A model generated the notes under the pieces. The model saw only the letters and a list, made by a program, of their open reading frames with translations. It did no database searches and had not been told where the DNA came from. Below are positions 1 to 64,000 of a DNA stretch of 64,000 nucleotides, in pieces (the first letter of the stretch is position 1; each line of letters begins with the position of its first letter). The translations under genes and the position numbers were made by a program. The stretch comes from Phytohabitans rumicis (lineage in GTDB: Bacteria; Actinomycetota; Actinomycetes; Mycobacteriales; Micromonosporaceae). The stretch covers positions 930,001-994,000 of the forward strand of contig NZ_BLPG01000001.1 of NCBI RefSeq assembly GCF_011764445.1, in the 5' to 3' direction.

Positions 1-999
1 CCGGGGGTCGCCGACCGGCAGCGGCTCGCCGTCCAGGGTGAGGGTGCCCGCGGTGGCTGCCGCGAGACCGGCCAGCAGAGCCTCCAGGTCGGCCTGGCCA
101 TTGCCGTCGACACCGGCCATCCCGACGATCTCGCCGCCCGCGACCGCGAGGTCGAAGCCGTCCAGCCGCCCCCGCGACACCCCGTCGACGCGCAGCCGCT
201 CCAGCGATCGCGCCCGGGTCGGCGCCGGGATCGGCGGTTGCGTCGCGGGCGGTGCCGGTGGCGCGTCGGCCGGCGACGCGCCCACCATCAACCGGGCCAG
301 GCCGGCGCGGTCGTGGTCGCGTACCGGCGTGCCGCCGAGCGCCACCTGGCCCCGGCGCAGCACGGTGACCCGGTCGCAGCCGGTGAAGACCTCGCCGAGC
401 CGGTGCGTGATGATGACGACCGCACGGCCCTCCTCGGCCAACCGGCGGCAGACCGACAGCAGCCGTTCGGCTTCGGCGTCGACGAGGACCGCGGTGGGCT
501 CGTCGAGGATGAGCAGGCGGGCGTCGGCGTCGAGGGCGCGGATCAGCTCCAGGCGCTGCTGCTCACCGACCGACAGCTGCCCGGCCGGCACGTCGGCGCG
601 GATGGCGAGGCCGTACCGGTCCGCCAGCCGCTCGACGCGCTCCCGGGCGGCTTTGGCCCGCGGCCGGATCCGCCCCTCGGGCCGGGCCAGCGCCAGGTTC
701 TCCCCCGCGGTCAGCGTCGGCACCAGCGTGAAGTGCTGCTGCACCATGGCGACGCCGGCGCCGCGCAGGTCACGCGCCGCGAACCGCCGTACCGGCTGGC
801 CGTACACGCTCACCGAGCCGGCGTCCGGGCGGTCGAGACCGGCCAGGATGCGCACCAGCGTGGTCTTGCCGGCGCCGTTCTCGCCGAGCAGCGCATGCAC
901 CTCGCCCGGCGCCACCTCGAAGTCCACTGAGGACAGCGCCACGGTCGAGCCGAAGGCACGGGCGACGCCGGTCATCGAGACGGCGGCGGGCGGGCTCAC
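1..999 (-). CDS. ABC transporter ATP-binding protein, sugar/nucleoside type (C-terminus outside window)
   Basis: This is the 5' 333 codons of an ATPase that probably energises uptake together with the adjacent BMP lipoprotein. On the reverse strand I read a Walker A (GENGAGKTT, about residues 40-48), the Q-loop context VQQHF, an ABC signature (SVGEQQRLEL) and Walker B (LILDEPTAVL). A second ATPase domain begins near residue 275. Tandem ATPase domains fit the RbsA/YufO class that works with BMP-family binding proteins. The GTG start at 997-999 overlaps the TGA of the upstream lipoprotein gene by four bases, so the two are translationally coupled. The rest of the second ATPase domain and any permeases lie beyond base 1. 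The family call is firm; the substrate is not determined. Confidence 0.9.
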   Translation of the reverse strand, partial: MSPPAAVSMTGVARAFGSTVALSSVDFEVAPGEVHALLGENGAGKTTLVRILAGLDRPDAGSVSVYGQPVRRFAARDLRGAGVAMVQQHFTLVPTLTAGENLALARPEGRIRPRAKAARERVERLADRYGLAIRADVPAGQLSVGEQQRLELIRALDADARLLILDEPTAVLVDAEAERLLSVCRRLAEEGRAVVIITHRLGEVFTGCDRVTVLRRGQVALGGTPVRDHDRAGLARLMVGASPADAPPAPPATQPPIPAPTRARSLERLRVDGVSRGRLDGFDLAVAGGEIVGMAGVDGNGQADLEALLAGLAAATAGTLTLDGEPLPVGDPR

Positions 1000-2018
1000 T
1001 TCCCGGCGAACGGCACGGTGAACGCCCCGCTCTTGACGTCGGCCAGCTTCTGCTCGTACGTCGTCATCACCGCCGCCGGAATCTTGCTCTGCCAGGCCGG
1101 GTTGATGACGACATCCATCCCGCCGTCCTTCATGCCCACCTCGTAGTACCGCGTGGGGTTCACCTTGCCGGCGGCGACGTCCGCGACCATCTGCCCGAAC
1201 GTCTTGTCCAGGTTCCAGGTGAACGACACCAGCACCGAGTCGGCGAGCCCGGACATGTCGCCGACGTAGCCCGCGGCGACCGCCTTGCGCTCCTTCGCCG
1301 CCTCGATCTGCCCGAAGGTCGGGCCCTGCCCGCACCCGACGAACATCGTGGCACCCTGGTCGGCCTGGGACAGCGCGGCCTCCTTCGCCTTCTGCACGTC
1401 GACCCAGTCGCCGACCGCCACGAAGGAGCCCGTCGTCGCCGGCCGGACCAGCTTGGCGCCGGCCAGGTAGGCGTTGTACATCGCGCGGCACACCGGGATG
1501 TCGAAGCCGCCCGCGCCGGCCACCTTGCCGCTGCCGGTCGCGCCCGCGCCGAGGATGCCCTCCAGGTAGGTCGCCTCCCAGAACGGCTGGGAGTAGTCGG
1601 CGACGTTGTCCTTCACGTCGCCGAAGCCGCCGGCGTACGCGAAAATCGTCTTCGGGAAGTCCTTGGCCACCTTCTTGACGTCGTCGCCGTAGTTGAACGA
1701 GTGCGCGATGATCGGGTTGTAGCCCTTCTCCGCGAGGTCGCGCAGCGCCCGCTCGGCGTCCGCCCCCGGCGGCACGTTCTCCTGCGCCACGAAGTCGGAG
1801 ATGACCCCGTCGGCCTTCAGCTTCTGCGCGCCGGTCAGGGCGGCCTCACCCCACGAGCCGTCCTTGAACTGCGGGCTGTAGACAATGGCCAGCTTGGGTT
1901 TCGCGGCGGCGGTGGCGTCCGCGGACGCCGTCTCCTTCTTGCCTGCGTCGCCGCAGGCCGCCGTCGCGAGGAGGGCGGCGGCGAGCGACGCGGCAAAGGC
2001 TATGCGGGTACGGGTCAT
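996..2018 (-). CDS. BMP-family ABC transporter substrate-binding lipoprotein
   Basis: This is a 340-residue extracytoplasmic binding protein of the basic membrane protein (PnrA/BmpA-like) family, which usually binds nucleosides, purines or related heterocycles. The N-terminus has a lipoprotein signal with a lipobox ending ATAAC, so Cys22 would be lipidated. The mature part carries the family pattern: AIVYSPQFKDGSWGEAALTG near the N-terminus, then IIAHSFNYGDD, and a hinge and C-lobe containing GGFDIPVCRAM. It is the first gene of a minus-strand operon with the downstream ATPase. It is divergent from the XRE-cupin regulator at 2150, which could control it. The location beside an N-heterocycle-type catabolic island suggests a related substrate, by inference. 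Confidence 0.92.
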   Translation of the reverse strand: MTRTRIAFAASLAAALLATAACGDAGKKETASADATAAAKPKLAIVYSPQFKDGSWGEAALTGAQKLKADGVISDFVAQENVPPGADAERALRDLAEKGYNPIIAHSFNYGDDVKKVAKDFPKTIFAYAGGFGDVKDNVADYSQPFWEATYLEGILGAGATGSGKVAGAGGFDIPVCRAMYNAYLAGAKLVRPATTGSFVAVGDWVDVQKAKEAALSQADQGATMFVGCGQGPTFGQIEAAKERKAVAAGYVGDMSGLADSVLVSFTWNLDKTFGQMVADVAAGKVNPTRYYEVGMKDGGMDVVINPAWQSKIPAAVMTTYEQKLADVKSGAFTVPFAGK

Positions 2019-2149
2019 CGGCGCGGCTCCTCGATCGGTGTTGAGCCGAGACGGTAGGAGTGGCCGGTCACGTGAGCGTGTGCGGCTTGTTTCGGCCGGG
2101 AAAATCGCGATTGCTGGCAGCTATCGACGCCGGCCGCCAAGATGGACCG

Positions 2150-2782
2150 GTGGAAGACGCTCAGGAGCACATCGACGGGCAGGGCGGGGTTCGCCTCGGT
2201 ACTGACGTCGCCGTCGCCGTCGGCCGGTCCGTGCAGCAGGCCCGGCGCCGGGCCGGCCTGTCGATGCGGGTGCTCGCCGCCAAGGCCGACCTGTCCCAGC
2301 CGTTCCTGTCGAACATCGAGAATGGACGGTCGATGCCGAGCGTGGCGACACTGTACAAGCTGGCCGGCGCCCTCGGCCTGGCGCCGTCGGAGCTGCTGCC
2401 GCCCGCTGACGACGGCGACATCACCGTGACCCGGGCCGGCGGCGGCGTCCCGAGCGCGGTCGACGAATCGCCCGGTGTCGCGCCCAACTGGCTGCTGGCC
2501 GGCGCGCCCGGGCGGCTGCTGGAGGTGCGCCGGTTCGTCATCGCGCCGGGCCAGCCCACCGGCGGCTGGTTCGAGCATCCGGGCGAGGACTTCGTGCACC
2601 TGACCGAGGGCGCGCTGACCGTCGAGTTCGCTTCGGGCCGGTCCGAGCGGTTGCAGGCGGGCGACTCGCTCTGGCACACCGGCACGGTGCCGCACCGCTG
2701 GCGGGCCGGGCGCGGCCGCGGCGCGCACCTGCTGCTGGTCACCGCCCGCGCACCGGAGCCGGCTCCGCGCGCACACGGCTGA
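2150..2782 (+). CDS. XRE-family regulator with C-terminal cupin domain (first copy)
   Basis: This is a DNA-binding regulator of about 210 residues. The N-terminal helix-turn-helix spans QQARRRAGLSMRVLAAKADL through SNIENGRSMPSVATLYKLA, and a C-terminal double-stranded beta-helix (cupin) includes a GEDFVHLTEGALTVEF stretch. XRE-cupin proteins commonly sense a pathway metabolite. An open frame continues up to 2060, but the GTG at 2150 places the HTH at the usual distance from the N-terminus. The gene lies between the divergent BMP transporter and the amidohydrolase-ABC operon. A short inverted pair, GGTAGGAG (2052-2059) and CTCCTACC (2791-2798), flanks it. A second regulator of the same architecture is at 10122-10691. 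Confidence 0.88.
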   Translation: MEDAQEHIDGQGGVRLGTDVAVAVGRSVQQARRRAGLSMRVLAAKADLSQPFLSNIENGRSMPSVATLYKLAGALGLAPSELLPPADDGDITVTRAGGGVPSAVDESPGVAPNWLLAGAPGRLLEVRRFVIAPGQPTGGWFEHPGEDFVHLTEGALTVEFASGRSERLQAGDSLWHTGTVPHRWRAGRGRGAHLLLVTARAPEPAPRAHG

Positions 2783-2894
2783 GCCGATAGCTCCTACCAA
2801 TTCCAGCCGGGCGACCGCACAACCCAGCGCGGCGGGACCACCGAAACGGACGCGTCACCCGGGCGAAACCCCGGCGAGCACGTGCGCCAACCAC

Positions 2895-2915
2895 ATTGTT
2901 GGTGTGGTGAACATC
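2895..2915. promoter_or_regulatory. Operator-like palindrome, copy 1, over the amidohydrolase start
   Basis: The segment reads ATTGTTGG-N5-TGAACATC and overlaps the GTG start at 2904. Its right part, TTGGTGTGGTGAACATC, matches 16 of 17 bases of the motif over the isochorismatase start (13867-13887). It also closely matches the perfect palindrome at 10102-10122. I infer a shared site for one of the two XRE-cupin regulators. Confidence 0.6.
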
Positions 2916-4120
2916 GGGACCTGGCTACGCGGTGCCCGACTGGCGGACGGCACGCCGGCGGACGTCCACATCGAGGCCGGCCGGATCACCGACGTGGTGC
3001 GCGACCCACCCGCGACCACGACCGGTGATCTTGACGGCTATGTCCTGCTACCGTCCTTCGTGGAGCCGCACGCGCACCTCGACAAGGCGCTCACCGCGGC
3101 CCGCGTACCCAATCCCGCCGGCGACCTGCGCGGCGCCATCGAGGCGATGGCCGCGGCGGCCGGGTCCTTCAGCACCGCGGACATCGCCGCCCGCGCGGAC
3201 GCCGCGCTGCGGGTCATGCTCGCGCACGGTACGACGGCCGTGCGCACCCACGTGGACGTGGGCACCTCGACCGGCATGCGGGCGGTGGCCGCACTCGCCG
3301 ACGTGCGCGAACGCTGGGCCGGCACCGTCGACGTGCAGGTGGTGGCCCTGGTCGGCCGGCCCTGGACGGGCCGGGCGGCGCCGACCTGCGCCAGGCGCTG
3401 CGCGAGGGGGCGGACGTCGCCGGCGGCTGCCCGCACCTGGACCCGGATCCGGACCGCGCGGTCGGCATCTGCCTGGACATCGCCGGTGCCGCGGGGGCGC
3501 CGCTCGACCTGCACACCGACGAGACGCTCGACCCGGCCATGCTGACCCTGCCGGTGCTCGCGGATCTGGTGCTGCGCACCGGTTTCCCGCACGGCGTGAC
3601 GGCCAGCCACTGCGTGAGCCTCGGCGTGCAGCCGGACGAAGTGCAGCGCGCGGTCGCCGACAAGGTCTCCGAGGCGGGCGTCGCGGTGGTGGCCCTGCCC
3701 CAGACGAACCTCTTCCTGCAGGGCCGCCGGCAACCGGTGGCGACGCCGCGCGGCCTGACCGCGGTGCACGCGCTGCGCCGGGCCAGGGCCACCGTGGCGG
3801 CCGGCGGCGACAACCTGCGCGACCCGTTCCATCCGATGGGCCGTGGCGATCCGCTGGAGGTCGCCGCGCTCATGGTGACCGCCGGCCATCTGGACACAGT
3901 GGACGCCTTGGCGACGGTCACCGCCGAGGCCCGTACGGCGCTGCGGCTGCCGGCGGTGGCGATCGCCCCGGGTATGCCGGCCGACCTCGTGGCGCTGCGC
4001 GGCGCCAACCTCCTGGACGCGCTGGCCGCTGCCGACCAGCAGCGGCGGGTATGGCGTGCCGGGCGACTCGTCGCCCGGACCACGGTCAGCCGCGAACTGT
4101 CCCTTTCGGAGGACACATGA
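2904..4120 (+). CDS. Amidohydrolase, cytosine/creatinine deaminase-like (frameshifted in this sequence)
   Basis: This is a metal-dependent hydrolase of the amidohydrolase superfamily, of about 405 residues when the frame is repaired. The first part contains the metal-binding signature FVEPHAHLDKAL typical of the cytosine deaminase group, and THVDVGTS. The second part has GVTASHCVSLG, LPQTNLFLQGR and GGDNLRDPF, the late metal-ligand and substrate-loop motifs. The frame changes by one base at the C run near 3360-3362. Restoring one C gives a continuous GRPLDGPGGADLRQAL. The GTG start at 2904 lies in an operator-like palindrome. The stop overlaps the ATPase start (ATGA at 4117-4120). It probably deaminates or opens the ring of the compound imported by the downstream ABC system. 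Confidence 0.85.
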
Positions 4121-4845
4121 CCGCACTCGTGTTCGACGACGTCGGCAAGACGTTCGCGGATGGCACGCAGGCGCTCACCGACGCCCGCTTCGCGGTCGCC
4201 GCGGGCGAGTTCGTCTCCGTGGTCGGCCCGTCCGGCTGCGGAAAGAGCACGCTCCTGCGCATCGCCAGCGGCCTCGACCAGGCCACCTGCGGCGCGGTCG
4301 AGGTCCGCGCCACCAACCTCGGGTACGTCTTCCAGGATCCGACCCTACTGCCGTGGCGCTCGGTACGGTCCAACGTGGAGCTTCTCGCCGAGCTGCACGG
4401 CATCGACAAGGCGGAGCGGCGCCGGCGGGCCACCGAGGCTATCGAGCTGGTCGGCCTGGTCGGCTTCGAGAAGCACCTGCCGCACGAGTTGTCCGGCGGC
4501 ATGCGGATGCGGGCGTCGCTGGCCCGCTCGCTCACGCTCCAGCCGGACGTCTTCCTCTTCGACGAGCCGTTCGGCGCGCTCGACGAGATCACCCGGGAAC
4601 GGCTCAACGACGAGCTGCTGCAGCTGTTCACGGCCCGGGGCTTCGCCGCCCTGTTCATCACACACTCGGTGCTGGAGGCCGTCTTCCTGTCCTCCCGGGT
4701 GCTGGTGATGACCGGCCGCCCGGGGCGGGTACAGGCGGAGGTGGCGGTGCCGTTCGACTACCCGAGGCGGCCGTCGCTGCGGTTCACCGCGGAGTTCGCG
4801 GCGCTGTGTGGCGAGGTCTCCGCCCACCTGCGAGATGCGTCGTGA
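4117..4845 (+). CDS. ABC transporter ATPase, nitrate/sulfonate/pyrimidine type
   Basis: This is a 242-residue ATPase of the SsuB/TauB/ThiZ group. Walker A is GPSGCGKST near residue 40, the Q-loop is FQDPTLLPW, the signature is ELSGGMRMRASLAR and Walker B is VFLFDEPFGALD, followed by a His-loop (ITHSVLEA). The Q-loop and the LLPWR stretch are characteristic of this subfamily. It overlaps the amidohydrolase stop by ATGA and the permease start by GTGA (4842-4845), so four genes are translationally coupled. With the permease and the NMT1-like lipoprotein it forms a complete importer. The substrate is inferred, from the deaminase and FAD oxidase beside it, to be a small nitrogenous ring compound. 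Confidence 0.93.
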   Translation: MTALVFDDVGKTFADGTQALTDARFAVAAGEFVSVVGPSGCGKSTLLRIASGLDQATCGAVEVRATNLGYVFQDPTLLPWRSVRSNVELLAELHGIDKAERRRRATEAIELVGLVGFEKHLPHELSGGMRMRASLARSLTLQPDVFLFDEPFGALDEITRERLNDELLQLFTARGFAALFITHSVLEAVFLSSRVLVMTGRPGRVQAEVAVPFDYPRRPSLRFTAEFAALCGEVSAHLRDAS

Positions 4846-5627
4846 CCGCGTCCACCCGGATCCTTCCCCCGGTCGGGGTGTTCGCGCTCTTCATCGGCTT
4901 CTGGTACGTCATCACGTACGCCGTCCTCGACCCCACCCGCCGGTTCCTGCTGCCGGCGCCGCACGAGGTGGTCAAGGTCGGCTTCCTGGACGAGCGCAAC
5001 CTGACCGACCTGCTCGGCGGGCTACGCCTGACCACCGAGGTCGCGCTGCTGGGCCTGGGCATCGCGATGGCGCTGGGGGTCGCCGTCGCGCTCCTGATGA
5101 GCCAGGCGCGCTGGCTGGAACTGTCGCTGTACCCCTGGGCGGTGGTGCTGCAGACCATCCCGATCCTCGCGCTGGTGCCGCTCATCGGCTTCTGGATGGG
5201 CTTCGGCATGGACGGCCGGGTGGTGGTGTGCGTGCTCATCGCGCTGTTCCCCATCATCGCCAACACCCTCTTCGGCCTGCAGGCCGCCGAGGCGGGACTG
5301 CACGACCTGTTCACCCTGCACGGGGCGAACCGGCTGACCCGGCTGCGCAAGCTGCTGATCCCGGCCAGCCTGCCGGCCATGTTCGCCGGCTTCCGGATCT
5401 CGGCCGGGCTGTCGGTCATCGGCGCGATCGTCGGCGACTTCTTCTTCAAACAAGGGGACCCCGGCCTCGGCATCCTCATCGACCTGTACCGCTCGCGGCT
5501 GCAGTCCGAGCGGATGTTCGCCGCCATCATCCTGTCCAGCCTGCTGGGCATCGCGGTGTTTCTGTTCTTCGGCTGGCTGGGCCGGCGGGTTGTCGGCCGC
5601 TGGTACCACGCCGGCCGCGGTCACTGA
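4842..5627 (+). CDS. ABC transporter permease, SsuC/ThiX-like
   Basis: This is a 261-residue inner-membrane permease with about six hydrophobic segments and the EAA-type coupling loop, seen as LHGANRLTRLRKLLIPASLP around residues 155-175. The GTG start at 4842 overlaps the ATPase stop. The sequence ends in a hydrophobic segment and a short basic tail. It pairs with the ATPase at 4117 and the binding lipoprotein at 5645. Family assignment rests on the EAA loop, the size and the gene order. The exact ligand cannot be read from the permease. Confidence 0.92.
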   Translation: MTASTRILPPVGVFALFIGFWYVITYAVLDPTRRFLLPAPHEVVKVGFLDERNLTDLLGGLRLTTEVALLGLGIAMALGVAVALLMSQARWLELSLYPWAVVLQTIPILALVPLIGFWMGFGMDGRVVVCVLIALFPIIANTLFGLQAAEAGLHDLFTLHGANRLTRLRKLLIPASLPAMFAGFRISAGLSVIGAIVGDFFFKQGDPGLGILIDLYRSRLQSERMFAAIILSSLLGIAVFLFFGWLGRRVVGRWYHAGRGH

Positions 5628-5644
5628 CGTCACTGGAGGTATAT

Positions 5645-6817
5645 ATGTCCTATCGTCTTACCGCCGGCGTGGCCGGCTTGGCGGTCGCCCTCGTCCTCGC
5701 CGGCTGCGGCGGGGACGACGAGGAGGCCGACGCGTCCGCCCCGCTGGCCTCCGCCGCGGCGCCCGGCAGCGCCACCTACCTGGCCGACGTGTGTCCGTCC
5801 ACGGTGGTCGTACAGACCGACTGGAACCCGGAGAGCGAGCACGGCGGCACGTACGAACTCGTGGGGCCCAACCCGAGCATCGACGCTGACAAGAAGCGTG
5901 TTACCGGGACTCTGGTCGCGCACGGCGGCGTCGACACCGGCGTGCGGATCGAGATCCGAGCGGGCGGCCCGGCGATCGGCTTCCAGCAGGTCAGCGCCCA
6001 GATGTACGCCGACCCCTCCATCACGCTCGGCTACAACGCCAGCGACGAGGCGATCGCCCTGTCCAAGACGCAGCCGACGATCGGCGTCTTCGCCGGCCTC
6101 GAGAAGAGCCCGCAGATCATCATGTGGTCGCCGGACAAGCACCCGGACTGGAGGAGCATCGCCGACATCGGCAAGACCGACACCAAGGTGCTCTACTTCC
6201 AGGGCGCGGTCTACATGGACTACCTGACCGGCAACGGCACGCTCAAGAAGAGCCAGGTCGACGGCTCCTACGACGGCGCCCCGGCGAACTTCGTGGCCTC
6301 CGGCGGCGAGTTCGCCCAGCAGGGCTTCGCCACCGCCGAGCCGTACATCTACGAGAACGAGGTCACCGCCTGGAAGAAGAAGGTGACCTACCAGCTCATC
6401 GCCGACGCCGGCTTCGACTTCTACCAGAACATGCTCGGCGTACGGGCCGGCGATCTGCAGAAGCTGACGCCCTGCCTGAAGAAGCTCGTGCCCATCCTGC
6501 AACAGTCCTATGTCGACTTTCTCGGCGCGCCGGACGAGACCAACGCGTTGATCCTGAAGCTGGTCGAGGAGTACAACAACGGCTGGACGTACACCAAGGG
6601 GGTGGCCGACTACTCGGTGCGGACGATGAAGGAGCTCGGCATCGTCGGCAACGGCAAGGACAGCGCCATCGGCAACTTCGACGACGCCCGGGTGCAACAC
6701 CTGATCGAGATCACCGGGCCGATCTTCACCGCGCAGAACAAGGAGATGAAGGCCGGCCTCAAACCGTCCGACATCGTCACCAACGAGTTCATCGACCCGT
6801 CCATCGGGCTGAAGTAG
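5645..6817 (+). CDS. NMT1/ThiY-like ABC substrate-binding lipoprotein
   Basis: This is a 390-residue extracytoplasmic binding protein. A lipoprotein signal ends in VLAGC near residue 20. The mature protein has the DWNPESEHGGTYEL stretch that matches the aromatic, histidine-containing entry motif of the THI5/NMT1 family, whose members bind pyrimidine precursors of thiamine, riboflavin and other ring compounds. A good ribosome binding site (TGGAGG) precedes ATG 5645. It follows the permease by 17 bases and overlaps the FAD oxidase start by one base (TAGTG at 6815-6819). Conserved aromatics and acidic residues suggest a polar heterocyclic ligand. That is inference. Confidence 0.87.
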   Translation: MSYRLTAGVAGLAVALVLAGCGGDDEEADASAPLASAAAPGSATYLADVCPSTVVVQTDWNPESEHGGTYELVGPNPSIDADKKRVTGTLVAHGGVDTGVRIEIRAGGPAIGFQQVSAQMYADPSITLGYNASDEAIALSKTQPTIGVFAGLEKSPQIIMWSPDKHPDWRSIADIGKTDTKVLYFQGAVYMDYLTGNGTLKKSQVDGSYDGAPANFVASGGEFAQQGFATAEPYIYENEVTAWKKKVTYQLIADAGFDFYQNMLGVRAGDLQKLTPCLKKLVPILQQSYVDFLGAPDETNALILKLVEEYNNGWTYTKGVADYSVRTMKELGIVGNGKDSAIGNFDDARVQHLIEITGPIFTAQNKEMKAGLKPSDIVTNEFIDPSIGLK

Positions 6818-8166
6818 TGGCGCGATCGGCTCTTCCGACGGACCGCCGGCCCATCGAGCCGGCGGTCCTGGACACCCTGGCCGCCGACCTGACGTCCGCG
6901 TTCGGCGCCGCGGCGGTCTGGCGGGACGAGACCACCCGCCTGACCGCCTCCACCGACTGGGCCCACATGAGCCCGGTCCTGTCGCCGCTGCTGCCCGCCG
7001 GCGTCGCGGACATCGTGGTACGTCCACCGGACGCGGACGGGATCGCGCTGGCCGTCGCGATCGCCCACCGGCACCGGGTGCCCGTCACCCCGCGCGGCCA
7101 GGGCACCGGCAACTACGGGCAGGGCATCCCCTTGTACGGCGGCCTGGTGCTGGACACCAGCCGGGCGGACCGGATCCTGTCCGTCGCGGACGGGGCCATC
7201 ACCGCCGAGGCCGGCGCCACGTTCGTCGCGATGGAGAAGGCCGCCCGCGCCACCGGCCAGGAACTGGCCATCATGCCGTCCACTGTGGGCAGCACGATCG
7301 GTGGCTTCATCGCCGGTGGGGCCGGTGGCACCGGCTCGCTGGCCAACGGCGCGATCTGGGACGGCTACCTGCTCCAGCTCATGGTGGCGGCCTGCGCCGA
7401 CGAGCCACGCCTGCTGCCGGTGCCGTACCCGGAGAACACGGCGATGGCGCACGCGTTCGGCACCAGCGGAGTCATCGCGGTCGCGACCGTGGCGCTGCGT
7501 CCGGCCCAGCCGTGGACGGCCGTGTTCGCCGCGTTCGGCCGCCTCGACGACGCGGTCGGCGCCGGCGAGGAGCTCTTCGTATTGGCGCCGACCCCGCGCC
7601 TGCTCTCCCTCGACGAGCCGGGCGTCGTCGCCACGTACCGCCCCGCCGACCCGGCCATGCCGGCCTTCAACTTCAGCCTGCGCGGCATCGTCGCCGAGCC
7701 GAGCGTCCCGCACGTCGAGGCGGTCGTCGCGCGCCACGGCGGCACGGTCACCGCGGTACGCCCGAAGGGCCCCGCGCTGCTCACATCGCTGTCGTTCAAC
7801 CACGTGACGCACCGGGTTCGCAAGCTCCGCCCGGAGCTGACCCACCTGCAGTGCATGGGCGACGGGTTGACTCGGCGCCGCGGCGACGTGGCCCGGGTGG
7901 CGCCGTCGTCGCTGGTGCACCTGGAGGGCTTCCGCACCGCACACGGGCCGGACTGGGCGGGCATGCTCTTCTGCCGCTTCGAGGGCACCGACGCCCTGTA
8001 CGACACGATGGCCCGGCTCGCCACGGTCGACGTCGCGGTGAACGACCCGCACACCTGGGTGCTGCACCACAACCGGCTGGACCAGGTGCGCAGGGCCGCC
8101 GCGGTGTTCGACCCCGACGGCCTACTGAACCCGGGCAAGCTCCCCCGCCCCGACCCGGCGAGCTAG
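6817..8166 (+). CDS. FAD-binding oxidase/dehydrogenase (PCMH type)
   Basis: This is a 449-residue flavoprotein related to the vanillyl-alcohol oxidase and glycolate oxidase GlcD group. The FAD domain includes VTPRGQGTGNYGQGIPLYGG (about residues 89-108) and MPSTVGSTIGGFIAGGAGG, the pyrophosphate and isoalloxazine contacts. The C-terminus ends FDPDGLLNPGKL, the usual C-terminal signature. The histidine of some covalent-flavin members is not clearly in place, so the flavin may be non-covalent. It is the last gene of the amidohydrolase-ABC operon and converges on the creatininase gene, the two stop codons overlapping at 8163-8166. It may oxidise the imported compound or a ring-opening product. 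Confidence 0.88.
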   Translation: MARSALPTDRRPIEPAVLDTLAADLTSAFGAAAVWRDETTRLTASTDWAHMSPVLSPLLPAGVADIVVRPPDADGIALAVAIAHRHRVPVTPRGQGTGNYGQGIPLYGGLVLDTSRADRILSVADGAITAEAGATFVAMEKAARATGQELAIMPSTVGSTIGGFIAGGAGGTGSLANGAIWDGYLLQLMVAACADEPRLLPVPYPENTAMAHAFGTSGVIAVATVALRPAQPWTAVFAAFGRLDDAVGAGEELFVLAPTPRLLSLDEPGVVATYRPADPAMPAFNFSLRGIVAEPSVPHVEAVVARHGGTVTAVRPKGPALLTSLSFNHVTHRVRKLRPELTHLQCMGDGLTRRRGDVARVAPSSLVHLEGFRTAHGPDWAGMLFCRFEGTDALYDTMARLATVDVAVNDPHTWVLHHNRLDQVRRAAAVFDPDGLLNPGKLPRPDPAS

Positions 8167-8939
8167 GCCGGCGGGCTGGGGTCGAAGCGGGCGATCTCGC
8201 CCAGGGCCTCGCCCGCGGTGGCGAGCATCGCCTCGTAGTGGCGCCTGCCGTGCTCGGCCGTGGCCAGCGTGGGGTCGCCGATGGTGCCGTCCGTGCCGAA
8301 GTCGCCGCTGAGCCACCCGAACGCCACCGGCCCGCCGAACCGCACGTGCCGGAACCCGGCCAGGTGCTCCGGCACGTTGCGCCGGGCCTTGGCCATGTCG
8401 ACGAGGTCCGGCCGCAGGTGCAGCAGCACGGAGGTCTCGCCGATCCCACCGTGGATGCCCATCCCCAGTTCCTCGGCGGTGGACGCGCCCCCCTGGTCCG
8501 GCGGGACCGACGGGTGCATGACGAACGTTCGCAGTCCGTACGCCAGCCGCAGGTCGCGCGCGCATACCTGGAGCAGCGCGCTGTTGCCGCCGTGTCCATT
8601 GAGGAACACCAGGCGGCGTACCGGGGTGGCGGCGAGGCTGCGGCCCAGGTCGTCGAGGACGGCGGTGAGTGTGGCGGCGGACAGCCACAGGGTGCCCGGC
8701 GTGCCGGCGTGCTCGTTGGACTTCGAGTACGCCAGCGGCGGCAGCAGCCACAGGTCGTACCGGTCGCCGTACGCCGCCACCGCGTCGCGGGCCAGCGTCT
8801 GCGCGATCACCAGGTCGGTGACCAGTGGCAGGTGCGGCCCGTGCTGCTCGATCGACCCGACCGGCAGTACCGCGACCGCGTCCGGCGAGAGCCCCTGGAC
8901 GGCGGGCGCGCTGAGCTCCACGAACGCCCGGGCGCTCAC
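8163..8939 (-). CDS. Creatininase-family metallohydrolase
   Basis: This is a 258-residue member of the creatininase family, which includes creatinine amidohydrolase, the deformylase ArfB and the mycofactocin protease MftE. The metal motif PVGSIEQHGPHLPLVTD is at residues 26-42, giving likely ligands Glu31, His33 and Asp42. FLNGHGGN, another family signature, lies near residue 103, and GIHGGIGETS follows. The GTG start at 8937-8939 overlaps the stop of the flavin monooxygenase by GTGA. As the last gene of the seven-gene minus-strand operon it probably opens a cyclic amide or removes a formyl group. The genuine substrate cannot be told from sequence. Confidence 0.92.
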   Translation of the reverse strand: MSARAFVELSAPAVQGLSPDAVAVLPVGSIEQHGPHLPLVTDLVIAQTLARDAVAAYGDRYDLWLLPPLAYSKSNEHAGTPGTLWLSAATLTAVLDDLGRSLAATPVRRLVFLNGHGGNSALLQVCARDLRLAYGLRTFVMHPSVPPDQGGASTAEELGMGIHGGIGETSVLLHLRPDLVDMAKARRNVPEHLAGFRHVRFGGPVAFGWLSGDFGTDGTIGDPTLATAEHGRRHYEAMLATAGEALGEIARFDPSPPA

Positions 8940-10090
8940 AGCTTCAGCACCTCCTGCGCCAGGCGGGTCATCTGCTCCCGGGTACGGGCGAACGAGTCCC
9001 CGGGCAGCGCCGGAAAGAGCACCAGGTCGGTGAGGCCGAGCTCGGCACGGTACCGGTCGATCTCGGTGGCGACGTCCTGCGGGGTGCCCACCGCCCAGAC
9101 GCCCTGCGCCATCGACTCCTCCAGGGTGGGCACGAAGCCGGCCGGCGCCGGTGCGCCGTCCGGGCCGGCGTAGCCGCGGCCCCAGCCGTACGGGCCGAGA
9201 AACTTCCAGAACTCGTCGTGCCCGTCGCGAGCGGCCGCGACCGCCTCCGCCCTGGTATCGCCGACGGAAACGTTGAGCACGAGCATCCGCTTCTGCCCCG
9301 GCGCCAGGGACCGGCCGTGGTGCGCGGCGAACTGGGCCCCGAACTCCTCCCAGTCCGCGCGGAGCCGGTCGCGCTCCTTGAGCCAGAACACGCCGCCCAG
9401 CCCGCGCCGGGGCACCTCGCGCAGCGTCGGCGGGCTGGTGACCGCCTGCCACGTCTCGTACGGGTAGACCGGCCGGGGGACGAGCGTCAGCTCGCTGACG
9501 TCGGTGCCGCGGTCCGGGATGCCCGGCGGTGGCAGCTGGAAATGCTCGCCCCGGTAGCTGAACGTCTCCTGCCCGAGCGCCAACTCCAGCACGTCGAGGC
9601 ACTCGGCGGTGAGCTGCCGGTTTTGCCGATCAGCGGCCGCGGCGTCCGGGTTGTCGTGGCTGCCCACCGAGACCCGCCCGCTGGTGAGCGGCAACATCTC
9701 GCGCGGCACCGTGCCGCGGCCCACGCCGAGAATTCCCCGGCCACCACTCAGGTTGTGCAGCAGCGCGAAGTCTTCGGCCAGCCGCAGCGGATGCCACTGA
9801 CCGACCACATTGAACATCGTGCCGATGCGCAGGCGTCTGGTCCGCGCCGCCAGGAACGCCGAGAACATCAGGCCGTTGGGCACCACCTCGTACCCCTCGT
9901 ACTGGAAGTGGTGCTCGGTGAGCCAGAAGCTGTCGTACCCGAGCTGCTCGGCGAGCACGCCGCACTCCAGCAGCTCGCGGTGGGCGTGCAGGATGGCCTG
10001 TTGGTCGTAGCGGCGGTCCAGGGGATGCGGGCCGCCGAGCCCCGCGTCGGGCATCTCGACCCCGCCGAACAAGAAGATTCCTACCCGCAT
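8936..10090 (-). CDS. Luciferase-like (LLM) flavin-dependent monooxygenase
   Basis: This is a 384-residue TIM-barrel protein of the bacterial luciferase superfamily, which uses reduced FMN or F420. Visible motifs are YDSFWLTEHHFQYEG near residues 53-67, LRIGTMFNVVGQWHPLRLAED near 87-107 and GRGILGVGRGT, the phosphate-binding segment. Members such as RutA open pyrimidine rings oxidatively, so this enzyme may carry out the oxygen-dependent ring step of the island. The gene starts 31 bases after the second XRE-cupin gene. The intergenic palindrome at 10102-10122 overlaps its leader, so it can be controlled separately from the genes upstream. Confidence 0.9.
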   Translation of the reverse strand: MRVGIFLFGGVEMPDAGLGGPHPLDRRYDQQAILHAHRELLECGVLAEQLGYDSFWLTEHHFQYEGYEVVPNGLMFSAFLAARTRRLRIGTMFNVVGQWHPLRLAEDFALLHNLSGGRGILGVGRGTVPREMLPLTSGRVSVGSHDNPDAAAADRQNRQLTAECLDVLELALGQETFSYRGEHFQLPPPGIPDRGTDVSELTLVPRPVYPYETWQAVTSPPTLREVPRRGLGGVFWLKERDRLRADWEEFGAQFAAHHGRSLAPGQKRMLVLNVSVGDTRAEAVAAARDGHDEFWKFLGPYGWGRGYAGPDGAPAPAGFVPTLEESMAQGVWAVGTPQDVATEIDRYRAELGLTDLVLFPALPGDSFARTREQMTRLAQEVLKL

Positions 10091-10101
10091 GGCACCACCT
10101 C

Positions 10102-10122
10102 GATGTTGACCTCATCAACATC
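10102..10122. promoter_or_regulatory. Perfect operator-like palindrome, copy 2
   Basis: GATGTTGA-N5-TCAACATC, a perfect 8-bp inverted repeat with a 5-bp spacer, lies between the XRE-cupin gene and the monooxygenase gene. Variants of the same motif lie at 2895-2915 and 13867-13887. Its position 12 bases upstream of the monooxygenase ATG fits repression or autoregulation. Confidence 0.65.
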
Positions 10123-10691
10123 TACCCCGCCGCGGTGTCGCCCGCGTTTCGGTCGCGTAGCACGTTGTGCTGTACCAGAACCACCTTCACCGGGCCGGTG
10201 TCCACCTGACGCCAGCGGTGCCGCAGCCCACCCGCGTAGTACAGGCTGTCGCCGCCGGACAGGTGGCTCAGCTCCCCTTCGACGTCCACCTCGATCGTGC
10301 CGTCCACGACGTAGAGGAACTCCTCGCCGTCGTGCACGTAGTACTCCTCGAACTCGGCCGGCGCACCGGTGAACTCCAGCGGCAGCATCGCCCGTTCGCC
10401 CTGGACCAGCGAGCGGACCTTGCCGCCGGCGATGTCCAGCTTGGGCAGTGGGGTGCCGCCGCGCACCAGGCTCACCGGCGCGGTCCCGGACAGCGCGAGC
10501 AGCGCCTGCGCGGTCGTCTCCAGGGCCGCGGCGAGCGCGGTCAGCGAGCGCATGCTCGGCTGGGCCAGCCCGCGCTCCACCTGACTCAGGAACGGGTGGC
10601 TGAGGCCGGCGCGGGCGGCGACGTCGACCAGGGTGAGGCCGAGGTCGCGGCGCCGCCGCCGGATCGTCGCGCCGAGCCGCTCCACGCTCAC
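10122..10691 (-). CDS. XRE-family regulator with cupin domain (second copy)
   Basis: This is a 189-residue regulator. The N-terminal HTH spans RRRRRDLGLTLVDVAARAGL and SHPFLSQVERGLAQPSMRSL. The C-terminal cupin contains EEYYVHDGEEFLYVVDGTIE and the late GGLRHRWRQ histidine motif. Size and architecture match the PuuR/SutR type. The GTG start (10689-10691) overlaps the amidase stop by GTGA, so it is embedded in the operon it may control. It shares its domain order with the regulator at 2150, although the sequences differ considerably. The palindrome touching its stop codon is the best candidate for its own binding site. Confidence 0.9.
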   Translation of the reverse strand: MSVERLGATIRRRRRDLGLTLVDVAARAGLSHPFLSQVERGLAQPSMRSLTALAAALETTAQALLALSGTAPVSLVRGGTPLPKLDIAGGKVRSLVQGERAMLPLEFTGAPAEFEEYYVHDGEEFLYVVDGTIEVDVEGELSHLSGGDSLYYAGGLRHRWRQVDTGPVKVVLVQHNVLRDRNAGDTAAG

Positions 10692-11808
10692 GCCGCCCTC
10701 GCCAACGCCTCGAGCAGACCATGATCGTCGCCGGCCGCACCGACGACGGCGAGGCCCTGCGGGCCCTGCGCGGTCCTGAGCGGCAGCACAGCGCTGGGCA
10801 GGCCGCACGCGCTGGCCAGCACGGTGCGGCGCAGCGTCGCCACCCGCCAGGCGTCCTTGTCCGCCACGGTCACCGCGCGTGGGTGCCCCGGACCGCCGGC
10901 CGCGGGGAGCGCCAGCCACGCCCCGGACAGCCACTCGCCCACCTCGGCACGCCAGTCCCGCAGCAGCGCCCGGGCACGCAGCTCGTCGGCCGCGGTGACG
11001 CTGTCGCCGTACCGGAAACGGGCCTCGACGTCGTCGGCGAGCGCGCCGGGGTGGGCCCGGATCCACGCACCGTGCAGCCGCCACGCCTCCGCGGCCTGCA
11101 CCTGCCGGAACGCCGCCAGCAACGCCGGCAGCCGCTCCTCCCAGCCAAGCTCGGCGACCTCGACCTCCGCGCCCCAGGTGGCCGCGGCGCGGCGCGCGTC
11201 CGGCGCCACCTCCGGCACCGCCACCACCCGCCGCGCCGGGACCACCGGCTTCGCCGGCAACAAAACCGATCCCACGGTACGCAGCGTCGCGGCATCCCGC
11301 GTCAGCCAGCCGACCGTGTCGAAGGACGGAGCCAGACCGAGTACGCCGTCCGACGGCACCGCCCCGTGCGTGGGCCGGATGCCGAAGAGTCCGCAGCACG
11401 AGGCCGGCACCCGGATCGACCCGCCAGTGTCCGTGCCCAGGCCGACGTCGGCCTCGCCGAGCGCCACCGCGGCGGCCGGGCCGCTGCTGGAGCCGCCCGT
11501 CACCCGGTCGGGAGCGGCCGGGTTCGGTGGCGTTCCATAGTGAATGTTCGTGCCGGAGAGCGAGAAGGCCAGCTCGTCGGTCTGCGCCAGGCCGACGACG
11601 CTCGCACCGGCGGCCCGCAGCCGGGCCACGGCGGTGGCGTCCACTTCGGACGGCGGCGCCGATGCGAGCCAGGTGGGATTGCCGGCTCCGACCGCGTGCC
11701 CGGCCACGGCGAAGAGGTCCTTGACGGCCAGGCGCAGGCCGTCGAGCGGCCCGGTGCCGGTGGGCGGGGCGAGGGGGCGCCATGGAGGCGCCAGACGGAA
11801 TCACTCAT
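10688..11808 (-). CDS. Amidase signature family hydrolase (frameshifted near its start)
   Basis: This is an amidase of about 373 residues with the Ser-Ser-Lys triad. The lysine is in LAVKDLF near the N-terminus. The serines are in the glycine-rich motif VTGGSSSGPAAAVALG and in GTDTGGSIRVPASCCG. The ATG at 11808 (MSDSVWRL) overlaps the metallo-beta-lactamase stop as ATGA but is out of frame with the body of the gene. One missing base in the run at 11773-11777 restores the reading MSDSVWRLHGAPLAPP. Starting instead at the in-frame GTG 11707 would drop the catalytic lysine, so the upstream start is preferred. It is related to allophanate hydrolase and GatA-like enzymes. It probably cleaves an amide or ureide intermediate. 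Confidence 0.85.
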
Positions 11809-12671
11809 GACACAGGTCGTAGCACGGTGAAGTCGCCGAACTCGTGACGCAACACCGACCGCCCGAGCAGGTCGGCGCCGGGCTCTCCGACGGAACGCCC
11901 GGACACCACGTCGGCGAACCCGTCCGCGGCGCGGCGCAGGAAGTCCGGCCCGACCCGGTACCGCAGCGTGTGCGCGGGAAAGACGTGCGACACCGCCCCG
12001 GCCACGTCGTCGGCCAGCCAGCGCAGGGTGCCGGCGAACGCGGCCAGGTCGGTGTCCGGCGTGTGCGCCCAGAAGTCGCCGGTGATGAGCGTGTCACCGG
12101 CGAAGAACAGGCCGCTGCCCTCGTCGAGCAGGCACACCGAGTCCGGGGAGTGCCCGGGCGTGTACAGGACGGTCAGCTCCCGGCCGCCGAGGTCGATCCG
12201 CTCCCGGTCGGCCAGCGGACGCGCGGCCGGCCCACCGGGTACCCGCCACTCGTCGGCGTCCGGCGGCAGCGGCCGGGGCTCGGTCGTACGCGTGAAGAGG
12301 TGGAAGAACCGGCGGTCGTCGGCGCGCATCCGGTCGTACGCGCGCAACTGCTCCCGCGCGACGGCGAGGTAGTCGCGCAGCTGAGCCGGTGGCACCTCCT
12401 GCGCCAGCGTGTCCAAAGCGGACGGATGCGCCGCAACGTCGGTGAAGAACCTGTTGCCGCCCCGGTGATCGGAGTGGCTGTGTGTGTTGACCGCGAGCAC
12501 CGGCCGGTCCGTGACCGCGGCGACGGCCGAACCGATGTCGCCGATCCCCAGCCCCGTGTCCACCAGTACCGCGCGGTCGTCGCCCTCGACGAGGAAGCAG
12601 TTGACGTGCCCCGGCTCGGCGATCAGCCAGGTGCGCGGGGCGATCGGTTCGACCGCGAACCAGTCCGTCAT
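11805..12671 (-). CDS. Metallo-beta-lactamase-fold hydrolase
   Basis: This is a 288-residue protein with the zinc motif HSHSDH at residues 64-69, DTGLG upstream, YTPGHSPDSVCL, FAGDTLI and VFPAHTL. These are the successive metal-ligand motifs of the MBL superfamily (glyoxalase II / lactonase type). It lies between the cupin and amidase genes with ATGA overlaps at both ends, so it is part of the same translational unit. It could hydrolyse an ester, lactone or thioester formed during degradation of the island substrate. The precise activity cannot be assigned. Confidence 0.9.
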   Translation of the reverse strand: MTDWFAVEPIAPRTWLIAEPGHVNCFLVEGDDRAVLVDTGLGIGDIGSAVAAVTDRPVLAVNTHSHSDHRGGNRFFTDVAAHPSALDTLAQEVPPAQLRDYLAVAREQLRAYDRMRADDRRFFHLFTRTTEPRPLPPDADEWRVPGGPAARPLADRERIDLGGRELTVLYTPGHSPDSVCLLDEGSGLFFAGDTLITGDFWAHTPDTDLAAFAGTLRWLADDVAGAVSHVFPAHTLRYRVGPDFLRRAADGFADVVSGRSVGEPGADLLGRSVLRHEFGDFTVLRPVS

Positions 12672-13120
12672 GCGGCGCGCGGCTCCACGGACACCGGCAG
12701 GCTCGGCGGCATGTTCGCGAGCACCGCCCGGTCCTCCTCGTCGACCGGTGCGACCGGCCCGCGGCGGACCAGCGCCGCGAAGCCGTCGTCCGGGCACATC
12801 AGCGTGAGGGAGTACATCCGCCCGGTGCCCACGTTGCGTATGTGGTGCACCGACCCGGCCGGCAGCACAATGGTGTCGCCCGCGCGCACACCCACCTCGA
12901 CGTCGTCGCAGACCGCCAGACCCTGCCCGCGCAGGAAGACGAACACCTCCGTCGACTGTGGATGGCTGTTGGGTGGTTGCGCGCCACCCGGGTCCCACGC
13001 CTCAAGGATCACCGTCACCGGCGACACCTCCGGCCCGGCGAGCACGGCCAGCCGTACGGTGTCGCCGGGCGTAATGTGGTGGAACTCCAGCGCCGCGGCA
13101 TCGATCACCACCGGCTCCAT
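12668..13120 (-). CDS. Small single-domain cupin protein
   Basis: This is a 150-residue cupin with metal-binding motif 1 seen as HPQSTEVFVFLRGQG and motif 2 as LPAGSVHHIRNVG. No HTH is present, so it is an enzyme or carrier rather than a regulator. The ATG at 13120 overlaps the isochorismatase stop (TGATG), and its stop overlaps the next gene by ATGA. Cupins in ureide and polyketide pathways act as isomerases, dioxygenases or hydrolases. Which applies here is unknown. Confidence 0.85.
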   Translation of the reverse strand: MEPVVIDAAALEFHHITPGDTVRLAVLAGPEVSPVTVILEAWDPGGAQPPNSHPQSTEVFVFLRGQGLAVCDDVEVGVRAGDTIVLPAGSVHHIRNVGTGRMYSLTLMCPDDGFAALVRRGPVAPVDEEDRAVLANMPPSLPVSVEPRAA

Positions 13121-13878
13121 CACGCACCTCCCATCAACGCGTCCGATGTGGACACGAAGCCGAAGCACTGCGCCACGTTGTAGACCGTCGCGTCGTGGCA
13201 GTAGGCCGGCGAGGTGGTCGCCGCGCAGTCGTCCAGGAGCACCACGTCGTACCCGATGCAGGCGGCGTCGGTCAGCGTCGCGAGCACGCACTGGTCCGAG
13301 TTGACCCCGGCAAAGAAGATCGTCGTGACCGCGAGGTTGCGCAGCACCGAATCCAGCGGTGTGTCGAAGAACCCGCTCATCCGGTACTTGTCCACGTACA
13401 CGTCGCTCGGCTCGGGCTTGAGTTCGTCGACGACGGCGGCCGACCAGCTCCCCGCCTGGAGCGTCGGGCTGCCGCCGGGCCGCACCACGTCGCCGATGCC
13501 GCCGCCGGAGCCGTCGGGGTCGTAGACGTGCAGCACGCCGGGCGGCAGGTTGGCCCGGTCCGGGCGGTTGCCCCAGTTCAACCAGATGACCGCCGACCCG
13601 CCGGAGCGCCACCAGGAAAGCAGCCGGCGCAGCGGGGCGATCGGGCGGCGGGCCGGCGCGATGTCCACGCCGATCGCGGCGAGCCAGCCGTCCGGATGGC
13701 AGAAGTCGTTCTGCATGTCGACCACGACCAGCGCACACCGGGCCAGGTCCACGGTGATTCGCTGCGGGCGCGCGACCAGGGTGACGACGCGCGACGGTGG
13801 CACCGGTCGGCGCAGGTCGACGTGGTTGGTCGAGACCGCCCACGAGTTCGCCGGCGGACCGAGACGGATGTTGACCAC
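13120..13878 (-). CDS. Isochorismatase-like cysteine hydrolase
   Basis: This is a 252-residue protein of the isochorismatase/nicotinamidase fold. It shows VVVDMQNDFCHPDGW (catalytic Asp), DVYVDKYRMSGFFDT (catalytic Lys) and FFAGVNSDQCVLATLTDAACIGYDVVLLDDC (nucleophilic Cys in GVNSDQCV). This triad is typical of amide-cleaving members such as RutB, biuret hydrolase and N-carbamoylsarcosine amidase. It is the first gene of the seven-gene minus operon. The GTG start at 13878 overlaps operator-like copy 3. In context it likely releases ammonia or carbamate from a ring-opened ureide. Confidence 0.9.
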   Translation of the reverse strand: MVNIRLGPPANSWAVSTNHVDLRRPVPPSRVVTLVARPQRITVDLARCALVVVDMQNDFCHPDGWLAAIGVDIAPARRPIAPLRRLLSWWRSGGSAVIWLNWGNRPDRANLPPGVLHVYDPDGSGGGIGDVVRPGGSPTLQAGSWSAAVVDELKPEPSDVYVDKYRMSGFFDTPLDSVLRNLAVTTIFFAGVNSDQCVLATLTDAACIGYDVVLLDDCAATTSPAYCHDATVYNVAQCFGFVSTSDALMGGA

Positions 13879-13887
13879 ACCAAAATC
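13867..13887. promoter_or_regulatory. Operator-like palindrome, copy 3, over the isochorismatase start
   Basis: The sequence is GATGTTGA-N5-CCAAAATC. The first 17 bases differ at one position from the reverse complement of the copy over the amidohydrolase start, and at two from the perfect palindrome at 10102. It includes the GTG start codon of the isochorismatase gene. Binding here would block transcription of the whole seven-gene operon, and the transcript may be nearly leaderless. Confidence 0.6.
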
Positions 13888-14106
13888 CTGGGGTCGAAGC
13901 TTTTCCGCCGAGTTTCTGCCTGATTGCCGTCCGCAGTGATCATGGCACGCCGGCTGGGTGTGGCCTGGACGTAGAGGGCTCCCGGAAAGGGGTCGAAGAG
14001 GTCGCCCACTGGTTGAGACCATCGATACAGGGAGAGCGATCTATATTAGCGTGGTGGCTCGCTGGGAGCGTTTCCACAACGTGATCGGAATGGTGGCGGC
14101 GTCAGA

Positions 14107-15626
14107 ATGGCGCACGGGTCGACGGTGCCTGGGGAGTCGGGCTACGAGCGCCATCGGCTCCGGACGCGTCTGGTCATCATCGGCGGGGGGCCGTCGGGGT
14201 TTCTGTTCTGGCACACCTCGCCGAGCAGCTGGCCGCCGCGCCGCCTGGGCGTACCACGGCCGTCGAGGTGACCTTGGTCGACCGGATGGGCGAGACCGGG
14301 GGCGGCGACGCGTTCGGGACCGGGATTGCGCAGACGTTGCTGCTCAACGACAGCGTCGCCACGATCGACGCCACGGGGATCGGGTTCACCGCCTGGTTGC
14401 ACGAGCACCGTACGGACCTGGACCTCGGTCGGTTCGGGCACCTCTTCCTGCCGCGTCGGGTGTTCGGCGACTTCATGCGGGACCGGTTCGCGCGCACCGC
14501 GCGCCGGCTGGCCGCCTGCGGGGTAGTGGTGCACGTCGTGAAGGGCGAGGCACGGTCCGTGCTACCTACCGCCGGGCACGGTTTCCGGGTGGCCGTGTCG
14601 GGCATCGCCGAGCCCCTGACAGCTGACCTCATCGTGTTGGCGCCGGGTTGTCTGGACACCGCGGCACCGCCAGGGGTGGCCGCCCATCCGGGCTACTACA
14701 CGCACGGACGCGCCTGCGGCCTGCCCGACAGTGATGTGGACATGGCGCGGTTGCTGGCCGGGCGCCCGGTCGGCTGCCGCCGGGTGGTGGTGCTCGGTTC
14801 GGCGGCGGCGGCGTCTGAGGTGATCGCTGTTGTCGCGGCAAGTCCGGCGGTGGCGCAAGTGCTGGACGAGGTGATGGTGGTGTCGACGACCGGTCGCCTG
14901 CCCGACGGGCAGCCCACCGGCCCGGACGCCCCGTTCACCTGCCGGTCGCTGGTGCGGCTTCGGCGTGACGGTGCTGGTGAGCTCACGTCGGCGCGGCTGG
15001 TCGGCGCACTGCGGGCCGACGTGGAACGTAGCCGGACACAGGAATACGCGATCGTCGACGTCGAACGCGCCGTGGCCGCCGAGTTCACCGCCTCGTTCCG
15101 GCTCCTGACCCCGGCGCAGAAACGCCGCTTCGTCGACGTCGACTACGCGGACTACCAACGCTTGATGCGCCACACGTCCCCACCGTACGCGTCCGCGGCC
15201 GCCCGGCTGGCCGCGTCGGGGCGGCTGAGGCTCGTCCGCGCTCGGGTGGCGGGCATCGACCCGGCGCCCTCCGGTGAGCTGGCCGTGCGCCTGTCCGACG
15301 GGGCCAGGCTGACGGCGGCGGCGGTGTTCGACTGCCGCGGGTTCGCCGACGTGGGGCAGACCATCAACCCGCTGGTGCGTGACATGGTGGCGGGCGGCCT
15401 GGCTCGGCCGAACCGCAGCGGGCGAGGGCTCGTCGTCGACGAGCACCTGCAGGCCGCGCCGGGCCTGTTCGTCATGGGGCCGCTGCTGGCCGGCACCAGC
15501 CAGGGCGACGACCACATCTGGTCGTTGAAGAACGTGGCACGCATCCACGTGCTCGCCGCGCGCGTGGCGGCTCGCCTGTCCGACCTGCTCACGCGGGACA
15601 CGGTCGGCATCGGGGAGCGCCGGTGA
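14107..15626 (+). CDS. FAD/NAD(P)-binding protein (frameshifted after the first nucleotide-binding motif)
   Basis: This is a flavoprotein-like protein of about 506 residues, first gene of a four-gene glycan operon. The N-terminal Rossmann motif reads LVIIGGGPSG. After one restored G at 14196-14199 the frame continues VSVLAHLAEQLA and VEVTLVDRMGE. Later segments include GTGIAQTLLLND, a second nucleotide-binding region RVVVLGSAAAASEVIAVVA, and a closing DCRGFADVGQTINPLV. It resembles the NAD_binding_9 group of uncharacterised FAD/NAD(P) proteins. Its GTGA stop overlap with the nucleotidyltransferase (15623-15626) indicates coupled translation. Oxidation of a sugar or lipid-linked intermediate is possible but unproven. 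Confidence 0.8.
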
Positions 15627-16372
15627 GCGGCTCGATGAAAGTGGTGCTCTTCTGCGGCGGCCAAGGTCTGCGCATGCGCGGCGACGGCATGGTCGTGCCC
15701 AAGCCCATGGTGACGATCGGCGGCAGGCCGCTGCTATGGCATGTGATGCGCTACTACGCGCACTACGGGCATACCGATTTCATTCTGTGCCTCGGCCACG
15801 GAGCCGACGAGCTCACCGACTACTTCGGCCGCGCAGGCGGGCGAAGCTGGCACATCACCATGGTCGACACCGGGCTGCAGGCCAGCATCGGCGAGCGCCT
15901 GATGCAGGTAGCCGAGCACGTCCGCGGCGAGGACGTGTTCCTGGCCAACTACGCCGACACGCTCACCGACGCACCGCTTTCGGCCATGGTGGAGGGCTTT
16001 CGCCGCAGCGACGCGGCGGTCGGCCTGCTGGCGGTCCGGCCCTCGTCGTCGCATCACGTCATCCAGATGGGTCCAGACGGCATGGTCTCGCGCGTCGACG
16101 ACGCCGGGGTACTGCATCACTGGGAGAACGGAGGGTACTTCATCATGCGGCAGCAGATCTTCGACGAGTTGCGGCCCGGGCAGGACCTGGTGCCGCACGC
16201 GCTCAACCGGCTCGCGGCCCACGGCAGGGTGCTCGCCCACCGGCACCACGGGTTCTTCCGCGGCGTCGACACGGCCAAGGACCGCATCGAACTCGACCAC
16301 GCCTACCGGCAGGGCCGACGTCCGTGGATGGTGTGGGAGTCGCAGCTCGAGCCCGCGGCGGTGGCCCGATGA
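15623..16372 (+). CDS. Sugar-1-phosphate nucleotidyltransferase, RfbF-like
   Basis: This is a 249-residue nucleotidyltransferase resembling glucose-1-phosphate cytidylyltransferase. The N-terminal signature is VVLFCGGQGLRMRG followed by VPKPMVTIGGRPLLWHVM. Later come HYGHTDFILCLGHGADELTDYF, FLANYADTLTD (catalytic Asp region) and NGGYFIMRQQIFD. The C-terminus HGFFRGVDTAKDRIELD is also typical of RfbF. Product would be a CDP- or other NDP-sugar for the downstream glycosyltransferase. It starts with GTG overlapping the previous stop and ends with an ATGA overlap into the deacetylase gene. The nucleotide choice (CTP versus others) is assumed from family resemblance. Confidence 0.88.
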   Translation: MSGSMKVVLFCGGQGLRMRGDGMVVPKPMVTIGGRPLLWHVMRYYAHYGHTDFILCLGHGADELTDYFGRAGGRSWHITMVDTGLQASIGERLMQVAEHVRGEDVFLANYADTLTDAPLSAMVEGFRRSDAAVGLLAVRPSSSHHVIQMGPDGMVSRVDDAGVLHHWENGGYFIMRQQIFDELRPGQDLVPHALNRLAAHGRVLAHRHHGFFRGVDTAKDRIELDHAYRQGRRPWMVWESQLEPAAVAR

Positions 16373-17022
16373 CACCGTTCGAGCTCGCGCAGGCCAGCCA
16401 TGTCGTGGCGATCGGCGCGCACCCCGACGACATCGAGATCGGCGCCGGTGGCCTGCTGCTGAACCTGCCCGCGGGCGTGCCCGTGCGGTATGTGGTGTGT
16501 ACGGGAACGCCGCAGCGGCACGCCGAGGCGCAGGTCGCCGCGGAAGGCTTCCTCGCACACGCCGCCGTGAGCCACTGGCTGCACGACCTGCCGGACGGGC
16601 ACCTGCCCGCGCACACCTCGCAGGTCAAGCAGATCCTCGAGGACGCGGCACGTGGCCTGGACGGGGCGGTGCTGGTGCTGGCACCGGCACGCGACGACGC
16701 GCATCAGGACCACCGGCTGATCGCCGAACTGGCCCCGACCTGTTTTCGCGACGCGCTCATCCTCCACTACGAGATCCCGAAGTACGACGGCGACCTCAGC
16801 CGCCGCAACCTCTACCTGCCGATGGACGAGTCCACCGCCCGGCGCAAGGTCGAACTGCTCAACCACGCCTTCCCGTCCCAGAAGCAAAGGTTCGACGACG
16901 AGGTGTTCCTGGGCCTGGCCCGGCTGCGCGGCATGGAGTGCCGCACCCGCTACGCCGAGGCATACACCTGCGACAAGGCCGTCCTGCGCCTGTCGTCGCG
17001 GCACGCGGAGGTCCAGCGATGA
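16369..17022 (+). CDS. PIG-L/LmbE-family deacetylase
   Basis: This is a 217-residue zinc deacetylase-fold protein. The metal motif AHPDDIE lies at residues 17-23. A second His motif (RDDAHQDHRLIAE) follows near residue 105. Family members remove acetyl groups from N-acetylglucosaminyl compounds such as GlcNAc-inositol, bacillithiol precursors or glycan termini. The gene overlaps both neighbours by ATGA. In this operon it probably deacetylates the sugar nucleotide, a lipid-linked precursor or the polymer made by the GT2. The acceptor is unknown. Confidence 0.9.
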   Translation: MTPFELAQASHVVAIGAHPDDIEIGAGGLLLNLPAGVPVRYVVCTGTPQRHAEAQVAAEGFLAHAAVSHWLHDLPDGHLPAHTSQVKQILEDAARGLDGAVLVLAPARDDAHQDHRLIAELAPTCFRDALILHYEIPKYDGDLSRRNLYLPMDESTARRKVELLNHAFPSQKQRFDDEVFLGLARLRGMECRTRYAEAYTCDKAVLRLSSRHAEVQR

Positions 17023-18773
17023 CCGCCATGGCTACCGCCGAGAGCGAGGCGTCGTACCGGGTCGAGTATGAGCGGCTGCCCGAGCCGTGGTGGATGCCCT
17101 GGCTGTTCTGGGCATGGGTCGCTATCGCCGTCCCCTACGTGCCGTGGCGCATCTACGCCACCAACTGGGCCAACTGGTCCGGTCCGCTGCTGCTGGCATC
17201 CGAGCTGTTCGCGATCATGCTCGCTGCGTTGTTCCTGGGCACCGCCCAGCAGATCCACATGCCGATCCACCGGCCGACCAACCTGACCAGATGGGTCGTC
17301 GACTGCCTCATCCCGACCCACCTCGAACCGCCTGACGTCATCGAATGCACGGTGATCGCCGCGCTCAAGGTGCACGGCATCCGTGAGGTGATCGTGCTGG
17401 CCAACTTCGAGCGACCGGAGGTACGCGCCGTCTGCGAACGCCTGCGCGTACGCTACCTGCCCCGCGGCTCCAACGAGCACGCCAAGGCCGGCAACCTCAA
17501 CACCGGACTGGCTTACAGCGACGCACCGTTCCTGCTGCACCTGGACGCCGACTACATCGTCCGGCCGGAGATCCTGCAACGGGTCATGGGCTGGTTCGAC
17601 GACCCGACCGTGGCGTTCGTGCAAGGCCCGCAGACCTACTACAACCACGAATCGTTCGTGTTCCGCACCTTCCGGCACATCCGCGCCGGCTGGAGCGAGC
17701 AGACGATGTTCTACCAGGTGATCCAGCCGAGCAAGAACCGCTGGAACGCGGCGTGCTTCGTCGGCAGCTGCGCGGTCATGCGCCGCGCGGCGCTCGACAG
17801 CATCGGCGGGTTCGCCACCGGCACCGTCACCGAGGACATCCACACCTCACTGCGCATCCACGCCAAGGGCTGGAGCAGCGTCTACACCAACGAGCCCGTC
17901 GCCTACGGGATGGAAGCACCCAGCTTCAAGGAGTTCTACACCCAGCGCCGCCGCTGGGCCGCAGGAGCCGCGACCATCGGCTTCCGCTCCCCCGACTCGC
18001 CACTGCGGATCCCCGGCCTGACACTCATGCAGCGGATCAACTACTTCAACTCGATCATCACCCACGCCCAGGGCCCGCTGCGCGCCGCGTTCACCTTCGC
18101 CCCCATGCTGTGCCTGCTCACCTTCGCCGTGCCGATCCACATCAACGTCGCCTGGTTCATCGTGGTCTCACTGGGCTTCTCCGCCTACTCCGCCGCACTG
18201 GGCTGGATCTACAGCCGCGGCGCCATGCACTTCATCCACAACGAGGCATACCTGTACGCCAACCACCCCGGCATGACCATGGGCATGGCCGGCCTGTTCA
18301 AGGTACGACGCGAGTTCGTGTCCTCCCGCAAGACCGGCAAACGCACCGAACGCACCTGGGTCCGCTGGTACCTGTGGCTGCTCGCGACAGCGATGCTCGT
18401 CACCGGCAGCTACGGCCTCGCACTCATCCTCGCCGGCAACCGGTCCACCGCCGTGCTGCTGGCCACCGTCTTCATCGCCATGAACGAGTTCTTCCTCCTG
18501 TGGTTCCTGATCCCGCTCATCCGCTACGAGCACCGCGGACGGCACGCGCCACCACCCGAGTACCACACACTCACCGGTGAGGACAGATACCGCTACGTCA
18601 TGCGCTTCTACGACGGCCGGTACGTCATGCCCTCAGGCATCATGGTCGACCGGCCCGTGAAAACCTCCCGCATCCGCCCCGGCCGCCGGCCCGGCTGGGT
18701 ACAGACCCGCGTATTCACCTACGAGCCAGGCAAGCCAGGAAGCCTCGAACCCGAGACGGCAACCGCCACCTGA
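17019..18773 (+). CDS. Membrane glycosyltransferase family 2, cellulose-synthase-like
   Basis: This is a 584-residue processive-type GT2. Two N-terminal transmembrane segments (about 25-45 and 54-75) precede the catalytic domain, whose motifs are LIPTHLEPPDVIECTV, HLDADY (residues 174-179), TED (271-273) and QRRRW (309-313). About four more transmembrane segments follow, and a C-terminal cytosolic tail lacks an obvious PilZ domain. The D, DxD, TED and QxxRW set is that of cellulose, hyaluronan and related synthases. It is the last gene of the operon and is followed by a long hairpin. It probably polymerises or attaches a sugar from the RfbF-like enzyme and may act with the PIG-L deacetylase. 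Confidence 0.9.
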   Translation: MTAMATAESEASYRVEYERLPEPWWMPWLFWAWVAIAVPYVPWRIYATNWANWSGPLLLASELFAIMLAALFLGTAQQIHMPIHRPTNLTRWVVDCLIPTHLEPPDVIECTVIAALKVHGIREVIVLANFERPEVRAVCERLRVRYLPRGSNEHAKAGNLNTGLAYSDAPFLLHLDADYIVRPEILQRVMGWFDDPTVAFVQGPQTYYNHESFVFRTFRHIRAGWSEQTMFYQVIQPSKNRWNAACFVGSCAVMRRAALDSIGGFATGTVTEDIHTSLRIHAKGWSSVYTNEPVAYGMEAPSFKEFYTQRRRWAAGAATIGFRSPDSPLRIPGLTLMQRINYFNSIITHAQGPLRAAFTFAPMLCLLTFAVPIHINVAWFIVVSLGFSAYSAALGWIYSRGAMHFIHNEAYLYANHPGMTMGMAGLFKVRREFVSSRKTGKRTERTWVRWYLWLLATAMLVTGSYGLALILAGNRSTAVLLATVFIAMNEFFLLWFLIPLIRYEHRGRHAPPPEYHTLTGEDRYRYVMRFYDGRYVMPSGIMVDRPVKTSRIRPGRRPGWVQTRVFTYEPGKPGSLEPETATAT

Positions 18774-18789
18774 GCGGACGTGCCTGGCT

Positions 18790-18843
18790 GCAAGGAAGGG
18801 CCCCTTGTTATCGCTTTTTGCATAGCAAGGTGCCCTTCCTTGC
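18790..18843. terminator. Long imperfect hairpin after the glycan operon
   Basis: Twelve-base arms at 18790-18801 and 18832-18843 are perfect complements (GCAAGGAAGGGC). Inner pairs CCTTG (18803-18807) and CAAGG (18826-18830) extend the stem around a T-rich loop. It follows the GT2 stop by 16 bases and can act as a terminator. The form resembles a hairpin I associate with Micromonospora genomes, from memory only. Confidence 0.7.
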
Positions 18844-18874
18844 AAGGTCGGCTTCGGCGATGGCCGCCCCTGGC

Positions 18875-18944
18875 GGTTGTGGGACGCGGAGGGTGCGGCC
18901 GCGGGAGCAACGGCCTGGACCGCGACGGGCGTCGCGGCAGCTCA
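18875..18944 (+). repeat. Dispersed 70-85 bp repeat, copy 1
   Basis: This segment, with core GGTGCGGCCGCGGGAGC, is nearly identical to 47434-47505 and to the reverse complement of 39215-39287. Few mismatches are seen across about 70 bases. The other two copies flank the large inverted repeats. No coding function is evident. The rest of the gap 18774-19083 shows nothing recognisable apart from the hairpin at 18790-18843. Confidence 0.7.
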
Positions 18945-19083
18945 CCATCTTTTGATTTCCTCACCCTCACCGGAACGTCATCCGGCGACCGCCGGGGGAC
19001 GAACAATGTGTGTGTGGCACCGCACCGAACGGCGTGGGCGGATCCGGTCGATCGACCGGATCCGCCCATGGTTCACGAACCCG

Positions 19084-19877
19084 TCAGCTCGGCATGATCT
19101 GCAGGGCGGCGAGTGCCACCGCCCGGCTGGTCTGGTTCGATGCCGCGGTGAAGATGTGCTCGTAGGCGCTGAACGGCACACGCAACGGTTTGTTCCGCTG
19201 GCCCTCAACGATGATGTGCCCGGCGGAAACGACTCCCGGGTACACGGTGCACCGGACGCTCACTTCGACCTCGCGCGACCCCGGTGGCTGGTCGCCCCAC
19301 AATGGCGTCAACGAACATGCCGGTTCGAGGAGCGTGACGAGGGACCGGTTTCCCTGCACCACGATCGTCTTGAGCGAGTCGATGCTGAAGCCGGCCCGGG
19401 CCCGGGCCGCGATCGCGATCGGTCCGGCCGTGTTGAGCGCGATCCCGAGCTCGTCCGTCTCCGACTTGGTGCTGACAGTACCGATGAGGCTGCTGATCAG
19501 GGTGACGCACCCGGTGGCATCCTGCGCCCACCGTTGCATCGTCTGCGGCGTGAACGACTCGATGTCGGCGAACTCGATGACCGCCTGGCGCGCGCAGGCC
19601 GATGCCTCGGCGGTGGCGATGGCGTCGATGCGCGCGAGGATCTCCGTCTTCGACGTCTCGATCGCGGCGATGATCCGCCGCACCCCGGCACTGAGGTCGT
19701 CCGCGGACGCACCGGGCCGGAAGACACCCTGGATCAACGAGTAGGCCGAGCTGGCGAACGAGACGACCGCCGCGATCGCCGCCGGGGGATCGCCTGCGCG
19801 GGCCGCGCTCCGCCGGGCAGCACCATGACGACAGCCAGCAGTGCGCCGGCGGCCGTCCTCAACATTCTTCGCTTCAC
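19084..19877 (-). CDS. Secreted protein of unknown function (frameshifted after the signal peptide)
   Basis: This is a protein of about 264 residues when repaired. The GTG start at 19877 has a good ribosome binding site (GGAGG) and begins a signal peptide: KRRMLRTAAG followed by a hydrophobic core and ARPAQA. The frame then shifts at the run 19784-19788. One restored base continues IPPAAIAAVVSFASSAYSLI. The mature part has helical, alanine-rich stretches (AIETSKTEILARIDAIATAEASAC) and a C-terminal beta-rich region. I do not recognise a family. It is divergent from the STAND/TPR gene at 20042, which may regulate it or sense it. Confidence 0.75.
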
Positions 19878-20041
19878 GAGACCTCCAAGGCTCAGGTTCG
19901 GTTCGGGGTGGGCGTCCCCAGGCTCGGCTCGTGGCCCGGTGAACGGGCCGCGCGCGGGACAGCTCCGGACACCGGGGAAGGTGCCGCCTGCTGGGCCGCG
20001 CCGGTGGCGTCCGGCGCACCGGACAGCACCGGACACACGAC

Positions 20042-22411
20042 GTGACTGCCGTGGACGTGCCGGACCAGTTGCTCGGCGAGTTCTGCGCCGACCTGCGGTC
20101 GGCCTGGCAGCAGGCGGGTGGGCCGGGCCTGCGCGCGCTGGGTGCCCGCGCGCTGCTCAGCAAGAGCCAGATCGGTGCCATCCTCGGTGGCCGGGTGCGC
20201 CGCCCGCCCGATTGGGATGTCATCCGCTCACTGGTACGCGGCTTCTGCGAGTACGCCGAACAGCGCGGCACCGCGGCGGGCCTGCCTCCGGGCACGGGCG
20301 TGGAGGAGTACTGGCGCGGACGGTACGCGGTGGTGGAGCACGCGTTCCGGCGCACCCGCGCGGTGGCCGGCCGGGTGGCCGGGCGGGTGCCCGGCCGCCC
20401 GGCGTTGGTGCCGCCGCGTCAGCTACCGCCGACGGTGCGCACCTTCGTGGGACGCGCCGGCGAGCTCGCCGTGCTCACGGACCTCGTGGAGACGGCCACG
20501 CTCGCCGTGATCGACGGGATGGCGGGCATCGGCAAGACCACGCTGGCCGTCGCGTGGGCCCACCGGGTCGCCGATCGGTTCCCGGACGGGCAGCTGTACG
20601 TCAACCTCCGCGGCTTCGACCCGTCCGGACCGGCGCTGCGTCCGGCGGAGGTGCTCGACGGGTTTCTGTCGGCGTTGGGCGTCGCGCCGAACGAGGTTCC
20701 CACCACAGTGGACGGTCAGGCGTCGTTGTTCCGTAGCCTGGTGGCCGGCAGGCGGATGCTCGTCATCCTGGACAACGCGCACGACGGTGAGCAGGTCCGG
20801 CCGTTGCTGCCCGGTGCCCCGGGATGCCTGACCGTGGTCACCAGCCGCAACGGGTTGGCCAGCCTGGTCGCCGTCGACGACGCCTACCCGCTGACGCTCG
20901 GCCCGCTGTCGGACACGGAGGCGTCGACGCTGCTGGCTGAGCGGATCGGCGCCGAGCGCCTCGTGGCTGAACCGGCGGTGGTCGACCGGATCGTGGCCGC
21001 GTGCGCGGCACTCCCCCTCGCGCTGTGCGTGGTGGCGGCGCACGCGGCGACCAGACCGGAACTGACGTTGGCCGACCTCGCCACGCAGTTGGGTCAGGAG
21101 CACGCCCGCGCAGACATTCTGGCCCGCGGGGAGTCCCGTTCGGACCTGTGGATCGTGTTCTCCTGGTCGTACCGGGCCCTCGACCCGGCGGCCGCTCGGC
21201 TGTTCCGGCTGCTGGCGCTACATCCCGGTCCGGAGGTCGGCGTCGCCGCGGCGGCCAGCCTCGCCGACCGGCCCGTGCGCGTGACGGCGCGAGAGCTCGC
21301 GGCGCTGCGCGACGCGAACGTGCTTGCCGAGGTGGCGCCCGGCAGGTTCGCCATGCACGACCTCTTGCGCGCGTACGCCACCGGGTTGGTGACCGACGCC
21401 GAACGCCCCGACGCGCTGGGCCGCCTCCTGGACCACCTGCTGCATACGGCGTCCGCGGCCGCCGCCACCCTGTACCCGGGCCGCGACCGGGTGCAGCTGC
21501 CCGCGCCCCGTCCCGGTGCCATGGTCGAGCCGCCACCGGGAGTCGACGGGTGCCTGGCGTGGTTCAGCCGGGAACACGCCGTTCTGACGGCCGCGGTCCG
21601 AATGGCCGTGCGGGCCGATCTCGACACGTACGCGTGGCAGCTCGCGTGGACAGCCGCGGACTTCCTGCAACGGCGCGGGCACTGGCGCGACTGGCACGAC
21701 ACGTTGGAGATCGGGTTGTCGGCCGCCCGACGCGACGGCGCCAGGGCCGCCCAGGCGCGGTTGCACCGCAACCTCGGGTACGCCTGCTCCATGATGGGGG
21801 ATCACGACCGGGCGCACCGGCACCTGTCGCAGGCCCTGGAACTGTACGCGCGACTCGACGACCTGTCCGGGCGCGCGGCCACGCACCGCACGCTCGGGAG
21901 CCTGCTGGTCCGCCTGGACCGGGTGGAGGACGCACTGGCCGAGGACCGCCGCGCGATGCTGCTGTACCGGGCCACCGGAGACGTGGCCGGCCAGGCACTC
22001 ACGCTGAACAACACCGCGTGGAAGAACCTTCAGCTCGGCAGGTACGACGAAGCCCTCGCCGTCGGGCGGCAGGCTCTGGCGCTGTACCGGACGGCGGGAA
22101 ACCTGCACGGCGAGGCCGACACGTGGGACACCGTCGGCTGCGTCCGCCACCACCGGGGCGAGCATGGCGAGGCCATCGAGTGCTACCGGCGGGCGCTGGA
22201 TCTGTTCCGCAACCGCGGTGAGCGCTACTACGAGGCGATGACCCTCACCCGGCTCGGCGATGCGCTGTACGCCGCCGGTCATCCGGAACCGGCCGAGCGC
22301 GCATGGCGCGAGACCACGACCATCCTCGTTCAGCTGGACCACCCCGAGGCGGAGCGGAGCCGCCTCCGCCGGCAACCGGCCGTCCGCCATGGACAGTGCG
22401 ACCGAGGCTAG
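20042..22411 (+). CDS. STAND NTPase with N-terminal HTH and C-terminal TPR repeats (AfsR-like without a SARP domain)
   Basis: This is a 789-residue signal-transduction protein. The N-terminus (about 8-75) is a degenerate XRE-like HTH with ALLSKSQIGAILGG and DWDVIRSLVRGFC. The NB-ARC ATPase domain begins near residue 130 with a P-loop GMAGIGKTT (159-167), MLVILDNAHD as Walker B and the LALCVVAAHA plant-R-like GLPLA region. A winged-helix segment precedes TPR repeats from roughly residue 560 to 780 (GYACSMMGDHDRAHRHLSQALELY and similar). Such proteins sit inactive until ligand binds the repeats. The SARP DNA-binding domain of AfsR is missing, so output is through the HTH or a partner. It overlaps the convergent DUF885 gene at the stop codons. 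Confidence 0.9.
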   Translation: MTAVDVPDQLLGEFCADLRSAWQQAGGPGLRALGARALLSKSQIGAILGGRVRRPPDWDVIRSLVRGFCEYAEQRGTAAGLPPGTGVEEYWRGRYAVVEHAFRRTRAVAGRVAGRVPGRPALVPPRQLPPTVRTFVGRAGELAVLTDLVETATLAVIDGMAGIGKTTLAVAWAHRVADRFPDGQLYVNLRGFDPSGPALRPAEVLDGFLSALGVAPNEVPTTVDGQASLFRSLVAGRRMLVILDNAHDGEQVRPLLPGAPGCLTVVTSRNGLASLVAVDDAYPLTLGPLSDTEASTLLAERIGAERLVAEPAVVDRIVAACAALPLALCVVAAHAATRPELTLADLATQLGQEHARADILARGESRSDLWIVFSWSYRALDPAAARLFRLLALHPGPEVGVAAAASLADRPVRVTARELAALRDANVLAEVAPGRFAMHDLLRAYATGLVTDAERPDALGRLLDHLLHTASAAAATLYPGRDRVQLPAPRPGAMVEPPPGVDGCLAWFSREHAVLTAAVRMAVRADLDTYAWQLAWTAADFLQRRGHWRDWHDTLEIGLSAARRDGARAAQARLHRNLGYACSMMGDHDRAHRHLSQALELYARLDDLSGRAATHRTLGSLLVRLDRVEDALAEDRRAMLLYRATGDVAGQALTLNNTAWKNLQLGRYDEALAVGRQALALYRTAGNLHGEADTWDTVGCVRHHRGEHGEAIECYRRALDLFRNRGERYYEAMTLTRLGDALYAAGHPEPAERAWRETTTILVQLDHPEAERSRLRRQPAVRHGQCDRG

Positions 22412-24033
22412 TAGCCGGCGGCGATCAGCTCCTCCAGCGTGTCCAGCGGCAGTGGCCCGTGGGCGAGCACCTCGTGGTGGAACGCGCGGATGTCGAACGC
22501 CGGGCCACGCGCCGCGCGTGCGCGATCACGTAGCTGCTGGATGCGCAGCCGCCCGATCATGTACGCCAGCGCCTGCCCCGGCATCGCGATGTACCGGTCG
22601 ACCTCGTTGGCGATGTTGGTCTCCGAAAGTGCGGTGTTGCCGCGCATGTAGGCGATCGCCCGTTCGCGGGACCAACCGAGGTGGTGCATGCCGGTGTCGA
22701 CCACCAGGCGGCACGCCCGCCAAGCGTCGAACGACACCATGCCCAGCCGGCTCAGGTCGCTGGTGAACAGACCCATCTCGTCGCTGAGCCGCTCGGTGTA
22801 CAGCCCCCAGCCCTCGCCGTGCGCGTCGAAGAACGCGAAGCGCCGGAACCGCGGCAGGTCATCGCGCGACTGGGCGACCGCGATCTGCAGGTGATGCCCG
22901 GGAACGCTCTCGTGGAATGCCAGCACCTCGTACTCGAACCGCGGCCGCAGGTCCGGCCGGTAGGTGTTCACCACGTGCGCGCCGGGCCGCGAGCCGTCCG
23001 CGGCGGGAGCGACGTAGTAGCCCAGCACCGAGTTCTCCGCCTCGGCCGGGTCCATCTCGCGCACCACACACGGCGCGATGTCATAGCTGGAGAACCAGTC
23101 CGGCACCGCGTCCTCGGCCCGCCGCAAGGCGCCCGTGACGGTGTCGACGATCTCCTTCGCAGAGCCGAACCGAAGCCCAGGATCCTCGCGGAGCCGCACG
23201 AGAACCTCGTCGACGTCGCTGGTCCCCAGCGTCCGACCGCCGCGCTCGGCGAACTCCGCACGCAATCCCGCCACCAGGTCCAGCCCGATCTGGTGAATCT
23301 CCTCCGGCCCGAGTTCGGTCGTGGTGTAGGCACGGACCAGGCCGAGGTAGGCGTCGGTACCCCCGGGCACGTGGCACAGCCCGACGCGCTCACCGGGCCG
23401 GCCATCGGGCAGCAGATGCTCGGCGAGCGCCATCCGGAACCGCCTCAGCGCCGGGCGTACCCCCGAAGCGATGACCTCGGCGACACGAGAGTCCTGGCCG
23501 TCCGGCCGCAGCAACGGGTCCCGTTCGACAGGCGTGGCGAGGTACGCGTCGACCTGGGCTATCGCCTGGCGCACGCCGAGCTCGGTGGGGAACCGCCCAT
23601 CGGCGGCCGCCTGCCGATACCGCTCCACATGCCGGTCGAAGAAACCGCCCAACTTCTCCAGCCGGGCCGCGTACGCCTCGCTGGAACCGGTCCCCGCCGG
23701 CACGGTCGACACCACCTGTGCCAGCGGCCCGGCGATGCTGGCGGTGACCGCGACCTCGGCGACACCACCCCGCAAGCTCTGCTGCTCATCGCGCAGCAGC
23801 CGGCTCAGGATCGCATGGCTGACCTGGCCCTCCCGGTCGAGGGCGTCACGGTCGACGGTCGCGAGCTCCGCAGCCAGCCGGGCCAGCTCGCCGTGCTGCC
23901 GCGCGGCGGCGGCGCGGCTCGGGTCGGGAACCTCCGCCTCATACCCGGGCACGCCGAACACACTGGCTTGGAACGGATCGCCGGCAAAATGCAGGCGGAA
24001 GTACTCCTCACCCAACCGGCCGAGCGTGTCCAT
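22408..24033 (-). CDS. DUF885-family zinc metalloprotease-like protein
   Basis: This is a 541-residue protein with the DUF885 hallmark HESVPGHHLQ (a modified HExxH-type zinc motif) at about residue 370, followed by EGWGLYTERLSDEMG, which supplies the third ligand. Members behave as soluble carboxypeptidase-like enzymes, and some hydrolyse small peptides. The frame is open to 24105, but ATG 24033 has a GGGAG ribosome binding site and fits the usual DUF885 N-terminus (MDTLGRLGEEYF). No signal peptide is seen, so it is probably cytoplasmic. It lies 19 bases downstream of the zinc-ribbon gene and may be read with it. Confidence 0.88.
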   Translation of the reverse strand: MDTLGRLGEEYFRLHFAGDPFQASVFGVPGYEAEVPDPSRAAAARQHGELARLAAELATVDRDALDREGQVSHAILSRLLRDEQQSLRGGVAEVAVTASIAGPLAQVVSTVPAGTGSSEAYAARLEKLGGFFDRHVERYRQAAADGRFPTELGVRQAIAQVDAYLATPVERDPLLRPDGQDSRVAEVIASGVRPALRRFRMALAEHLLPDGRPGERVGLCHVPGGTDAYLGLVRAYTTTELGPEEIHQIGLDLVAGLRAEFAERGGRTLGTSDVDEVLVRLREDPGLRFGSAKEIVDTVTGALRRAEDAVPDWFSSYDIAPCVVREMDPAEAENSVLGYYVAPAADGSRPGAHVVNTYRPDLRPRFEYEVLAFHESVPGHHLQIAVAQSRDDLPRFRRFAFFDAHGEGWGLYTERLSDEMGLFTSDLSRLGMVSFDAWRACRLVVDTGMHHLGWSRERAIAYMRGNTALSETNIANEVDRYIAMPGQALAYMIGRLRIQQLRDRARAARGPAFDIRAFHHEVLAHGPLPLDTLEELIAAGY

Positions 24034-24052
24034 CGGTGTGCAACTCCCATCG

Positions 24053-24394
24053 TCAAGACCGGTCGGGCCGCCACCCGCCGCGGCGTTGTTCGGTGACCCG
24101 GACAACGATGGCCAGTTCGCGGGCCAGCTTCACGGGTTTGACCGCGATCGCCGCGGGCAGCGTCCAGAGGAACGCGCCGGGGTCGCGCCTGAGGCGGCGC
24201 AGCATCCGCCGCGGCTTGGACGCCGCGCGATGGCCCAGGTCGAGCAGGTAGCGGTGCGGGTCTGCGGTGGTCATTTCGTGGCCGCAGGCGTTGCACCGGC
24301 TCGCCACGAGCAATCGGCCGGCGTAGCGCAGCTCGTGGGGGGTTTCAGTGGTGCAGCGCAGGCAGGTCAGCGTGGTGAGGTGTAGGTCGGTCAC
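24053..24394 (-). CDS. Small zinc-ribbon protein of unknown function
   Basis: This is a 113-residue protein with two CxxC pairs (CLRC at 11-14 and CNAC at 34-37) that form a probable zinc ribbon. A basic helix (KPRRMLRRLRRDPGAF) and a hydrophobic segment (LWTLPAAIAV) follow. It sits between the IspD-like gene (10-base gap) and DUF885 (19-base gap) on the same strand, so it may belong to the end of the polyol operon. I do not recognise a family. Nucleic-acid binding or membrane attachment are possibilities only. Confidence 0.7.
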   Translation of the reverse strand: MTDLHLTTLTCLRCTTETPHELRYAGRLLVASRCNACGHEMTTADPHRYLLDLGHRAASKPRRMLRRLRRDPGAFLWTLPAAIAVKPVKLARELAIVVRVTEQRRGGWRPDRS

Positions 24395-24404
24395 GCGACG
24401 CCCC

Positions 24405-25136
24405 TTAGAACAGGTCGTACTCGGCTGTGGCCAGGATCTGCTCGGCCAGGAACAGGTCCTGCGGATAGGTGATCTTCAGGTTGACCGCCTCGCCCATCAG
24501 CCAGTGAACCTTGACGGTGCTGAACCGCTCCAGGCAGGACGAGGTGTCGGTGCCGACAAATCCGGCGCGGGCCGCGGCCTCGTACGACGTGAGCAGCGGC
24601 TCGGCCGCGAATGCCTGGGGGGTCTGTGCGCGGACCAGCCTCCGCAGGTGGGTGCCGGTGACGGCACCGTCGCCGTCGACCTCGACGAGGTCTTCGCCCG
24701 GGACGCACGGGATGGCCCCGCCGTGTTCCCTGGCCAGGTGGATCACGCCCGCGGTGAGCGTGGGCGACGCCAGCGGCCGGGCCGCGTCGTGGATGACGAC
24801 GACGTCTATCTCGCCGGCGTCGATGCGGCCGGCGAGGTGGCGCAGGGCGTTGAGTTCGGACTCCTGCCGGGTCGCGCCGCCCCAGACCACCTCGACCTCG
24901 CGGTCGTCGACTTCGCGCTCGACGATCCAGCGGGCCGTGCGGTGGTCTTCCTGGCGGGCGACCAGGACAAGCGCGCCGATGTCCGGTGTCGCGGCGAGCG
25001 ATCGCAGCGACCAGGAGGCCAGGCTGCGCCCGGCGAGCGGGAGGTATGCCTTGTTCTGCTCGGCACGGAACCGTGCCCCGCTGCCGCCGGCCAGCACGAC
25101 TCCGGCCGCTCGCGCACGGGTTAGCCCATTGCGCAT
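24405..25136 (-). CDS. IspD-like cytidylyltransferase (sugar-alcohol phosphate type)
   Basis: This is a 243-residue nucleotidyltransferase of the IspD/TarI family, which join CTP to methylerythritol 4-phosphate or ribitol 5-phosphate. It shows VVLAGGSGARFRAEQNKAYLPL (the lysine that binds CTP, though the usual PK is NK), HDAARPL near residue 114 and RAQTPQAF, an IspD signature. The ATG at 25136 lies 1 base from the stop of the E2 gene. Its presence at the end of an operon with a DXR-II-like enzyme suggests that a methylerythritol-type phosphate is the common intermediate. TarI-like activity on another polyol phosphate is the alternative. Confidence 0.85.
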   Translation of the reverse strand: MRNGLTRARAAGVVLAGGSGARFRAEQNKAYLPLAGRSLASWSLRSLAATPDIGALVLVARQEDHRTARWIVEREVDDREVEVVWGGATRQESELNALRHLAGRIDAGEIDVVVIHDAARPLASPTLTAGVIHLAREHGGAIPCVPGEDLVEVDGDGAVTGTHLRRLVRAQTPQAFAAEPLLTSYEAAARAGFVGTDTSSCLERFSTVKVHWLMGEAVNLKITYPQDLFLAEQILATAEYDLF

Positions 25137-25137
25137 G

Positions 25138-26262
25138 TCACCTCGCCTCGTGGAGTGCTTGCGGGTCCGCGAGCAGGCCACGGAGGCGGCCGAGCAGTCG
25201 GGCGGCGTCCGCGGCGTCGGCCAGTCGCTGGTCGACGGTCAGGCCGACCCGGCCCCGGGTGTGTACCGTGACGCCGTCCGCGGCGGCCACGGGCTGTGCG
25301 GCGATGGTGCCCACAGTGAGCGCCGTCCCCTGCGGCGGGGTCAGCGGCGTCTGCCCGGTCACGACGCCGAGCCCGCCGAGGTTGAGCAGGGTGGTGGTGG
25401 CGCCGGTCAGACTGCCCAGATCGAGTTTCCCGGCCCGCGCCTGGGTGGCGAGGTCGCGGACGCGCGTGTCCGCCCGCCCGACCGGCATGAGGTCGGGGTC
25501 ACGCAGGACCGGGGCGAGGGTACCCACCGGGGTGTCGACGGCGACCGCCACACCAACATGATCATATAGCTCGGGGCCGCTGTCCACCCAGGTCGCGTTG
25601 AGGGCGTGCCCGCGCAAGGCCGCGGCCCAGGCCCACCCGATGAGCGTGGTCCAGCGGCATCCGCGGCGGTCCGCCGCCAGCGTGTCGAGGTCCAGGTCCG
25701 CGTACACGGTGAACTGTGGCACCTGGGCGCTGGGCGCCATCCGGCGCGCGGTTGCCGCCCGGACCGCCCGCCGACGGATGTCCATCTTGGACGGTCGCAC
25801 CGCCGCGACCTGCTCCACGTCCGCGACCAGCACACAGCCGTCGGGTCCGCTGCCGGTCACCGTGGCGAGGTCGATCGCGAGCGCCGCCGCGCGCATCCGA
25901 GCCAGGGGTACGGCGGGAGCCCGCCCCGCCGCGGGCACGGTCACCGGCGTCGGGGTGGGAGCCGGTGCGGCGGCCGGGGCCGGCGCTTGCTCGTCGAGCA
26001 ATCCGTCGAGCAGGTCGTCGGCGGCGCTGGCGATGTAGGCGATGGGCCGGCCGACCTCGACGGTGTCGTCGGGTGCGGCGAGGGTGCGGGTCAGCGTGCC
26101 GTCGGCCGGCGCTTCCACCTCCATGTCCACCTTGTCGGTGGCCACGTCGCAGATTGGCTCACCCTTGCGGATCGGGTCTCCTGGGGCCTTGTGCCAGACC
26201 AGCAGCGTGCCCTCCTGCATGGTCATGGACATCTTCGGCATCAGCACGGGCACTTCGCGCAT
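25138..26262 (-). CDS. Dihydrolipoamide acyltransferase E2-like protein with altered active site
   Basis: This is a 374-residue E2-like protein. The lipoyl domain (residues 1-78) carries ATDKVDMEVEAP with Lys44 as lipoylation site. An Ala/Pro-rich linker (about 90-115) leads to a small E3-binding domain (ARMRAAALAIDLATVTGSGPDG). The catalytic domain ends TVDQRLADAADAARLLGRL, where most E2s have DHRxxDG. The catalytic His is Gln, so acyl transfer may be altered. It is in order E1alpha, E1beta, E2 with ATGA overlaps, as in acetoin dehydrogenase operons. No E3 gene is in the window, so a shared E3 would be needed. Confidence 0.88.
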   Translation of the reverse strand: MREVPVLMPKMSMTMQEGTLLVWHKAPGDPIRKGEPICDVATDKVDMEVEAPADGTLTRTLAAPDDTVEVGRPIAYIASAADDLLDGLLDEQAPAPAAAPAPTPTPVTVPAAGRAPAVPLARMRAAALAIDLATVTGSGPDGCVLVADVEQVAAVRPSKMDIRRRAVRAATARRMAPSAQVPQFTVYADLDLDTLAADRRGCRWTTLIGWAWAAALRGHALNATWVDSGPELYDHVGVAVAVDTPVGTLAPVLRDPDLMPVGRADTRVRDLATQARAGKLDLGSLTGATTTLLNLGGLGVVTGQTPLTPPQGTALTVGTIAAQPVAAADGVTVHTRGRVGLTVDQRLADAADAARLLGRLRGLLADPQALHEAR

Positions 26263-27248
26263 CACCACTCCTTGACCAGTTCGCCGCCGGCAGTCACGAT
26301 CTCCGGCACCTGGGGCACACAGGCCGTCTCGAGCTGGGGGGCGTACGGGATCGGGGCGTCCAGCCCGCACAGCCGCCGGATCGGCGCGCGCAGGTAGCCG
26401 AACGCCCGGGACTCGGCGACCAGCGCGGCCAGTTCGGCGACGTAGCCGCAGGTACGCGGTGCCTCCTGGACGAGCAGCAGCCGGCCGGTTTCGATGACCG
26501 ATGCCAGGATCGGGTCGGCGTCCAGCGGTGTGAGGGTGCGCGGGTCGATGACGGTGGCAGCCACACCCGCGGCGGCGAGCTGGTCGGCGGCGTCGAGGGC
26601 GCGGCTGACCATCACGCCGGTGGCGACGATGGTGAGGTCGGCGCCGCGCCGGCGTACCGCGGCCGTGCCGAGCGGCACCCGTCCGGCGCCAGCCGGGACC
26701 GGGCCGTTGGTGCGGTAGAGGAGCTTGTGTTCCAGCACGATGACCGGGTTGGGGTCGTCGATGGCGGCCAGCAGGAGGCCCTTGGCGTCGGCGGGCGTGG
26801 TCGGCATGACCACCTTGAGCCCGGGTACGTGCGCGAACCACGCCTCCAGGCTCTGCGAGTGCTGGGCGGCCGCGCCGGTGCCCGAGCCGGTCGGCGCGCG
26901 CAGCACCAGCGGCACGCTCGCCTCCCCGCCGAGCATGAAGTGGATTTTCGCGGCCTGGTTGACGATCTGGTCCATCGCCTGCGCGGTGAAGTCGGAGAAC
27001 TGGATCTCCACCACCGGGCGCATGCCGGCCAGCGCCGCGCCGACGGCCGCGCCCACGATGCCGAGTTCGGCGATCGGCGTGTCCCGTACCCGTTCGGGCC
27101 CGAAGCGGTGCACGAGGTCACCGGTCACGCCGAACGCGCCGCCGTACACCCCGATGTCCTCGCCCAGCAGGAACACCCGCTCATCGGCGGCCAGCGCCTC
27201 GGCCAGCGCCTCGCGGACCGCCTCGGCGTACGTCAGGTCACTTCGCAT
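26262..27248 (-). CDS. 2-Oxoacid/acetoin dehydrogenase E1 component, beta subunit
   Basis: This is a 328-residue protein of the transketolase-like beta subunits (AcoB/PdhB type). The motifs are [18 protein letters not shown] near the N-terminus, [45 protein letters not shown] and [11 protein letters not shown]. The C-terminal half has the transketolase C fold. It would pair with the alpha subunit at 27238 to bind TPP and pass an acyl group to E2. Its start lies 11 bases inside the alpha gene, and its stop overlaps the E2 ATG. Substrate specificity (pyruvate, acetoin or a deoxyketose phosphate) is not readable here. Confidence 0.92.
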
Positions 27249-28206
27249 AGACCGCGTCCGCCAGCTCGGCGGGGTCGGCGTCGGGTGCGGCCATGGCGGC
27301 TTGAACGGCGGAGCGCACGGCCTGCCTGGCCTGCTCCCGGCACTGGTCTATGTCGGCGGCGGCGAGCGCGCCCATTTCGCTCGCCGCCGCCTCGAATAGG
27401 GTGATCGGGTCCCGCTCCCGCCACTGCTCGATCTCGTCGCGGGTGCGGTACAGGTTCTTGTCGCTTTTGGAGTGTCCCTTCCATCGGTAGGTGACGGCCT
27501 CCACAAAGGAGGGCCCATCACCGGACCGGGCGCGCGCGACGGCGTCGGTCACCGCGTCGTACACCTGCTGCACGTCGTTTCCGTCCACAGTGGTGCTTGG
27601 GATGCCGTACCCGGAAGCACGTTCGGCCAGCGTGGTCCTGGATGCCTTCGTAGATGGCATGGACATGCCGTACTGGTTGTTCTCGCACACGAACACGACG
27701 GGCAGTGACCAGATTGCGGCGAGGTTGACCCCTTCGTGCCAGGCGCCCTCGTTGACCGCGCCGTCGCCGAAGAAGCTCACCGTCACCTGGTCGGTGCCGC
27801 GCAGCCGGGCGGCGAGCCCGGCGCCGGCCGCGATCGGCACTCCCCCGGCGACGATGCCGTTGGCGCCGAGGTTGCCGGTGGCGACGTCGGCGATGTGCAT
27901 CGACCCGCCCCGGCCGCGGCAGTAACCGGTGCGCTTGGCCAGCAGTTCGGCCATCATCCGGTCCAGCGCGGCGCCCTTGGCGATGCAGTGGCCGTGGCCG
28001 CGGTGGGTGGAGGTGATGCTGTCGGTGGGCCGCAGGGCCAGGCACGTCGCGGTGGGCACCGCCTCCTGCCCGATCGACAGGTGCATGGTGCCGTGCATCA
28101 GCCCGCGGGCGAACAGCTCGTCGACCGCCTCCTCGAAGCGGCGGATCCGCCACATCGTGCCGAGCACCTGGCGGGCCAGGTCCGGGTCGGCCGATACGCC
28201 GGTCAT
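27238..28206 (-). CDS. 2-Oxoacid/acetoin dehydrogenase E1 component, alpha subunit
   Basis: This is a 322-residue TPP-dependent alpha subunit. [10 protein letters not shown] and [11 protein letters not shown] near residues 70-105 precede the TPP-binding motif [20 protein letters not shown] and [11 protein letters not shown]. The C-terminus carries [16 protein letters not shown]. The length is that of acetoin-dehydrogenase AcoA and bacterial PDH alpha proteins. Acetoin dehydrogenase cleaves an alpha-hydroxyketone. By analogy, 1-deoxy-D-xylulose 5-phosphate, also a methyl alpha-hydroxyketone, could be cut to acetyl-lipoamide and glyceraldehyde 3-phosphate. It is coupled by ATGA to the SAF-domain oxidoreductase upstream. 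Confidence 0.92.
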
Positions 28207-29537
28207 GCCCTCGTCCCGGCGAGTACCGGCGCGGAGTTGGCCGTGCTCAGGCTGGCCCCGCCGACCGCCTGGTCCTGCAGGCGGCGCAGGGTGGCCAGTA
28301 CGGTGTCGTCGCGCAGGGCGACGTCGTCGCGGGTCAGTGGCCGGTCGACGGGGACGTCGTGGAGCAGTGTCGCCCCGCCGGCCAGTCCGAGCGGCACGAG
28401 TCCCTCGTCCGCCGCGACGCCGGCGGCCTCGGTCAGGCCGCGGACCATGTACCCGCCGATGCCGTCGAGGATCTCGCCGGCCTTGAGGTCGCGCTTGGCG
28501 ACCGCGACGACCTCGGCCATCCACGTCGTCGGGGCGAGGCTGGGCTCCCGGTCGAGCACCGCCTCGGCGACCGTGAGCGGGGCCTCCAGGCTGGCTAGAT
28601 GGTAGGGACGGTAGAAGGTGTAGTACGGGCCCGGCCCCATGCTGAGGTATTCCAGTTCCTCCGCGACGACCGCGTCCGGGCAGTGCGCCACGGCGAAGAC
28701 GCCCGGTGCGACCGAGCCGGTGCAGTAGTCGACGACGCCCCACTGCTCCAGCACGCCGCCCTCGGCGGCGGGGCGGAAGACCTGGGCGAGCTGCTGCACG
28801 GTGGCCGCCGGGCCGTGCATTCCCCGCCGGCTCACCTTCAGGCCGGTGGCGTTGGCCAGCGCGGCCATCTCGATCATCGTCTTGGAGCCGTCGACGAAGC
28901 TGGCGAGCATCTTGGGGTTCATCCCACGCGCATGGGCGGTCGCGGCGACGGTGTCCGGGGTGGCATGCCGGTCGAGCGGATTGTTCTTGCCCTTGCCCGC
29001 GCAGACCACGTCGAAGCCGAGCGCGCGGGCGTAGTCCACGAGCCGTTTGGCCTCGGCCGGCTCGTCTCCGCGGCAGACGGTGTAGACCCGGCCCATCCGC
29101 TTGGCCAGGTTGGTCAGTGCGAGGCCGACGGTGACGTCCGCCTCGACGGTCAGCAGCGCGACGTCCTTGCCGGCCAGCAGCGCGCTGAGCGCGACCTGGG
29201 CGCCCACCTCCGGAATGCCGCTGGCTTCCACGACGATGTCGACCGGCAGGTGGGCCAGCAGTTCGGCGTCGTCCATGGCGACCGGCTGGCCGGCCTCGAT
29301 CGCGGCGGCGAGCAGATCCGGGTCGGACGCGAGCAGCGGGTCCGCGCGCCCTGCCCGCCGGTACGCCGACAGTGCCCTTTCCGGCGCGACGTCGGCGACG
29401 GCCGCGACCTCCACGCCCGGCATCCGCCCCACCTGCGCGACGAATCCGGTGCCCATCTGTCCGGCACCGACGAGCCCGACCCGGATGGGGCGGCCCACCC
29501 GCCGTTCCCGATCCACGAGCCGTTCCAGGTACGCCAT
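28203..29537 (-). CDS. SAF-domain oxidoreductase, DXR-II/DRL-like
   Basis: This is a 444-residue NAD(P)-dependent oxidoreductase. The N-terminal Rossmann motif is VGLVGAGQMGTGFVAQVG (residues 20-37). The catalytic half includes DIVVEASGIPEVGAQ, VCRGDEPAEAKRLVDYA and VCAGKGKNNPLD. The C-terminal SAF-like domain reads LKAGEILDGIGGYMVRGL. This arrangement matches the homoserine-dehydrogenase-like DRL (DXR-II) family, first shown in Brucella abortus to interconvert 1-deoxyxylulose 5-phosphate and methylerythritol 4-phosphate. It has a strong ribosome binding site (GGGAGGA) before ATG 29537. A SorC-type operator-like site at 29570-29601 lies upstream. The assignment to DXR-II rather than another SAF oxidoreductase needs phylogeny. 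Confidence 0.82.
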   Translation of the reverse strand: MAYLERLVDRERRVGRPIRVGLVGAGQMGTGFVAQVGRMPGVEVAAVADVAPERALSAYRRAGRADPLLASDPDLLAAAIEAGQPVAMDDAELLAHLPVDIVVEASGIPEVGAQVALSALLAGKDVALLTVEADVTVGLALTNLAKRMGRVYTVCRGDEPAEAKRLVDYARALGFDVVCAGKGKNNPLDRHATPDTVAATAHARGMNPKMLASFVDGSKTMIEMAALANATGLKVSRRGMHGPAATVQQLAQVFRPAAEGGVLEQWGVVDYCTGSVAPGVFAVAHCPDAVVAEELEYLSMGPGPYYTFYRPYHLASLEAPLTVAEAVLDREPSLAPTTWMAEVVAVAKRDLKAGEILDGIGGYMVRGLTEAAGVAADEGLVPLGLAGGATLLHDVPVDRPLTRDDVALRDDTVLATLRRLQDQAVGGASLSTANSAPVLAGTRA

Positions 29538-29569
29538 GCGATTCCTCCCTCACCAGCCGGTTCCCGTCT

Positions 29570-29601
29570 GCACATATGCTCAGCAAGGTGAACCGATGTG
29601 A
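29570..29601. promoter_or_regulatory. GCACAT-N20-ATGTGA operator-like site before the DXR-II-like gene
   Basis: GCACAT at 29570-29575 and ATGTGA at 29596-29601 are separated by exactly 20 bases. The same half-sites with the same spacing occur at 32759-32790 before the PTS operon. The site lies 32 bases upstream of the oxidoreductase start, in the gap after ptsI. I infer control by the SorC-family regulator at 31676. Confidence 0.65.
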
Positions 29602-29637
29602 TACATCATGGCCCCGAAACATGCCGGCGGGCAAGGC

Positions 29638-31302
29638 TCAAACGATCTCGATCGCCTCGGCCGCGGCCTCGCGGACTCCGCGCCGCGCCGCGGCCGGGTC
29701 GCCCGCCCGCAGCGCGATGTCGGCCAGCCGCGCGCACAGCGCCTGGTCTGCGGACCCGAGTACGGCCGCCACCGCCGGCAGCATCCGGGCGGTCGCGGAA
29801 AGGCTGGTCACGCCCAGTCCCACCAGCACGAGCGCGAGCAACGGGTCGGCCGCGGCCTCGCCGCAGACCCCGACCGGTTTGCCCAGCCGGCGGCCGGCGT
29901 CCCCGGTCATCTGGATCAGGCGCAGGACCGCGGGCAGCCACGGGTCGTTGAGGGCGGCGAGCGCACCGACCAGCCGGTCGGCGGCGTACGTGTACTGGGT
30001 CAGGTCGTTCGTGCCGACGCTGACGAAGTCGACGACCGCCAGCAGGTCGTCGGCGAGGAGGGCGGCCGACGGCACCTCGACCATCGCGCCGACCCGGGCC
30101 AGACCGTGCGCCCGGGCCCGGGCCACGAACTCGGCGGCCTCCGCGGGGGTGGCGATCATCGGTGCCATCGTCCAGACCTCGGTGTGCGACCGCCGCGCCG
30201 CCTCGGCGACGGCCGAGAGCTGGGTGTCCAGCAACTCCGGGTCGGTGCGCATCGCGCGTAGGCCACGCACGCCGAGCGCCGGGTTGGTCTCCACGCCGGC
30301 GGTCAGGTACGGCAGCGGCTTGTCCGAGCCGGCATCGAGCGTGCGTACCACCACGCGCCCGCCCGGGAAGGCGGCGAACACCTCGGCGTACGCGGCCACC
30401 TGCTCGTCGAGCGTGGGTGGCGTGAGCCGGTCGCCGAACAGGAACTCCGTCCGTAGCAGCCCCACCCCGGCCGCCCCGAGCGAGCGCGCCCGCCCTGCGT
30501 CGGCGGGCTCACCGACGTTGGCCAACAGGGCCACGGCGGTCCCGTCGGCGAGGTGGCCGCGGTAATCGACGGTCGCGGGCCGGTCCCGGCGGGGCGCGGC
30601 GAACAGATCGGCGTCCTCCGGCTCGATCACCACCTCGCCCGTGCCGCCGTCGACGCCGACCCGGGTGCCGTCCGCGATCGCGGTGACGCCCGGGCAGGCC
30701 ACCACGGCGGGGATGCCCAGCGCGCGGGCGAGGATCGCGGTGTGACTGGTCGGCCCGCCCTCCTCGGTCACCAGCGCCAGCACCCGGTCCGCTGGCAGGG
30801 TGGCCGTGTCGGCCGGCGCCAGGTCCCGGGCGACCAGCACGAACGGCGTTCCAGGATCGGGCAGGCCCGGCGGCGCGATGCCGGAAAGGTCCGCGATCAC
30901 CCGATCCCGCACGTCGTCCAGGTCGCGCACCCGCTCGGCGAAGTAGCCGCCGGCGGCGGCCAGGGCGGCCCGGAACTGCTCCGCCGAGCGCCATACCGCG
31001 TACGGGGCCGCCACCCGCTCTTGCTCGATCAGTTCCGCTGCCGCGGCCGCCCAGCTCGGATCCTCGGCGATCATGGCGGTGGCTTCCAGGATCTCGGCGG
31101 CGGGGCCGGTGGCGGCCACGGCGCGGCGCCGCATTTCGGCGCACACCCGGCCGGTCGACTGGACGAGCCGATCCCGCTCGGCGCCGGGGTCTTCGACGTG
31201 CGTGGGTTCGGGCGGGGCGGGCCGGCGCGCGCCCATGGTGGCCACCGGCCCCGCCGCACGTCCGGCGCTGACTCCGATTCCGGTCAGGTTTCGTATGGGC
31301 AC
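29638..31302 (-). CDS. ptsI: PTS enzyme I (phosphoenolpyruvate-protein phosphotransferase)
   Basis: This is a 554-residue enzyme I, which takes phosphate from PEP and passes it to HPr. The phospho-carrier motif is EEGGPTSHTAILARALGIPA with His187. The PEP-binding domain has GLLRTEFLFGDR, TLDAGSDKPLPYL, PMIATPAEAAEFV and GVCGEAAADP, all standard EI signatures. The GTG start at 31302 is preceded by GGAGGAG, and that segment is duplicated in tandem upstream. It is divergent from ptsH and leads the catabolic operon. The presence of EI, HPr and a specific EII set in one cluster points to a dedicated phosphorelay. Confidence 0.95.
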   Translation of the reverse strand: MPIRNLTGIGVSAGRAAGPVATMGARRPAPPEPTHVEDPGAERDRLVQSTGRVCAEMRRRAVAATGPAAEILEATAMIAEDPSWAAAAAELIEQERVAAPYAVWRSAEQFRAALAAAGGYFAERVRDLDDVRDRVIADLSGIAPPGLPDPGTPFVLVARDLAPADTATLPADRVLALVTEEGGPTSHTAILARALGIPAVVACPGVTAIADGTRVGVDGGTGEVVIEPEDADLFAAPRRDRPATVDYRGHLADGTAVALLANVGEPADAGRARSLGAAGVGLLRTEFLFGDRLTPPTLDEQVAAYAEVFAAFPGGRVVVRTLDAGSDKPLPYLTAGVETNPALGVRGLRAMRTDPELLDTQLSAVAEAARRSHTEVWTMAPMIATPAEAAEFVARARAHGLARVGAMVEVPSAALLADDLLAVVDFVSVGTNDLTQYTYAADRLVGALAALNDPWLPAVLRLIQMTGDAGRRLGKPVGVCGEAAADPLLALVLVGLGVTSLSATARMLPAVAAVLGSADQALCARLADIALRAGDPAAARRGVREAAAEAIEIV

Positions 31303-31352
31303 TGTGGCTCCTCCCGTTTATTTCGTATGGGCACAGCAGCTCCTCCCGTTTA
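31289..31352 (-). repeat. 32-bp tandem duplication covering the ptsI ribosome binding site and start
   Basis: Bases 31289-31320 and 31321-31352 are two copies of a 32-bp unit differing at about three positions. Each holds the ptsI GGAGGAG and a GTG followed by CCCATACGAAA on the minus strand. Because 32 is not a multiple of three, the upstream GTG reads another frame. Confidence 0.85.
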
Positions 31353-31394
31353 CACTTCTGCGCACGGTAGCTCACATCTGTGCGACACGAGGAG

Positions 31395-31673
31395 ATGACA
31401 GTGCCTCAGGGAACGGTAAATGTGGCGGCCCGGGCCGGGTTGCACGCACGACCGGCGGCGTTGCTGGTGCAGGCCGCGGCACGGATGCCCGGCACCGTAC
31501 GGATCGGCCGGGTCGGCCAGGCGCAGGTCGACGCCAAGAGCATCCTGGCGGTACTCGGCCTCGCCATCGCGTGCGGCGAACAGGTGCAGGTGCAGACCGA
31601 CGGACCGGCCGCGGAGCAGGCGCTTGCCGAGTTGCTCGCGATGCTGAAGACGGATCCCGACGCGGCGGGTTGA
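31395..31673 (+). CDS. ptsH: PTS phosphocarrier protein HPr
   Basis: This is a 92-residue HPr. The phosphorylation motif AGLHARPA places His at residue 17, and VDAKSILAVLGLAI includes the Ser equivalent to regulatory Ser46. The rest follows the HPr fold (GEQVQVQTDGPAAEQALAELLAML). The ATG at 31395 has a GGAG ribosome binding site. It is on the plus strand, divergent from ptsI and converging on the SorC regulator (3-base gap). It transfers phosphate from EI to the glucitol-type IIA at 34875. The leader holds a TCACAT half-site at 31374-31379 but not the full operator. Confidence 0.95.
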   Translation: MTVPQGTVNVAARAGLHARPAALLVQAAARMPGTVRIGRVGQAQVDAKSILAVLGLAIACGEQVQVQTDGPAAEQALAELLAMLKTDPDAAG

Positions 31674-31675
31674 GC

Positions 31676-32665
31676 TCAGCGCTCCGCCAGCGCCAGTAGC
31701 GCCTTCGCCAGCGCGTCGTCGCAGATGAGCACGTTGAGGAAGCCGCCCCTGAGGGCGCCGAGGACCCCGCGAGCCTTCTCCTCCCCGACGGCCAGGCCGA
31801 CCACGGTCGCGATGGCGCGAAGATCCGCTATCGACACCGCGAGCACGCGGTCGTGCACCTCGCCGTGGATCTCCTGACCGTCCGCGTCAAAGAACCGCGC
31901 GCACACGTCGCCAACCGGGTTGGCGCGCACGAACCGGGCCCGCTGCGTGGGCGTGAGCCGCAACGCGTCGATCACCGCCGCCGACGAACCCACGCCGTAC
32001 GCGCCCAGGCCGACGAACGAGAGCGAGGAATGGGCGGCGGCCTGCAACACCGACGCGATCGCCGGCTCGGCCATCAAGGTGGTCCGGGCCGCCGCCGACT
32101 CCAGCAGCGCGGGCGCGTGCAGCCGCTGGAACGTGGTGCCGAGGCGGGTCGCCAACTCGCGGACGAGCTCCTCGCCGGTGATCTCCGACGTCACCGAGGA
32201 CAGGCCGCCGACCAGGGGTAGCACCTCGACCGGGAACGTCCGATCAGTGTCCACGGCGTCGACCATCGCCTGGAGCGTGCGGCCCCAGGACAGCGACACC
32301 CGCTGCTCGGCCCGGAGCGAGTCGAGCAGCCACTCGGCCGCCACCGGGCCGACCTGACGCAGGGCCGCCTCGTACGGCCGGCCGCTGACCACCCGGCAGT
32401 CGGCGAGACCGAACGCGCTCTGTATCTCGCCTTCGAGCGTCGTGTCGCGGCCGCTGGGGTCGTGGATGCGGATATCGACGATGCCCTGCTCACGAGCGGA
32501 CGCCAGGATCCGGGACACGTTGGCCCTGCTCAGGCCGAGCTCTTCGGCGACCTGCTGCTGGGACAGGTTGTCCTCGTAGTACATCCGGGCCACCTTGACC
32601 AGCACGTCGCGGTTGCGGGGCGCGGGCATCGTCACATCCGTCCGGTCGTCTTCACCAACGGTCAC
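31676..32665 (-). CDS. SorC/DeoR-type sugar-binding transcriptional regulator
   Basis: This is a regulator of about 329 residues. The HTH is MYYEDNLSQQQVAEELGLSR with ANVSRILASAREQGIVDI, typical of SorC proteins (DeoR, CggR, SorC). The C-terminal sugar-binding domain has LGLSRA upstream and RVSLSWGRTL, FVGLGAYGVGSSA and GEVHDRVLAVSIADLRAIATVVGLAVGEEKA, the phosphosugar-sensing region. I chose GTG 32665. ATG 32698 and ATG 32629 are alternatives in the same frame. It is divergent from the gutM-srl operon and convergent with ptsH. Operator-like sites at 32759 and 29570 fit this family. Confidence 0.9.
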   Translation of the reverse strand: MTVGEDDRTDVTMPAPRNRDVLVKVARMYYEDNLSQQQVAEELGLSRANVSRILASAREQGIVDIRIHDPSGRDTTLEGEIQSAFGLADCRVVSGRPYEAALRQVGPVAAEWLLDSLRAEQRVSLSWGRTLQAMVDAVDTDRTFPVEVLPLVGGLSSVTSEITGEELVRELATRLGTTFQRLHAPALLESAAARTTLMAEPAIASVLQAAAHSSLSFVGLGAYGVGSSAAVIDALRLTPTQRARFVRANPVGDVCARFFDADGQEIHGEVHDRVLAVSIADLRAIATVVGLAVGEEKARGVLGALRGGFLNVLICDDALAKALLALAER

Positions 32666-32758
32666 GATTATGCACTTCCCACGCACACTTCCCGGCATCC
32701 CCGTTCGCGGCGCAGGTCAGGGTCTTGCGTGTGGCTGCGATCACATGCTAGAAACTTT

Positions 32759-32790
32759 GCACATTCGTTCGCACCATTGCACGGATGTGA
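32759..32790. promoter_or_regulatory. GCACAT-N20-ATGTGA operator-like site before the PTS operon
   Basis: GCACAT (32759-32764) and ATGTGA (32785-32790) have the same 20-base spacing as the site at 29570. Flanking bases extend the inverted repeat: TTTGCACATTCG at 32756-32767 against CGGATGTGAAAA at 32782-32793, 10 of 12 complementary. It lies between the divergent SorC regulator and gutM. Binding of the regulator here would control both directions. Confidence 0.7.
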
Positions 32791-32822
32791 AAATAGCCGT
32801 CCGCCATGGAGGGAGGGTGATC

Positions 32823-33227
32823 GTGGAGTCGATCACCGTCTTGTTTCTCGGCCTCGGCGTCCTATGGGTCGGGCAGTTCGCGATGGCATGGGTCCAGGCG
32901 AGGTCATTCCTGCGAGAGACCCGCGTCCTGCGCAGGTCGGGGCGGGTCGCGGTCGGCATGGGCCGACGCCGGATGTTCCGGCGAGCGTACGTGGCACTCG
33001 CCGCCGACGACACCGGCCGCGTGGTCGCCGCCCGGGCGATGACCGGCCTCACCGTCTTTGCCCGCCCCCGGGCACTGCCCGCACTGGACGGCGTCCACAT
33101 CAGCGACCTGGCGCGCGGGGGCGTCGAGTCGACCCTGTCACCACTCCTACTCGCCGCCGCGACCCAAGCGGCGGGATTCCTGGCCGGAACGCCGCGCCAG
33201 AGCAAGCCCGCCGCCACGGGGAACTGA
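32823..33227 (+). CDS. GutM-like protein, glucitol operon activator family
   Basis: This is a 134-residue protein of the GutM (glucitol operon activator) family. One N-terminal transmembrane helix (VLFLGLGVLWVGQFAMAW, about residues 5-22) is followed by LRRSGRVAVGMGRRRMFRRAYVALA, the basic cytosolic region. GTG 32823 is preceded by a GGAGGGAGG ribosome binding site at about 6 bases. GTG 32817 in frame is less well spaced. It opens the glucitol-type PTS operon, as gutM often does, though its mechanism is not settled. It probably modulates PTS expression or assembly. Confidence 0.8.
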   Translation: MESITVLFLGLGVLWVGQFAMAWVQARSFLRETRVLRRSGRVAVGMGRRRMFRRAYVALAADDTGRVVAARAMTGLTVFARPRALPALDGVHISDLARGGVESTLSPLLLAAATQAAGFLAGTPRQSKPAATGN

Positions 33228-33257
33228 ACCCGCCGTCACTGTCGCAAGGAGCCACCC

Positions 33258-33887
33258 GTGCTAACTGACTGGATATACCTGGCTGAGGAGGGCACGCCCG
33301 AACCCCCCAAGGGCGTACTCGGCACCCTCGCGCACTGGGCCGAGGACTTCATCGGCGTCTTCAAAGCCGGTGGAGAGACCTTCGTGTCCCTGCTGGTCGG
33401 CATCGTCCCCCTGCTGATCATCCTGCTCACCGCGGTCAACGCGCTGATCCGGATGATCGGGCCGGAGCGCATCGACAGGCTCGGCGCGGTCGCCGCACGG
33501 CCGGGCCTGATCTACTACCCCCTGCGCTACCTGGTCCTGCCGTTCCTCGCGGTCTTCTTCCTCACCAACCCGATGGCGTACACGCTCGGACGGTTCCTGC
33601 CGGAAGAGAAGAAGCCCGCCTTCTACGACTCGGCCGTCAGCTTCGTCCACCCCATCCTCGGCATCTTCCCGCACGCCAACCCCGGCGAGTACTTCGTATA
33701 CGGCGGCATCGCCGCCGGCATCACCACGCTCGCCGCCAACAACAGCGCGATCCTGCTCGGCGACCTGGCGGTGCGCTACTTCCTGGTCGGCCTGCTCGTC
33801 ATCTTCATCCGCGGCGTCGTCACCGAGATCATCACCAAGGTGCTGCTGTCCCGCCGCGCCCGCCAGACCCAGGAGGCGACGGCATGA
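33258..33887 (+). CDS. srlA: PTS glucitol/sorbitol-type transporter subunit IIC
   Basis: This is a 209-residue membrane subunit matching the SrlA pattern: a leading amphipathic stretch [21 protein letters not shown], then [51 protein letters not shown] and [18 protein letters not shown]. Four to five membrane spans are visible. It forms the polyol channel with the second membrane protein encoded next. GTG 33258 follows gutM by 30 bases. Its stop overlaps the next ATG (ATGA at 33884-33887). The glucitol family takes sorbitol and other polyols, so the substrate here may be a polyol other than sorbitol. Confidence 0.93.
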
Positions 33888-34476
33888 CCGCCACAACCGA
33901 GAAGATCGAAGCCCCCGCCGCGGCCCGGTCGACACGTTCAACGCCGTCCTGGTCGGCATCGGCAAGCGGGTCGGCACCGTGGTCGGCACGCTCTACCAGG
34001 CCGGCCGGGACTCGATCGACACCATCCTGCGCAACGTGCTGCCGTTCATGGCCTTCGTATCCCTGATCATCGGCATCATCACCACGACCGGCGTCGGCGA
34101 GGCGCTCGCCAAGGGCCTACGCGGGCTGGCCGGCTCCCTCATCGGCCTGCTGATCATGGCGATCATCTGTGCGCTGCCGGTGCTCTCCCCCCTGCTCGGC
34201 CCCGGCGCCGTGATGGCGCAGATCATCGGCACGCTGATCGGCGTACAGATCGGCGAGGGCAAGATCCCGCCACAGTTCGCACTGCCCGCGCTCTTCGCGA
34301 TCAACCCCCAGGTGGGCTGCGATTTCATACCGGTCGGTCTGGCCCTCGGCGAGGCGGAACAGGAAACTGTGGAAGTCGGCGTGCCCGCCGTGCTCTTCTC
34401 CCGGGTCGTCACCGGGCCGCTGGCCGTGGTGCTCGCCTACTTCGCCAGCTTCGGCCTCTACAGCAACGCGGACTGA
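33884..34476 (+). CDS. srlE: PTS glucitol-type IIBC membrane domain encoded alone (frameshifted near the start)
   Basis: This corresponds to the C-terminal membrane half of SrlE. The ATG start reads [13 protein letters not shown], then the frame shifts near 33922-33926. One restored G gives [18 protein letters not shown]. From there I see [40 protein letters not shown] and [20 protein letters not shown], which align with the membrane region of enterobacterial SrlE. The IIB domain that normally precedes it is a separate downstream gene (34501). About 197 residues when repaired. The split and reversed gene order is unusual compared with E. coli. Confidence 0.88.
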
Positions 34477-34500
34477 CCGGACCCAGGAAGGACGGCAACG

Positions 34501-34872
34501 ATGGGTGACTACAAGAGCGTACGGATCGCCGCAGGGCGCGGTGGCTGGGGCGGACCGCTCGTGATCCAGCCGAACAGCACCCGCAACCTCATCTACTCGG
34601 TGACCGGCGGCGGCATCCACCCTGTCGCGCAACGCATCGCCGAGCTCACCGGCGGCGAGCCGTTCGACGGCTTCCGCAGCTCGGCGCCGTTCGACCGGAT
34701 CGCGGTCGCGGTCATCGACTGCGGCGGCACCGCCCGCATCGGCGTGTACCCCATGAAGAAGGTGCCGACCGTGGACGTACACCCCACCTCGCCGGCCGGG
34801 CCGCTAGCCATGTTCATCAAGGAAGACATCTTCGTGTCCGGCGTCAAGCCGGAGAACGTCACCGAGGCGTGA
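34501..34872 (+). CDS. PTS glucitol-type IIB domain as a stand-alone protein
   Basis: This is a 123-residue cytosolic protein equivalent to the N-terminal IIB part of SrlE. The N-terminus is VRIAAGRGGWGGPLVIQPN. The phosphocysteine motif is VIDCGGTARIGVYP with Cys74. It ends FIKEDIFVSGVKPENVT, as SrlE does just before its linker. It receives phosphate from the IIA at 34875 and phosphorylates the polyol during transport. A good ribosome binding site (AGGAAGGA) precedes ATG 34501. It would have to dock on the membrane protein encoded upstream. Confidence 0.9.
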   Translation: MGDYKSVRIAAGRGGWGGPLVIQPNSTRNLIYSVTGGGIHPVAQRIAELTGGEPFDGFRSSAPFDRIAVAVIDCGGTARIGVYPMKKVPTVDVHPTSPAGPLAMFIKEDIFVSGVKPENVTEA

Positions 34873-34874
34873 CC

Positions 34875-35255
34875 ATGGAAGTGACCCGGTACGCCACCGA
34901 GGTAACCGCCGTGGGCGCTCTCGTACCCGACTTCGTCGAGCAGCAGATCCTGGTCTTCTTCTCCGACGCCGCCCCGGAGGAACTGCACGACTTCTCCGTC
35001 CTGCACCACCCCACCGTGGCCAAGAGCGGACTGACTACCGGCGACGAGGTCGTCATCGACGGCACCACCATGCGGGTGCTGTCCGTCGGAGACCTGGCCG
35101 AACAGAACCTCCTCGCCCTCGGGCACCTCAACCTCAAGGCCAACGGCGCGTCACAGGCACCGCTGCCAGGCGACGTCTGCGTCGAGGCCCGCGCCCTGCC
35201 GATCCCCCGCCCCGGCAGCAAACTGTGGATCACCGGAACGCTCACACCCCCGTAA
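34875..35255 (+). CDS. srlB: PTS glucitol/sorbitol-type IIA component
   Basis: This is a 126-residue IIA protein of the SrlB family. The sequence VEQQILVFFSDAAPEELHDF and SVLHHPTVAKSGLTTGDEVV contains two His (44, 45), one of which should be the phosphorylation site. SVGDLAEQNLLALGHLNLK is conserved in SrlB (SVAEDNLRELGHVTL in E. coli, from memory). ATG 34875 is two bases after the IIB stop. It receives phosphate from HPr and passes it to Cys74 of IIB. It is the last gene of the PTS operon. The following hairpin at 35275-35303 is the probable terminator. Confidence 0.92.
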   Translation: MEVTRYATEVTAVGALVPDFVEQQILVFFSDAAPEELHDFSVLHHPTVAKSGLTTGDEVVIDGTTMRVLSVGDLAEQNLLALGHLNLKANGASQAPLPGDVCVEARALPIPRPGSKLWITGTLTPP

Positions 35256-35268
35256 GCGCCAGCAACCG

Positions 35269-36264
35269 TCATACCCGGGACGGCCGCCCGCCGGCCGTCC
35301 CGGTCTTCGGCACCGACACCTCCTCCGGGTGCTCCGCCTGGTAAGGATCGGCGGCGGCGCCCTCGGGTGCCTCGGCCTCGAGTTCGACGCGCGTCTTGAG
35401 GAGCGCGTCGCGTACCTCGGCGCTCACCTGCGGGTACTGCGGGCTTATCTCGATCAACGAGTGCGCGATGATGGCGGCCGCGGAGATGCGGGCGAACCAC
35501 TTGTGGTCGGCGGGGATCACATACCACGGCGCCCACTTCGTGCTCGTGTGCGAGAGCATCTCGGAGAACGCGGCCTGGTAGTCGTCCCAGCGCTGGCGCT
35601 CCCGCACGTCGGCGGCCGAGAACTTCCAGTTGTGGTCGGCCAGGTCGATGCGGCGCAGGAAGCGGATCCGCTGCTCCTCCCTGGACAGGTTGAGGAACAG
35701 CTTCACGATGCGAAAGCCGTTGTCGGCCAGGTGGCGTTCGAAGTTGTTGATGGCCCGGTAGCGTCGCTTCCAGATGTTGCCAGCCTTGCACTCGTCGGGC
35801 AGTTTCTGTCGGTCCAGCAGTTCCCGATGCACGCGTACGACGAGGACCTCCTCGTAGTGCGAACGGTTGAAGATGGCGATCTCCCCGCGGCCGGGGAGGC
35901 GTTGGGCGTACCGCCATAGGTAGTCGTGGTTGAGTTCCTCCGCCGAGGGCACCTTGAAGCTGGACACGTGAACACCCTGCGGGTTGACCCCACTCATGAC
36001 ATGACGGATCGTGCCGTCTTTGCCGGCCGCGTCGAGCGCCTGCAGGACGACCAGTACCCCGTGCTGGTCGTCGGCGGCCAGCCGCGCCTGGTAGTCGACC
36101 AGCAAGCCATTGACCCGGTGGAGCAGGTCCACGCTCTCCTTCTTGTGCAGGAAGCTCGCCTTGTACCCCGGATCGAAGTCCTTGGCCAGGTGCACGCTCG
36201 CCCCGGGCCTGACCCGGAACGGCTTGATGAACTTGGCGATCCGTTTTTCGGCTGGCTTGGCCAT
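35269..36264 (-). CDS. Polyphosphate kinase 2 family protein
   Basis: This is a 331-residue PPK2 that uses polyphosphate to phosphorylate nucleotides (AMP/ADP or GDP). Walker A-like QALDAAGKDGTIRHVM is at residues 88-103, Walker B and lid residues in IAIFNRSHYEEVLVVRVH, and ERQRWDDYQAAFSEMLSHTS near the C-terminus. The one-domain length fits class I or III. Its ATG (36264) overlaps the stop of the P-type ATPase as ATGA, so the two are coupled. It converges on the PTS operon. A link between ATP regeneration and the ion pump is conceivable. Confidence 0.92.
   Translation of the reverse strand: MAKPAEKRIAKFIKPFRVRPGASVHLAKDFDPGYKASFLHKKESVDLLHRVNGLLVDYQARLAADDQHGVLVVLQALDAAGKDGTIRHVMSGVNPQGVHVSSFKVPSAEELNHDYLWRYAQRLPGRGEIAIFNRSHYEEVLVVRVHRELLDRQKLPDECKAGNIWKRRYRAINNFERHLADNGFRIVKLFLNLSREEQRIRFLRRIDLADHNWKFSAADVRERQRWDDYQAAFSEMLSHTSTKWAPWYVIPADHKWFARISAAAIIAHSLIEISPQYPQVSAEVRDALLKTRVELEAEAPEGAAADPYQAEHPEEVSVPKTGTAGGRPSRV
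35275..35303. terminator. GC-rich hairpin between the PTS operon and ppk2
   Basis: Perfect 12-base arms at 35275-35286 and 35292-35303 (CCGGGACGGCCG / CGGCCGTCCCGG) with a 5-base loop. It lies 20 bases after the IIA stop, inside the last codons of the convergent ppk2. It can terminate both directions. Confidence 0.75.
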
Positions 36265-38977
36265 CACACGAATCCCTTCTGTTCCTCTTTTCTCGCGGGT
36301 GGCATCGCCGCGAATCGCCGGACCAGCAGCTTGCCCAACTCCCACAGGATCAGCAGCGCGATGGGCGGGACGAGCGCCCAGGCGAACTGCAACGCGTTGA
36401 TCTCCACCGTGCCGAGAATGCGCCGGAAGGCGTCCATCTGGGTGACGAACACCGCCAACGCAAACTCCACGACGATTGCCCAGTTCAACTGCTTGCTGTC
36501 GAATGTCGCCGGCGTCAGTGCCGTATCGGTTTCGCTGCGGCACTCGACCGCGGCCACGATCAGGCACAGCGCGAACGACGTGAACGCGATGGATTGGCCG
36601 ACCTCGACGCTGTCGTAGCGGGACGCGCCAAGCTCGATCAGCCCGAGCAGGCCCACGGTGATGGCGAGCCCGACCAGCCCGACCGTGATGACCATGCGCC
36701 GGGTAAGCACCGACTCGCCACGCGGGCGGGGACGCAAGGACATCAGCCCTGGAGTCTCCCGGTCGAAACCGAGCGCGAAGCCGAACGCGGCGTTGACCAC
36801 GAAGTGGATCCACAAGACCTGCGCTGGCGTGAACGGCTCTCCGGCGGCGATGTTGAACAGGCTGGCGCCCAGGAAGGTCAGCACGAACACGACGAGCAGG
36901 ACGAGCACGAAGCGGATGTACTTCGTGAGGTTGTCGTAGATCTTGCGACCCTGCTCGACGGCGAAGATGATCGTCGCGAAGTTGTCGTCCGAGAGGATCA
37001 TCCGGCTCGCGTTCTTGGCTACCTCGGTCCCGTTCCCCATGGCGATACCGATGTCGGCGGACTTGATGGCCGGGGCGTCGTTCACCCCGTCGCCGGTCAT
37101 GGCGACGACATCACCGTTCTTCTTCAACGTGTCGGCGAGCAGCACCTTGTGCTCGGGTGCGACCCGGCCGACCACGCCGATACTGTCCACCCGCCTGAGC
37201 CGTTCTGCCTCGGGCAGGGCGGCGAAGTCGGCACCAAGGATGGCCTCCCCCGAGATGCCGATCTGCTTGGCGATCGCCGCGCCAGTGATGACGTCGTCTC
37301 CGGTCACCATTCGCACCCGGATGTGCGCTCGCTGAGCGTTGCGCACCGCGGTCTTCGACTCATCGCGCGGCGGATCCACCATCCCGACCAAGCTGGCCAG
37401 CCGCAACTCGGTGACGTAGTCGAGCAGATCGGCCTCCGGGTCGAAGTCGGCAGCATCGATGTCCCGGGTGGCAGCGGCCATCACCCGCTGGCCGCCGCTC
37501 TCCATGCGCTCCAGATGAGCGTGTGCCCACTCGCCACCGGAACTGCTGCGCTCGACGACGGCCGGCGCCGCGCCCTTGACGAAGGCCCGCACAACTGACC
37601 TACCTGCCGCATCCTTGGTCTGGTTGAACGTCGCCATCAGCTTGTAGCTCGGATCGAACGGTAAGGTCGCCAGCCGGGGCAGCCGCTCGCGGGTGGCGTC
37701 GACGTCCAGGCCGGCCTTGTGCCCGAGTACGAGCAGCGCGCCCTCGGTCGGGTCGCCCACGACCTTGCCGTCCACGAGTACGGCGTCGTTCGCGACCAAG
37801 TACGGCAAGATCTGGTCGTCGAGCGTGGCAGCACTTCCCGCCGTATGATGAACCCTGCCCGCCAGGCCGTAGCCGATCCCGGAGATGGTGTACCGGTCGC
37901 CGGGATCGATCACCTCCACCGCGGTCATCTGGTTCATCGTCAGCGTGCCGGTCTTGTCGGAGTTGATCGCCGAGACAAACCCCAGCGTCTCGACCGAGGG
38001 CAGGTCTTTGACGATCGCGTTGCGATTGGCTAGATCGACGCCACCGATCGACAGGATGGTCTGGGAAACCGTGGGTAGCGCCTCCGGGATCGCCGCGATC
38101 GCCAGCGAGACGGCGGCGACGAACAGTACATCCACGCCTCGCCACGCTGGCGCCCCAGGACGAACATCACGATCATCGTGAAGCCGGCCGCCGATGCGAT
38201 CCACAGCGTGAGCCGGTTGAGCTCCTTGGTCAGCGGGGACTTCTCCATAGCCGTGCCCGCCAGCAATCCGGAGATCTTGCCCAGTTCGGTACGCGCACCG
38301 GTGCCGGTGACGATCATGGTCCCGCTGCCGTGCGTCACCGGAGTGTTCATGAACGCCATGTTCGTCTGGTCACCCGGGCCGACCTCGGCGTCCGGCAACG
38401 TTCCCGCGTCCTTGGCCGCCGGCGTGCTCTCTCCCGTCAGCGCCGACTCGTCGATCTGCAGCGCTCTCGCCGCGATGATCCGCCCGTCCGCCGGCACCTG
38501 ATCCCCCGCGGCGATCAGCACGATGTCGCCGGCGACCAGCCGCTCCGCCGGAATCTGTGACTCAGCACCGTCGCGCCGTACGCGGGCGGATGCCTTCATC
38601 ATTGATTTGAGCGCATTCATGGCGCTCTCTGCTTTACCCTGCTGCCGTAGCCCCACAACGGCATTGACGATCGTCAGCAAAACGAGCATGATCGCGGTGC
38701 CCCATTCGCCGACGACCAGCGACACCACCGCAGCGACGATCAGGATGATTTGCATGTAAGTGCGATATTCATCAAGAAATCGGAGCCAGGCCGGCTTTGG
38801 CTTCTCCTCGGGCAGTGCGTTCGGGCCATCCGCGCCCAGCCGCTCCGCCACCCGCCCAGCCGTTAACCCGGCGGCCGGGTCGACCCCGAACGCTGTGGTG
38901 ACGGCATCGGGCGGCTGCGCGTACCAGCGTCCACCCAAAGGTGCAGGCCGATCCTCAACATCCGATTTGACCGCCAT
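36264..38977 (-). CDS. P2-type cation-transporting ATPase (frameshifted)
   Basis: This is a Ca2+/Na+-type P-ATPase of about 905 residues after repair. It has the N-terminal cation ATPase domain (TAGRVAERLGADGPNALPEE), the actuator TGES motif in ESALTGESTPA, PEALP in the M4 metal site, the phosphorylation motif NSDKTGTLTMNQM, GDGVNDAPAI in the P domain and six C-terminal helices. The frame changes near 38132. One restored G gives GEAWDVLFVAAVSLA. ATG 38977 has a GGAGAC ribosome binding site, better than the upstream GTG 39019. PEALP instead of PEGLP hints at cation choice, which cannot be settled by eye. It is coupled to ppk2. Confidence 0.9.
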
Positions 38978-39203
38978 AGTCCCGTCTCCGAATCCTCGCT
39001 GAGCCGAGGATCCGCCCATCCCATCCGGCGCGCCTCATCTTCCCGGGATGGCCGTACCGCCCAACCCCCACCAACGGACGGACCGACAACCGTCCAGACC
39101 TGCCTTCACCTCTCGTCAGGCCGCGCCGGCGAGCTCGCAAGGAGCCACAGGTCGGCACGGCCGTTGCACCTGTCACCGACACGACGCGGGGCGGTACTTC
39201 AAA

Positions 39204-39289
39204 TCAGGATCGAGTTCTGAGCTGCCGCGGCGCTCGTCGCGGTCCGGGCCGTCGCTCCCGCGGCCGCACCCTGCGCGGTCCACAACCAA
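39204..39289 (-). repeat. Dispersed repeat copy 2, outer flank of the left inverted-repeat arm
   Basis: This is the reverse complement of 47427-47513 with a handful of mismatches, and it is related to 18875-18944. In the right copy this segment is directly fused to the 318-bp arm. Here the two are separated by the IS110 remnant at 39290-39799. The stretch 39020-39203 holds no gene I can support. Confidence 0.75.
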
Positions 39290-39799
39290 CAGAGATGATG
39301 TTTGTGAGCACCTCCCGCCGGGGTTTGACCCAACAACCAACTGACTTCGGGTCTTGCCCGGGATTTGTCGGCCTCCGGCCGGGAGGTGCTCGTGCACTCA
39401 CCGGACGTGGCGTTGTGACTGGCCGCCGTCCACGGTGTCGGCACCGACACCGCCGGCCAACTACTAGTCACCGCCGGCGAAAACCACGACCGACTCCACT
39501 CCGAGGCCGCGTTCGCCATGCTCTGCGGCGTCGCCCCACTACCCGCCTCATCCGGCAAAACCACCCGACACCGCCTCAACCGCGGCGGCGACCGACAAGC
39601 CAACGCCGCCCTCTACCGCGTCGTACTCAGCCGGCTGCGCTGGGACCCCAACACCCGCGCCTACATGCAGCGACGCACCAAAGACGGCCTATCCAAGAAA
39701 GAGATCATCCGATGCCTCAAACGGTACGTCGCCCGCGAACTCTACCAAATCATCACAACAAACAATCTTGAACCCGCCACTTGACATCCATAGGAGCAT
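39290..39799 (+). mobile_element. IS110-family element remnant inserted in the left repeat
   Basis: This is about 510 bases present in the left copy of the repeat and absent from the right. It contains the C-terminal part of an IS110-type transposase (39419-39784). The right end (CTTGACATCCATAGGAGCATC region, 39779-39799) looks like the terminus of actinobacterial IS110 elements. A 12-bp inverted repeat (GAGCACCTCCCG at 39306-39317, complement at 39380-39391) occupies the region where the transposase N-terminus should be. The element is therefore internally deleted. Confidence 0.75.
39419..39784 (+). pseudogene. C-terminal fragment of an IS110/IS116/IS902 transposase
   Basis: About 121 residues remain: LAAVHGVGTDTAGQLLVTAG, then AMLCGVAPLPASSGKTTRHR, LNRGGDRQANAALYRVVLSR and CLKRYVARELYQI. 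This is the second (IS116/IS110/IS902) domain with its helix-hairpin-helix and Ser-containing SSGKT region. A stop codon directly upstream shows that the DEDD catalytic N-terminal domain is gone, so the fragment cannot transpose. It lies within the left repeat and records an insertion event that came after the repeat was duplicated. Confidence 0.88.
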
Positions 39800-40117
39800 C
39801 CCCGACGGGCGATGCCTGCGCGGCGATGGGGTGTGAGCGCGTGACGCCGTCAAAGGGCAGGTTGGTTTCTGGGCCCCATACCTCACAGTCATAAATATGC
39901 CTCTCAGGTATAGGGCCTAAAACTAGTCTCTAGAACGGAAGCAGTGCAAAGACGGCGACGCACACTGCCGTCTCCCGGGCGGGGCTCGGTCGTTGTCCTT
40001 GGGTCTTGTGCCACGGGGCTGGCAGTGCTGGTCGGGGGTTTCGGCGAGCGCTTGCGAGCCGCCGACCTGCGCGGTGCCCGCGGGAGCATGCGGTCCGCAG
40101 GTGACGCGGGCCGGGGC
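39800..40117 (+). repeat. Left arm of a 318-bp inverted repeat
   Basis: This 318-base segment is the reverse complement of 47109-47426 at roughly 95 percent identity by eye. It carries its own inverted repeat (an imperfect copy of GGCCCCATACCT/AGGTATGGGGCC) around a 22-base AT-richer loop. Together with its partner it encloses about 7 kb. Confidence 0.88.
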
Positions 40118-40257
40118 CTTCGGCACGACCGAGCGCGACCCTGATCAGTCCTCAAATCGCCGGACTTTGGCGTCGCCGGGCGGTGGCCGGCCCAGTAGCC
40201 CGGGACCGCCGCCTCCTGCCGACTGCTCATCCGCGGCGACAGCTGTGAACGTCACAC

Positions 40258-43080
40258 TCAGTTCCTCATTTCGAACCGCCGGGCCGGCGACCAAGCCCCT
40301 GGGACGCCGTTGCCATCGTTGGCGCGTACTCGCCACCACATCCGCTGGGTGGGAAGTCCGCTGGCGGTGTGCTGCGAGGCGGCGCCGGTCGCTTCGAGCG
40401 TGAACGGTGCCTGGAAGCTCTGGCTGTCGTCGATCTGGATGGTGTAGCTCGCGGCGCCCGAGACGTCACCCCAGTCGAAGGTGATCGTCGTGCCCGGTGG
40501 GATGCGGGCGTCACTGCCGGGGCTCAGCGGTGCGGGGGCGGGGAGCGGCTGCGTGGGCGTAGGTGTCGGAGGCGGCGTCGGTGGCGCCTGCACCGTGATC
40601 GTGCGGAACTGCGACCACGGACCCGGGGTGCCGGCCGGGTTCACGGCCCGTACCCGCCAGAACCAGGTGCCGGCGGGAAGCGTGCCGGTGGTGACCTCGG
40701 TGACTGTGACGTTCGCGGTCAGGATCAACGGCGCGCCGAACGCGGAGATCTCGTCCACCTGGATCGTGTACGAGGCGGCCTCGGTCACGGGGTTCCAGGC
40801 GAATGTCACCGGTTGGGCGACCGTGGCGCCGCCGGCGGGGCTGGCGAGCTCCGGCGCGGTGGGCACGGGCGGAGGCGGCGGGGGTGGCGGCGGGGTGCCC
40901 GGACCGACGGCGAGCTTGGCTATCCACGCCTCGGCCCCGAGGATGAACGGGTCTCCACTGTAGACCCGGTCGAAGGCTCCGGCGGTGGTCGGGAAGTCCG
41001 CTGAGGTGGTGCGACCGCTGACGTAGACGTTGCCGGCTGGGTCGAGCGCCACGTCGAAGGCGCCGTCCGACTCGGTCCCGCCGAGGAAGGTGGCGTAGTC
41101 GAGCGCGGTGGCGGTGGCGTTCAGCTTGGCCACGTAGGCGTCCGACGAGCCCCCGCTGAACTGCGGGTCCCACGCGTCGGGGCTGACGAACGCGTCGGGT
41201 CCGCCACCGCCGGCCAGCCAGATGCTGCCGTCCCCGGTGAGGGCACCCGATCCCGCGCCGGCCCTACCGAGGAACGTCGAGTAGAGCAGCGCCGAGCCGG
41301 TGGCGTTCAGCTTCACGGCGAACGACTGGCTGGTGCCGTCGAACGTGGTGTCGAACGTGCCGGGTGTGGTCGGGAACGCCGCGGACTGCGTCCCGCCGAG
41401 GAGGTAGGCATTGCCGAGCGCGTCGAGGGAGACGTCGCTGACGCTGTCCGGCTTCGTCCCTCCGAGGAACGTCGAATACACCAGGGCCGAACCCGTGGCG
41501 TTCACCTTGGTGACGAAGCCCTCGAACAGGTCGAGGAAGTCCCCGCCGCTGTGCACGGGCTGGAGCGTTCCCGGAGTCGTCGGGAAGCCGGCAGACCTGG
41601 TCGAACCACCGACCACCGCGTTGCCCGACGCGTCGACCGCGATCGCGCTGGGAAGCTCGTTGTCCGTACCGCCGAGGCGCGTTGAGTAGACCAGCTGGGA
41701 GCCGGATGCGTTGAACTTCGCCACGAAAGCGTCGTACTCCCCGTTGGCCGTGGTGTCGAACGCGCCGGCGGTCGTCGGGAAGTTGCTCGACACCGTCTGC
41801 CCGGCCACGTATGCCTGGCCGGTGCCGTCCAGCGCGATCGAGAGGATGTCGTCGAAGTCGAACCCGCCGAGGAACGTCGAGTAGACCAGCTGGGAGCCGC
41901 TCGGATTCAGCTTGGCCACGAACGCGTCGTACTGGTCGATGCCGCACCGCGGGCAGCTGTCCACATTGAACGTCCGGTCGAACGCGTTGCTGGTGGTCGG
42001 GAAGCTGGAGGATTTCGTCTGGCCGGCCACGTAGGCGTTGCCGGCGGCGTCCACCGCTATGTCCCGGCCCCAGTCGAAGTTGGTGCCGCCGAGGAAGGTG
42101 GAGTAGGCCAGCCCTGTGCCCGCCGGGTTGAGCTTGGCCACGAACGCGTCGAGATCGTTGCTCGCCGACCCGGTCCGGTCGAAAGCGCCGGCCGTCGTCG
42201 GAAACGTCGGCGACTGGGTGAAGCCGGTGACGTAGGCACTGCCCGCCGCGTCGACGGCGATCGCCGCACCGGTCTGGTTGCCGAAGCCGCCGAGGAAGGT
42301 CGAGTACTCCAGGCCCGGGTCGATGACGAGCTCGTGCTCCGGGTCGTAGCCGCCAACCGCGAAGCCGTAGGACCCGCCCGCGAGCAGGTAGCGGCTCGCG
42401 ACCGGCACCCGCTGGCCGTCGATCACCTGGTACGACACGGGCGGTGTGTCCCGCAGCGTCCCAAGCGTGGTGTCGACCAGGAGGCCGCCCGCCTCGTCGG
42501 TTGTCAGCCGATCCGCGCCGCGATAGGCCAGCTGGATGTCGTCGACCCGCGCGCCGGGTGCCAGGCGGAACTCGTACTTCAGCACGCCGTCGCGCCCCGT
42601 GATGGCCATGTCCACGCCCGACCACAACTGCCGGTAGGTGACCTCGCCGTAGGTCGGCAGGCCCCGGCGGGAGCCGGCCGGCGAATCCGCCCGAAGGTAA
42701 CTGACCGTGGTAGGCGCCCCGTGCGCCGCGCCTACCGAAACGTTGGGATTTGCATCGATGAAATCCAGGAAGAGATTGACACCTGTCGCACTATCCTGCT
42801 CTAACAATGACATCGCGAGCGAATCGGGTGTGAAGAAGAAACCGTACCGCCCGCCCTGGGCGAGGTACCGCACCTGCCCGTCGGCCTGTCCCCGATTCTC
42901 GACGAACGTCAGCGGCAGGCGGGCGTACGCGTCACCCACCGGCTCCGACTCGACTCGCCCGGTGTTGCCTGCGTCGAGCCGCGCACCGACCTGCACCAGC
43001 ACCGATACGCCCAGCAATGCCGCGAGTGCGCCTACAACGACGATCAGACGACCCCGTTCAACACTCAACAAACGCCTCAT
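40258..43080 (-). CDS. Secreted SBBP beta-propeller repeat protein with C-terminal Fn3-like domains
   Basis: This is a protein of about 940 residues. The N-terminus has a signal/anchor (GRLIVVVGALAALLGVSVLV). A DUF7948-like region follows (LPLTFVENRGQADGQVRYLA). Seven SBBP repeats then run from about residue 260 to 680, each with the pattern YSTFLGG, AVDAAGNAYV and FPTTAGAFD, interleaved with DAFVAKLNP. The C-terminus has a proline-rich linker and two Fn3-like modules (ASYTIQVDEISAFG, ASYTIQIDDSQSFQ). I use ATG 43080, and ATG 43116 is an in-frame alternative. It is probably exported and cell-surface or extracellular. Its ligand is unknown. It lies inside the segment bounded by the inverted repeats. 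Confidence 0.88.
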   Translation of the reverse strand: MRRLLSVERGRLIVVVGALAALLGVSVLVQVGARLDAGNTGRVESEPVGDAYARLPLTFVENRGQADGQVRYLAQGGRYGFFFTPDSLAMSLLEQDSATGVNLFLDFIDANPNVSVGAAHGAPTTVSYLRADSPAGSRRGLPTYGEVTYRQLWSGVDMAITGRDGVLKYEFRLAPGARVDDIQLAYRGADRLTTDEAGGLLVDTTLGTLRDTPPVSYQVIDGQRVPVASRYLLAGGSYGFAVGGYDPEHELVIDPGLEYSTFLGGFGNQTGAAIAVDAAGSAYVTGFTQSPTFPTTAGAFDRTGSASNDLDAFVAKLNPAGTGLAYSTFLGGTNFDWGRDIAVDAAGNAYVAGQTKSSSFPTTSNAFDRTFNVDSCPRCGIDQYDAFVAKLNPSGSQLVYSTFLGGFDFDDILSIALDGTGQAYVAGQTVSSNFPTTAGAFDTTANGEYDAFVAKFNASGSQLVYSTRLGGTDNELPSAIAVDASGNAVVGGSTRSAGFPTTPGTLQPVHSGGDFLDLFEGFVTKVNATGSALVYSTFLGGTKPDSVSDVSLDALGNAYLLGGTQSAAFPTTPGTFDTTFDGTSQSFAVKLNATGSALLYSTFLGRAGAGSGALTGDGSIWLAGGGGPDAFVSPDAWDPQFSGGSSDAYVAKLNATATALDYATFLGGTESDGAFDVALDPAGNVYVSGRTTSADFPTTAGAFDRVYSGDPFILGAEAWIAKLAVGPGTPPPPPPPPPVPTAPELASPAGGATVAQPVTFAWNPVTEAASYTIQVDEISAFGAPLILTANVTVTEVTTGTLPAGTWFWRVRAVNPAGTPGPWSQFRTITVQAPPTPPPTPTPTQPLPAPAPLSPGSDARIPPGTTITFDWGDVSGAASYTIQIDDSQSFQAPFTLEATGAASQHTASGLPTQRMWWRVRANDGNGVPGAWSPARRFEMRN

Positions 43081-43125
43081 GACTCTACGCACGCAGAGCC
43101 TCACGCACAGGTTCATCGACCTCGA

Positions 43126-44163
43126 TCAACTCGCCGTCCGCTTGATGATGACTTTTCCGAACGGGCTGGCTGACTCGTAGTACCGGTACGCCGCGCCGGC
43201 TTCCTCGAAGGGGAACACTCGGTCGATGACGGGCCGGAGTTGGTGTGCGGTGATGATCTCGTTCAGGTGGGTGAACTGGGCGTGGCTTCCGACGGCCAAC
43301 GCCCGGATCGTCGCGGCGGCACTGAACAGCAGGCGAGGGTCGAGTGGTCGCCAGTGCCCGGAAAGGGACCCCACGAACGCGAGGTGGCCGTTGATGGCGA
43401 GCGATTTTATTGACTGTTCCAGTGTTCCGGCGGTGTCGACGACCCGGTCGACCCCGCGCCCACCGGTGATGTCGCGGACCGCGGTGTGCCAATCGGGCAC
43501 GGCGCGGTAGTTGACGACGTCGTCGGCGCCCAGGTCGCGAAGGCGCTGTTCCTTTCCCGGCTGGCCGGTGGTGGCGATCACTGTCGCGCCGAGCAGCTTG
43601 GCCAGTTGTACGGCGAACAGTGACACCCCGCCCGAGCCGGTGGTCAGCACGGTGTGTCCGGGCTGGATCCCGGAGCCGTCACCGGTCAGCGCATTCCACG
43701 CGGTGACCGCGGCGCACGGCAGCGTCGCGGCCTCGGCGTAGGAGAGGTGTGCGGGGATCGGGACGAGGGCATGCTCCGGCAGGATGGCGAGTTCGGTGAG
43801 CATGCCGTCGAGGGAGCCTCCCAGTTGTGGCAGGTATGCCGGTTGCAGCGGGCCGTCCCTCCACAGCGGGAACAGCGTGGCGGTGACCCGGTCGCCCGGT
43901 CGCGCCCGTTGGACACCTGGCCCCACGGCGATGACCTGCCCGGCACCGTCGGAGACGGGGATGACGTCCGGTTTGACCGGCAGCACGTACTGCCCGCGCA
44001 GCACCAGCAATTCGCGGAAGCTGAGCGAGACGGCGTGGACCGCGACCGCCACCTCGCCGATGCCTGGCGTTCGTGGTTCATCGGTCCGCAGCGACAGGCC
44101 ATCGACGCCGTCGCCGCTGTTGACGTGATAGCTGCGTACGGAGGGCGGAAGTGTCGTCGCCAT
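43126..44163 (-). CDS. Zinc-independent MDR oxidoreductase (quinone-oxidoreductase-like)
   Basis: This is a 345-residue medium-chain dehydrogenase/reductase. The N-terminal GroES-like domain has AVSLSFRELLVLRGQYVLPV and VSDGAGQVIAVGPGVQ. The Rossmann motif is LTTGSGGVSLFAVQLAKLLG. The catalytic Cys-zinc set of alcohol dehydrogenases is missing, so it is more like QOR/NAD(P)H-dependent reductases. ATG 44163 has GAGGG upstream at the proper distance, and ATG 44172 is possible. It is divergent from the MmyB-type regulator at 44258, the usual arrangement for regulator and target in that family. Confidence 0.88.
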   Translation of the reverse strand: MATTLPPSVRSYHVNSGDGVDGLSLRTDEPRTPGIGEVAVAVHAVSLSFRELLVLRGQYVLPVKPDVIPVSDGAGQVIAVGPGVQRARPGDRVTATLFPLWRDGPLQPAYLPQLGGSLDGMLTELAILPEHALVPIPAHLSYAEAATLPCAAVTAWNALTGDGSGIQPGHTVLTTGSGGVSLFAVQLAKLLGATVIATTGQPGKEQRLRDLGADDVVNYRAVPDWHTAVRDITGGRGVDRVVDTAGTLEQSIKSLAINGHLAFVGSLSGHWRPLDPRLLFSAAATIRALAVGSHAQFTHLNEIITAHQLRPVIDRVFPFEEAGAAYRYYESASPFGKVIIKRTAS

Positions 44164-44257
44164 CGTGGTCATCCCTCGACTGTGCTGCGCCGGACAGGGC
44201 GCGACAATTCCTTGCAGGGAATCGCCGACCAGCATCCCCAGCGGCTAAACAGGAGGA

Positions 44258-45061
44258 GTGATCATCGGGTCGACCAGGGGCGGATTCGCCGACGCACTGC
44301 GCCAGTGGCGTACCCGACGGCGCGTCAGCCAGCTCGAGCTGGCGGTGCGTGCCGGCACCACCCAACGGCACGTCAGCTTCATCGAGAGCGGACGGTCGAC
44401 GCCCGGCCGGTCGATGATCATACGGCTGGCCGAGTCGCTGGAGGTGCCGATCCGCGAACGCAACGAACTGCTCCTCGCCGCGGGATTCGCGCCCGCGTAC
44501 CCACACAGCGATCTGAACGACCCTCAGCTGGCGCCGGTCCGCGCCGCCCTCGACCGCATCCTGCACGGCCATCTGCCGTACCCGGCCGTGATCGTCGACC
44601 GGCACGGCGACCTCGTCTCGGCCAACGCCGGGTTCCACGCGATCACCCGCGCAGTGGACCCGCACCTGCTCGCCCCGCCGGCAAGCGTCCCCCGGATCCT
44701 GCTGCATCCCGGAGGGCTCGCGCCGCGCATCGTCAACCTCGACGAGTGGGCCTGGCACATCATCGACAGCATCCAAGCCGAGAACGCCCGCAACCCCAGC
44801 GACCGGCTCCAGCGCCTCGCCGCCGAACTCGTCGGCCTGATACCACCGCGCCCACGGCAACTCTCGTCACATCATCTCGGCTTCGCGGTGCCGCTGCGCC
44901 TTCGCACGGGCGACCCGGACAACCCGGAACTGCGGCTCATCACCACACTCACCCACTTCGGTACCGCCACCAACGTCACCATCGCCGAACTGCGATTAGA
45001 AGCATTCCTACCGGCCGACGAAACGACCAGCGCCGCACTAACCGAACTCGTCACGCGGTGA
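44258..45061 (+). CDS. XRE-family regulator with MmyB-like ligand-binding domain
   Basis: This is a 267-residue regulator. The N-terminal HTH is LRQWRTRRRVSQLELAVRAG with TTQRHVSFIESGRSTPGRSM. The C-terminal MmyB-type PAS-like domain includes HLPYPAVIVDRHGDLVSANAG and LDEWAWHIIDSIQAE. Related proteins often repress the adjacent dehydrogenase gene and bind small lipophilic ligands. The GTG start at 44258 leaves a 94-base divergent gap to the oxidoreductase gene at 44163, which should hold the operator. The downstream stretch to 45169 shows no gene. Confidence 0.9.
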   Translation: MIIGSTRGGFADALRQWRTRRRVSQLELAVRAGTTQRHVSFIESGRSTPGRSMIIRLAESLEVPIRERNELLLAAGFAPAYPHSDLNDPQLAPVRAALDRILHGHLPYPAVIVDRHGDLVSANAGFHAITRAVDPHLLAPPASVPRILLHPGGLAPRIVNLDEWAWHIIDSIQAENARNPSDRLQRLAAELVGLIPPRPRQLSSHHLGFAVPLRLRTGDPDNPELRLITTLTHFGTATNVTIAELRLEAFLPADETTSAALTELVTR

Positions 45062-45169
45062 ACACCATCCGCTTAACGCGCGACGGCTGGATCGACGACT
45101 CCGGTCGGGCTCGCGAGGCGTCCAGGCCGAGGAACCGTTGGAACCTCACCTCGGCGCAGCGCTGACCGC

Positions 45170-46171
45170 TCACCCAGGTTCGGACTCGTGTCCGGCCGGG
45201 TGGGTACGCAGCAGGCCGCCATAGGCCCGCTCGGCGGTGATGTCGCCGGTGACGACGCGGTGGATCGTGCGAGTGATGGGCATGGCCAACCCGTGCTGGT
45301 CAGCCAGTCGAACGGCGGCGTGAACCGTCTTGACCCCCTCGGCGACCTGCCCCATCTCGGCGAGGATGTCGTCCAGTCTCCGCCCGCGGCCGAGCTGCTC
45401 GCCGACGTGCCGGTTGCGGCTCTGCGGACTGATGCACGTCGCCACCAGGTCACCCATCCCGGCCAACCCGGCGAGCGTGCTCGGCTCGCCTCCCATCGCG
45501 ACCGCCAGCGTGGTCAGCTCGGCGAGTCCGCGGGAGATCACCCCGGCCCGGGTGTTGTCACCGACGCCTAGACCTTGGGCGATGCCCGTGGCGATCGCTA
45601 CGACGTTCTTCAGCGCGCCACCGACCTCGCAGCCGATCACGTCGTGGTTGGTGTACACGCGCAGCATGCCCCGCCGGAACACTTGTTGTATCGCCGTGGC
45701 GACGGTGAGGTCCTCCGTTGCGATCACAGTGGCCGCCGCCATGCCTGCCATGATCTCCTTGGCCAGGTTGGGACCGGTGAGCGCGGCGGCCGGATGTCCC
45801 GGTAGCACCTCCTTGATCACTTCAGTCATCCGCAACAGTGAGTCGCGTTCCAGGCCCTTGCTGAGGCTCACCACGGGGATCCATGGGTGCAGGTCCCGCC
45901 GGACCTGTTCCAGGGTGGCGCGGAACGCTCCGGTCGGCACGCCGACGACGAGCAATTCCGCGTGGGCTGCCGCCTCAGCGAGGTCCGCGGTGGCGCGAAG
46001 CCGAACCGGGAGATGGAAGCCTTCGAGATAACGCTCGTTGCTGTGCTTGGCGTTGATCTCGTCCGCCGTGGACGGACTGCGCGCCCAGATCAGCGATTCG
46101 TGATCCCTGCGGGTAAGAACGGACGCGACCGTGGTACCCCACGAACCCGCGCCCAGCACGGTGATCCGCAT
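45170..46171 (-). CDS. gpsA: Glycerol-3-phosphate dehydrogenase [NAD(P)+]
   Basis: This is a 333-residue GpsA, which makes sn-glycerol 3-phosphate for phospholipids from dihydroxyacetone phosphate. The N-terminal motif ITVLGAGSWGTTVASVL is the NAD(P) fold. LTGPNLAKEI, VGGALKNVVAIATGIAQGLG (catalytic Lys) and LAGMGDLVATCISPQSRNRHVG are family signatures. ATG 46171 is preceded by AGGAAAGGGG. It is often duplicated in actinomycetes, and this may be an accessory copy because it lies inside the inverted-repeat segment. No partner gene is in sight. Confidence 0.93.
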   Translation of the reverse strand: MRITVLGAGSWGTTVASVLTRRDHESLIWARSPSTADEINAKHSNERYLEGFHLPVRLRATADLAEAAAHAELLVVGVPTGAFRATLEQVRRDLHPWIPVVSLSKGLERDSLLRMTEVIKEVLPGHPAAALTGPNLAKEIMAGMAAATVIATEDLTVATAIQQVFRRGMLRVYTNHDVIGCEVGGALKNVVAIATGIAQGLGVGDNTRAGVISRGLAELTTLAVAMGGEPSTLAGLAGMGDLVATCISPQSRNRHVGEQLGRGRRLDDILAEMGQVAEGVKTVHAAVRLADQHGLAMPITRTIHRVVTGDITAERAYGGLLRTHPAGHESEPG

Positions 46172-46261
46172 GGTTCCCCTTTCCTCCGGCGCGCAACTCG
46201 CCCGACCCGATCGGCACGGGCACACGGGTGGACGGGCCACCCCAAGTGCGAGTTGAGACTC

Positions 46262-46530
46262 TCATAGCGTGGCCGCCGTTTGCGACGGCTGCCAGGACGG
46301 GGCGAGGTCGATGGGGTGGCCGGTCTCGGCGGACTCGTCGGCGGCCAGGTAGACCTGCATCACCTCGCGGGCCTCGGTGGCCGGCACGAGCACCGGTGTG
46401 CCACGGGCGACCCCCTCCAGGAAGTGGTCGGTCTCCCCCGCCATCGGGCCGGCGTAGACGTGGCCGACCCGCTCGCCGGGCATCGTCGACAACGGGAACA
46501 CCACGCCGCCGTCCATCCGGTTGAGCACGA
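46262..46530 (-). pseudogene. C-terminal fragment of a Gfo/Idh/MocA-family oxidoreductase
   Basis: About 89 codons reading VVLNRMDGGVVFPLSTMPGE, HVYAGPMAGETDHFLEGVAR, GTPVLVPATEAREVMQVYLA and DESAETGHPIDLAP resemble the C-terminus of sugar-type Gfo/Idh/MocA dehydrogenases. An in-frame stop just upstream and the lack of any Rossmann domain show that the N-terminal two-thirds is lost. It is a remnant, presumably cut during formation of the flanking repeats. The stretch 46531-46949 holds nothing I recognise. Confidence 0.7.
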
Positions 46531-46949
46531 CGTCCCGTCACCACCATCCTCCACGACGGCGACTGGTACGCCACGCCAGCGACAACCGCTGAAGAATCCC
46601 GTGATGGCCGGCCGATGTCGGGGTAATGCTCCCGCCCGCCCCCGGGCGACGCCGGCGCTGGCTCGGTAACGACACCGAGACACCCGCCGTGGGTGTTGGT
46701 GGGTTTCACTAGTTCCGGCTACTTACCGTCTCCTCGACGGCGGGTTTCGCGATCCGCAGATCAACCACGTTCATCCGGCGTTCGTGGTCCCATCTCCTCA
46801 CCGGCGGGTGCCTTATATCCCTTTTACACCTCTGCGGGCATGCTGGCAAGAGCAGACGACCACACACCCCGAGACGGTCCGTAGTCACGCTATGCCGCAG
46901 GTAAACAACACGGCCGGTCCCGCGTCATCCAGCCGAGCTTGCCGGTGGG

Positions 46950-47108
46950 GTGGTTCTGGTGCGGGTGTTACGGGTGTTTCTCACGATCACGGTCGCGGTG
47001 GGTCTGGGGATGGCATGGGCGCCCGGGGGTAGCGCTCACTCCGGAAGGTCTCTAGAGACGTTTTGGGTTTGGGGTCAGGCGGCGTCTGGGGTTTGTCCGG
47101 GCAGATAT
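46950..47108 (+). pseudogene. Signal-peptide fragment of a secreted protein truncated by the right repeat
   Basis: The reading frame from GTG 46950 (or GTG 46959) gives VRVLRVFLTITVAVGLGMAW followed by APGGSAHSGR, a convincing signal peptide with an AHS cleavage region. It runs straight into the right inverted-repeat arm at 47109, which is not coding. I infer the 5' remnant of a secreted-protein gene cut by the repeat. A short peptide of unrelated function cannot be excluded. Confidence 0.4.
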
Positions 47109-47426
47109 GCCCCGGCCCGCGCCACCTGCGGACCGCACGCTCCCGCGGGCACCGCGCAGGTCGGCGGCTCGCAAGCGCTCGCCGAAACCCCCGACCAGCA
47201 CTGCCAGCCCCGCGGCACAAGACCCAAGGACAACGACCGAGCCCCGCCCGGGAGACGGTGGTATGCGCCGCCGTCTTCGCTCCGCTTCCGTTCTAGAGAC
47301 TAGTTTTAGGCCCCATACCTGAGAGGCATATTTATGACTGTGAGGTATGGGGCCCAGAAACCAACCTGCCCTGTGACGGCGTCACGCGCTCACACCCCAT
47401 CGCCGCGCAGGCATCACCCGTCGGGG
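47109..47426 (-). repeat. Right arm of the 318-bp inverted repeat
   Basis: This is the reverse complement of 39800-40117. It contains a perfect 12-bp palindrome pair, GGCCCCATACCT (47309-47320) and AGGTATGGGGCC (47343-47354). It is directly followed by the dispersed repeat copy 3, so the undisturbed element is about 405 bases. Confidence 0.88.
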
Positions 47427-47513
47427 TTGGTTTGTGGACCGCGCAGGGTGCGGCCGCGGGAGCGACGGCCTGGACCGCGACGAGCGCCGCGGCAGCCCAA
47501 AACTCGATCCTGA
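47427..47513 (+). repeat. Dispersed repeat copy 3, outer flank of the right arm
   Basis: This matches the reverse complement of 39204-39289 and, over about 70 bases, 18875-18944. It is contiguous with the 318-bp right arm, which shows the original structure before IS110 insertion in the left copy. Confidence 0.78.
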
Positions 47514-47573
47514 CTCTGAACCTGACCCCGAAAGGTCAATAGAAGCCCAGACAGCGCAGCCACGCCTGCGGCC

Positions 47574-48377
47574 TCATCGGCGGGTCCACGCCCGGATGTG
47601 GTCGACCCGCTTCTCGGCGCTGTCCGTCGTGGAGTCCGGCGGGCGTACGGCGTACACGGCGAGATTGGAGATGATGTTCGTCGGCGCCTCGGAGGTGGAC
47701 CGCGTGTGGCACACCTGCTCGCCGTCGACGTACCAGGTGGTCCCGGACGGTTCTATCGCGACCGCGTACGTGTGCCAGTCGGCCGACGGGTCGAACGGCG
47801 GCCGCCACTGGCAGCCGTGCCGGCCGCCCGAGTGCTGCGTCATGTGCAGTTCGCGGCTGTCGGCCGAGTACATCTCGTAAGCGTCGGTCTCCACCGGCCG
47901 GTCGATGCCCGGTGCCTGCCACGTCCAGAACGCCGGCCAGAAACCGTTGGCCGCGGGCAGCTTGGCGCGCTCCTCGACGTAGCCGTACTGGAAGGCGTAC
48001 GACGGCGCGCTGGAGATGAGACACGACGTCCAGTCGTAGTGCTCGCCGGAGGCGGCGGCGTGCGCCTCGCGTCGGGCCGTCATGACCAGCTCACCGCCGC
48101 CGACCCGGCAGTTGGCCGCCTGGTTCCACTCCAGCTGCTGGTTCGGCTTGTTCCCGCGACCCTCGTCGGACTCGGCGCTGGACCGGTCGTCCCAGCGTGA
48201 TCGGTCCAACGATTCCCCGTCAAACTCGTCGCTGAACGCCAGTTCCCAGGCGGCGGGCTGCTCGACCGGCGGCGGGCCGCCGCCGGTCGGCGCGCCGGAC
48301 GGCCCGCACGCGACCATGACGTAGCCGATGCAGGCGAGCAGAGCCGTCGTGGCGGCGGCCGAGAGTACGGCGCGCAT
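47574..48377 (-). CDS. Glycoside hydrolase family 16 lipoprotein
   Basis: This is a 267-residue secreted beta-glucanase-fold protein. The N-terminal signal has a lipobox (MVACG with Cys24; LLAC upstream is an alternative), so it is likely lipid-anchored. The GH16 catalytic motif is ETDAYEMY with Glu153, Asp155 and Glu158. WELAFSDEFDGESLDRSRWD opens the fold, and LPAANGFWPAFWTWQAPG precedes the active site. It may cleave or remodel the polysaccharide made by the upstream operon. It follows the P450 gene by 2 bases, so it appears to be the last gene of that operon. Confidence 0.9.
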   Translation of the reverse strand: MRAVLSAAATTALLACIGYVMVACGPSGAPTGGGPPPVEQPAAWELAFSDEFDGESLDRSRWDDRSSAESDEGRGNKPNQQLEWNQAANCRVGGGELVMTARREAHAAASGEHYDWTSCLISSAPSYAFQYGYVEERAKLPAANGFWPAFWTWQAPGIDRPVETDAYEMYSADSRELHMTQHSGGRHGCQWRPPFDPSADWHTYAVAIEPSGTTWYVDGEQVCHTRSTSEAPTNIISNLAVYAVRPPDSTTDSAEKRVDHIRAWTRR

Positions 48378-48379
48378 GA

Positions 48380-49630
48380 CTACGACTCCTTTCGGGAGTA
48401 GGTGAAGTCGAGCCGCCCGATGCGGTTGTCGAAGTTCGACGCGATCAGGTGTGGCTCGCCGACCGAGCGCAGCCCCGGCAACCGGGTGAGCAGCTCGCGG
48501 AACAGCACCGTCATCTCCTGCCGGGCGAGCGACGCGCCCAGGCAGAAGTGCGGTCCGCCGCCGCCGAACCCGACGTGCGGGTTGGGCGTACGGGTGATGT
48601 CGAACCGGTCCGGCTCGGTGAACACGGTCTCGTCGCGGTTGGCCGAGACGTAGTACATGACCACCTCGTCGCCGGCCCGCAACGGGTGCCCGTTGAGCGC
48701 GAAGTCCCGGGCCACGGTGCGGCGGAACTGGACGATCGGGGAGCTGTACCGGACCACCTCCTCGACGAAGCCGCCGACCCGGCCGTCGAAGTCCGACAGC
48801 AGCAGGTCCCGCTGATCCGGGTGCGCGGTGAGCAGCCAGAGCGCGTGCGCGATCGTGTTGCGGGTGGTCTCCACGCCGGCCACGAGCAGCAGCGAGAAGA
48901 ACGCACCCAGCTCGCGCCCGGTCAGGGGCCGGCCGGCGACCTCCGCGGTGACGAGGGCGGAGATGAGGTCGTCGGTCGGGTGCCGGCGCCGGTCACGCCC
49001 CACGCCGGCGACGACCCGGTGCATCCGGGCCAGGGCGGCCAGGCCGCGCCCGGGGACGCGGAGCCGGCGGCGTCCTTCCTGGACGCCCGCCCGCTCGGTG
49101 GTCGCGTTGATCCGGCGGAGCAGTTCCTCCCGGTACGCGGCCGGGATGCCCATCATGTCGCAGATGACGTGGAACGGCAGCGGGCCGGCCACCGCGGTCA
49201 CGAAGTCGGCCGGGCCGGTGGCGACGACGTCGTCGACGACGCGGGTGGCCAGCTTGCCGATGTCGGCGGAGATGCGGGCCACCACGCGTGGTGTGAAGGC
49301 CCGCGAGACGACGGAGCGCAGCCGCGCGTGCCGCGGGTCGTCGAGGTTGACCATCGAGTCGCCGAACACCGCGCGCACCCACCGCGGCGGCCGCGGTGTG
49401 GTCACGCCGTGCCGGCTGACGAAGACCTCCGGGGTACGGCTGGCCGTCACCACGTCGGCGTGCCGGACGAGCGCGTGGAAGCCGCCGGACGGTCCCGCCG
49501 ACGGTCCACGCTCGGCGTAGAACACCGGTGCGTCGAGCCGTCGCAGCCGGGCGAACGCGTCCAGCCGCTGCCGGGCGGGGCGGCGCCAGAACCGCGGATC
49601 GGCCAGATCGATGTCGGCAACGCTGTTCAT
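48380..49630 (-). CDS. Cytochrome P450
   Basis: This is a 416-residue bacterial class I P450. The heme-binding loop is FGGGGPHFCLGASLAR, with the thiolate Cys near residue 360. The I-helix oxygen motif is LLLVAGVETTRNT. The ExxR motif is within FVEEVVRYSS and its following Arg. No ferredoxin or reductase gene is adjacent. It sits between a GT4 gene and the GH16 gene of an exopolysaccharide operon and overlaps the GT4 stop by four bases (49627-49630). A P450 in that position is unusual. Hydroxylation of a lipid carrier, a glycan substituent or an aglycone are possibilities. Confidence 0.94.
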   Translation of the reverse strand: MNSVADIDLADPRFWRRPARQRLDAFARLRRLDAPVFYAERGPSAGPSGGFHALVRHADVVTASRTPEVFVSRHGVTTPRPPRWVRAVFGDSMVNLDDPRHARLRSVVSRAFTPRVVARISADIGKLATRVVDDVVATGPADFVTAVAGPLPFHVICDMMGIPAAYREELLRRINATTERAGVQEGRRRLRVPGRGLAALARMHRVVAGVGRDRRRHPTDDLISALVTAEVAGRPLTGRELGAFFSLLLVAGVETTRNTIAHALWLLTAHPDQRDLLLSDFDGRVGGFVEEVVRYSSPIVQFRRTVARDFALNGHPLRAGDEVVMYYVSANRDETVFTEPDRFDITRTPNPHVGFGGGGPHFCLGASLARQEMTVLFRELLTRLPGLRSVGEPHLIASNFDNRIGRLDFTYSRKES

Positions 49631-50793
49631 CGCACCTCCCGAGGTGACAGGGCCGGCACGCCCGGCGACCGGACCAACGACGTGCCCCGGGTCGCCGCCA
49701 CGGTCGACGTCAGATACGCGAGCCGGCCGAGCGTGCGGCGTACGTCGAAGCCGGCCGCGTGGCGGACGGCGGCGGCCCCCTCGGTCCGGGCGAGATCCAG
49801 GTCGCGGAGCCGCCGCAGGAGCGCCTCGGCCAGTGGCTCGGCCCGTTCCGGTGGTACGAGTGCGCCGACCGAGGGAGCGACGATCTCGCTGAGGCCGGGG
49901 ACGTCGCTGGCCACCACGGACCGCCCGGTCGCGAACGCTTCGAGCGCGGTCAAGGGTAGGCCCTCCCAGCGGGACGGCAGCACCACGAGGTCGGCGGCGA
50001 CAAGCCAGTCACGCACGTCGGTGACGGCACCGGCGAAGTGGACGCCGGGCGTGCCGTGCTCGCGCAACCCGGGCAGCAGGTCACCGTCGCCGACCAGGGC
50101 CAGCTGTGCCAGCGGGAGCTGCCGGGCGACCGTCTCCCACGCCGACAGCAGGACGTCCTGGCCCTTCTGGCGGGTGACGCGCCCGACGCACACCGCCAGT
50201 GGGCCTTGCGCCGGAACGCCGAGCCGGATCCGGGCGGCCCTGCGGGCGCCCTCGTCGCCCGGGCGGAACCGCCGCAGGTCGACGCCGTTGCGGATGACCA
50301 CGTACGCCCCGTCGACACCGCAAGCCCGGCCCTGCTCGGCTTCCTGCTCGCCGACGCAGACGAGCCGGTCGGCCCAGCGCGCCGCCGCGCGTTCCCAGGC
50401 GACACTCGCCGGCCTCAGCACCCCCTCGGCGGCGAGCCACGACCAGCCGTGCGGCTGGAACAGCGTCGGGACCCGCCCGCGCAGCAGGAGCCGCCCGGCC
50501 AGGCCCGCCTTGGCGGCGTGCAGGTGAACGGCCTGGGGCCGATACCTCCTGACCAGCCGGGCCAGGTCGCGCGTCTCGCCGACGGTCGCCGGCCCGGGGG
50601 TGCGGGTGGCCCGCCACGGCAGGTGCGGCACGCCGAGCCGGGCCAGCTCGGCGGCGAGCTGACCGTCCGGCGGGCAGGCGACCGCCACGTCCCAGTCGCG
50701 GGACAGCTGGTCGGCGCAGGCGGCGGCGACGTAGCCGGCCACCCCGCCGTCGCGCGGTTGCACGACGTGCAGCACTCGGGCGTACTCAACCAT
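49627..50793 (-). CDS. Glycosyltransferase family 4 (first)
   Basis: This is a 388-residue retaining GT-B glycosyltransferase. The N-terminal domain has VLHVVQPRDGGVAGYVAAAC. The C-terminal nucleotide-sugar domain has AVCVGRVTRQKGQDVLLSA, LVVLPSRWEGLPLTALEAFA and the E-x7-E motif within EGLPLTALE. It transfers a sugar to a lipid-linked acceptor in the exopolysaccharide pathway. ATG 50793 lies inside the end of the GNAT gene (8-base overlap). Donor and acceptor cannot be read from sequence. Confidence 0.92.
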   Translation of the reverse strand: MVEYARVLHVVQPRDGGVAGYVAAACADQLSRDWDVAVACPPDGQLAAELARLGVPHLPWRATRTPGPATVGETRDLARLVRRYRPQAVHLHAAKAGLAGRLLLRGRVPTLFQPHGWSWLAAEGVLRPASVAWERAAARWADRLVCVGEQEAEQGRACGVDGAYVVIRNGVDLRRFRPGDEGARRAARIRLGVPAQGPLAVCVGRVTRQKGQDVLLSAWETVARQLPLAQLALVGDGDLLPGLREHGTPGVHFAGAVTDVRDWLVAADLVVLPSRWEGLPLTALEAFATGRSVVASDVPGLSEIVAPSVGALVPPERAEPLAEALLRRLRDLDLARTEGAAAVRHAAGFDVRRTLGRLAYLTSTVAATRGTSLVRSPGVPALSPREVR

Positions 50794-51976
50794 GTCCGCT
50801 ACCCCCCTTGCGGCGGACGGTGATCGCGGCCGGCACGCGGCGCGCCCGGTCGCGGAGCGAGCGCAGCCACGGCAGGTGCCGCTTGGCGGCCCGGATCGCG
50901 GCGCGGCCGGTCCGGACCGCGCCGGTGTAGGCGACCGCACGCGGGCTGCCGGTGCGGGAGAACATGACCCGCTGGTTGGCGGATTCGCGCGGGCGCCACC
51001 GCAGCTTGTACGGCTCGGTGCCGCGCAGCATGCTGAACGTCGTGCAGCCGCGCCGGTGCGCGGACGGTACCGTCTCGCCCAGCAGGAGGGTGAGGATGTC
51101 GACGCGGTCGCGCAGCTCCGGCTCCGCGCCGTAGAGGTATCCGCCCATGAGGCCGCCGCCGATGACCGCGAGCGACGACGCGACGAGGCGGCCCGCGAGG
51201 CGGAACTCGACGATCTCGGCGCGGCCGTCCCGGATCATCGGGCGGGCGGCCGCCGTGAGGTGTCCGGCGAAGTCGTCGTGCACGTGCTCCGGGTTGACCG
51301 CGCGCCCCTGCCACTGCTTCGCGTGCAGCGCCAGCAGGTCGGCCACGGCCCGGTCGGAATCCTCGGCCGCCACGGTCCGCACGTCGAGGCCGAGCTTGCG
51401 GATCTGGTTGATCCGGCGGCGCACCGTTTTGCGGGTATGCGTCGGCAGCGCCGCTACGAGGTCTTCCATCTCGCTGGCCGGCAGCTCGAAGCACCGGGAC
51501 GCGGGAACGGCGTGGTGACGTCCCGGCCAGACGTCCCGCAGCGATGTGCCGGCCACCGCGTCCGGTCGGGTCTCCGGAAAGTCCAGGACGTGCCAGCCGG
51601 GCACGCTGGCCAGCGCGTCGGCCAACTGTCGCGTAGCCGGTTCGGCGACCGCGTCGTCCACCAGGACGTCGACGAAGTCGGACAGCGCGCCGCCGACCGG
51701 CGTCAGCACGTCGCACGACAGCCGGCGCCGCCGTTGGAGGGCGGCCGCGGCGACCAGCCGGCCGTCGAGGCGCACGAGTACGAGTCGCAGCCGCCCCGGC
51801 GTACCGTATGCGCGCCACCACGACGCTAGCCAGGCGTGCGACTGGAACGGGGTGGCCGCGGCGCAGCGGTCGACCAGGTCGTCCCATTCGGCACCCAGCC
51901 GGTGCAGGGCGGCATCGTCGCCGCGTACTTCCACGGACCAGGTCTTCCTGGTGTCCACAGTGGTCAATATGGTCAT
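50786..51976 (-). CDS. GNAT-fold protein (BioF2/CelD-like acyltransferase)
   Basis: This is a 396-residue protein of the Acetyltransf_6 group, typically found in exopolysaccharide clusters (CelD/BcsL-like, FemAB-related). The double GNAT fold is seen in WDDLVDRCAAATPFQSHAWL and ASWWRAYG at the N-terminus and IVEFRLAGRLVASSLAVIGG with LYGAEPELRDRVDILTLLLG later. The C-terminus is very basic and may contact membrane or polymer. It probably acylates a sugar of the polymer. It overlaps its neighbours on both sides, as do most genes of this operon. Confidence 0.87.
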   Translation of the reverse strand: MTILTTVDTRKTWSVEVRGDDAALHRLGAEWDDLVDRCAAATPFQSHAWLASWWRAYGTPGRLRLVLVRLDGRLVAAAALQRRRRLSCDVLTPVGGALSDFVDVLVDDAVAEPATRQLADALASVPGWHVLDFPETRPDAVAGTSLRDVWPGRHHAVPASRCFELPASEMEDLVAALPTHTRKTVRRRINQIRKLGLDVRTVAAEDSDRAVADLLALHAKQWQGRAVNPEHVHDDFAGHLTAAARPMIRDGRAEIVEFRLAGRLVASSLAVIGGGLMGGYLYGAEPELRDRVDILTLLLGETVPSAHRRGCTTFSMLRGTEPYKLRWRPRESANQRVMFSRTGSPRAVAYTGAVRTGRAAIRAAKRHLPWLRSLRDRARRVPAAITVRRKGGSGHG

Positions 51977-52647
51977 GACATCTCCCGGTAGGTGACAACG
52001 GCACGGCCGACGGTTCGCTGCTGGTCGGCCGGGATGGCGGTCAACACGCCGCCACGATGGATCGGGTCGAGTGGGGTGGTGCCGGCGCCGAGGGGCGCCT
52101 GCGGCTGGCTGCGGCCGCGGCCGACGCCGGCCAGTGCGGCGAGCCCGCCGATGAGAAGCCCGGCCACCGCCCCGAGGGTCGCGCCCAGCGCGGGCCGCGG
52201 CGACGACGGAGCGGGTGGCGTCGCGGCCTGGGCCAGGACGCTGGCGGAGATCCGGGTCTTCTTCTTGCGGGCGCTCGCATGGTCGACGAGGGCGTCGGCG
52301 ACCGCGTTGGCGACGGCGGCGGTGCGCTCGGCGTCGGCGCCCGTGGCGGTGATCTCGACGACCGGCGCGTCCGGTGAGGTGGTCGCCTTCACGTCCGAGA
52401 GCCCGTCCCGGGACCCGAGCGTCTTGGCCGCCTTGTCCGTCACCTGCGCTCCGGCGGCGATCCGCCCGTACGCCTGGGCGAAGCTGACCGCCGCCAAAGA
52501 CTCGCCGCGCTCACCGGTGAACACGACATGCGACTCGGCCCGGTAGCTGGGCTCCTTCACCGCGCAGTAGACGCCACCGGCCGCGGCGCCGAGCAAGGCC
52601 AGGAGTACCAGCATGCCAAGACGTCGGAGTGTTGCTTTGCCGTTCAT
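51973..52647 (-). CDS. Wzz-like chain-length determinant / polysaccharide co-polymerase
   Basis: This is a 224-residue membrane protein with two hydrophobic segments: LGMLVLLALLGAAAGGVYCA near residue 10 and LGATLGAVAGLLIGGLAALA near residue 155. The outer region between them has a Wzz-type repeat structure (SFAQAYGRIAAGAQVTDKAA, VEITATGADAERTAAVANAV). It lacks a C-terminal tyrosine-kinase domain, so it is a stand-alone co-polymerase. It should set chain length with the ligase-like membrane protein at 55987. It is coupled to the GNAT gene (ATGA) and follows the second GT4. Confidence 0.85.
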   Translation of the reverse strand: MNGKATLRRLGMLVLLALLGAAAGGVYCAVKEPSYRAESHVVFTGERGESLAAVSFAQAYGRIAAGAQVTDKAAKTLGSRDGLSDVKATTSPDAPVVEITATGADAERTAAVANAVADALVDHASARKKKTRISASVLAQAATPPAPSSPRPALGATLGAVAGLLIGGLAALAGVGRGRSQPQAPLGAGTTPLDPIHRGGVLTAIPADQQRTVGRAVVTYREMS

Positions 52648-53749
52648 GACATTCCCTTCCAGCTGTGACGGCCTGCGCCCAGCCGCTTGTAGAGGTCGCC
52701 CACCACGCCGGCGAGGTGGGCGATGTCGTGCCGGGCGACGACGGCCGGGATGGACCGCCGCTCGCCGGACAGGTCGCGCAACGCGGCGCGCAGCCCGTCG
52801 CGCAGCGTGGCCGGGCCGGGCGGTAGCCGGCGCGCGCCGGACTCGGCCCCGCCGTCCTCCAGCGGGGGCAGCTCACGTACAGCACGGGCAGGCCACAGGC
52901 GAGCGCCTCGATGACCGCCATTCCGAACGTCTCCTGCGCGGACGGCGAGGCGAAGACGTCCATCGCGCACAGCGCGCCCCGGGCGTGCGGGACGGCGCCC
53001 GCGAACACCACGCGGTCGCCGATGCCTAGCTCGCGGGCCAGGCCGGTGAGCGCGACCCGGGCCGGCCCGTCGCCGGCGAGCAGCAGGATGACGTCCGGCA
53101 GCGCGGCGACGGCGCGGATCAGGTCGTCGAACCGCTTGGTCGGCTGGAGCCGGCCCACGCCGCCGACCACGCGGGCGTCCGCCGGGATCCCGAGCCGGGC
53201 GCGCGTCGCCTGGCGAAGCGCGGAGTCGTACCGCAGTTCGCCCGCGTCGATGCCGTTGGGGATCACCTCGATGCGCCGGTCCGGTACGCCCCAGCCGACC
53301 AGGCGCCGCCGGACCGCCTCGGAGACCGCGATGGTGGTGCCGCCGAGCCGCTCGGTGGCCAGGTACAGCGCGCGGACGCCAGCGGTGGTCGGCCTGCCCT
53401 CGATGACGCCGTCGCCGAGCGAGTGCTCGGTCGCCGCGACGGTGCGGACGCCGGCCAGCCGGGCGGCGACGCGCCCGTACACGCCGGCCCGGAACAGGTG
53501 GGTGTGCACCGCGTCGAAGCGGCCGTCGCGGATGAGGCCGGCCAGTCGGGGAATCGCCGACAGGTCGCGGTTTCCCCGCATGCCCAGTTCGTGGACGGTG
53601 ACGCCGTCGGCGCGGATCGCCGCCGCGACGGGCCCGGGGTTGACCAGCGTGACGACCTCGCAGTCGTGCTCCAGCCGGCGCAGCAGCAGGCGCAACTGAT
53701 GCTCGGCGCCGCCGACGCCGAGCCCGGTGATGACGTGCAGGACCCTCAT
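52644..53749 (-). CDS. Glycosyltransferase family 4 (second, frameshifted)
   Basis: This is a GT4 of about 369 residues after repair. It begins MRVLHVITGLGVGGAEHQLR, with VSEAVRRRLVGWGVPDRRIE, VIPNGIDAGELRYDSALRQA and FASPSAQETFGMAVIEALAC as donor-site motifs. The frame changes at the run 52864-52868. Restoring one base gives LYVSCPPLEDGGAES and joins to the C-terminus ending LYKRLGAGRHSWKGMS. The ATG overlaps the deacetylase stop as ATGA. It acts in the same pathway as the first GT4, with a different donor or acceptor position. Confidence 0.88.
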
Positions 53750-54453
53750 CGCGCACCCCGCGCGGTCCGCGCCCGGTGGCGGAGCCACTTGGCGTACAGC
53801 CGGGCGGTGCCGTCACGGTCACCGACGTAGGTCCGCGCGATCGCGAGCCGGCTGTCGAGTGTGGACGGCCGCACGGCGCAGGCGTACGAGTACCCGGCCG
53901 CCCGCACCGCCTCGACCTCGCGTGGGCCGGCCTTGCCGTACGGGTAGCAGAAACCGTCGACCTCCCGGCCGGCGAGCCGTGCGACGGCCTCCCGGCTGCC
54001 GTCGACCTCGCTGGCGAGGGTCGCCTCGTCGACGTCCGGAAGTGCCCGGTGGAGCAGGCCGTGGGAGGCGACCTCCATCCCGGCGTCGGCGGCCCGGCGC
54101 ACGTCTTCGGCCGTCATCAGGCTTTTGGTCGGGCCCGGCTGGTCCCACGCGTTGTACCCGCCGGGCGCGCCGGCGACCACGAAGACCGTCGCGGTGAAAC
54201 CGAACCGGGCCAGGACCGGCATGACGTTCGTGGTGAAGTCGGCGTACCCGTCGTCGAACGTGAGCCCGACGAGGCGTCCCGCGGTGCCTTCCGTCCGGGC
54301 GCGCACCAGCTCGCGCATCGACACGCCGCGCAGCCCGTTGCGGCGCAGCCAGCGCATCTGCCGGGCGAACCGGTCCGGCCGGACGGTCACCTGGTACGGG
54401 TCGGCGGCGTACGCGGCCACCGAGTGGTACATCAACACAAACTCATCGCCCAC
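53746..54453 (-). CDS. Polysaccharide deacetylase (NodB/CE4 family)
   Basis: This is a 235-residue CE4 deacetylase. MYHSVAAYAADPYQV opens the domain. The catalytic metal motif is LTFDDGYADF, VASHGLLHRAL gives the His ligands and FCYPYGKAG the later motif. It removes acetyl groups from a GlcNAc-containing polymer or precursor. No signal peptide is obvious, so the site of action is unclear. It lies between the flippase and the second GT4 with overlaps at both ends. Confidence 0.92.
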   Translation of the reverse strand: MGDEFVLMYHSVAAYAADPYQVTVRPDRFARQMRWLRRNGLRGVSMRELVRARTEGTAGRLVGLTFDDGYADFTTNVMPVLARFGFTATVFVVAGAPGGYNAWDQPGPTKSLMTAEDVRRAADAGMEVASHGLLHRALPDVDEATLASEVDGSREAVARLAGREVDGFCYPYGKAGPREVEAVRAAGYSYACAVRPSTLDSRLAIARTYVGDRDGTARLYAKWLRHRARTARGAR

Positions 54454-55990
54454 GGCGAAACCTCATCTCTTCGACTCCCAACAGGCGCGCCACCGTGGTG
54501 AACGTCGCCAAGACCACAACCCCGCCGACGACACTGACCACAGTGGAGTCGAGGTCGCTCATGAGCCGACCGGCTAGGCAACCGGCTGCTGCAGCGGCCA
54601 GTGCCGCCGCCGCGGCCCGGGCGAGTACCGCGGCAACCGCGGCCATACCGATGGCGGCGGCCCGCCGGCGCAGTCCGACGAGCAGCAGCACGGCCGTCGT
54701 CGTGACTCCGGCGCCGTTGGCGGCGGTGATCGCCGTGACGCCGAACGTGGACACCGCGAGCGTGGCGCCCACCAGGTTGACGGTGAGCCCGATCGCCATC
54801 GCCAGGGCCGGATACCAGGTCCGGCCGCCACCGGCGAAGAAGGGACGGACCAGGACGCCGACCAGGGCGTGCCCGAGCAGCCCGGCGGCGTACACCCGGA
54901 CGAGGGCCGCTGTCGCGGCGGTGTCCGCCGGGCCGAACGCGCCGTGCTGCAGCAGCGTCTGGATGACGGCGGGGGCGAAGACGAACAGGTATGCCGCGCC
55001 GAGCATGACGATGAGGGTCGCCGCGCGCACGTCGCTCTCCAGCCGGCGGCGCGCGTGTGCCAGGTCGCCGGCGGCGATGGCCCGGGCCAGGGTCGGGAAC
55101 GTCACGGTGCACACGAGCAGGGCGACCAGCATGGGCAGCTGGGCCAGCTTCTGCGCGTAGTTGAGGTGGGAGATGGTCCCGGCCGGCAGCGCGGAGCCCA
55201 GGAAGCGCTCGACCCATACTTGCGCTTGGCGCGCCACGGTGTAGGCGACGACGGGGGCCAGCACGCCCAGCGCCAGCGTCCCCGAGGTGCCGGTCGCCCG
55301 GCCGTGCCGGCGCAGGGCCGGGAATCCGACGTGGCGCCGGAAGCCCGGCACCTGGACGAGCACCATGAGCAGGCCGCCGGCCGCGACCCCGGCGGCCGCG
55401 CTGACGACGCCCAGCCGGCCGCGCATTGTCCACATGAGAGCGACGATGCCCGCGTTGTAGGCGACGTGGATCGCGGCCGGCGCCGCGAAGACGTGGTGTG
55501 CGCGCAGACCGGCGCTGAGGTAGCCGGCGATGCCGAACGCCAGCACGGTGAACGCCGTGATCCGGGTGCACGTGATGGCCAGCGCCGGGTCGTCGAGCCC
55601 GGGCGCGATGAGCCGTACCAGCAGCGGCGCGCCCAGCGCCACGGCCGCCGACGCTACGGCCAGGGTGACCACCACCCGTGGCATCGTCGCCGTCACCAGG
55701 TCCCGCACCGACCGTTGCCGCGCGATCGCCTGGCTGAACAGCGGCACCATGAGCAAGGACATCGCGCCCTCGACGACGAGGCAGAACGCGGTCTCCGGTA
55801 CGGTCCACGACACCAGGAACGCGTCGGTGTCCGGGCCCGCGCCGAACCAGCGGGCGAGCAGCACGTCGCGGAGGAGGCCGAGCAGCGATCCGGAGATGGT
55901 GATCGCCACGGTGAGGATCGCCGCGGTCGCCAGCGCCGGACGCGCACCCTCGGCCGGCGGCGCCGTGCCCCGCGTGGTCGGCGCCGTCAT
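54443..55990 (-). CDS. MurJ/MviN-like lipid II-type flippase
   Basis: This is a 515-residue membrane protein with about 14 hydrophobic segments and the MOP/MVF superfamily pattern. ISGSLLGLLRDVLLARWFGA, GAMSLLMVPLFSQAIARQ, LNYAQKLAQLPMLVALLVCT and FFAGGGRTWYPALAMAIGLT match MurJ-type proteins. In this cluster it probably flips the lipid-linked repeat unit across the membrane. It overlaps the ligase-like gene and the deacetylase gene (ATGA at 55987-55990). Confidence 0.9.
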   Translation of the reverse strand: MTAPTTRGTAPPAEGARPALATAAILTVAITISGSLLGLLRDVLLARWFGAGPDTDAFLVSWTVPETAFCLVVEGAMSLLMVPLFSQAIARQRSVRDLVTATMPRVVVTLAVASAAVALGAPLLVRLIAPGLDDPALAITCTRITAFTVLAFGIAGYLSAGLRAHHVFAAPAAIHVAYNAGIVALMWTMRGRLGVVSAAAGVAAGGLLMVLVQVPGFRRHVGFPALRRHGRATGTSGTLALGVLAPVVAYTVARQAQVWVERFLGSALPAGTISHLNYAQKLAQLPMLVALLVCTVTFPTLARAIAAGDLAHARRRLESDVRAATLIVMLGAAYLFVFAPAVIQTLLQHGAFGPADTAATAALVRVYAAGLLGHALVGVLVRPFFAGGGRTWYPALAMAIGLTVNLVGATLAVSTFGVTAITAANGAGVTTTAVLLLVGLRRRAAAIGMAAVAAVLARAAAAALAAAAAGCLAGRLMSDLDSTVVSVVGGVVVLATFTTVARLLGVEEMRFRRGR

Positions 55991-57324
55991 CGCCCGGCCT
56001 CCGGTGCGATCGGCCGGGGCACGATGACGGCCCGGCGGGCGACCAGCCCGAGCATCACGCCCAGCGTCACGCCGGTCGGGCCCGCGCCGATGTCGCCGTA
56101 CACGAAGTCGATCAGCGTCCAGGTGATGAGGCCGGGCGCGGCCAGGTCGAGCCACCGCGCGTCGGTCCGCGCCGCACCGGGTGCCCGTGACCTGGTGCGG
56201 CGAAACGCGCCGGCGGTCAGCGTGCCGAGCAGCGCACCGAAGGCGAGGATGCCGATGGTGCCTTGCTCGCTGAGCACCATCAGGTACTGGTTGTGCGCCG
56301 ACAGCAGCGGCTGGCGGCGGAACCCCGCCTGCGGGTCGTCGACGTCGCTGCCCGCCGACAACGACATCGGCGCGTACGTGTCGCGGAACCGCGCGAACTG
56401 CTTGAGTCCGACGCCGGTGACCGGGTGGTCGGCCCACATGTCGACGGCGGTGCCCCACAGCGCGTACCGGTCGCGTACCGAACGGTCGGGCGCGGAGCCC
56501 GACGCGGCGATGCTGGCGACCCGCTCATCCACTATGGACGGTGCGGGCCCGACGCCGGTGGCGAGCACCACGACGGCGAACAGGGAGGTGCCCAGCAGGG
56601 CGACGCCCAGCCGCCAGCTGAAGACCAGGAGCACCACCACGACCGCGCAGCTCGTGGCGATCCAGGCGCCACGACTGAGCGTGAAACCCAGCGGTAGGAC
56701 GAGAAACGCCGCGGTGGCCAGGAGCAGGAACCGGGCCCGTCCCCGGGCCGCCAGTCCCAGCGCGAGCGTGACCACGATGCCGTAGCCCATCAGCGAGCCG
56801 AGGGCCATGATCTGTTCGGCCCCGAAGGTGCCGACGGCCCGGACGTACTCCCCCGCGTACGAGGCGCCGGTGCCCGTGAGGCGCTGCCAGACGCCGACGG
56901 CGCCCTCGAACACGGTGGTGGCGACGAAGGCGCCGGCCACCACGCGGGCGTCCACCCGGTCGCGCAGCGACATCGCCACCGCGACCGGGATCAGCACGAA
57001 TACCTCGGTGTAGCGGACGAAGCCGACCACGCCCTCGCTCAGGTCGGGGGCGGCGACGGCCGCGATGGCGACCGACGCGACCACCGCGGCGAACGGCAGC
57101 CAACCGCGGCCGCGCAGGGTGGTTCCGTCGGCCAGCCAGCGCAGGACGACCAGGGCGACCGCGATGCCGGCGGCGAGATCGGCCGGCGTCAACCGGGCCG
57201 AGCTCGGCACGCAGACCAGCAGCAGTGCGGCGGCCACCATCAGGCTCGGCCGCCGCCAGTCCGCCGAAGCCTTGAGCTGCGGTGCCGCGGAAACCTGCGC
57301 CGTTGGCGTCAGGGTCATCGCCAT
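55987..57324 (-). CDS. O-antigen ligase/polymerase-like membrane protein
   Basis: This is a 445-residue protein with 10 to 12 transmembrane segments and the Wzy/WaaL-type large outer loop. The outer-loop motif is VDMWADHPVTGVGLKQFARF with SAHNQYLMVLSEQGTIGIL, where the HN(x)YL and G(x)G residues are characteristic. It polymerises or ligates repeat units on the outer face of the membrane. ATG 57324 is preferred over ATG 57318. Both overlap the end of the sugar transferase gene. Confidence 0.9.
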   Translation of the reverse strand: MAMTLTPTAQVSAAPQLKASADWRRPSLMVAAALLLVCVPSSARLTPADLAAGIAVALVVLRWLADGTTLRGRGWLPFAAVVASVAIAAVAAPDLSEGVVGFVRYTEVFVLIPVAVAMSLRDRVDARVVAGAFVATTVFEGAVGVWQRLTGTGASYAGEYVRAVGTFGAEQIMALGSLMGYGIVVTLALGLAARGRARFLLLATAAFLVLPLGFTLSRGAWIATSCAVVVVLLVFSWRLGVALLGTSLFAVVVLATGVGPAPSIVDERVASIAASGSAPDRSVRDRYALWGTAVDMWADHPVTGVGLKQFARFRDTYAPMSLSAGSDVDDPQAGFRRQPLLSAHNQYLMVLSEQGTIGILAFGALLGTLTAGAFRRTRSRAPGAARTDARWLDLAAPGLITWTLIDFVYGDIGAGPTGVTLGVMLGLVARRAVIVPRPIAPEAGR

Positions 57325-58745
57325 CGCCTCGACAAACCGAGCATCCAGCCGACCGTCCGAATCATGATCTTGATGTCGAGGCCGATGGACCAGTTCTCGA
57401 TGTAGTGGTTGTCGAGCCGGACCCGGTGCGCGATCGAGGTGTCCCCGCGCAGCCCGTGGATCTGCGCCCAGCCGGTCATGCCGACGGGCACGCGGTGCCG
57501 GTCGGCGTACCCGCCGTACGTGCGCGCGAACTGCTCGGCGAAGAACGGCCGTTCCGGCCGGGGCCCCACCAACGACATCTCGCCCCGAAGCACGTTGACC
57601 AGCTGCGGCAACTCGTCGAGCGACGTCGAGCGCAGGATCCGCCCGACCGGGCCGACCCGGTCGTCGTGGTCGATGCTCCAGCGCACCTGCGACTCGCGGT
57701 CGGACGAGGGGGTCATCGAGCGGAACTTGAGCATCGTGAACGGCTTTCCGTCCCGTCCGACCCGCTGTTGCCGGAACAGCACCCCCGCGTGGCCGGACTC
57801 CAGGCGCACGGCGAGGGCGCAGGCGGCCAGCACCGGACTGGCCAGGGCGAGCCCGATCGCCGCGCCGACCACGTCGATCGTCCGCTTCGCGGCGGCGCGT
57901 ACGTGGCGCATCGGCTCGGGCCGGATCCGCTCCAAGGGGATTCCGTGGACCTGTTCGGCCCGACCGGCGGGAACGGACAGCTCGAACAGGCGCGGTACGA
58001 CGTAGACGCCGATGCCGTGGCGGCGCCACCGCCGGACGAGGCCGACCAGTTCGGCGTCCGGCGCGCTGGGGAACGCCACGATGACGCTGTCCGGACGGTG
58101 GTCGGTGGCGATCCGGGCCAGCTCGCCGGTGGGACCGAGCAGCGGCACCGGCAGCGCCGTGGCGGTCAGCGTCGGCGGCCCGACCAGCCCGATCGGCGTG
58201 ATGCCGTAGGCGCGATCGGCGCCGAGGACCTCGGCGAGCCCGATGGCGAGGTCGCCGGAGCCGAGAATGATGGCCCGCTCGCCGGCGACCCGCCGTCGCC
58301 GGCGGTAGAGCCGCCGGTACGTAGTGGCACGGGCAGCCATGGTCGCGGCCACCACGAGCGCCGGCAACAGGGCGGGCAGGGCGGCGAGCGCGGGCGGCAC
58401 CATCAGCGCCGGAAGCGCCAGCCACGCGGCCAACGCGGTCACCGCGCCGGCGGACAGCAGCAACCGGGGTACGTCGTCCAGCGCGGACAGGTGCAGCCGT
58501 TGGCGGTACAGGCCGGCGGCAGCCACCGCGAGCACGGTCAGCCCGGTGCCGAGGAGCGTCGCCCACCACGCGGAACCGGCGACGGTCCAGATCACCGCGA
58601 CGACCACCAGGTCCGTGCCCAGCAGTCGCCATGGTTCGCCGGCTCGGGGGCCACGGGTACGGCGGGCCGCCTGCGGCTCCACGTCCCGCCGATGTCTGTC
58701 TGCCCGAACGCGCGATCGTTCGTGGCTCATCACCGAAGCAAGCAC
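57315..58745 (-). CDS. Polyprenyl glycosylphosphotransferase (WcaJ/PssY-type sugar transferase)
   Basis: This is a 476-residue initiating enzyme of exopolysaccharide synthesis. It has N-terminal transmembrane helices and a CoA-binding-like domain (AIILGSGDLAIGLAEVLG). The C-terminal bacterial sugar transferase domain has RTIDVVGAAIGLALASPVLA, MLKFRSM, LRSTSLDELPQLVNVLRGEM, SLVGPRPERPFF and TGWAQIHGLRGDTS. It adds the first sugar phosphate to undecaprenyl phosphate. GTG 58745 has a GAGGGAG ribosome binding site. ATG 58730 is the alternative. It is the first gene of the operon down to 47574. The promoter should lie in 58746-58985. Confidence 0.93.
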   Translation of the reverse strand: MLASVMSHERSRVRADRHRRDVEPQAARRTRGPRAGEPWRLLGTDLVVVAVIWTVAGSAWWATLLGTGLTVLAVAAAGLYRQRLHLSALDDVPRLLLSAGAVTALAAWLALPALMVPPALAALPALLPALVVAATMAARATTYRRLYRRRRRVAGERAIILGSGDLAIGLAEVLGADRAYGITPIGLVGPPTLTATALPVPLLGPTGELARIATDHRPDSVIVAFPSAPDAELVGLVRRWRRHGIGVYVVPRLFELSVPAGRAEQVHGIPLERIRPEPMRHVRAAAKRTIDVVGAAIGLALASPVLAACALAVRLESGHAGVLFRQQRVGRDGKPFTMLKFRSMTPSSDRESQVRWSIDHDDRVGPVGRILRSTSLDELPQLVNVLRGEMSLVGPRPERPFFAEQFARTYGGYADRHRVPVGMTGWAQIHGLRGDTSIAHRVRLDNHYIENWSIGLDIKIMIRTVGWMLGLSRRWR

Positions 58746-58985
58746 GGTTCTCCCTCTGCGTAGATTTGTCGAGCGCTTCGCCGATGAATGCGCCAGACCA
58801 GGAGAAGCCGTGATTTCGCCGCGTGGCCGACACCCGGTCGGGACGTGGCACGAAATTACGAGAAAGAGGTGCGCGTCATTGAGAGTGGTGAATTGATAAA
58901 TAAGGACATCGGTGCGTCGACATCGAATTGAGGCACAGAAAGGCCGGCCGGGCAATAGCGTGAGCCGAAGTCGAATAGCGCCTGG

Positions 58986-59927
58986 TTAGTTGGACGACCG
59001 GGCCACCGCGCCGGTTTCGACGATCTCCACGGCGGTCTTGACCGACGCGCTGATGATCTTTATCGAAGAGGCGACAAGCGCGTCCGCGACATCCTTGACC
59101 GCCGCGGCGCCGATCGCGGCCGTATCGCCGGTGAGCCCGGCGGTCGCGGCCGGGAGGGAGGCGATCCCCCGGGTGACGGTGTCGACGGCTTGCGCGACGC
59201 TAGAGGAGACCAGATCGACGACCGCGGCCGCCTCCGGGGCGCCGAGCCGGCCGTTCCGGAGTTCCTGCGCGATCACCGAATCGAACTCGTGCCCCAGCTC
59301 GCCGCCGAACCGTTCCACCGCGTCCGCGAAGGTGTGCGCCATCTGGTCCAGTGCGGGGACGGCGCCACCGGGCCCGGCCGCCAGCACCGCGCTGTCGAAC
59401 GTCTCCGCCGCCAGGTGGATCTCCCTGACGACGTGACCGCCGACCGTCTCGATGCTTCTGGTCAGATCCGCCGGACCGTTCGCGGCATCCCCGGCTGAGC
59501 CGGCCGGCTCAGCCGGCCGCGCCGGCTGGCCGGGCTCCGGCGCGGTGGGATCGCGCGGCGCATCCGCGGCGTAGTCGGGAGCGCCGGCGTCCACCACTGC
59601 CGCGGAGGCCTCCTCCAGGGAGATCACGGCGGACCGGAGAGCCTCACCGACCTGCCAATGGACGGGGTCGAGCACGTCCGATCCCTCGGCCACCACCTGC
59701 GCCGCGTCGATCCGGTCGATCGCGGCCCTCGCGTCCTGGAGCAGGTCGCGGAGGCTGTCGTAAAGATCAACAAGACCGAGGTCGTCCAGTACGGACGCCG
59801 CGTCGGCGTCGAGAACGCCGGTCGACCACTCCGCGTCCAACGAGAGGTCGGGCATCGGCTCGACCACCTCGGGCTGATCGATGTCCGCAACGGCCTCGTC
59901 CGGGTCGGGGCTCGGGATCTCGGTCAT
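58986..59927 (-). CDS. Acidic alanine-rich protein of unknown function
   Basis: This is a 313-residue cytosolic-looking protein with no signal peptide. It is very acidic at the N-terminus (TEIPSPDPDEAVADIDQPEV). It has helical segments (YDSLRDLLQDARAAIDRIDA), a proline/alanine linker (PRDPTAPEPGQPARPAEPA) and a C-terminal amphipathic region (SSIKIISASVKTAVEIVETG). ATG 59927 is preceded by a GGGGG ribosome binding site. I do not recognise a family. It is divergent from another low-complexity gene at 60082, with about 154 bases between them. A shared promoter region and a joint function are plausible. Confidence 0.75.
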   Translation of the reverse strand: MTEIPSPDPDEAVADIDQPEVVEPMPDLSLDAEWSTGVLDADAASVLDDLGLVDLYDSLRDLLQDARAAIDRIDAAQVVAEGSDVLDPVHWQVGEALRSAVISLEEASAAVVDAGAPDYAADAPRDPTAPEPGQPARPAEPAGSAGDAANGPADLTRSIETVGGHVVREIHLAAETFDSAVLAAGPGGAVPALDQMAHTFADAVERFGGELGHEFDSVIAQELRNGRLGAPEAAAVVDLVSSSVAQAVDTVTRGIASLPAATAGLTGDTAAIGAAAVKDVADALVASSIKIISASVKTAVEIVETGAVARSSN

Positions 59928-60081
59928 GTCAGCCCCCTTCGTCCTCGGCTCTCTCGCCAGTCTCGCGCCGTGGGGCGCCGGGTGGCACGATATCGGGATT
60001 ACCCGACAAGTCCCGATTTCTACTGTTGATGGCACAAGGGCTGCACGAGGTGGCCCGGACAGAACCGGAGACAGAGAAGCG

Positions 60082-60578
60082 ATGAGCGATCCGATCTTTG
60101 ACAGCGAAGACCACTACTACGACCGCCGCGAGGACGTGGTGGTGATCGTCGACGTCGACGTGGTCGAATCCCACTGCCACCAGGAGCAGCACTACGTCCC
60201 GGAGCCGCACTGCGAGCCCGAGCCCGAGCCGTGCGTCCCGGACAGCCACGAGAAGCCGGAGTTCCCGCACCAGAAGCCCGAGTTCCCGTCGGACCCGTAC
60301 GGCCACGACAAGCCGTGGTACCCGCACGACCCCGATCCCAAGGACCCGGGGGCGGCTTTGAGATCCCGAAGCACGAGGGTTGGGGCGAGCCGGGACACCC
60401 GGTCGAGGACCCGGCCGGCAAGGAGGACCCGACCGGCAAGGACGAGCCGACCAGCAAGGACGAGCCGACCAGCAAGGAGGACGGTGGCACGAACGTGGAC
60501 GAGTGGGTGGAAGAGTTCCTCAACGCGGCCGAGCAGCGCTTCGCCGACGCGACGGGAGCGATCAGGAACGACGTCTGA
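60082..60578 (+). CDS. His/Asp/Pro-rich low-complexity protein (frameshifted)
   Basis: This is a protein of about 165 residues after repair. The first part is rich in Asp, His, Glu and Pro (SEDHYYDRREDVVVIVDVDV, then repeats like KPEFP and HDKPWYPHDP). The run 60348-60352 lacks one G. With it the frame continues GGGFEIPKHEGWGEPGHPVE and repeats DEPTSK twice before a helical tail VDEWVEEFLNAAEQRFAD. No known domain. Clustered His, Cys and acidic residues could bind metal. It is divergent from 58986 and converges on the DUF6777 gene with a perfect palindromic terminator between. Confidence 0.7.
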
Positions 60579-60604
60579 CAACTGAACAACTGACCGCTGG
60601 CAAA

Positions 60605-60632
60605 GGATGCGTGGCCCTAGGGCCACGCATCC
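60605..60632. terminator. Perfect 28-bp palindrome between convergent genes
   Basis: GGATGCGTGGCCC at 60605-60617 and its exact complement at 60620-60632 form a 13-bp stem with a 2-base centre. It lies between the low-complexity gene and the convergent lipoprotein gene and can serve as a bidirectional terminator. Confidence 0.75.
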
Positions 60633-60639
60633 GTCGTGT

Positions 60640-61638
60640 TCAGCTCGTCGGCTCCGGTACGGCTGGCTCGACCGGCTCGGTGGGCGGCGGAGGAATATCG
60701 GTCACGGGTCCTTCGGCCGTGGGTGTCGCTCCGCCATCGGTCGGCTCGACTTCGGGCGGTGTCTCGGCGTCCGTCTCGCCCGGCGTAGGCGTCGCCTCCT
60801 GCGGTGGCGTCGTCGGCGTTTCGGTCAGCGTGGGTGCCGGCGTTTCCGAGGGTGTGGCGGCGGGGGATGCGGTGCTCACGCCGGGCGGCAGCATCTCGGA
60901 CTGGACCTGGGACGGCGTGTCCCGGTTTCCGGTCGTGCCCGTGGGGCGGTCGAACGGGACCCCGGTCTCGGGGTTCGCCAGCACGTAGATGTTGATCTCG
61001 ATCACGGTCGACTGGACGACCGTGACCCTCGTCTGCTGGAAGTCGGGCCAGGGATCGCCCTTGTACGTCGGGCGTTCGTACCCCGCCGGCTTGGTCAACG
61101 GGTTGCCGCAGTAGCACTTCGTCACCGGAGTGCCGTACTGGTCGACCAGCACCGCGGTGCCCGCTTGGAGCACCGCGGGCGCGGCCGTCGCCTGCCCGGC
61201 CTCGTAGCCGTGGTTTGTCACGTACGTATCCGTGCGCAGGACCACCGACGTGAGCCCATCGACGTACCGCGGGATGTCGGCCTGGTCGATCCCCAGTACC
61301 CCGGCCCAGGCGGCGGCCTTGTCGCCGTGCTGCTGCAGGTAGCCGACCAACGCCTCGGCGTCACAACTTTCCTTCTTCTGCGTCCCGCCGTAGAGGCCCG
61401 CCGTACCGCCGGACAACTCTCCGCCCGCGTTGCGCGGCGCCGTCACGTCCGTCTCGTCGGTGCCCACCGGTGGGGTGAACTCGCTGACGCTGGCGGTCGC
61501 CACCGGCTCGAGCTGGAACTCGGCCGTGGCCGGCTCGTCCTGACCGCAGCCCACCAATAGAGCGCCCAGCACGACAGAAACCACGACCAGTGAAGTAGGG
61601 GTGGCTTTGAACTTTCGTACTTCTACGCTCGTGCGCAT
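60640..61638 (-). CDS. DUF6777-family lipoprotein
   Basis: This is a 332-residue extracytoplasmic protein. A lipobox is visible (SVVLGALLVGCGQ, Cys near residue 31). The conserved core has LVGYLQQHGDKAAAWAGVLG, LTSVVLRTDTYVTNHGYEAG and VLQAGTAVLVDQYG with KCYCGNPLTKPA, which I associate with the DUF6777 family of actinobacteria. A long Pro/Thr/Glu-rich tail (about residues 245-332) probably crosses the cell wall. ATG 61638 is used. GTG 61674 is an alternative. It is divergent from the Hsp70-WD40 gene at 61810, and both share the 171-base gap. Confidence 0.82.
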   Translation of the reverse strand: MRTSVEVRKFKATPTSLVVVSVVLGALLVGCGQDEPATAEFQLEPVATASVSEFTPPVGTDETDVTAPRNAGGELSGGTAGLYGGTQKKESCDAEALVGYLQQHGDKAAAWAGVLGIDQADIPRYVDGLTSVVLRTDTYVTNHGYEAGQATAAPAVLQAGTAVLVDQYGTPVTKCYCGNPLTKPAGYERPTYKGDPWPDFQQTRVTVVQSTVIEINIYVLANPETGVPFDRPTGTTGNRDTPSQVQSEMLPPGVSTASPAATPSETPAPTLTETPTTPPQEATPTPGETDAETPPEVEPTDGGATPTAEGPVTDIPPPPTEPVEPAVPEPTS

Positions 61639-61809
61639 CACAAGCCACTTTCGGGCCGAGAACTCTCGCGTCACCGATTAGACAAACCGTATCCGATCTT
61701 TCGGGGTCGCGGAACGCGGATGGCCGAAAGGTGGATGGCGCCGGGCACTATTGAGCGAGATTCCCGGCCTTTTCTGGTACGCGCCCGGCTCGTGCGATAG
61801 GCAGTACAT

Positions 61810-64000
61810 ATGTCGCCGGCGCGGTTAGGCGTCGATTTCGGGACGTCGAACACGGTGGGGGTGCTGCGACGTGGCGACGCTTCGCCCGCCCCGCTGCTGT
61901 TCGACGCCACGCCGTTGCTGGCCTCCGGCACCTTCGCCGCTCCCGGCCCGGACCTGCTGACCGGGGCGGACGCCGTACGCGCGGCCGCCGGGCATCCGGA
62001 GGGCTACGAGCCGCATCCTAAGCGGCATATCGACGAGGCGACCATCTGGCTGGGCGAGCAGGAGATCCCCATGGTGGATCTCGTCGCGGCCGTGCTCGGC
62101 CGGGTGGATGCGGAGGCCCGCCGGGTGGCCGGTCATCCGGTCGCGGCGGTGACGCTGACCCATCCCGCGGCGTGGGGCGCGGTGCGGATGGGGGTCCTCG
62201 GCGAAGCCGCCCGGCGCGTCGGCTGGCCCACCGTCAGCTTCGTCTCGGAGCCGGTCGCGGCCGCCGCATACTTCGCAGAGGTGCTGAACAGGGAGATACG
62301 TCCCGGATGGTCCCTGGTGGTGTACGACCTCGGCGCCGGAACGTTCGACGTGAGCGTCGTACGGCGGGCGGCCGGTGGACTCGAGGTGGCCGCCGCCGAC
62401 GGGCTGGCCGACGTCGGTGGGCTCGATCTCGACTGCGCGGTGATCGACCACGTCCGGTCCATGACCGCCAACGCGACCGACGCGTGGGGCCGGCTGGATT
62501 GGCCACAGACCCCGGCGGACGTACGGGCCCGCTTGGAGCTGTGGGAGGACGCCCGCGCGTGCAAGGAACAGCTGTCGCGACACGCCTCGACGACGCTGCA
62601 CGTGCCCTTGGTAGACGTCGATCGGATCCTGACCCGCGATGAGCTGGAGAAGCTGGCCCGGCCGCTCCTCGAGCGCACGTTGCAGCTCACGCTGTCCACG
62701 ATGCGCAGAGCGCGGGTCAGCCGCGAGGCGACCGCGGGGGTGTTCCTGGTCGGCGGCGCCAGCCGTATCCCGCTGGCCGCCACCCTGTTGCACCGGAGCC
62801 TGGGCATCGTGCCGACCGTGATCGACCAACCCGAGCTCGTCGTCGCCGAAGGCAGCCTCTGCGTCCAGCCGCGGCCGGTCCCGCCATCACCGGCAATGGC
62901 CGCCGGGCCGCCGACCGCGCCGGCCCCCGTACCGCCGACGGCACCGATGCCTGCGCCGGCGGCTCCCGCGGCCGACCCGTGGCCGTCCGCACCCCTCGGG
63001 AGCCTGGTCCCGCCCCCGCCCGCGCCGGACGGCGCGACGGTGGCTCCACGGCCCGCGGCCGAACCCCCACCCGGCCGCGCCGGCCGGGGCGGACCGCCGG
63101 CGAAGCGGCCGCACCGTCGTCGATGGTTGGTTCCGGTGCTCGCCGGCCTGGCCTTGATCCCGCTCCTCATCGCGATCCCGGCCGCCATCGCGATCTTCCG
63201 GCCGGATGCCGGGGGCATCAACGCCGTCGCGTTCGGCCCGGACGGTACGACCCTCGCGGCCGGCGGGGAGGACGGCACCGTTCAACTGTGGGATGTGGAC
63301 AGTCTGCGCGGCGCCGACGGCGGCGAGGCCGGCGAGTCCATGACCGGCCACACCGAGGCGGTCATGGGCGTGGCGTTCCGCCCGGACGGAAAGATCCTCG
63401 CCAGTGCCGGGGCGGACGGGACCGTGCGGCTGTGGAACGTGCCCGACAAGAAGCAGATCGGCGAAGCTCTCACCGGCCACCGGGGCGCGGTGACCTCGGT
63501 CGCCTTCGACCCCGACGGGAGGTTCCTGGCCAGCGCGGGCGCCGACCAGACCGTACGGCTGTGGAACGTGACGACCCAGGAGCAGGTCGGCAAGCCGATG
63601 ACCGGCCATCGCGGCGCGGTCAACTCGGTCGCCTTCGCGCCGGAGGGCGGGTACATGGCCAGCGCGGGCGCCGACCACACCGTACGGCTGTGGGACATGG
63701 TCAACGGGCGTCAGGTCGGCGAAGCGATGACCGGCCACAGCGACGCGGTCGAAAGCGTCGCGTACCGCGCCGACGGGGCGGTGCTCGCGAGCGCGAGTGC
63801 CGACCACACCGTACGGCTGTGGGATGTCGCCGGCCAGCGTGCGATCGGCGAACCCATCACCGGTCACACCGACGCGGTCAAGGGCGTGGCGTTCCGCCCC
63901 GACGGCCGGACCCTCGCGAGCGCCAGTGACGACCACACCGTACGGCTGTGGGACACCACCGACGGGCGACAGGTCGGTGAGTCACTCACCGGCACGAAGC
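61810..64000 (+). CDS. Hsp70-type ATPase fused to a transmembrane helix and WD40 repeats (C-terminus beyond window)
   Basis: At least 730 codons are present. The N-terminal actin-like ATPase domain has VDFGTSNTV (residues 8-16), VSEPVAAAAYFA, YDLGAGTFDVSVV (near 174) and VFLVGGASRIP (near 315). The Hsp70 substrate-binding domain is absent. A proline-rich linker (about 355-430) precedes a basic patch and one transmembrane helix (WLVPVLAGLALIPLLIAIPA, about 438-460). WD40 repeats then start near 467. Each has GHxxAV, SVAFxPDG, LASAxADxTVRLW. Six or more are in the window. The ATPase would be cytosolic and the propeller outside, by inference from the topology. Confidence 0.9.
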   Translation, partial: MSPARLGVDFGTSNTVGVLRRGDASPAPLLFDATPLLASGTFAAPGPDLLTGADAVRAAAGHPEGYEPHPKRHIDEATIWLGEQEIPMVDLVAAVLGRVDAEARRVAGHPVAAVTLTHPAAWGAVRMGVLGEAARRVGWPTVSFVSEPVAAAAYFAEVLNREIRPGWSLVVYDLGAGTFDVSVVRRAAGGLEVAAADGLADVGGLDLDCAVIDHVRSMTANATDAWGRLDWPQTPADVRARLELWEDARACKEQLSRHASTTLHVPLVDVDRILTRDELEKLARPLLERTLQLTLSTMRRARVSREATAGVFLVGGASRIPLAATLLHRSLGIVPTVIDQPELVVAEGSLCVQPRPVPPSPAMAAGPPTAPAPVPPTAPMPAPAAPAADPWPSAPLGSLVPPPPAPDGATVAPRPAAEPPPGRAGRGGPPAKRPHRRRWLVPVLAGLALIPLLIAIPAAIAIFRPDAGGINAVAFGPDGTTLAAGGEDGTVQLWDVDSLRGADGGEAGESMTGHTEAVMGVAFRPDGKILASAGADGTVRLWNVPDKKQIGEALTGHRGAVTSVAFDPDGRFLASAGADQTVRLWNVTTQEQVGKPMTGHRGAVNSVAFAPEGGYMASAGADHTVRLWDMVNGRQVGEAMTGHSDAVESVAYRADGAVLASASADHTVRLWDVAGQRAIGEPITGHTDAVKGVAFRPDGRTLASASDDHTVRLWDTTDGRQVGESLTGTK

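Follow-up and report, generated by a model that had tools for sequence, protein, structure and literature searches.

A gene cluster in a 64,000-nucleotide stretch of the Phytohabitans rumicis genome (the window) joins a glucitol-type PTS to an oxidoreductase of the DRL/DXR-II type and to a separate subfamily of E1 subunits. We lean towards reading this operon as one for the catabolism of 2-C-methyl-D-erythritol or a very close 2-methyltetrol, judging from gene families, residues and neighbourhoods. Methylerythritol is a five-carbon polyol with links to the chemistry of isoprene. Plants make it, and the oxidation of isoprene in the air yields 2-methyltetrols as major products, so a widespread sink would, if it exists, matter for plant-microbe and atmospheric carbon. 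Our literature searches of open-licence papers found no route for methylerythritol as food.

On our best reading the route would run from methylerythritol through 2-C-methylerythritol 4-phosphate (MEP) and DXP to acetyl-CoA and glyceraldehyde 3-phosphate. The PTS, with its own EI and HPr, would take up the polyol and phosphorylate it to MEP, and the oxidoreductase, run backwards, would turn MEP into DXP. A dedicated thiamine-dependent E1 (alpha and beta subunits) would then cut the C2-C3 bond of DXP in the way that acetoin dehydrogenase cuts acetoin. Glyceraldehyde 3-phosphate would be released, and the acetyl group would pass to the lipoyl arm of E2 and on to CoA, with E3 supplied from elsewhere in the cell. 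Because the DXR equilibrium favours MEP, running this step in reverse takes a strong pull, which cleavage of DXP would provide. The SorC regulator is predicted to sense a phosphorylated intermediate.

There are published precedents for uptake and cleavage. A title cited in PMC3994034 (Testa et al. 2004) has methylerythritol entering Salmonella via the sorbitol PTS. Against our reading, the citing paper has it phosphorylated there by an ATP-dependent kinase. In the relevant passages of PMC3424233, deoxyxylulose is said to be made by purified pyruvate dehydrogenase (PDH), and DXP levels in vivo rise with a mutant PDH E1 of E. coli but not with the wild type.

Gene content of the operon

Profile searches found all 13 genes named in the preliminary description, each with its expected family. 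Six lie on the forward strand. They encode HPr (31401..31673; PF00381, 86.5 bits), GutM (32817..33227; PF06923, 78.3 bits, start picked by its ribosome-binding site), the glucitol-type IIC SrlA (33258..33887; PF03608, 231.9 bits), the membrane C-terminal part of SrlE (33979..34476; PF07663, 160.5 bits), the SrlE N-terminal part, IIB (34501..34872; PF03612, 178.6 bits), and the IIA SrlB (34869..35255; PF03829, 98 bits). The IIC, IIB, IIBC C-terminal, IIA and GutM domains all exceed their Pfam cut-offs. These are the families of the glucitol/sorbitol PTS (SrlAEB, GutM), the usual substrate of which is sorbitol. The window cluster differs in having SrlE as two polypeptides, in carrying its own EI and HPr, and in lacking a sorbitol-6-phosphate dehydrogenase.

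The reverse strand encodes the SorC/DeoR-type sugar-phosphate-sensing regulator (31676..32698; PF04198, 190.9 bits), whose start may be further in, EI (29638..31302; TIGR01417, 344.7 bits against a cut-off of 341.7) and the oxidoreductase, hereafter the window DRL (28203..29537). These are followed by E1alpha (27238..28206; PF00676, 281.8 bits), E1beta (26262..27248; PF02779/PF02780), E2 with lipoyl, E3-binding and acyltransferase domains (25138..26262), and a diverged IspD-like cytidylyltransferase (24405..25136; PF01128, 155 bits). The operon reaches further, to 24053. This adds one gene, the operon's last, for a small conserved protein with a CxxC...CxxC (Cys4) pattern (24053..24394, reverse strand) that has no Pfam match. 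In 15 of the 18 same-order relatives it likewise adjoins the gene of the IspD-like protein.

The oxidoreductase and the E1 subunits

The window DRL contains NAD-binding, DRL catalytic (PF21135, 228 bits) and SAF domains, and its top solved homologue is the Brucella DXR-II 3upl (349 bits). It retains G121, K191, K193, T229, H250, R320 and Y322 in our alignment, Brucella numbering; K191, K193 and T229 are given as the ligand-anchoring residues in the part of PMC3847144 that treats them. The related DLO oxidoreductases, which also occur among the same-order relatives at 37-42% identity, have lost some of these: K193, T229 and R320 are changed in the DLO1 rows and K191, T229 and R320 in the DLO2 reference from C. 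necator, whereas the window DRL keeps every one. It differs from Brucella abortus-type DXR-II (3upl/3upy) in its setting, an operon for transport and cleavage, and in the substitutions E174R, F178Y and V351M. As a result the dimer-cavity set E174, F178, R320, Y322 reads R, Y, R, Y; E174 is replaced throughout the window DRL's group except in L071 and L076.

The preliminary description had likened this oxidoreductase to DXR-II, and the signature residues agree with that. The trees are less uniform. A quick tree, for which 27 near-duplicate, short or surplus rows were removed from 127, puts the window DRL with verified DXR-II and excludes DLO1 and DLO2 (support 90). In a mixture-model tree of 74 selected rows DLO2 is unplaced relative to DXR-II (support 85/69), and DXR-II is a single clade in 4% of 200 bootstrap trees; an AU test does not reject that clade (p 0.40). 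A position outside DXR-II, the outcome that would have told against the preliminary description, did not emerge, although the mixture-model tree leaves room for it. Two sequences with a stop near the match end, L005 and L012, were omitted from alignment A1, and such rows were cut at the stop in the DRL set.

A canonical housekeeping DXR (DXR-I) is encoded elsewhere in the host genome, which makes the DRL unnecessary for isoprenoids, and we rejected DXR-II as the host's isoprenoid enzyme. DXR-I is also present in 23 of the 32 named genomes with DRL loci.

The E1alphas of DRL loci form a distinct group outside the acetoin and pyruvate E1s in a tree that leaves out 15 of 75 rows (support 89/84). 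All 41 of those compared have threonine at position 40, and all 41 have lysine or arginine at 247; the window protein has H38, T40 and K247. T40 together with a basic residue at 247 was found in one of 12 other E1alphas, an own paralogue (L199). The near-invariance of these residues across phyla suggests a single substrate. A strict test of the 45 DRL-linked E1alphas as one clade was rejected (p 4.7e-5), and E1s from a C. difficile plasmid and from R. hidalgonense fall inside the group. The plasmid E1 agrees with the DRL-linked proteins at 12 of 13 compared residues. The R. hidalgonense locus (L211; SorC-ABC-E1-E2-FGGY, no DRL) was considered as a deoxyxylulose variant and rejected, as its E1 matches at only 4 of the 13.

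The organisation of E1alpha, E1beta and E2 is that of acetoin dehydrogenase (AcoABC), and the conversion of a methyl alpha-hydroxyketone to acetyl-CoA would be shared chemistry. However, the acetoin E1s L206 and L209 lie outside the DRL-linked group and differ in the active-site segment, with F and E in place of T40 and K247, and the window cluster has neither a butanediol dehydrogenase nor a sigma-54 regulator. Acetoin catabolism is rejected by the E1alpha tree and the active-site residues.

Linkage in other genomes

The grouping of these genes is not due to chance. Among relatives of the same order, with DRLs 55-67% identical, the glucitol PTS (adjacent) and SorC are present in 18 of 18, and E1alpha and E1beta are above threshold in 15; of the other three stretches, L044 runs out with its contig, and L045 and L047 break off within the E1 genes. 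As a control we used loci of DLO oxidoreductases. PTS, E1, SorC and other cluster genes occur in 0 of 25 of these, 7 of which are shorter (5-13 kb). When a congener was searched for the empty site, the DUF885 gene was the only one shared.

Comparable gene sets occur in several bacterial phyla. We examined 80 named DRL loci, the nearest 80 of 241 relatives, so the rates apply to near relatives. E1alpha and E1beta accompany the DRL in 38 of these 80 (three phyla), a PTS in 36, and one or the other in 46. The linked loci among them are from Actinomycetota, Bacillota, and Alpha- and Betaproteobacteria, and the DRL-E1 link recurs across eight classes. The transporter is exchangeable while DRL, E1 and E2 are constant: an ABC transporter and a sugar kinase take its place in Rhizobium and S. 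meliloti, and an MFS transporter and FGGY kinase in Priestia. E3 joins the annotated E1-linked clusters of these three, and lipA does so once. A fructose-bisphosphate aldolase gene is also seen in one of four annotated E1-linked examples.

The DRL gene of S. fredii NGR234 is E1-linked, and this strain is listed as having DXR-II, presumably that gene, in an excerpt of PMC3847144. According to that paper, O. anthropi and M. loti have further DXR-II paralogues that are functional. In the genus Brucella, E1alpha comes directly after the second DRL paralogue at all 16 loci.

Not every member of the clade shows the E1 and PTS linkage, which counts against the main reading. DXR-II clusters with a PTS and no E1 are found in Listeria, Enterococcus and Bacillus. 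In the order of Anaerosalibacter, 20 stretches include a PTS in 2 and E1 in 0, and the DRL gene usually stands alone there, in many cases next to a gene for a tRNA synthetase.

A recurrent DRL-E1 link and a separate E1 subfamily are what the methylerythritol pathway predicts. The earlier reading is partly supported; a role of the IspD-like protein as MEP cytidylyltransferase is not supported (see below).

Alternative readings and a possible history of DXR-II

Could the substrate be another branched polyol? A 2-C-hydroxymethyl tetritol of the apiitol type would give xylulose 5-phosphate with the DRL, and glycoloyl-CoA or another product with the E1. Several E1-free DXR-II clusters point this way: L101 (SIS protein, Zn-alcohol dehydrogenase, FGGY kinase and ribulose-phosphate 3-epimerase), L083 (again an FGGY kinase and the epimerase) and that of L. 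salivarius (DRL, glucitol PTS, fsa and the transketolase gene tkt). These suggest that the DXR-II group may also serve pentulose-phosphate pathways. In addition, of the 43 rows in the window DRL's actinobacterial group, 12 have alanine at position 229, the residue assigned to DLO2 in part of PMC3847144; this counts against the main reading and may mean a shifted substrate. However, the four annotated E1-linked examples have no epimerase or transketolase near the DRL, a pyruvate/acetoin-class E1/E2 complex suits a methyl ketone, and the constancy of the E1 residues suggests one substrate. We consider this alternative unlikely, if the best of the four.

Somewhat less likely is an ordinary sorbitol or polyol operon, in which the oxidoreductase would be a simple polyol-phosphate dehydrogenase and E1/E2 would oxidise pyruvate formed downstream. 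Besides the customary role of glucitol PTS genes, the best NCBIfam names for the E1 subunits are those of pyruvate dehydrogenase, E1beta above its cut-off (NF006667, 356.5 bits against 321) and E1alpha below its equivalog cut-off (TIGR03182, 351.6 against 393.85). Against this, nothing in the window cluster, be it an aldolase, a kinase or another enzyme, would lead from a polyol phosphate to pyruvate, the DRL keeps the DXR-II ligand residues, and the E1s group apart from both acetoin and pyruvate enzymes.

It is a little less probable again that the pathway is real in relatives and that the window copy is decaying or altered. The catalytic histidine is gone from the window E2, which reads DQRLADA instead of DHRxxDG; the relatives compared retain DHR. 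Of 354 genomes in the host family the gene is found only in that of P. rumicis, and a single further genome carries a 40% relative. Both points also weigh against the main reading. On the other hand, all 14 reading frames are open, 10 of the 14 pass the GC3 filter, and EI, HPr, IIB and E1alpha look, on inspection by eye, to have kept their active-site motifs.

The IspD-like protein belongs to the fold family of the IspD/TarI cytidylyltransferases and retains HDAARP and K(I/V)T motifs. The T-x-K and TDD motifs present in the reference IspDs are missing from it, as from every aligned cluster orthologue, and it scores below the IspD equivalog cut-off (TIGR00453, 167.9 against 181.3). We rejected a role as MEP cytidylyltransferase on the absence of those motifs. 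The gene is present in 15 of the 18 order relatives and, in its cluster type, in 15 of the best 80 of 241, all actinobacterial; further links at L055, L056, L057 and L059 are housekeeping ispD genes with an intact T-x-K and are outside this count. That the cluster salvages or supplies methylerythritol for making isoprenoids, with the PTS giving MEP and this protein CDP-methylerythritol, is very improbable, since DRL, E1 and E2 would be superfluous, the motifs and score argue against it and the cluster-type gene is confined to actinobacterial loci among the 80 named ones, although it is common in the order and the host's housekeeping ispD matches as two pieces in different frames and may be broken in the assembly.

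Catabolism of methylerythritol would, if true, bear on the distribution of DXR-II. Why this enzyme is so scattered and often redundant is raised as an open question in parts of PMC3847144 and PMC13001223. We put forward, as a possibility somewhat short of probable, that a previously undescribed reverse-MEP catabolism, with a new DXP-cleaving, acetyl-CoA-forming E1/E2, is present in at least three phyla and is the older job of DXR-II, from which the biosynthetic enzymes of Brucella and Bartonella and the lone copies in the Anaerosalibacter order were recruited. Such a history would explain the scatter, the co-occurrence with DXR-I and the presence of DXR-II in bacteria without the MEP pathway. 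In our trees the biosynthetic Brucella and Bartonella DXR-II are nested inside E1-linked relatives.

Gene content and conservation of the cluster

On balance we lean towards the view that the genes at 24.4–35.3 kb form a real, conserved catabolic operon, with 2-C-methyl-D-erythritol as its most likely substrate. In the open-licence literature we found no published account of such a methylerythritol catabolic pathway. The thirteen genes named in the preliminary description are all present, and profile searches place every one in the expected family. The IspD-like protein, E2, E1beta, E1alpha, SAF oxidoreductase (DRL; 28203–29537, minus strand), EI and SorC are encoded on the minus strand, and HPr, GutM, PTS IIC, the membrane part of SrlE, IIB and IIA on the plus strand. 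A further member of the operon is a gene for a small Cys4 protein with two CxxC pairs (24053–24394, minus strand). Of 18 relatives, 15 have this gene next to the IspD-like one; the protein has no Pfam match. Ten of these fourteen frames pass the GC3 coding filter. Nearby, a P-type cation ATPase (36264–39019, minus strand) has its N- and C-terminal parts in two overlapping frames, possibly through a frameshift or an assembly error.

The proposal invited a comparison of gene neighbourhoods, and this shows that the grouping is more than chance. At E <= 1e-30, 43 of the 397 genomes of the order carry a relative of the oxidoreductase. Leaving aside the window's own genome, 18 relatives are 55–67% identical over nearly their full length; the remaining matches listed show 37–42% identity. 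All 18 are surrounded by a glucitol PTS and SorC, and 15 by E1alpha and E1beta as well; of the other three loci, L044 stops at a contig end, and the L045 and L047 stretches stop inside the E1 genes. In contrast, E1, PTS, SorC and ispD-like genes are found in none of 25 control loci, seven of them shorter than the others, around relatives of DLO1 and DLO2, the related oxidoreductases used for comparison. Among 354 genomes of the family, the gene is confined to the window's own genome, with a 40% relative in one other.

A wider, named scan took the best 80 of 241 DRL relatives, and so samples near relatives. In these 80, E1alpha and E1beta are found in 38 loci (14 Actinomycetota, 9 Bacillota, 14 Alphaproteobacteria and 1 Betaproteobacteria), PTS in 36 and SorC in 40; E1 and PTS occur together in 28 and one or the other in 46. 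Loci of Listeria, Enterococcus and Bacillus have the PTS and no E1. The link is not universal, since in the order of Anaerosalibacter two of 20 DRL stretches have a PTS and none has E1. In five actinobacterial contigs (L064–L068) the diverged IspD-like gene comes directly after DRL, and PTS and E1 were not found; one of these, L066, carries an ABC transporter of the ribose type.

Phylogeny and residues of the oxidoreductase

The closest solved structure is Brucella DXR-II (3upl, 349 bits). In a quick tree of 100 rows, DLO1 and DLO2 split off (support 100 each), and DRL is one of 84 rows that group as DXR-II with support 90. A mixture-model tree of 74 rows places DRL inside an actinobacterial group (100/99), although this group, a Firmicutes group, DLO2 and one Rubrobacter row have no clear mutual order (85/69). 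In the same analysis DXR-II is a single clade in only 4% of 200 bootstrap trees, yet the data do not reject a tree constrained to that clade (p 0.40). The suggested membership of DXR-II was recovered by the quick tree, whereas the more careful tree gives no clear order with respect to DLO2. These results leave DXR-II chemistry likely for DRL, yet not proved by phylogeny.

Residues important in DXR-II are named in PMC3847144. In our alignment (Brucella numbering) DRL retains G121, K191, K193, T229, H250, R320 and Y322, and departs from Brucella DXR-II at E174, F178 and V351. In contrast, K193, T229 and R320 are altered in DLO1-type rows, and K191, T229 and R320 in the DLO2 reference from C. necator N-1. 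The same source lists Ala229 as a DLO2 residue. It occurs in 12 (L006, L013–L018, L050, L053, L060, L061 and L070) of the 43 rows of the window's actinobacterial group (L003–L020, L050–L071, L075, L076 and the window). These 12 belong to the same kind of operon, with the PTS in view in all and E1 in 10.

Proposed cleavage and uptake

In a tree of 60 E1alpha rows, one group of 47 (89/84) takes in all 45 DRL-linked E1alphas; acetoin E1s and other paralogues fall outside. The other two members are a C. difficile plasmid E1 and a row from R. hidalgonense, and because of these a strict one-clade constraint on the 45 is rejected. When 41 DRL-linked E1alphas were compared with 12 others, the former have T40 (41/41), H38 (40/41) and Lys or Arg at 247 (41/41); T40 with Arg247 occurs in one of the latter, an own paralogue (L199). 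T40 aligns to the human PDH Phe two residues ahead of a His, and K247 falls in the loop bearing the phosphorylation serine. With a smaller residue 40 and a conserved basic residue 247, the mouth of the pocket would be suited to a ketone that is longer and phosphorylated. The dedicated E1 of the cluster probably cleaves DXP. Passages of PMC3424233 state that DXP is raised in vivo by mutant, not wild-type, E. coli PDH E1, and that purified PDH produces deoxyxylulose; the cleavage that we propose would run in the opposite direction. The C. difficile plasmid locus (L207) has SorC-E1alpha-E1beta-E2-lpdA and an MFS transporter, with DRL absent from the stretch; its E1alpha shares 12 of 13 compared residues with the DRL-linked type. 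The window's E2 has DQRLADA (25138–25262, minus strand) in place of DHRxxDG; among E2 relatives with the motif printed, DHR, including the catalytic His, is present in all and DG in nearly all.

As to uptake, PMC3994034 cites Testa, Cornish and Poulter (2004), by title a report that the sorbitol PTS transports methylerythritol into Salmonella. However, a passage of PMC3994034 has methylerythritol phosphorylated by an ATP-dependent kinase, an imperfect fit to the PTS phosphorylation proposed here. Relatives that keep DRL-E1-E2 exchange the PTS for an ABC transporter and sugar kinase, or for an MFS transporter and FGGY kinase, with E3 added and, once, lipA; one of the ABC type also has a fructose-bisphosphate aldolase gene. 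That a transporter and kinase can replace the PTS suggests that DRL acts on a phosphorylated polyol.

Lone copies, other clusters and the IspD-like protein

A point absent from the preliminary description is that lone DXR-II proteins are nested among linked ones. In the mixture-model tree those of Brucella and Bartonella (100/98), presumably biosynthetic, lie among E1-linked alphaproteobacterial proteins, and those from the order of Anaerosalibacter, whose genes mostly adjoin a tRNA-synthetase gene, among PTS/E1-linked proteins. All 25 Brucella genomes scanned have a match. A second copy, 95–100% identical, is followed by E1alpha in 16/16 loci, and one further genome has it in fragments; within 1.5 kb each side of the lone copy, E1alpha and PTS genes are found in none of 16 loci. 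For Ochrobactrum anthropi and Mesorhizobium loti, PMC3847144 describes extra functional DXR-II paralogues. We presume that one of those in O. anthropi is of the E1-linked kind. The same paper also reports DXR-II in bacteria that have DXR-I, in others that have only mevalonate, and in others that lack both pathways, for which a catabolic role would account. DXR-I is encoded in 23 of 32 named genomes bearing DRL loci, some of these loci without E1, and also in the window's genome.

The DXR-II group may also handle hydroxymethyl analogues giving pentulose phosphates. This is suggested by E1-less clusters with an FGGY kinase, RpiR and ribulose-phosphate 3-epimerase (L083; also L101, with a SIS protein and Zn-alcohol dehydrogenase), and by a cluster with fsa and transketolase (L131). 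L078 has FGGY, and L079 is put in the same E1-less type by similar gene sizes only. In Deinococcus ficus (L138) the neighbours of a DLO1-type gene include rfbF and rfbC, as part of a nucleotide-sugar cluster, a hint that DLO1 has a role in branched-sugar synthesis.

The T-x-K and TDD motifs of three reference IspDs are absent from every cluster IspD-like orthologue aligned, which makes these proteins unlikely feeders of MEP into isoprenoids. The housekeeping ispD, outside the window (G000:C1:4767513-4768162), appears as two matching pieces in different frames, possibly another frameshift or assembly error.
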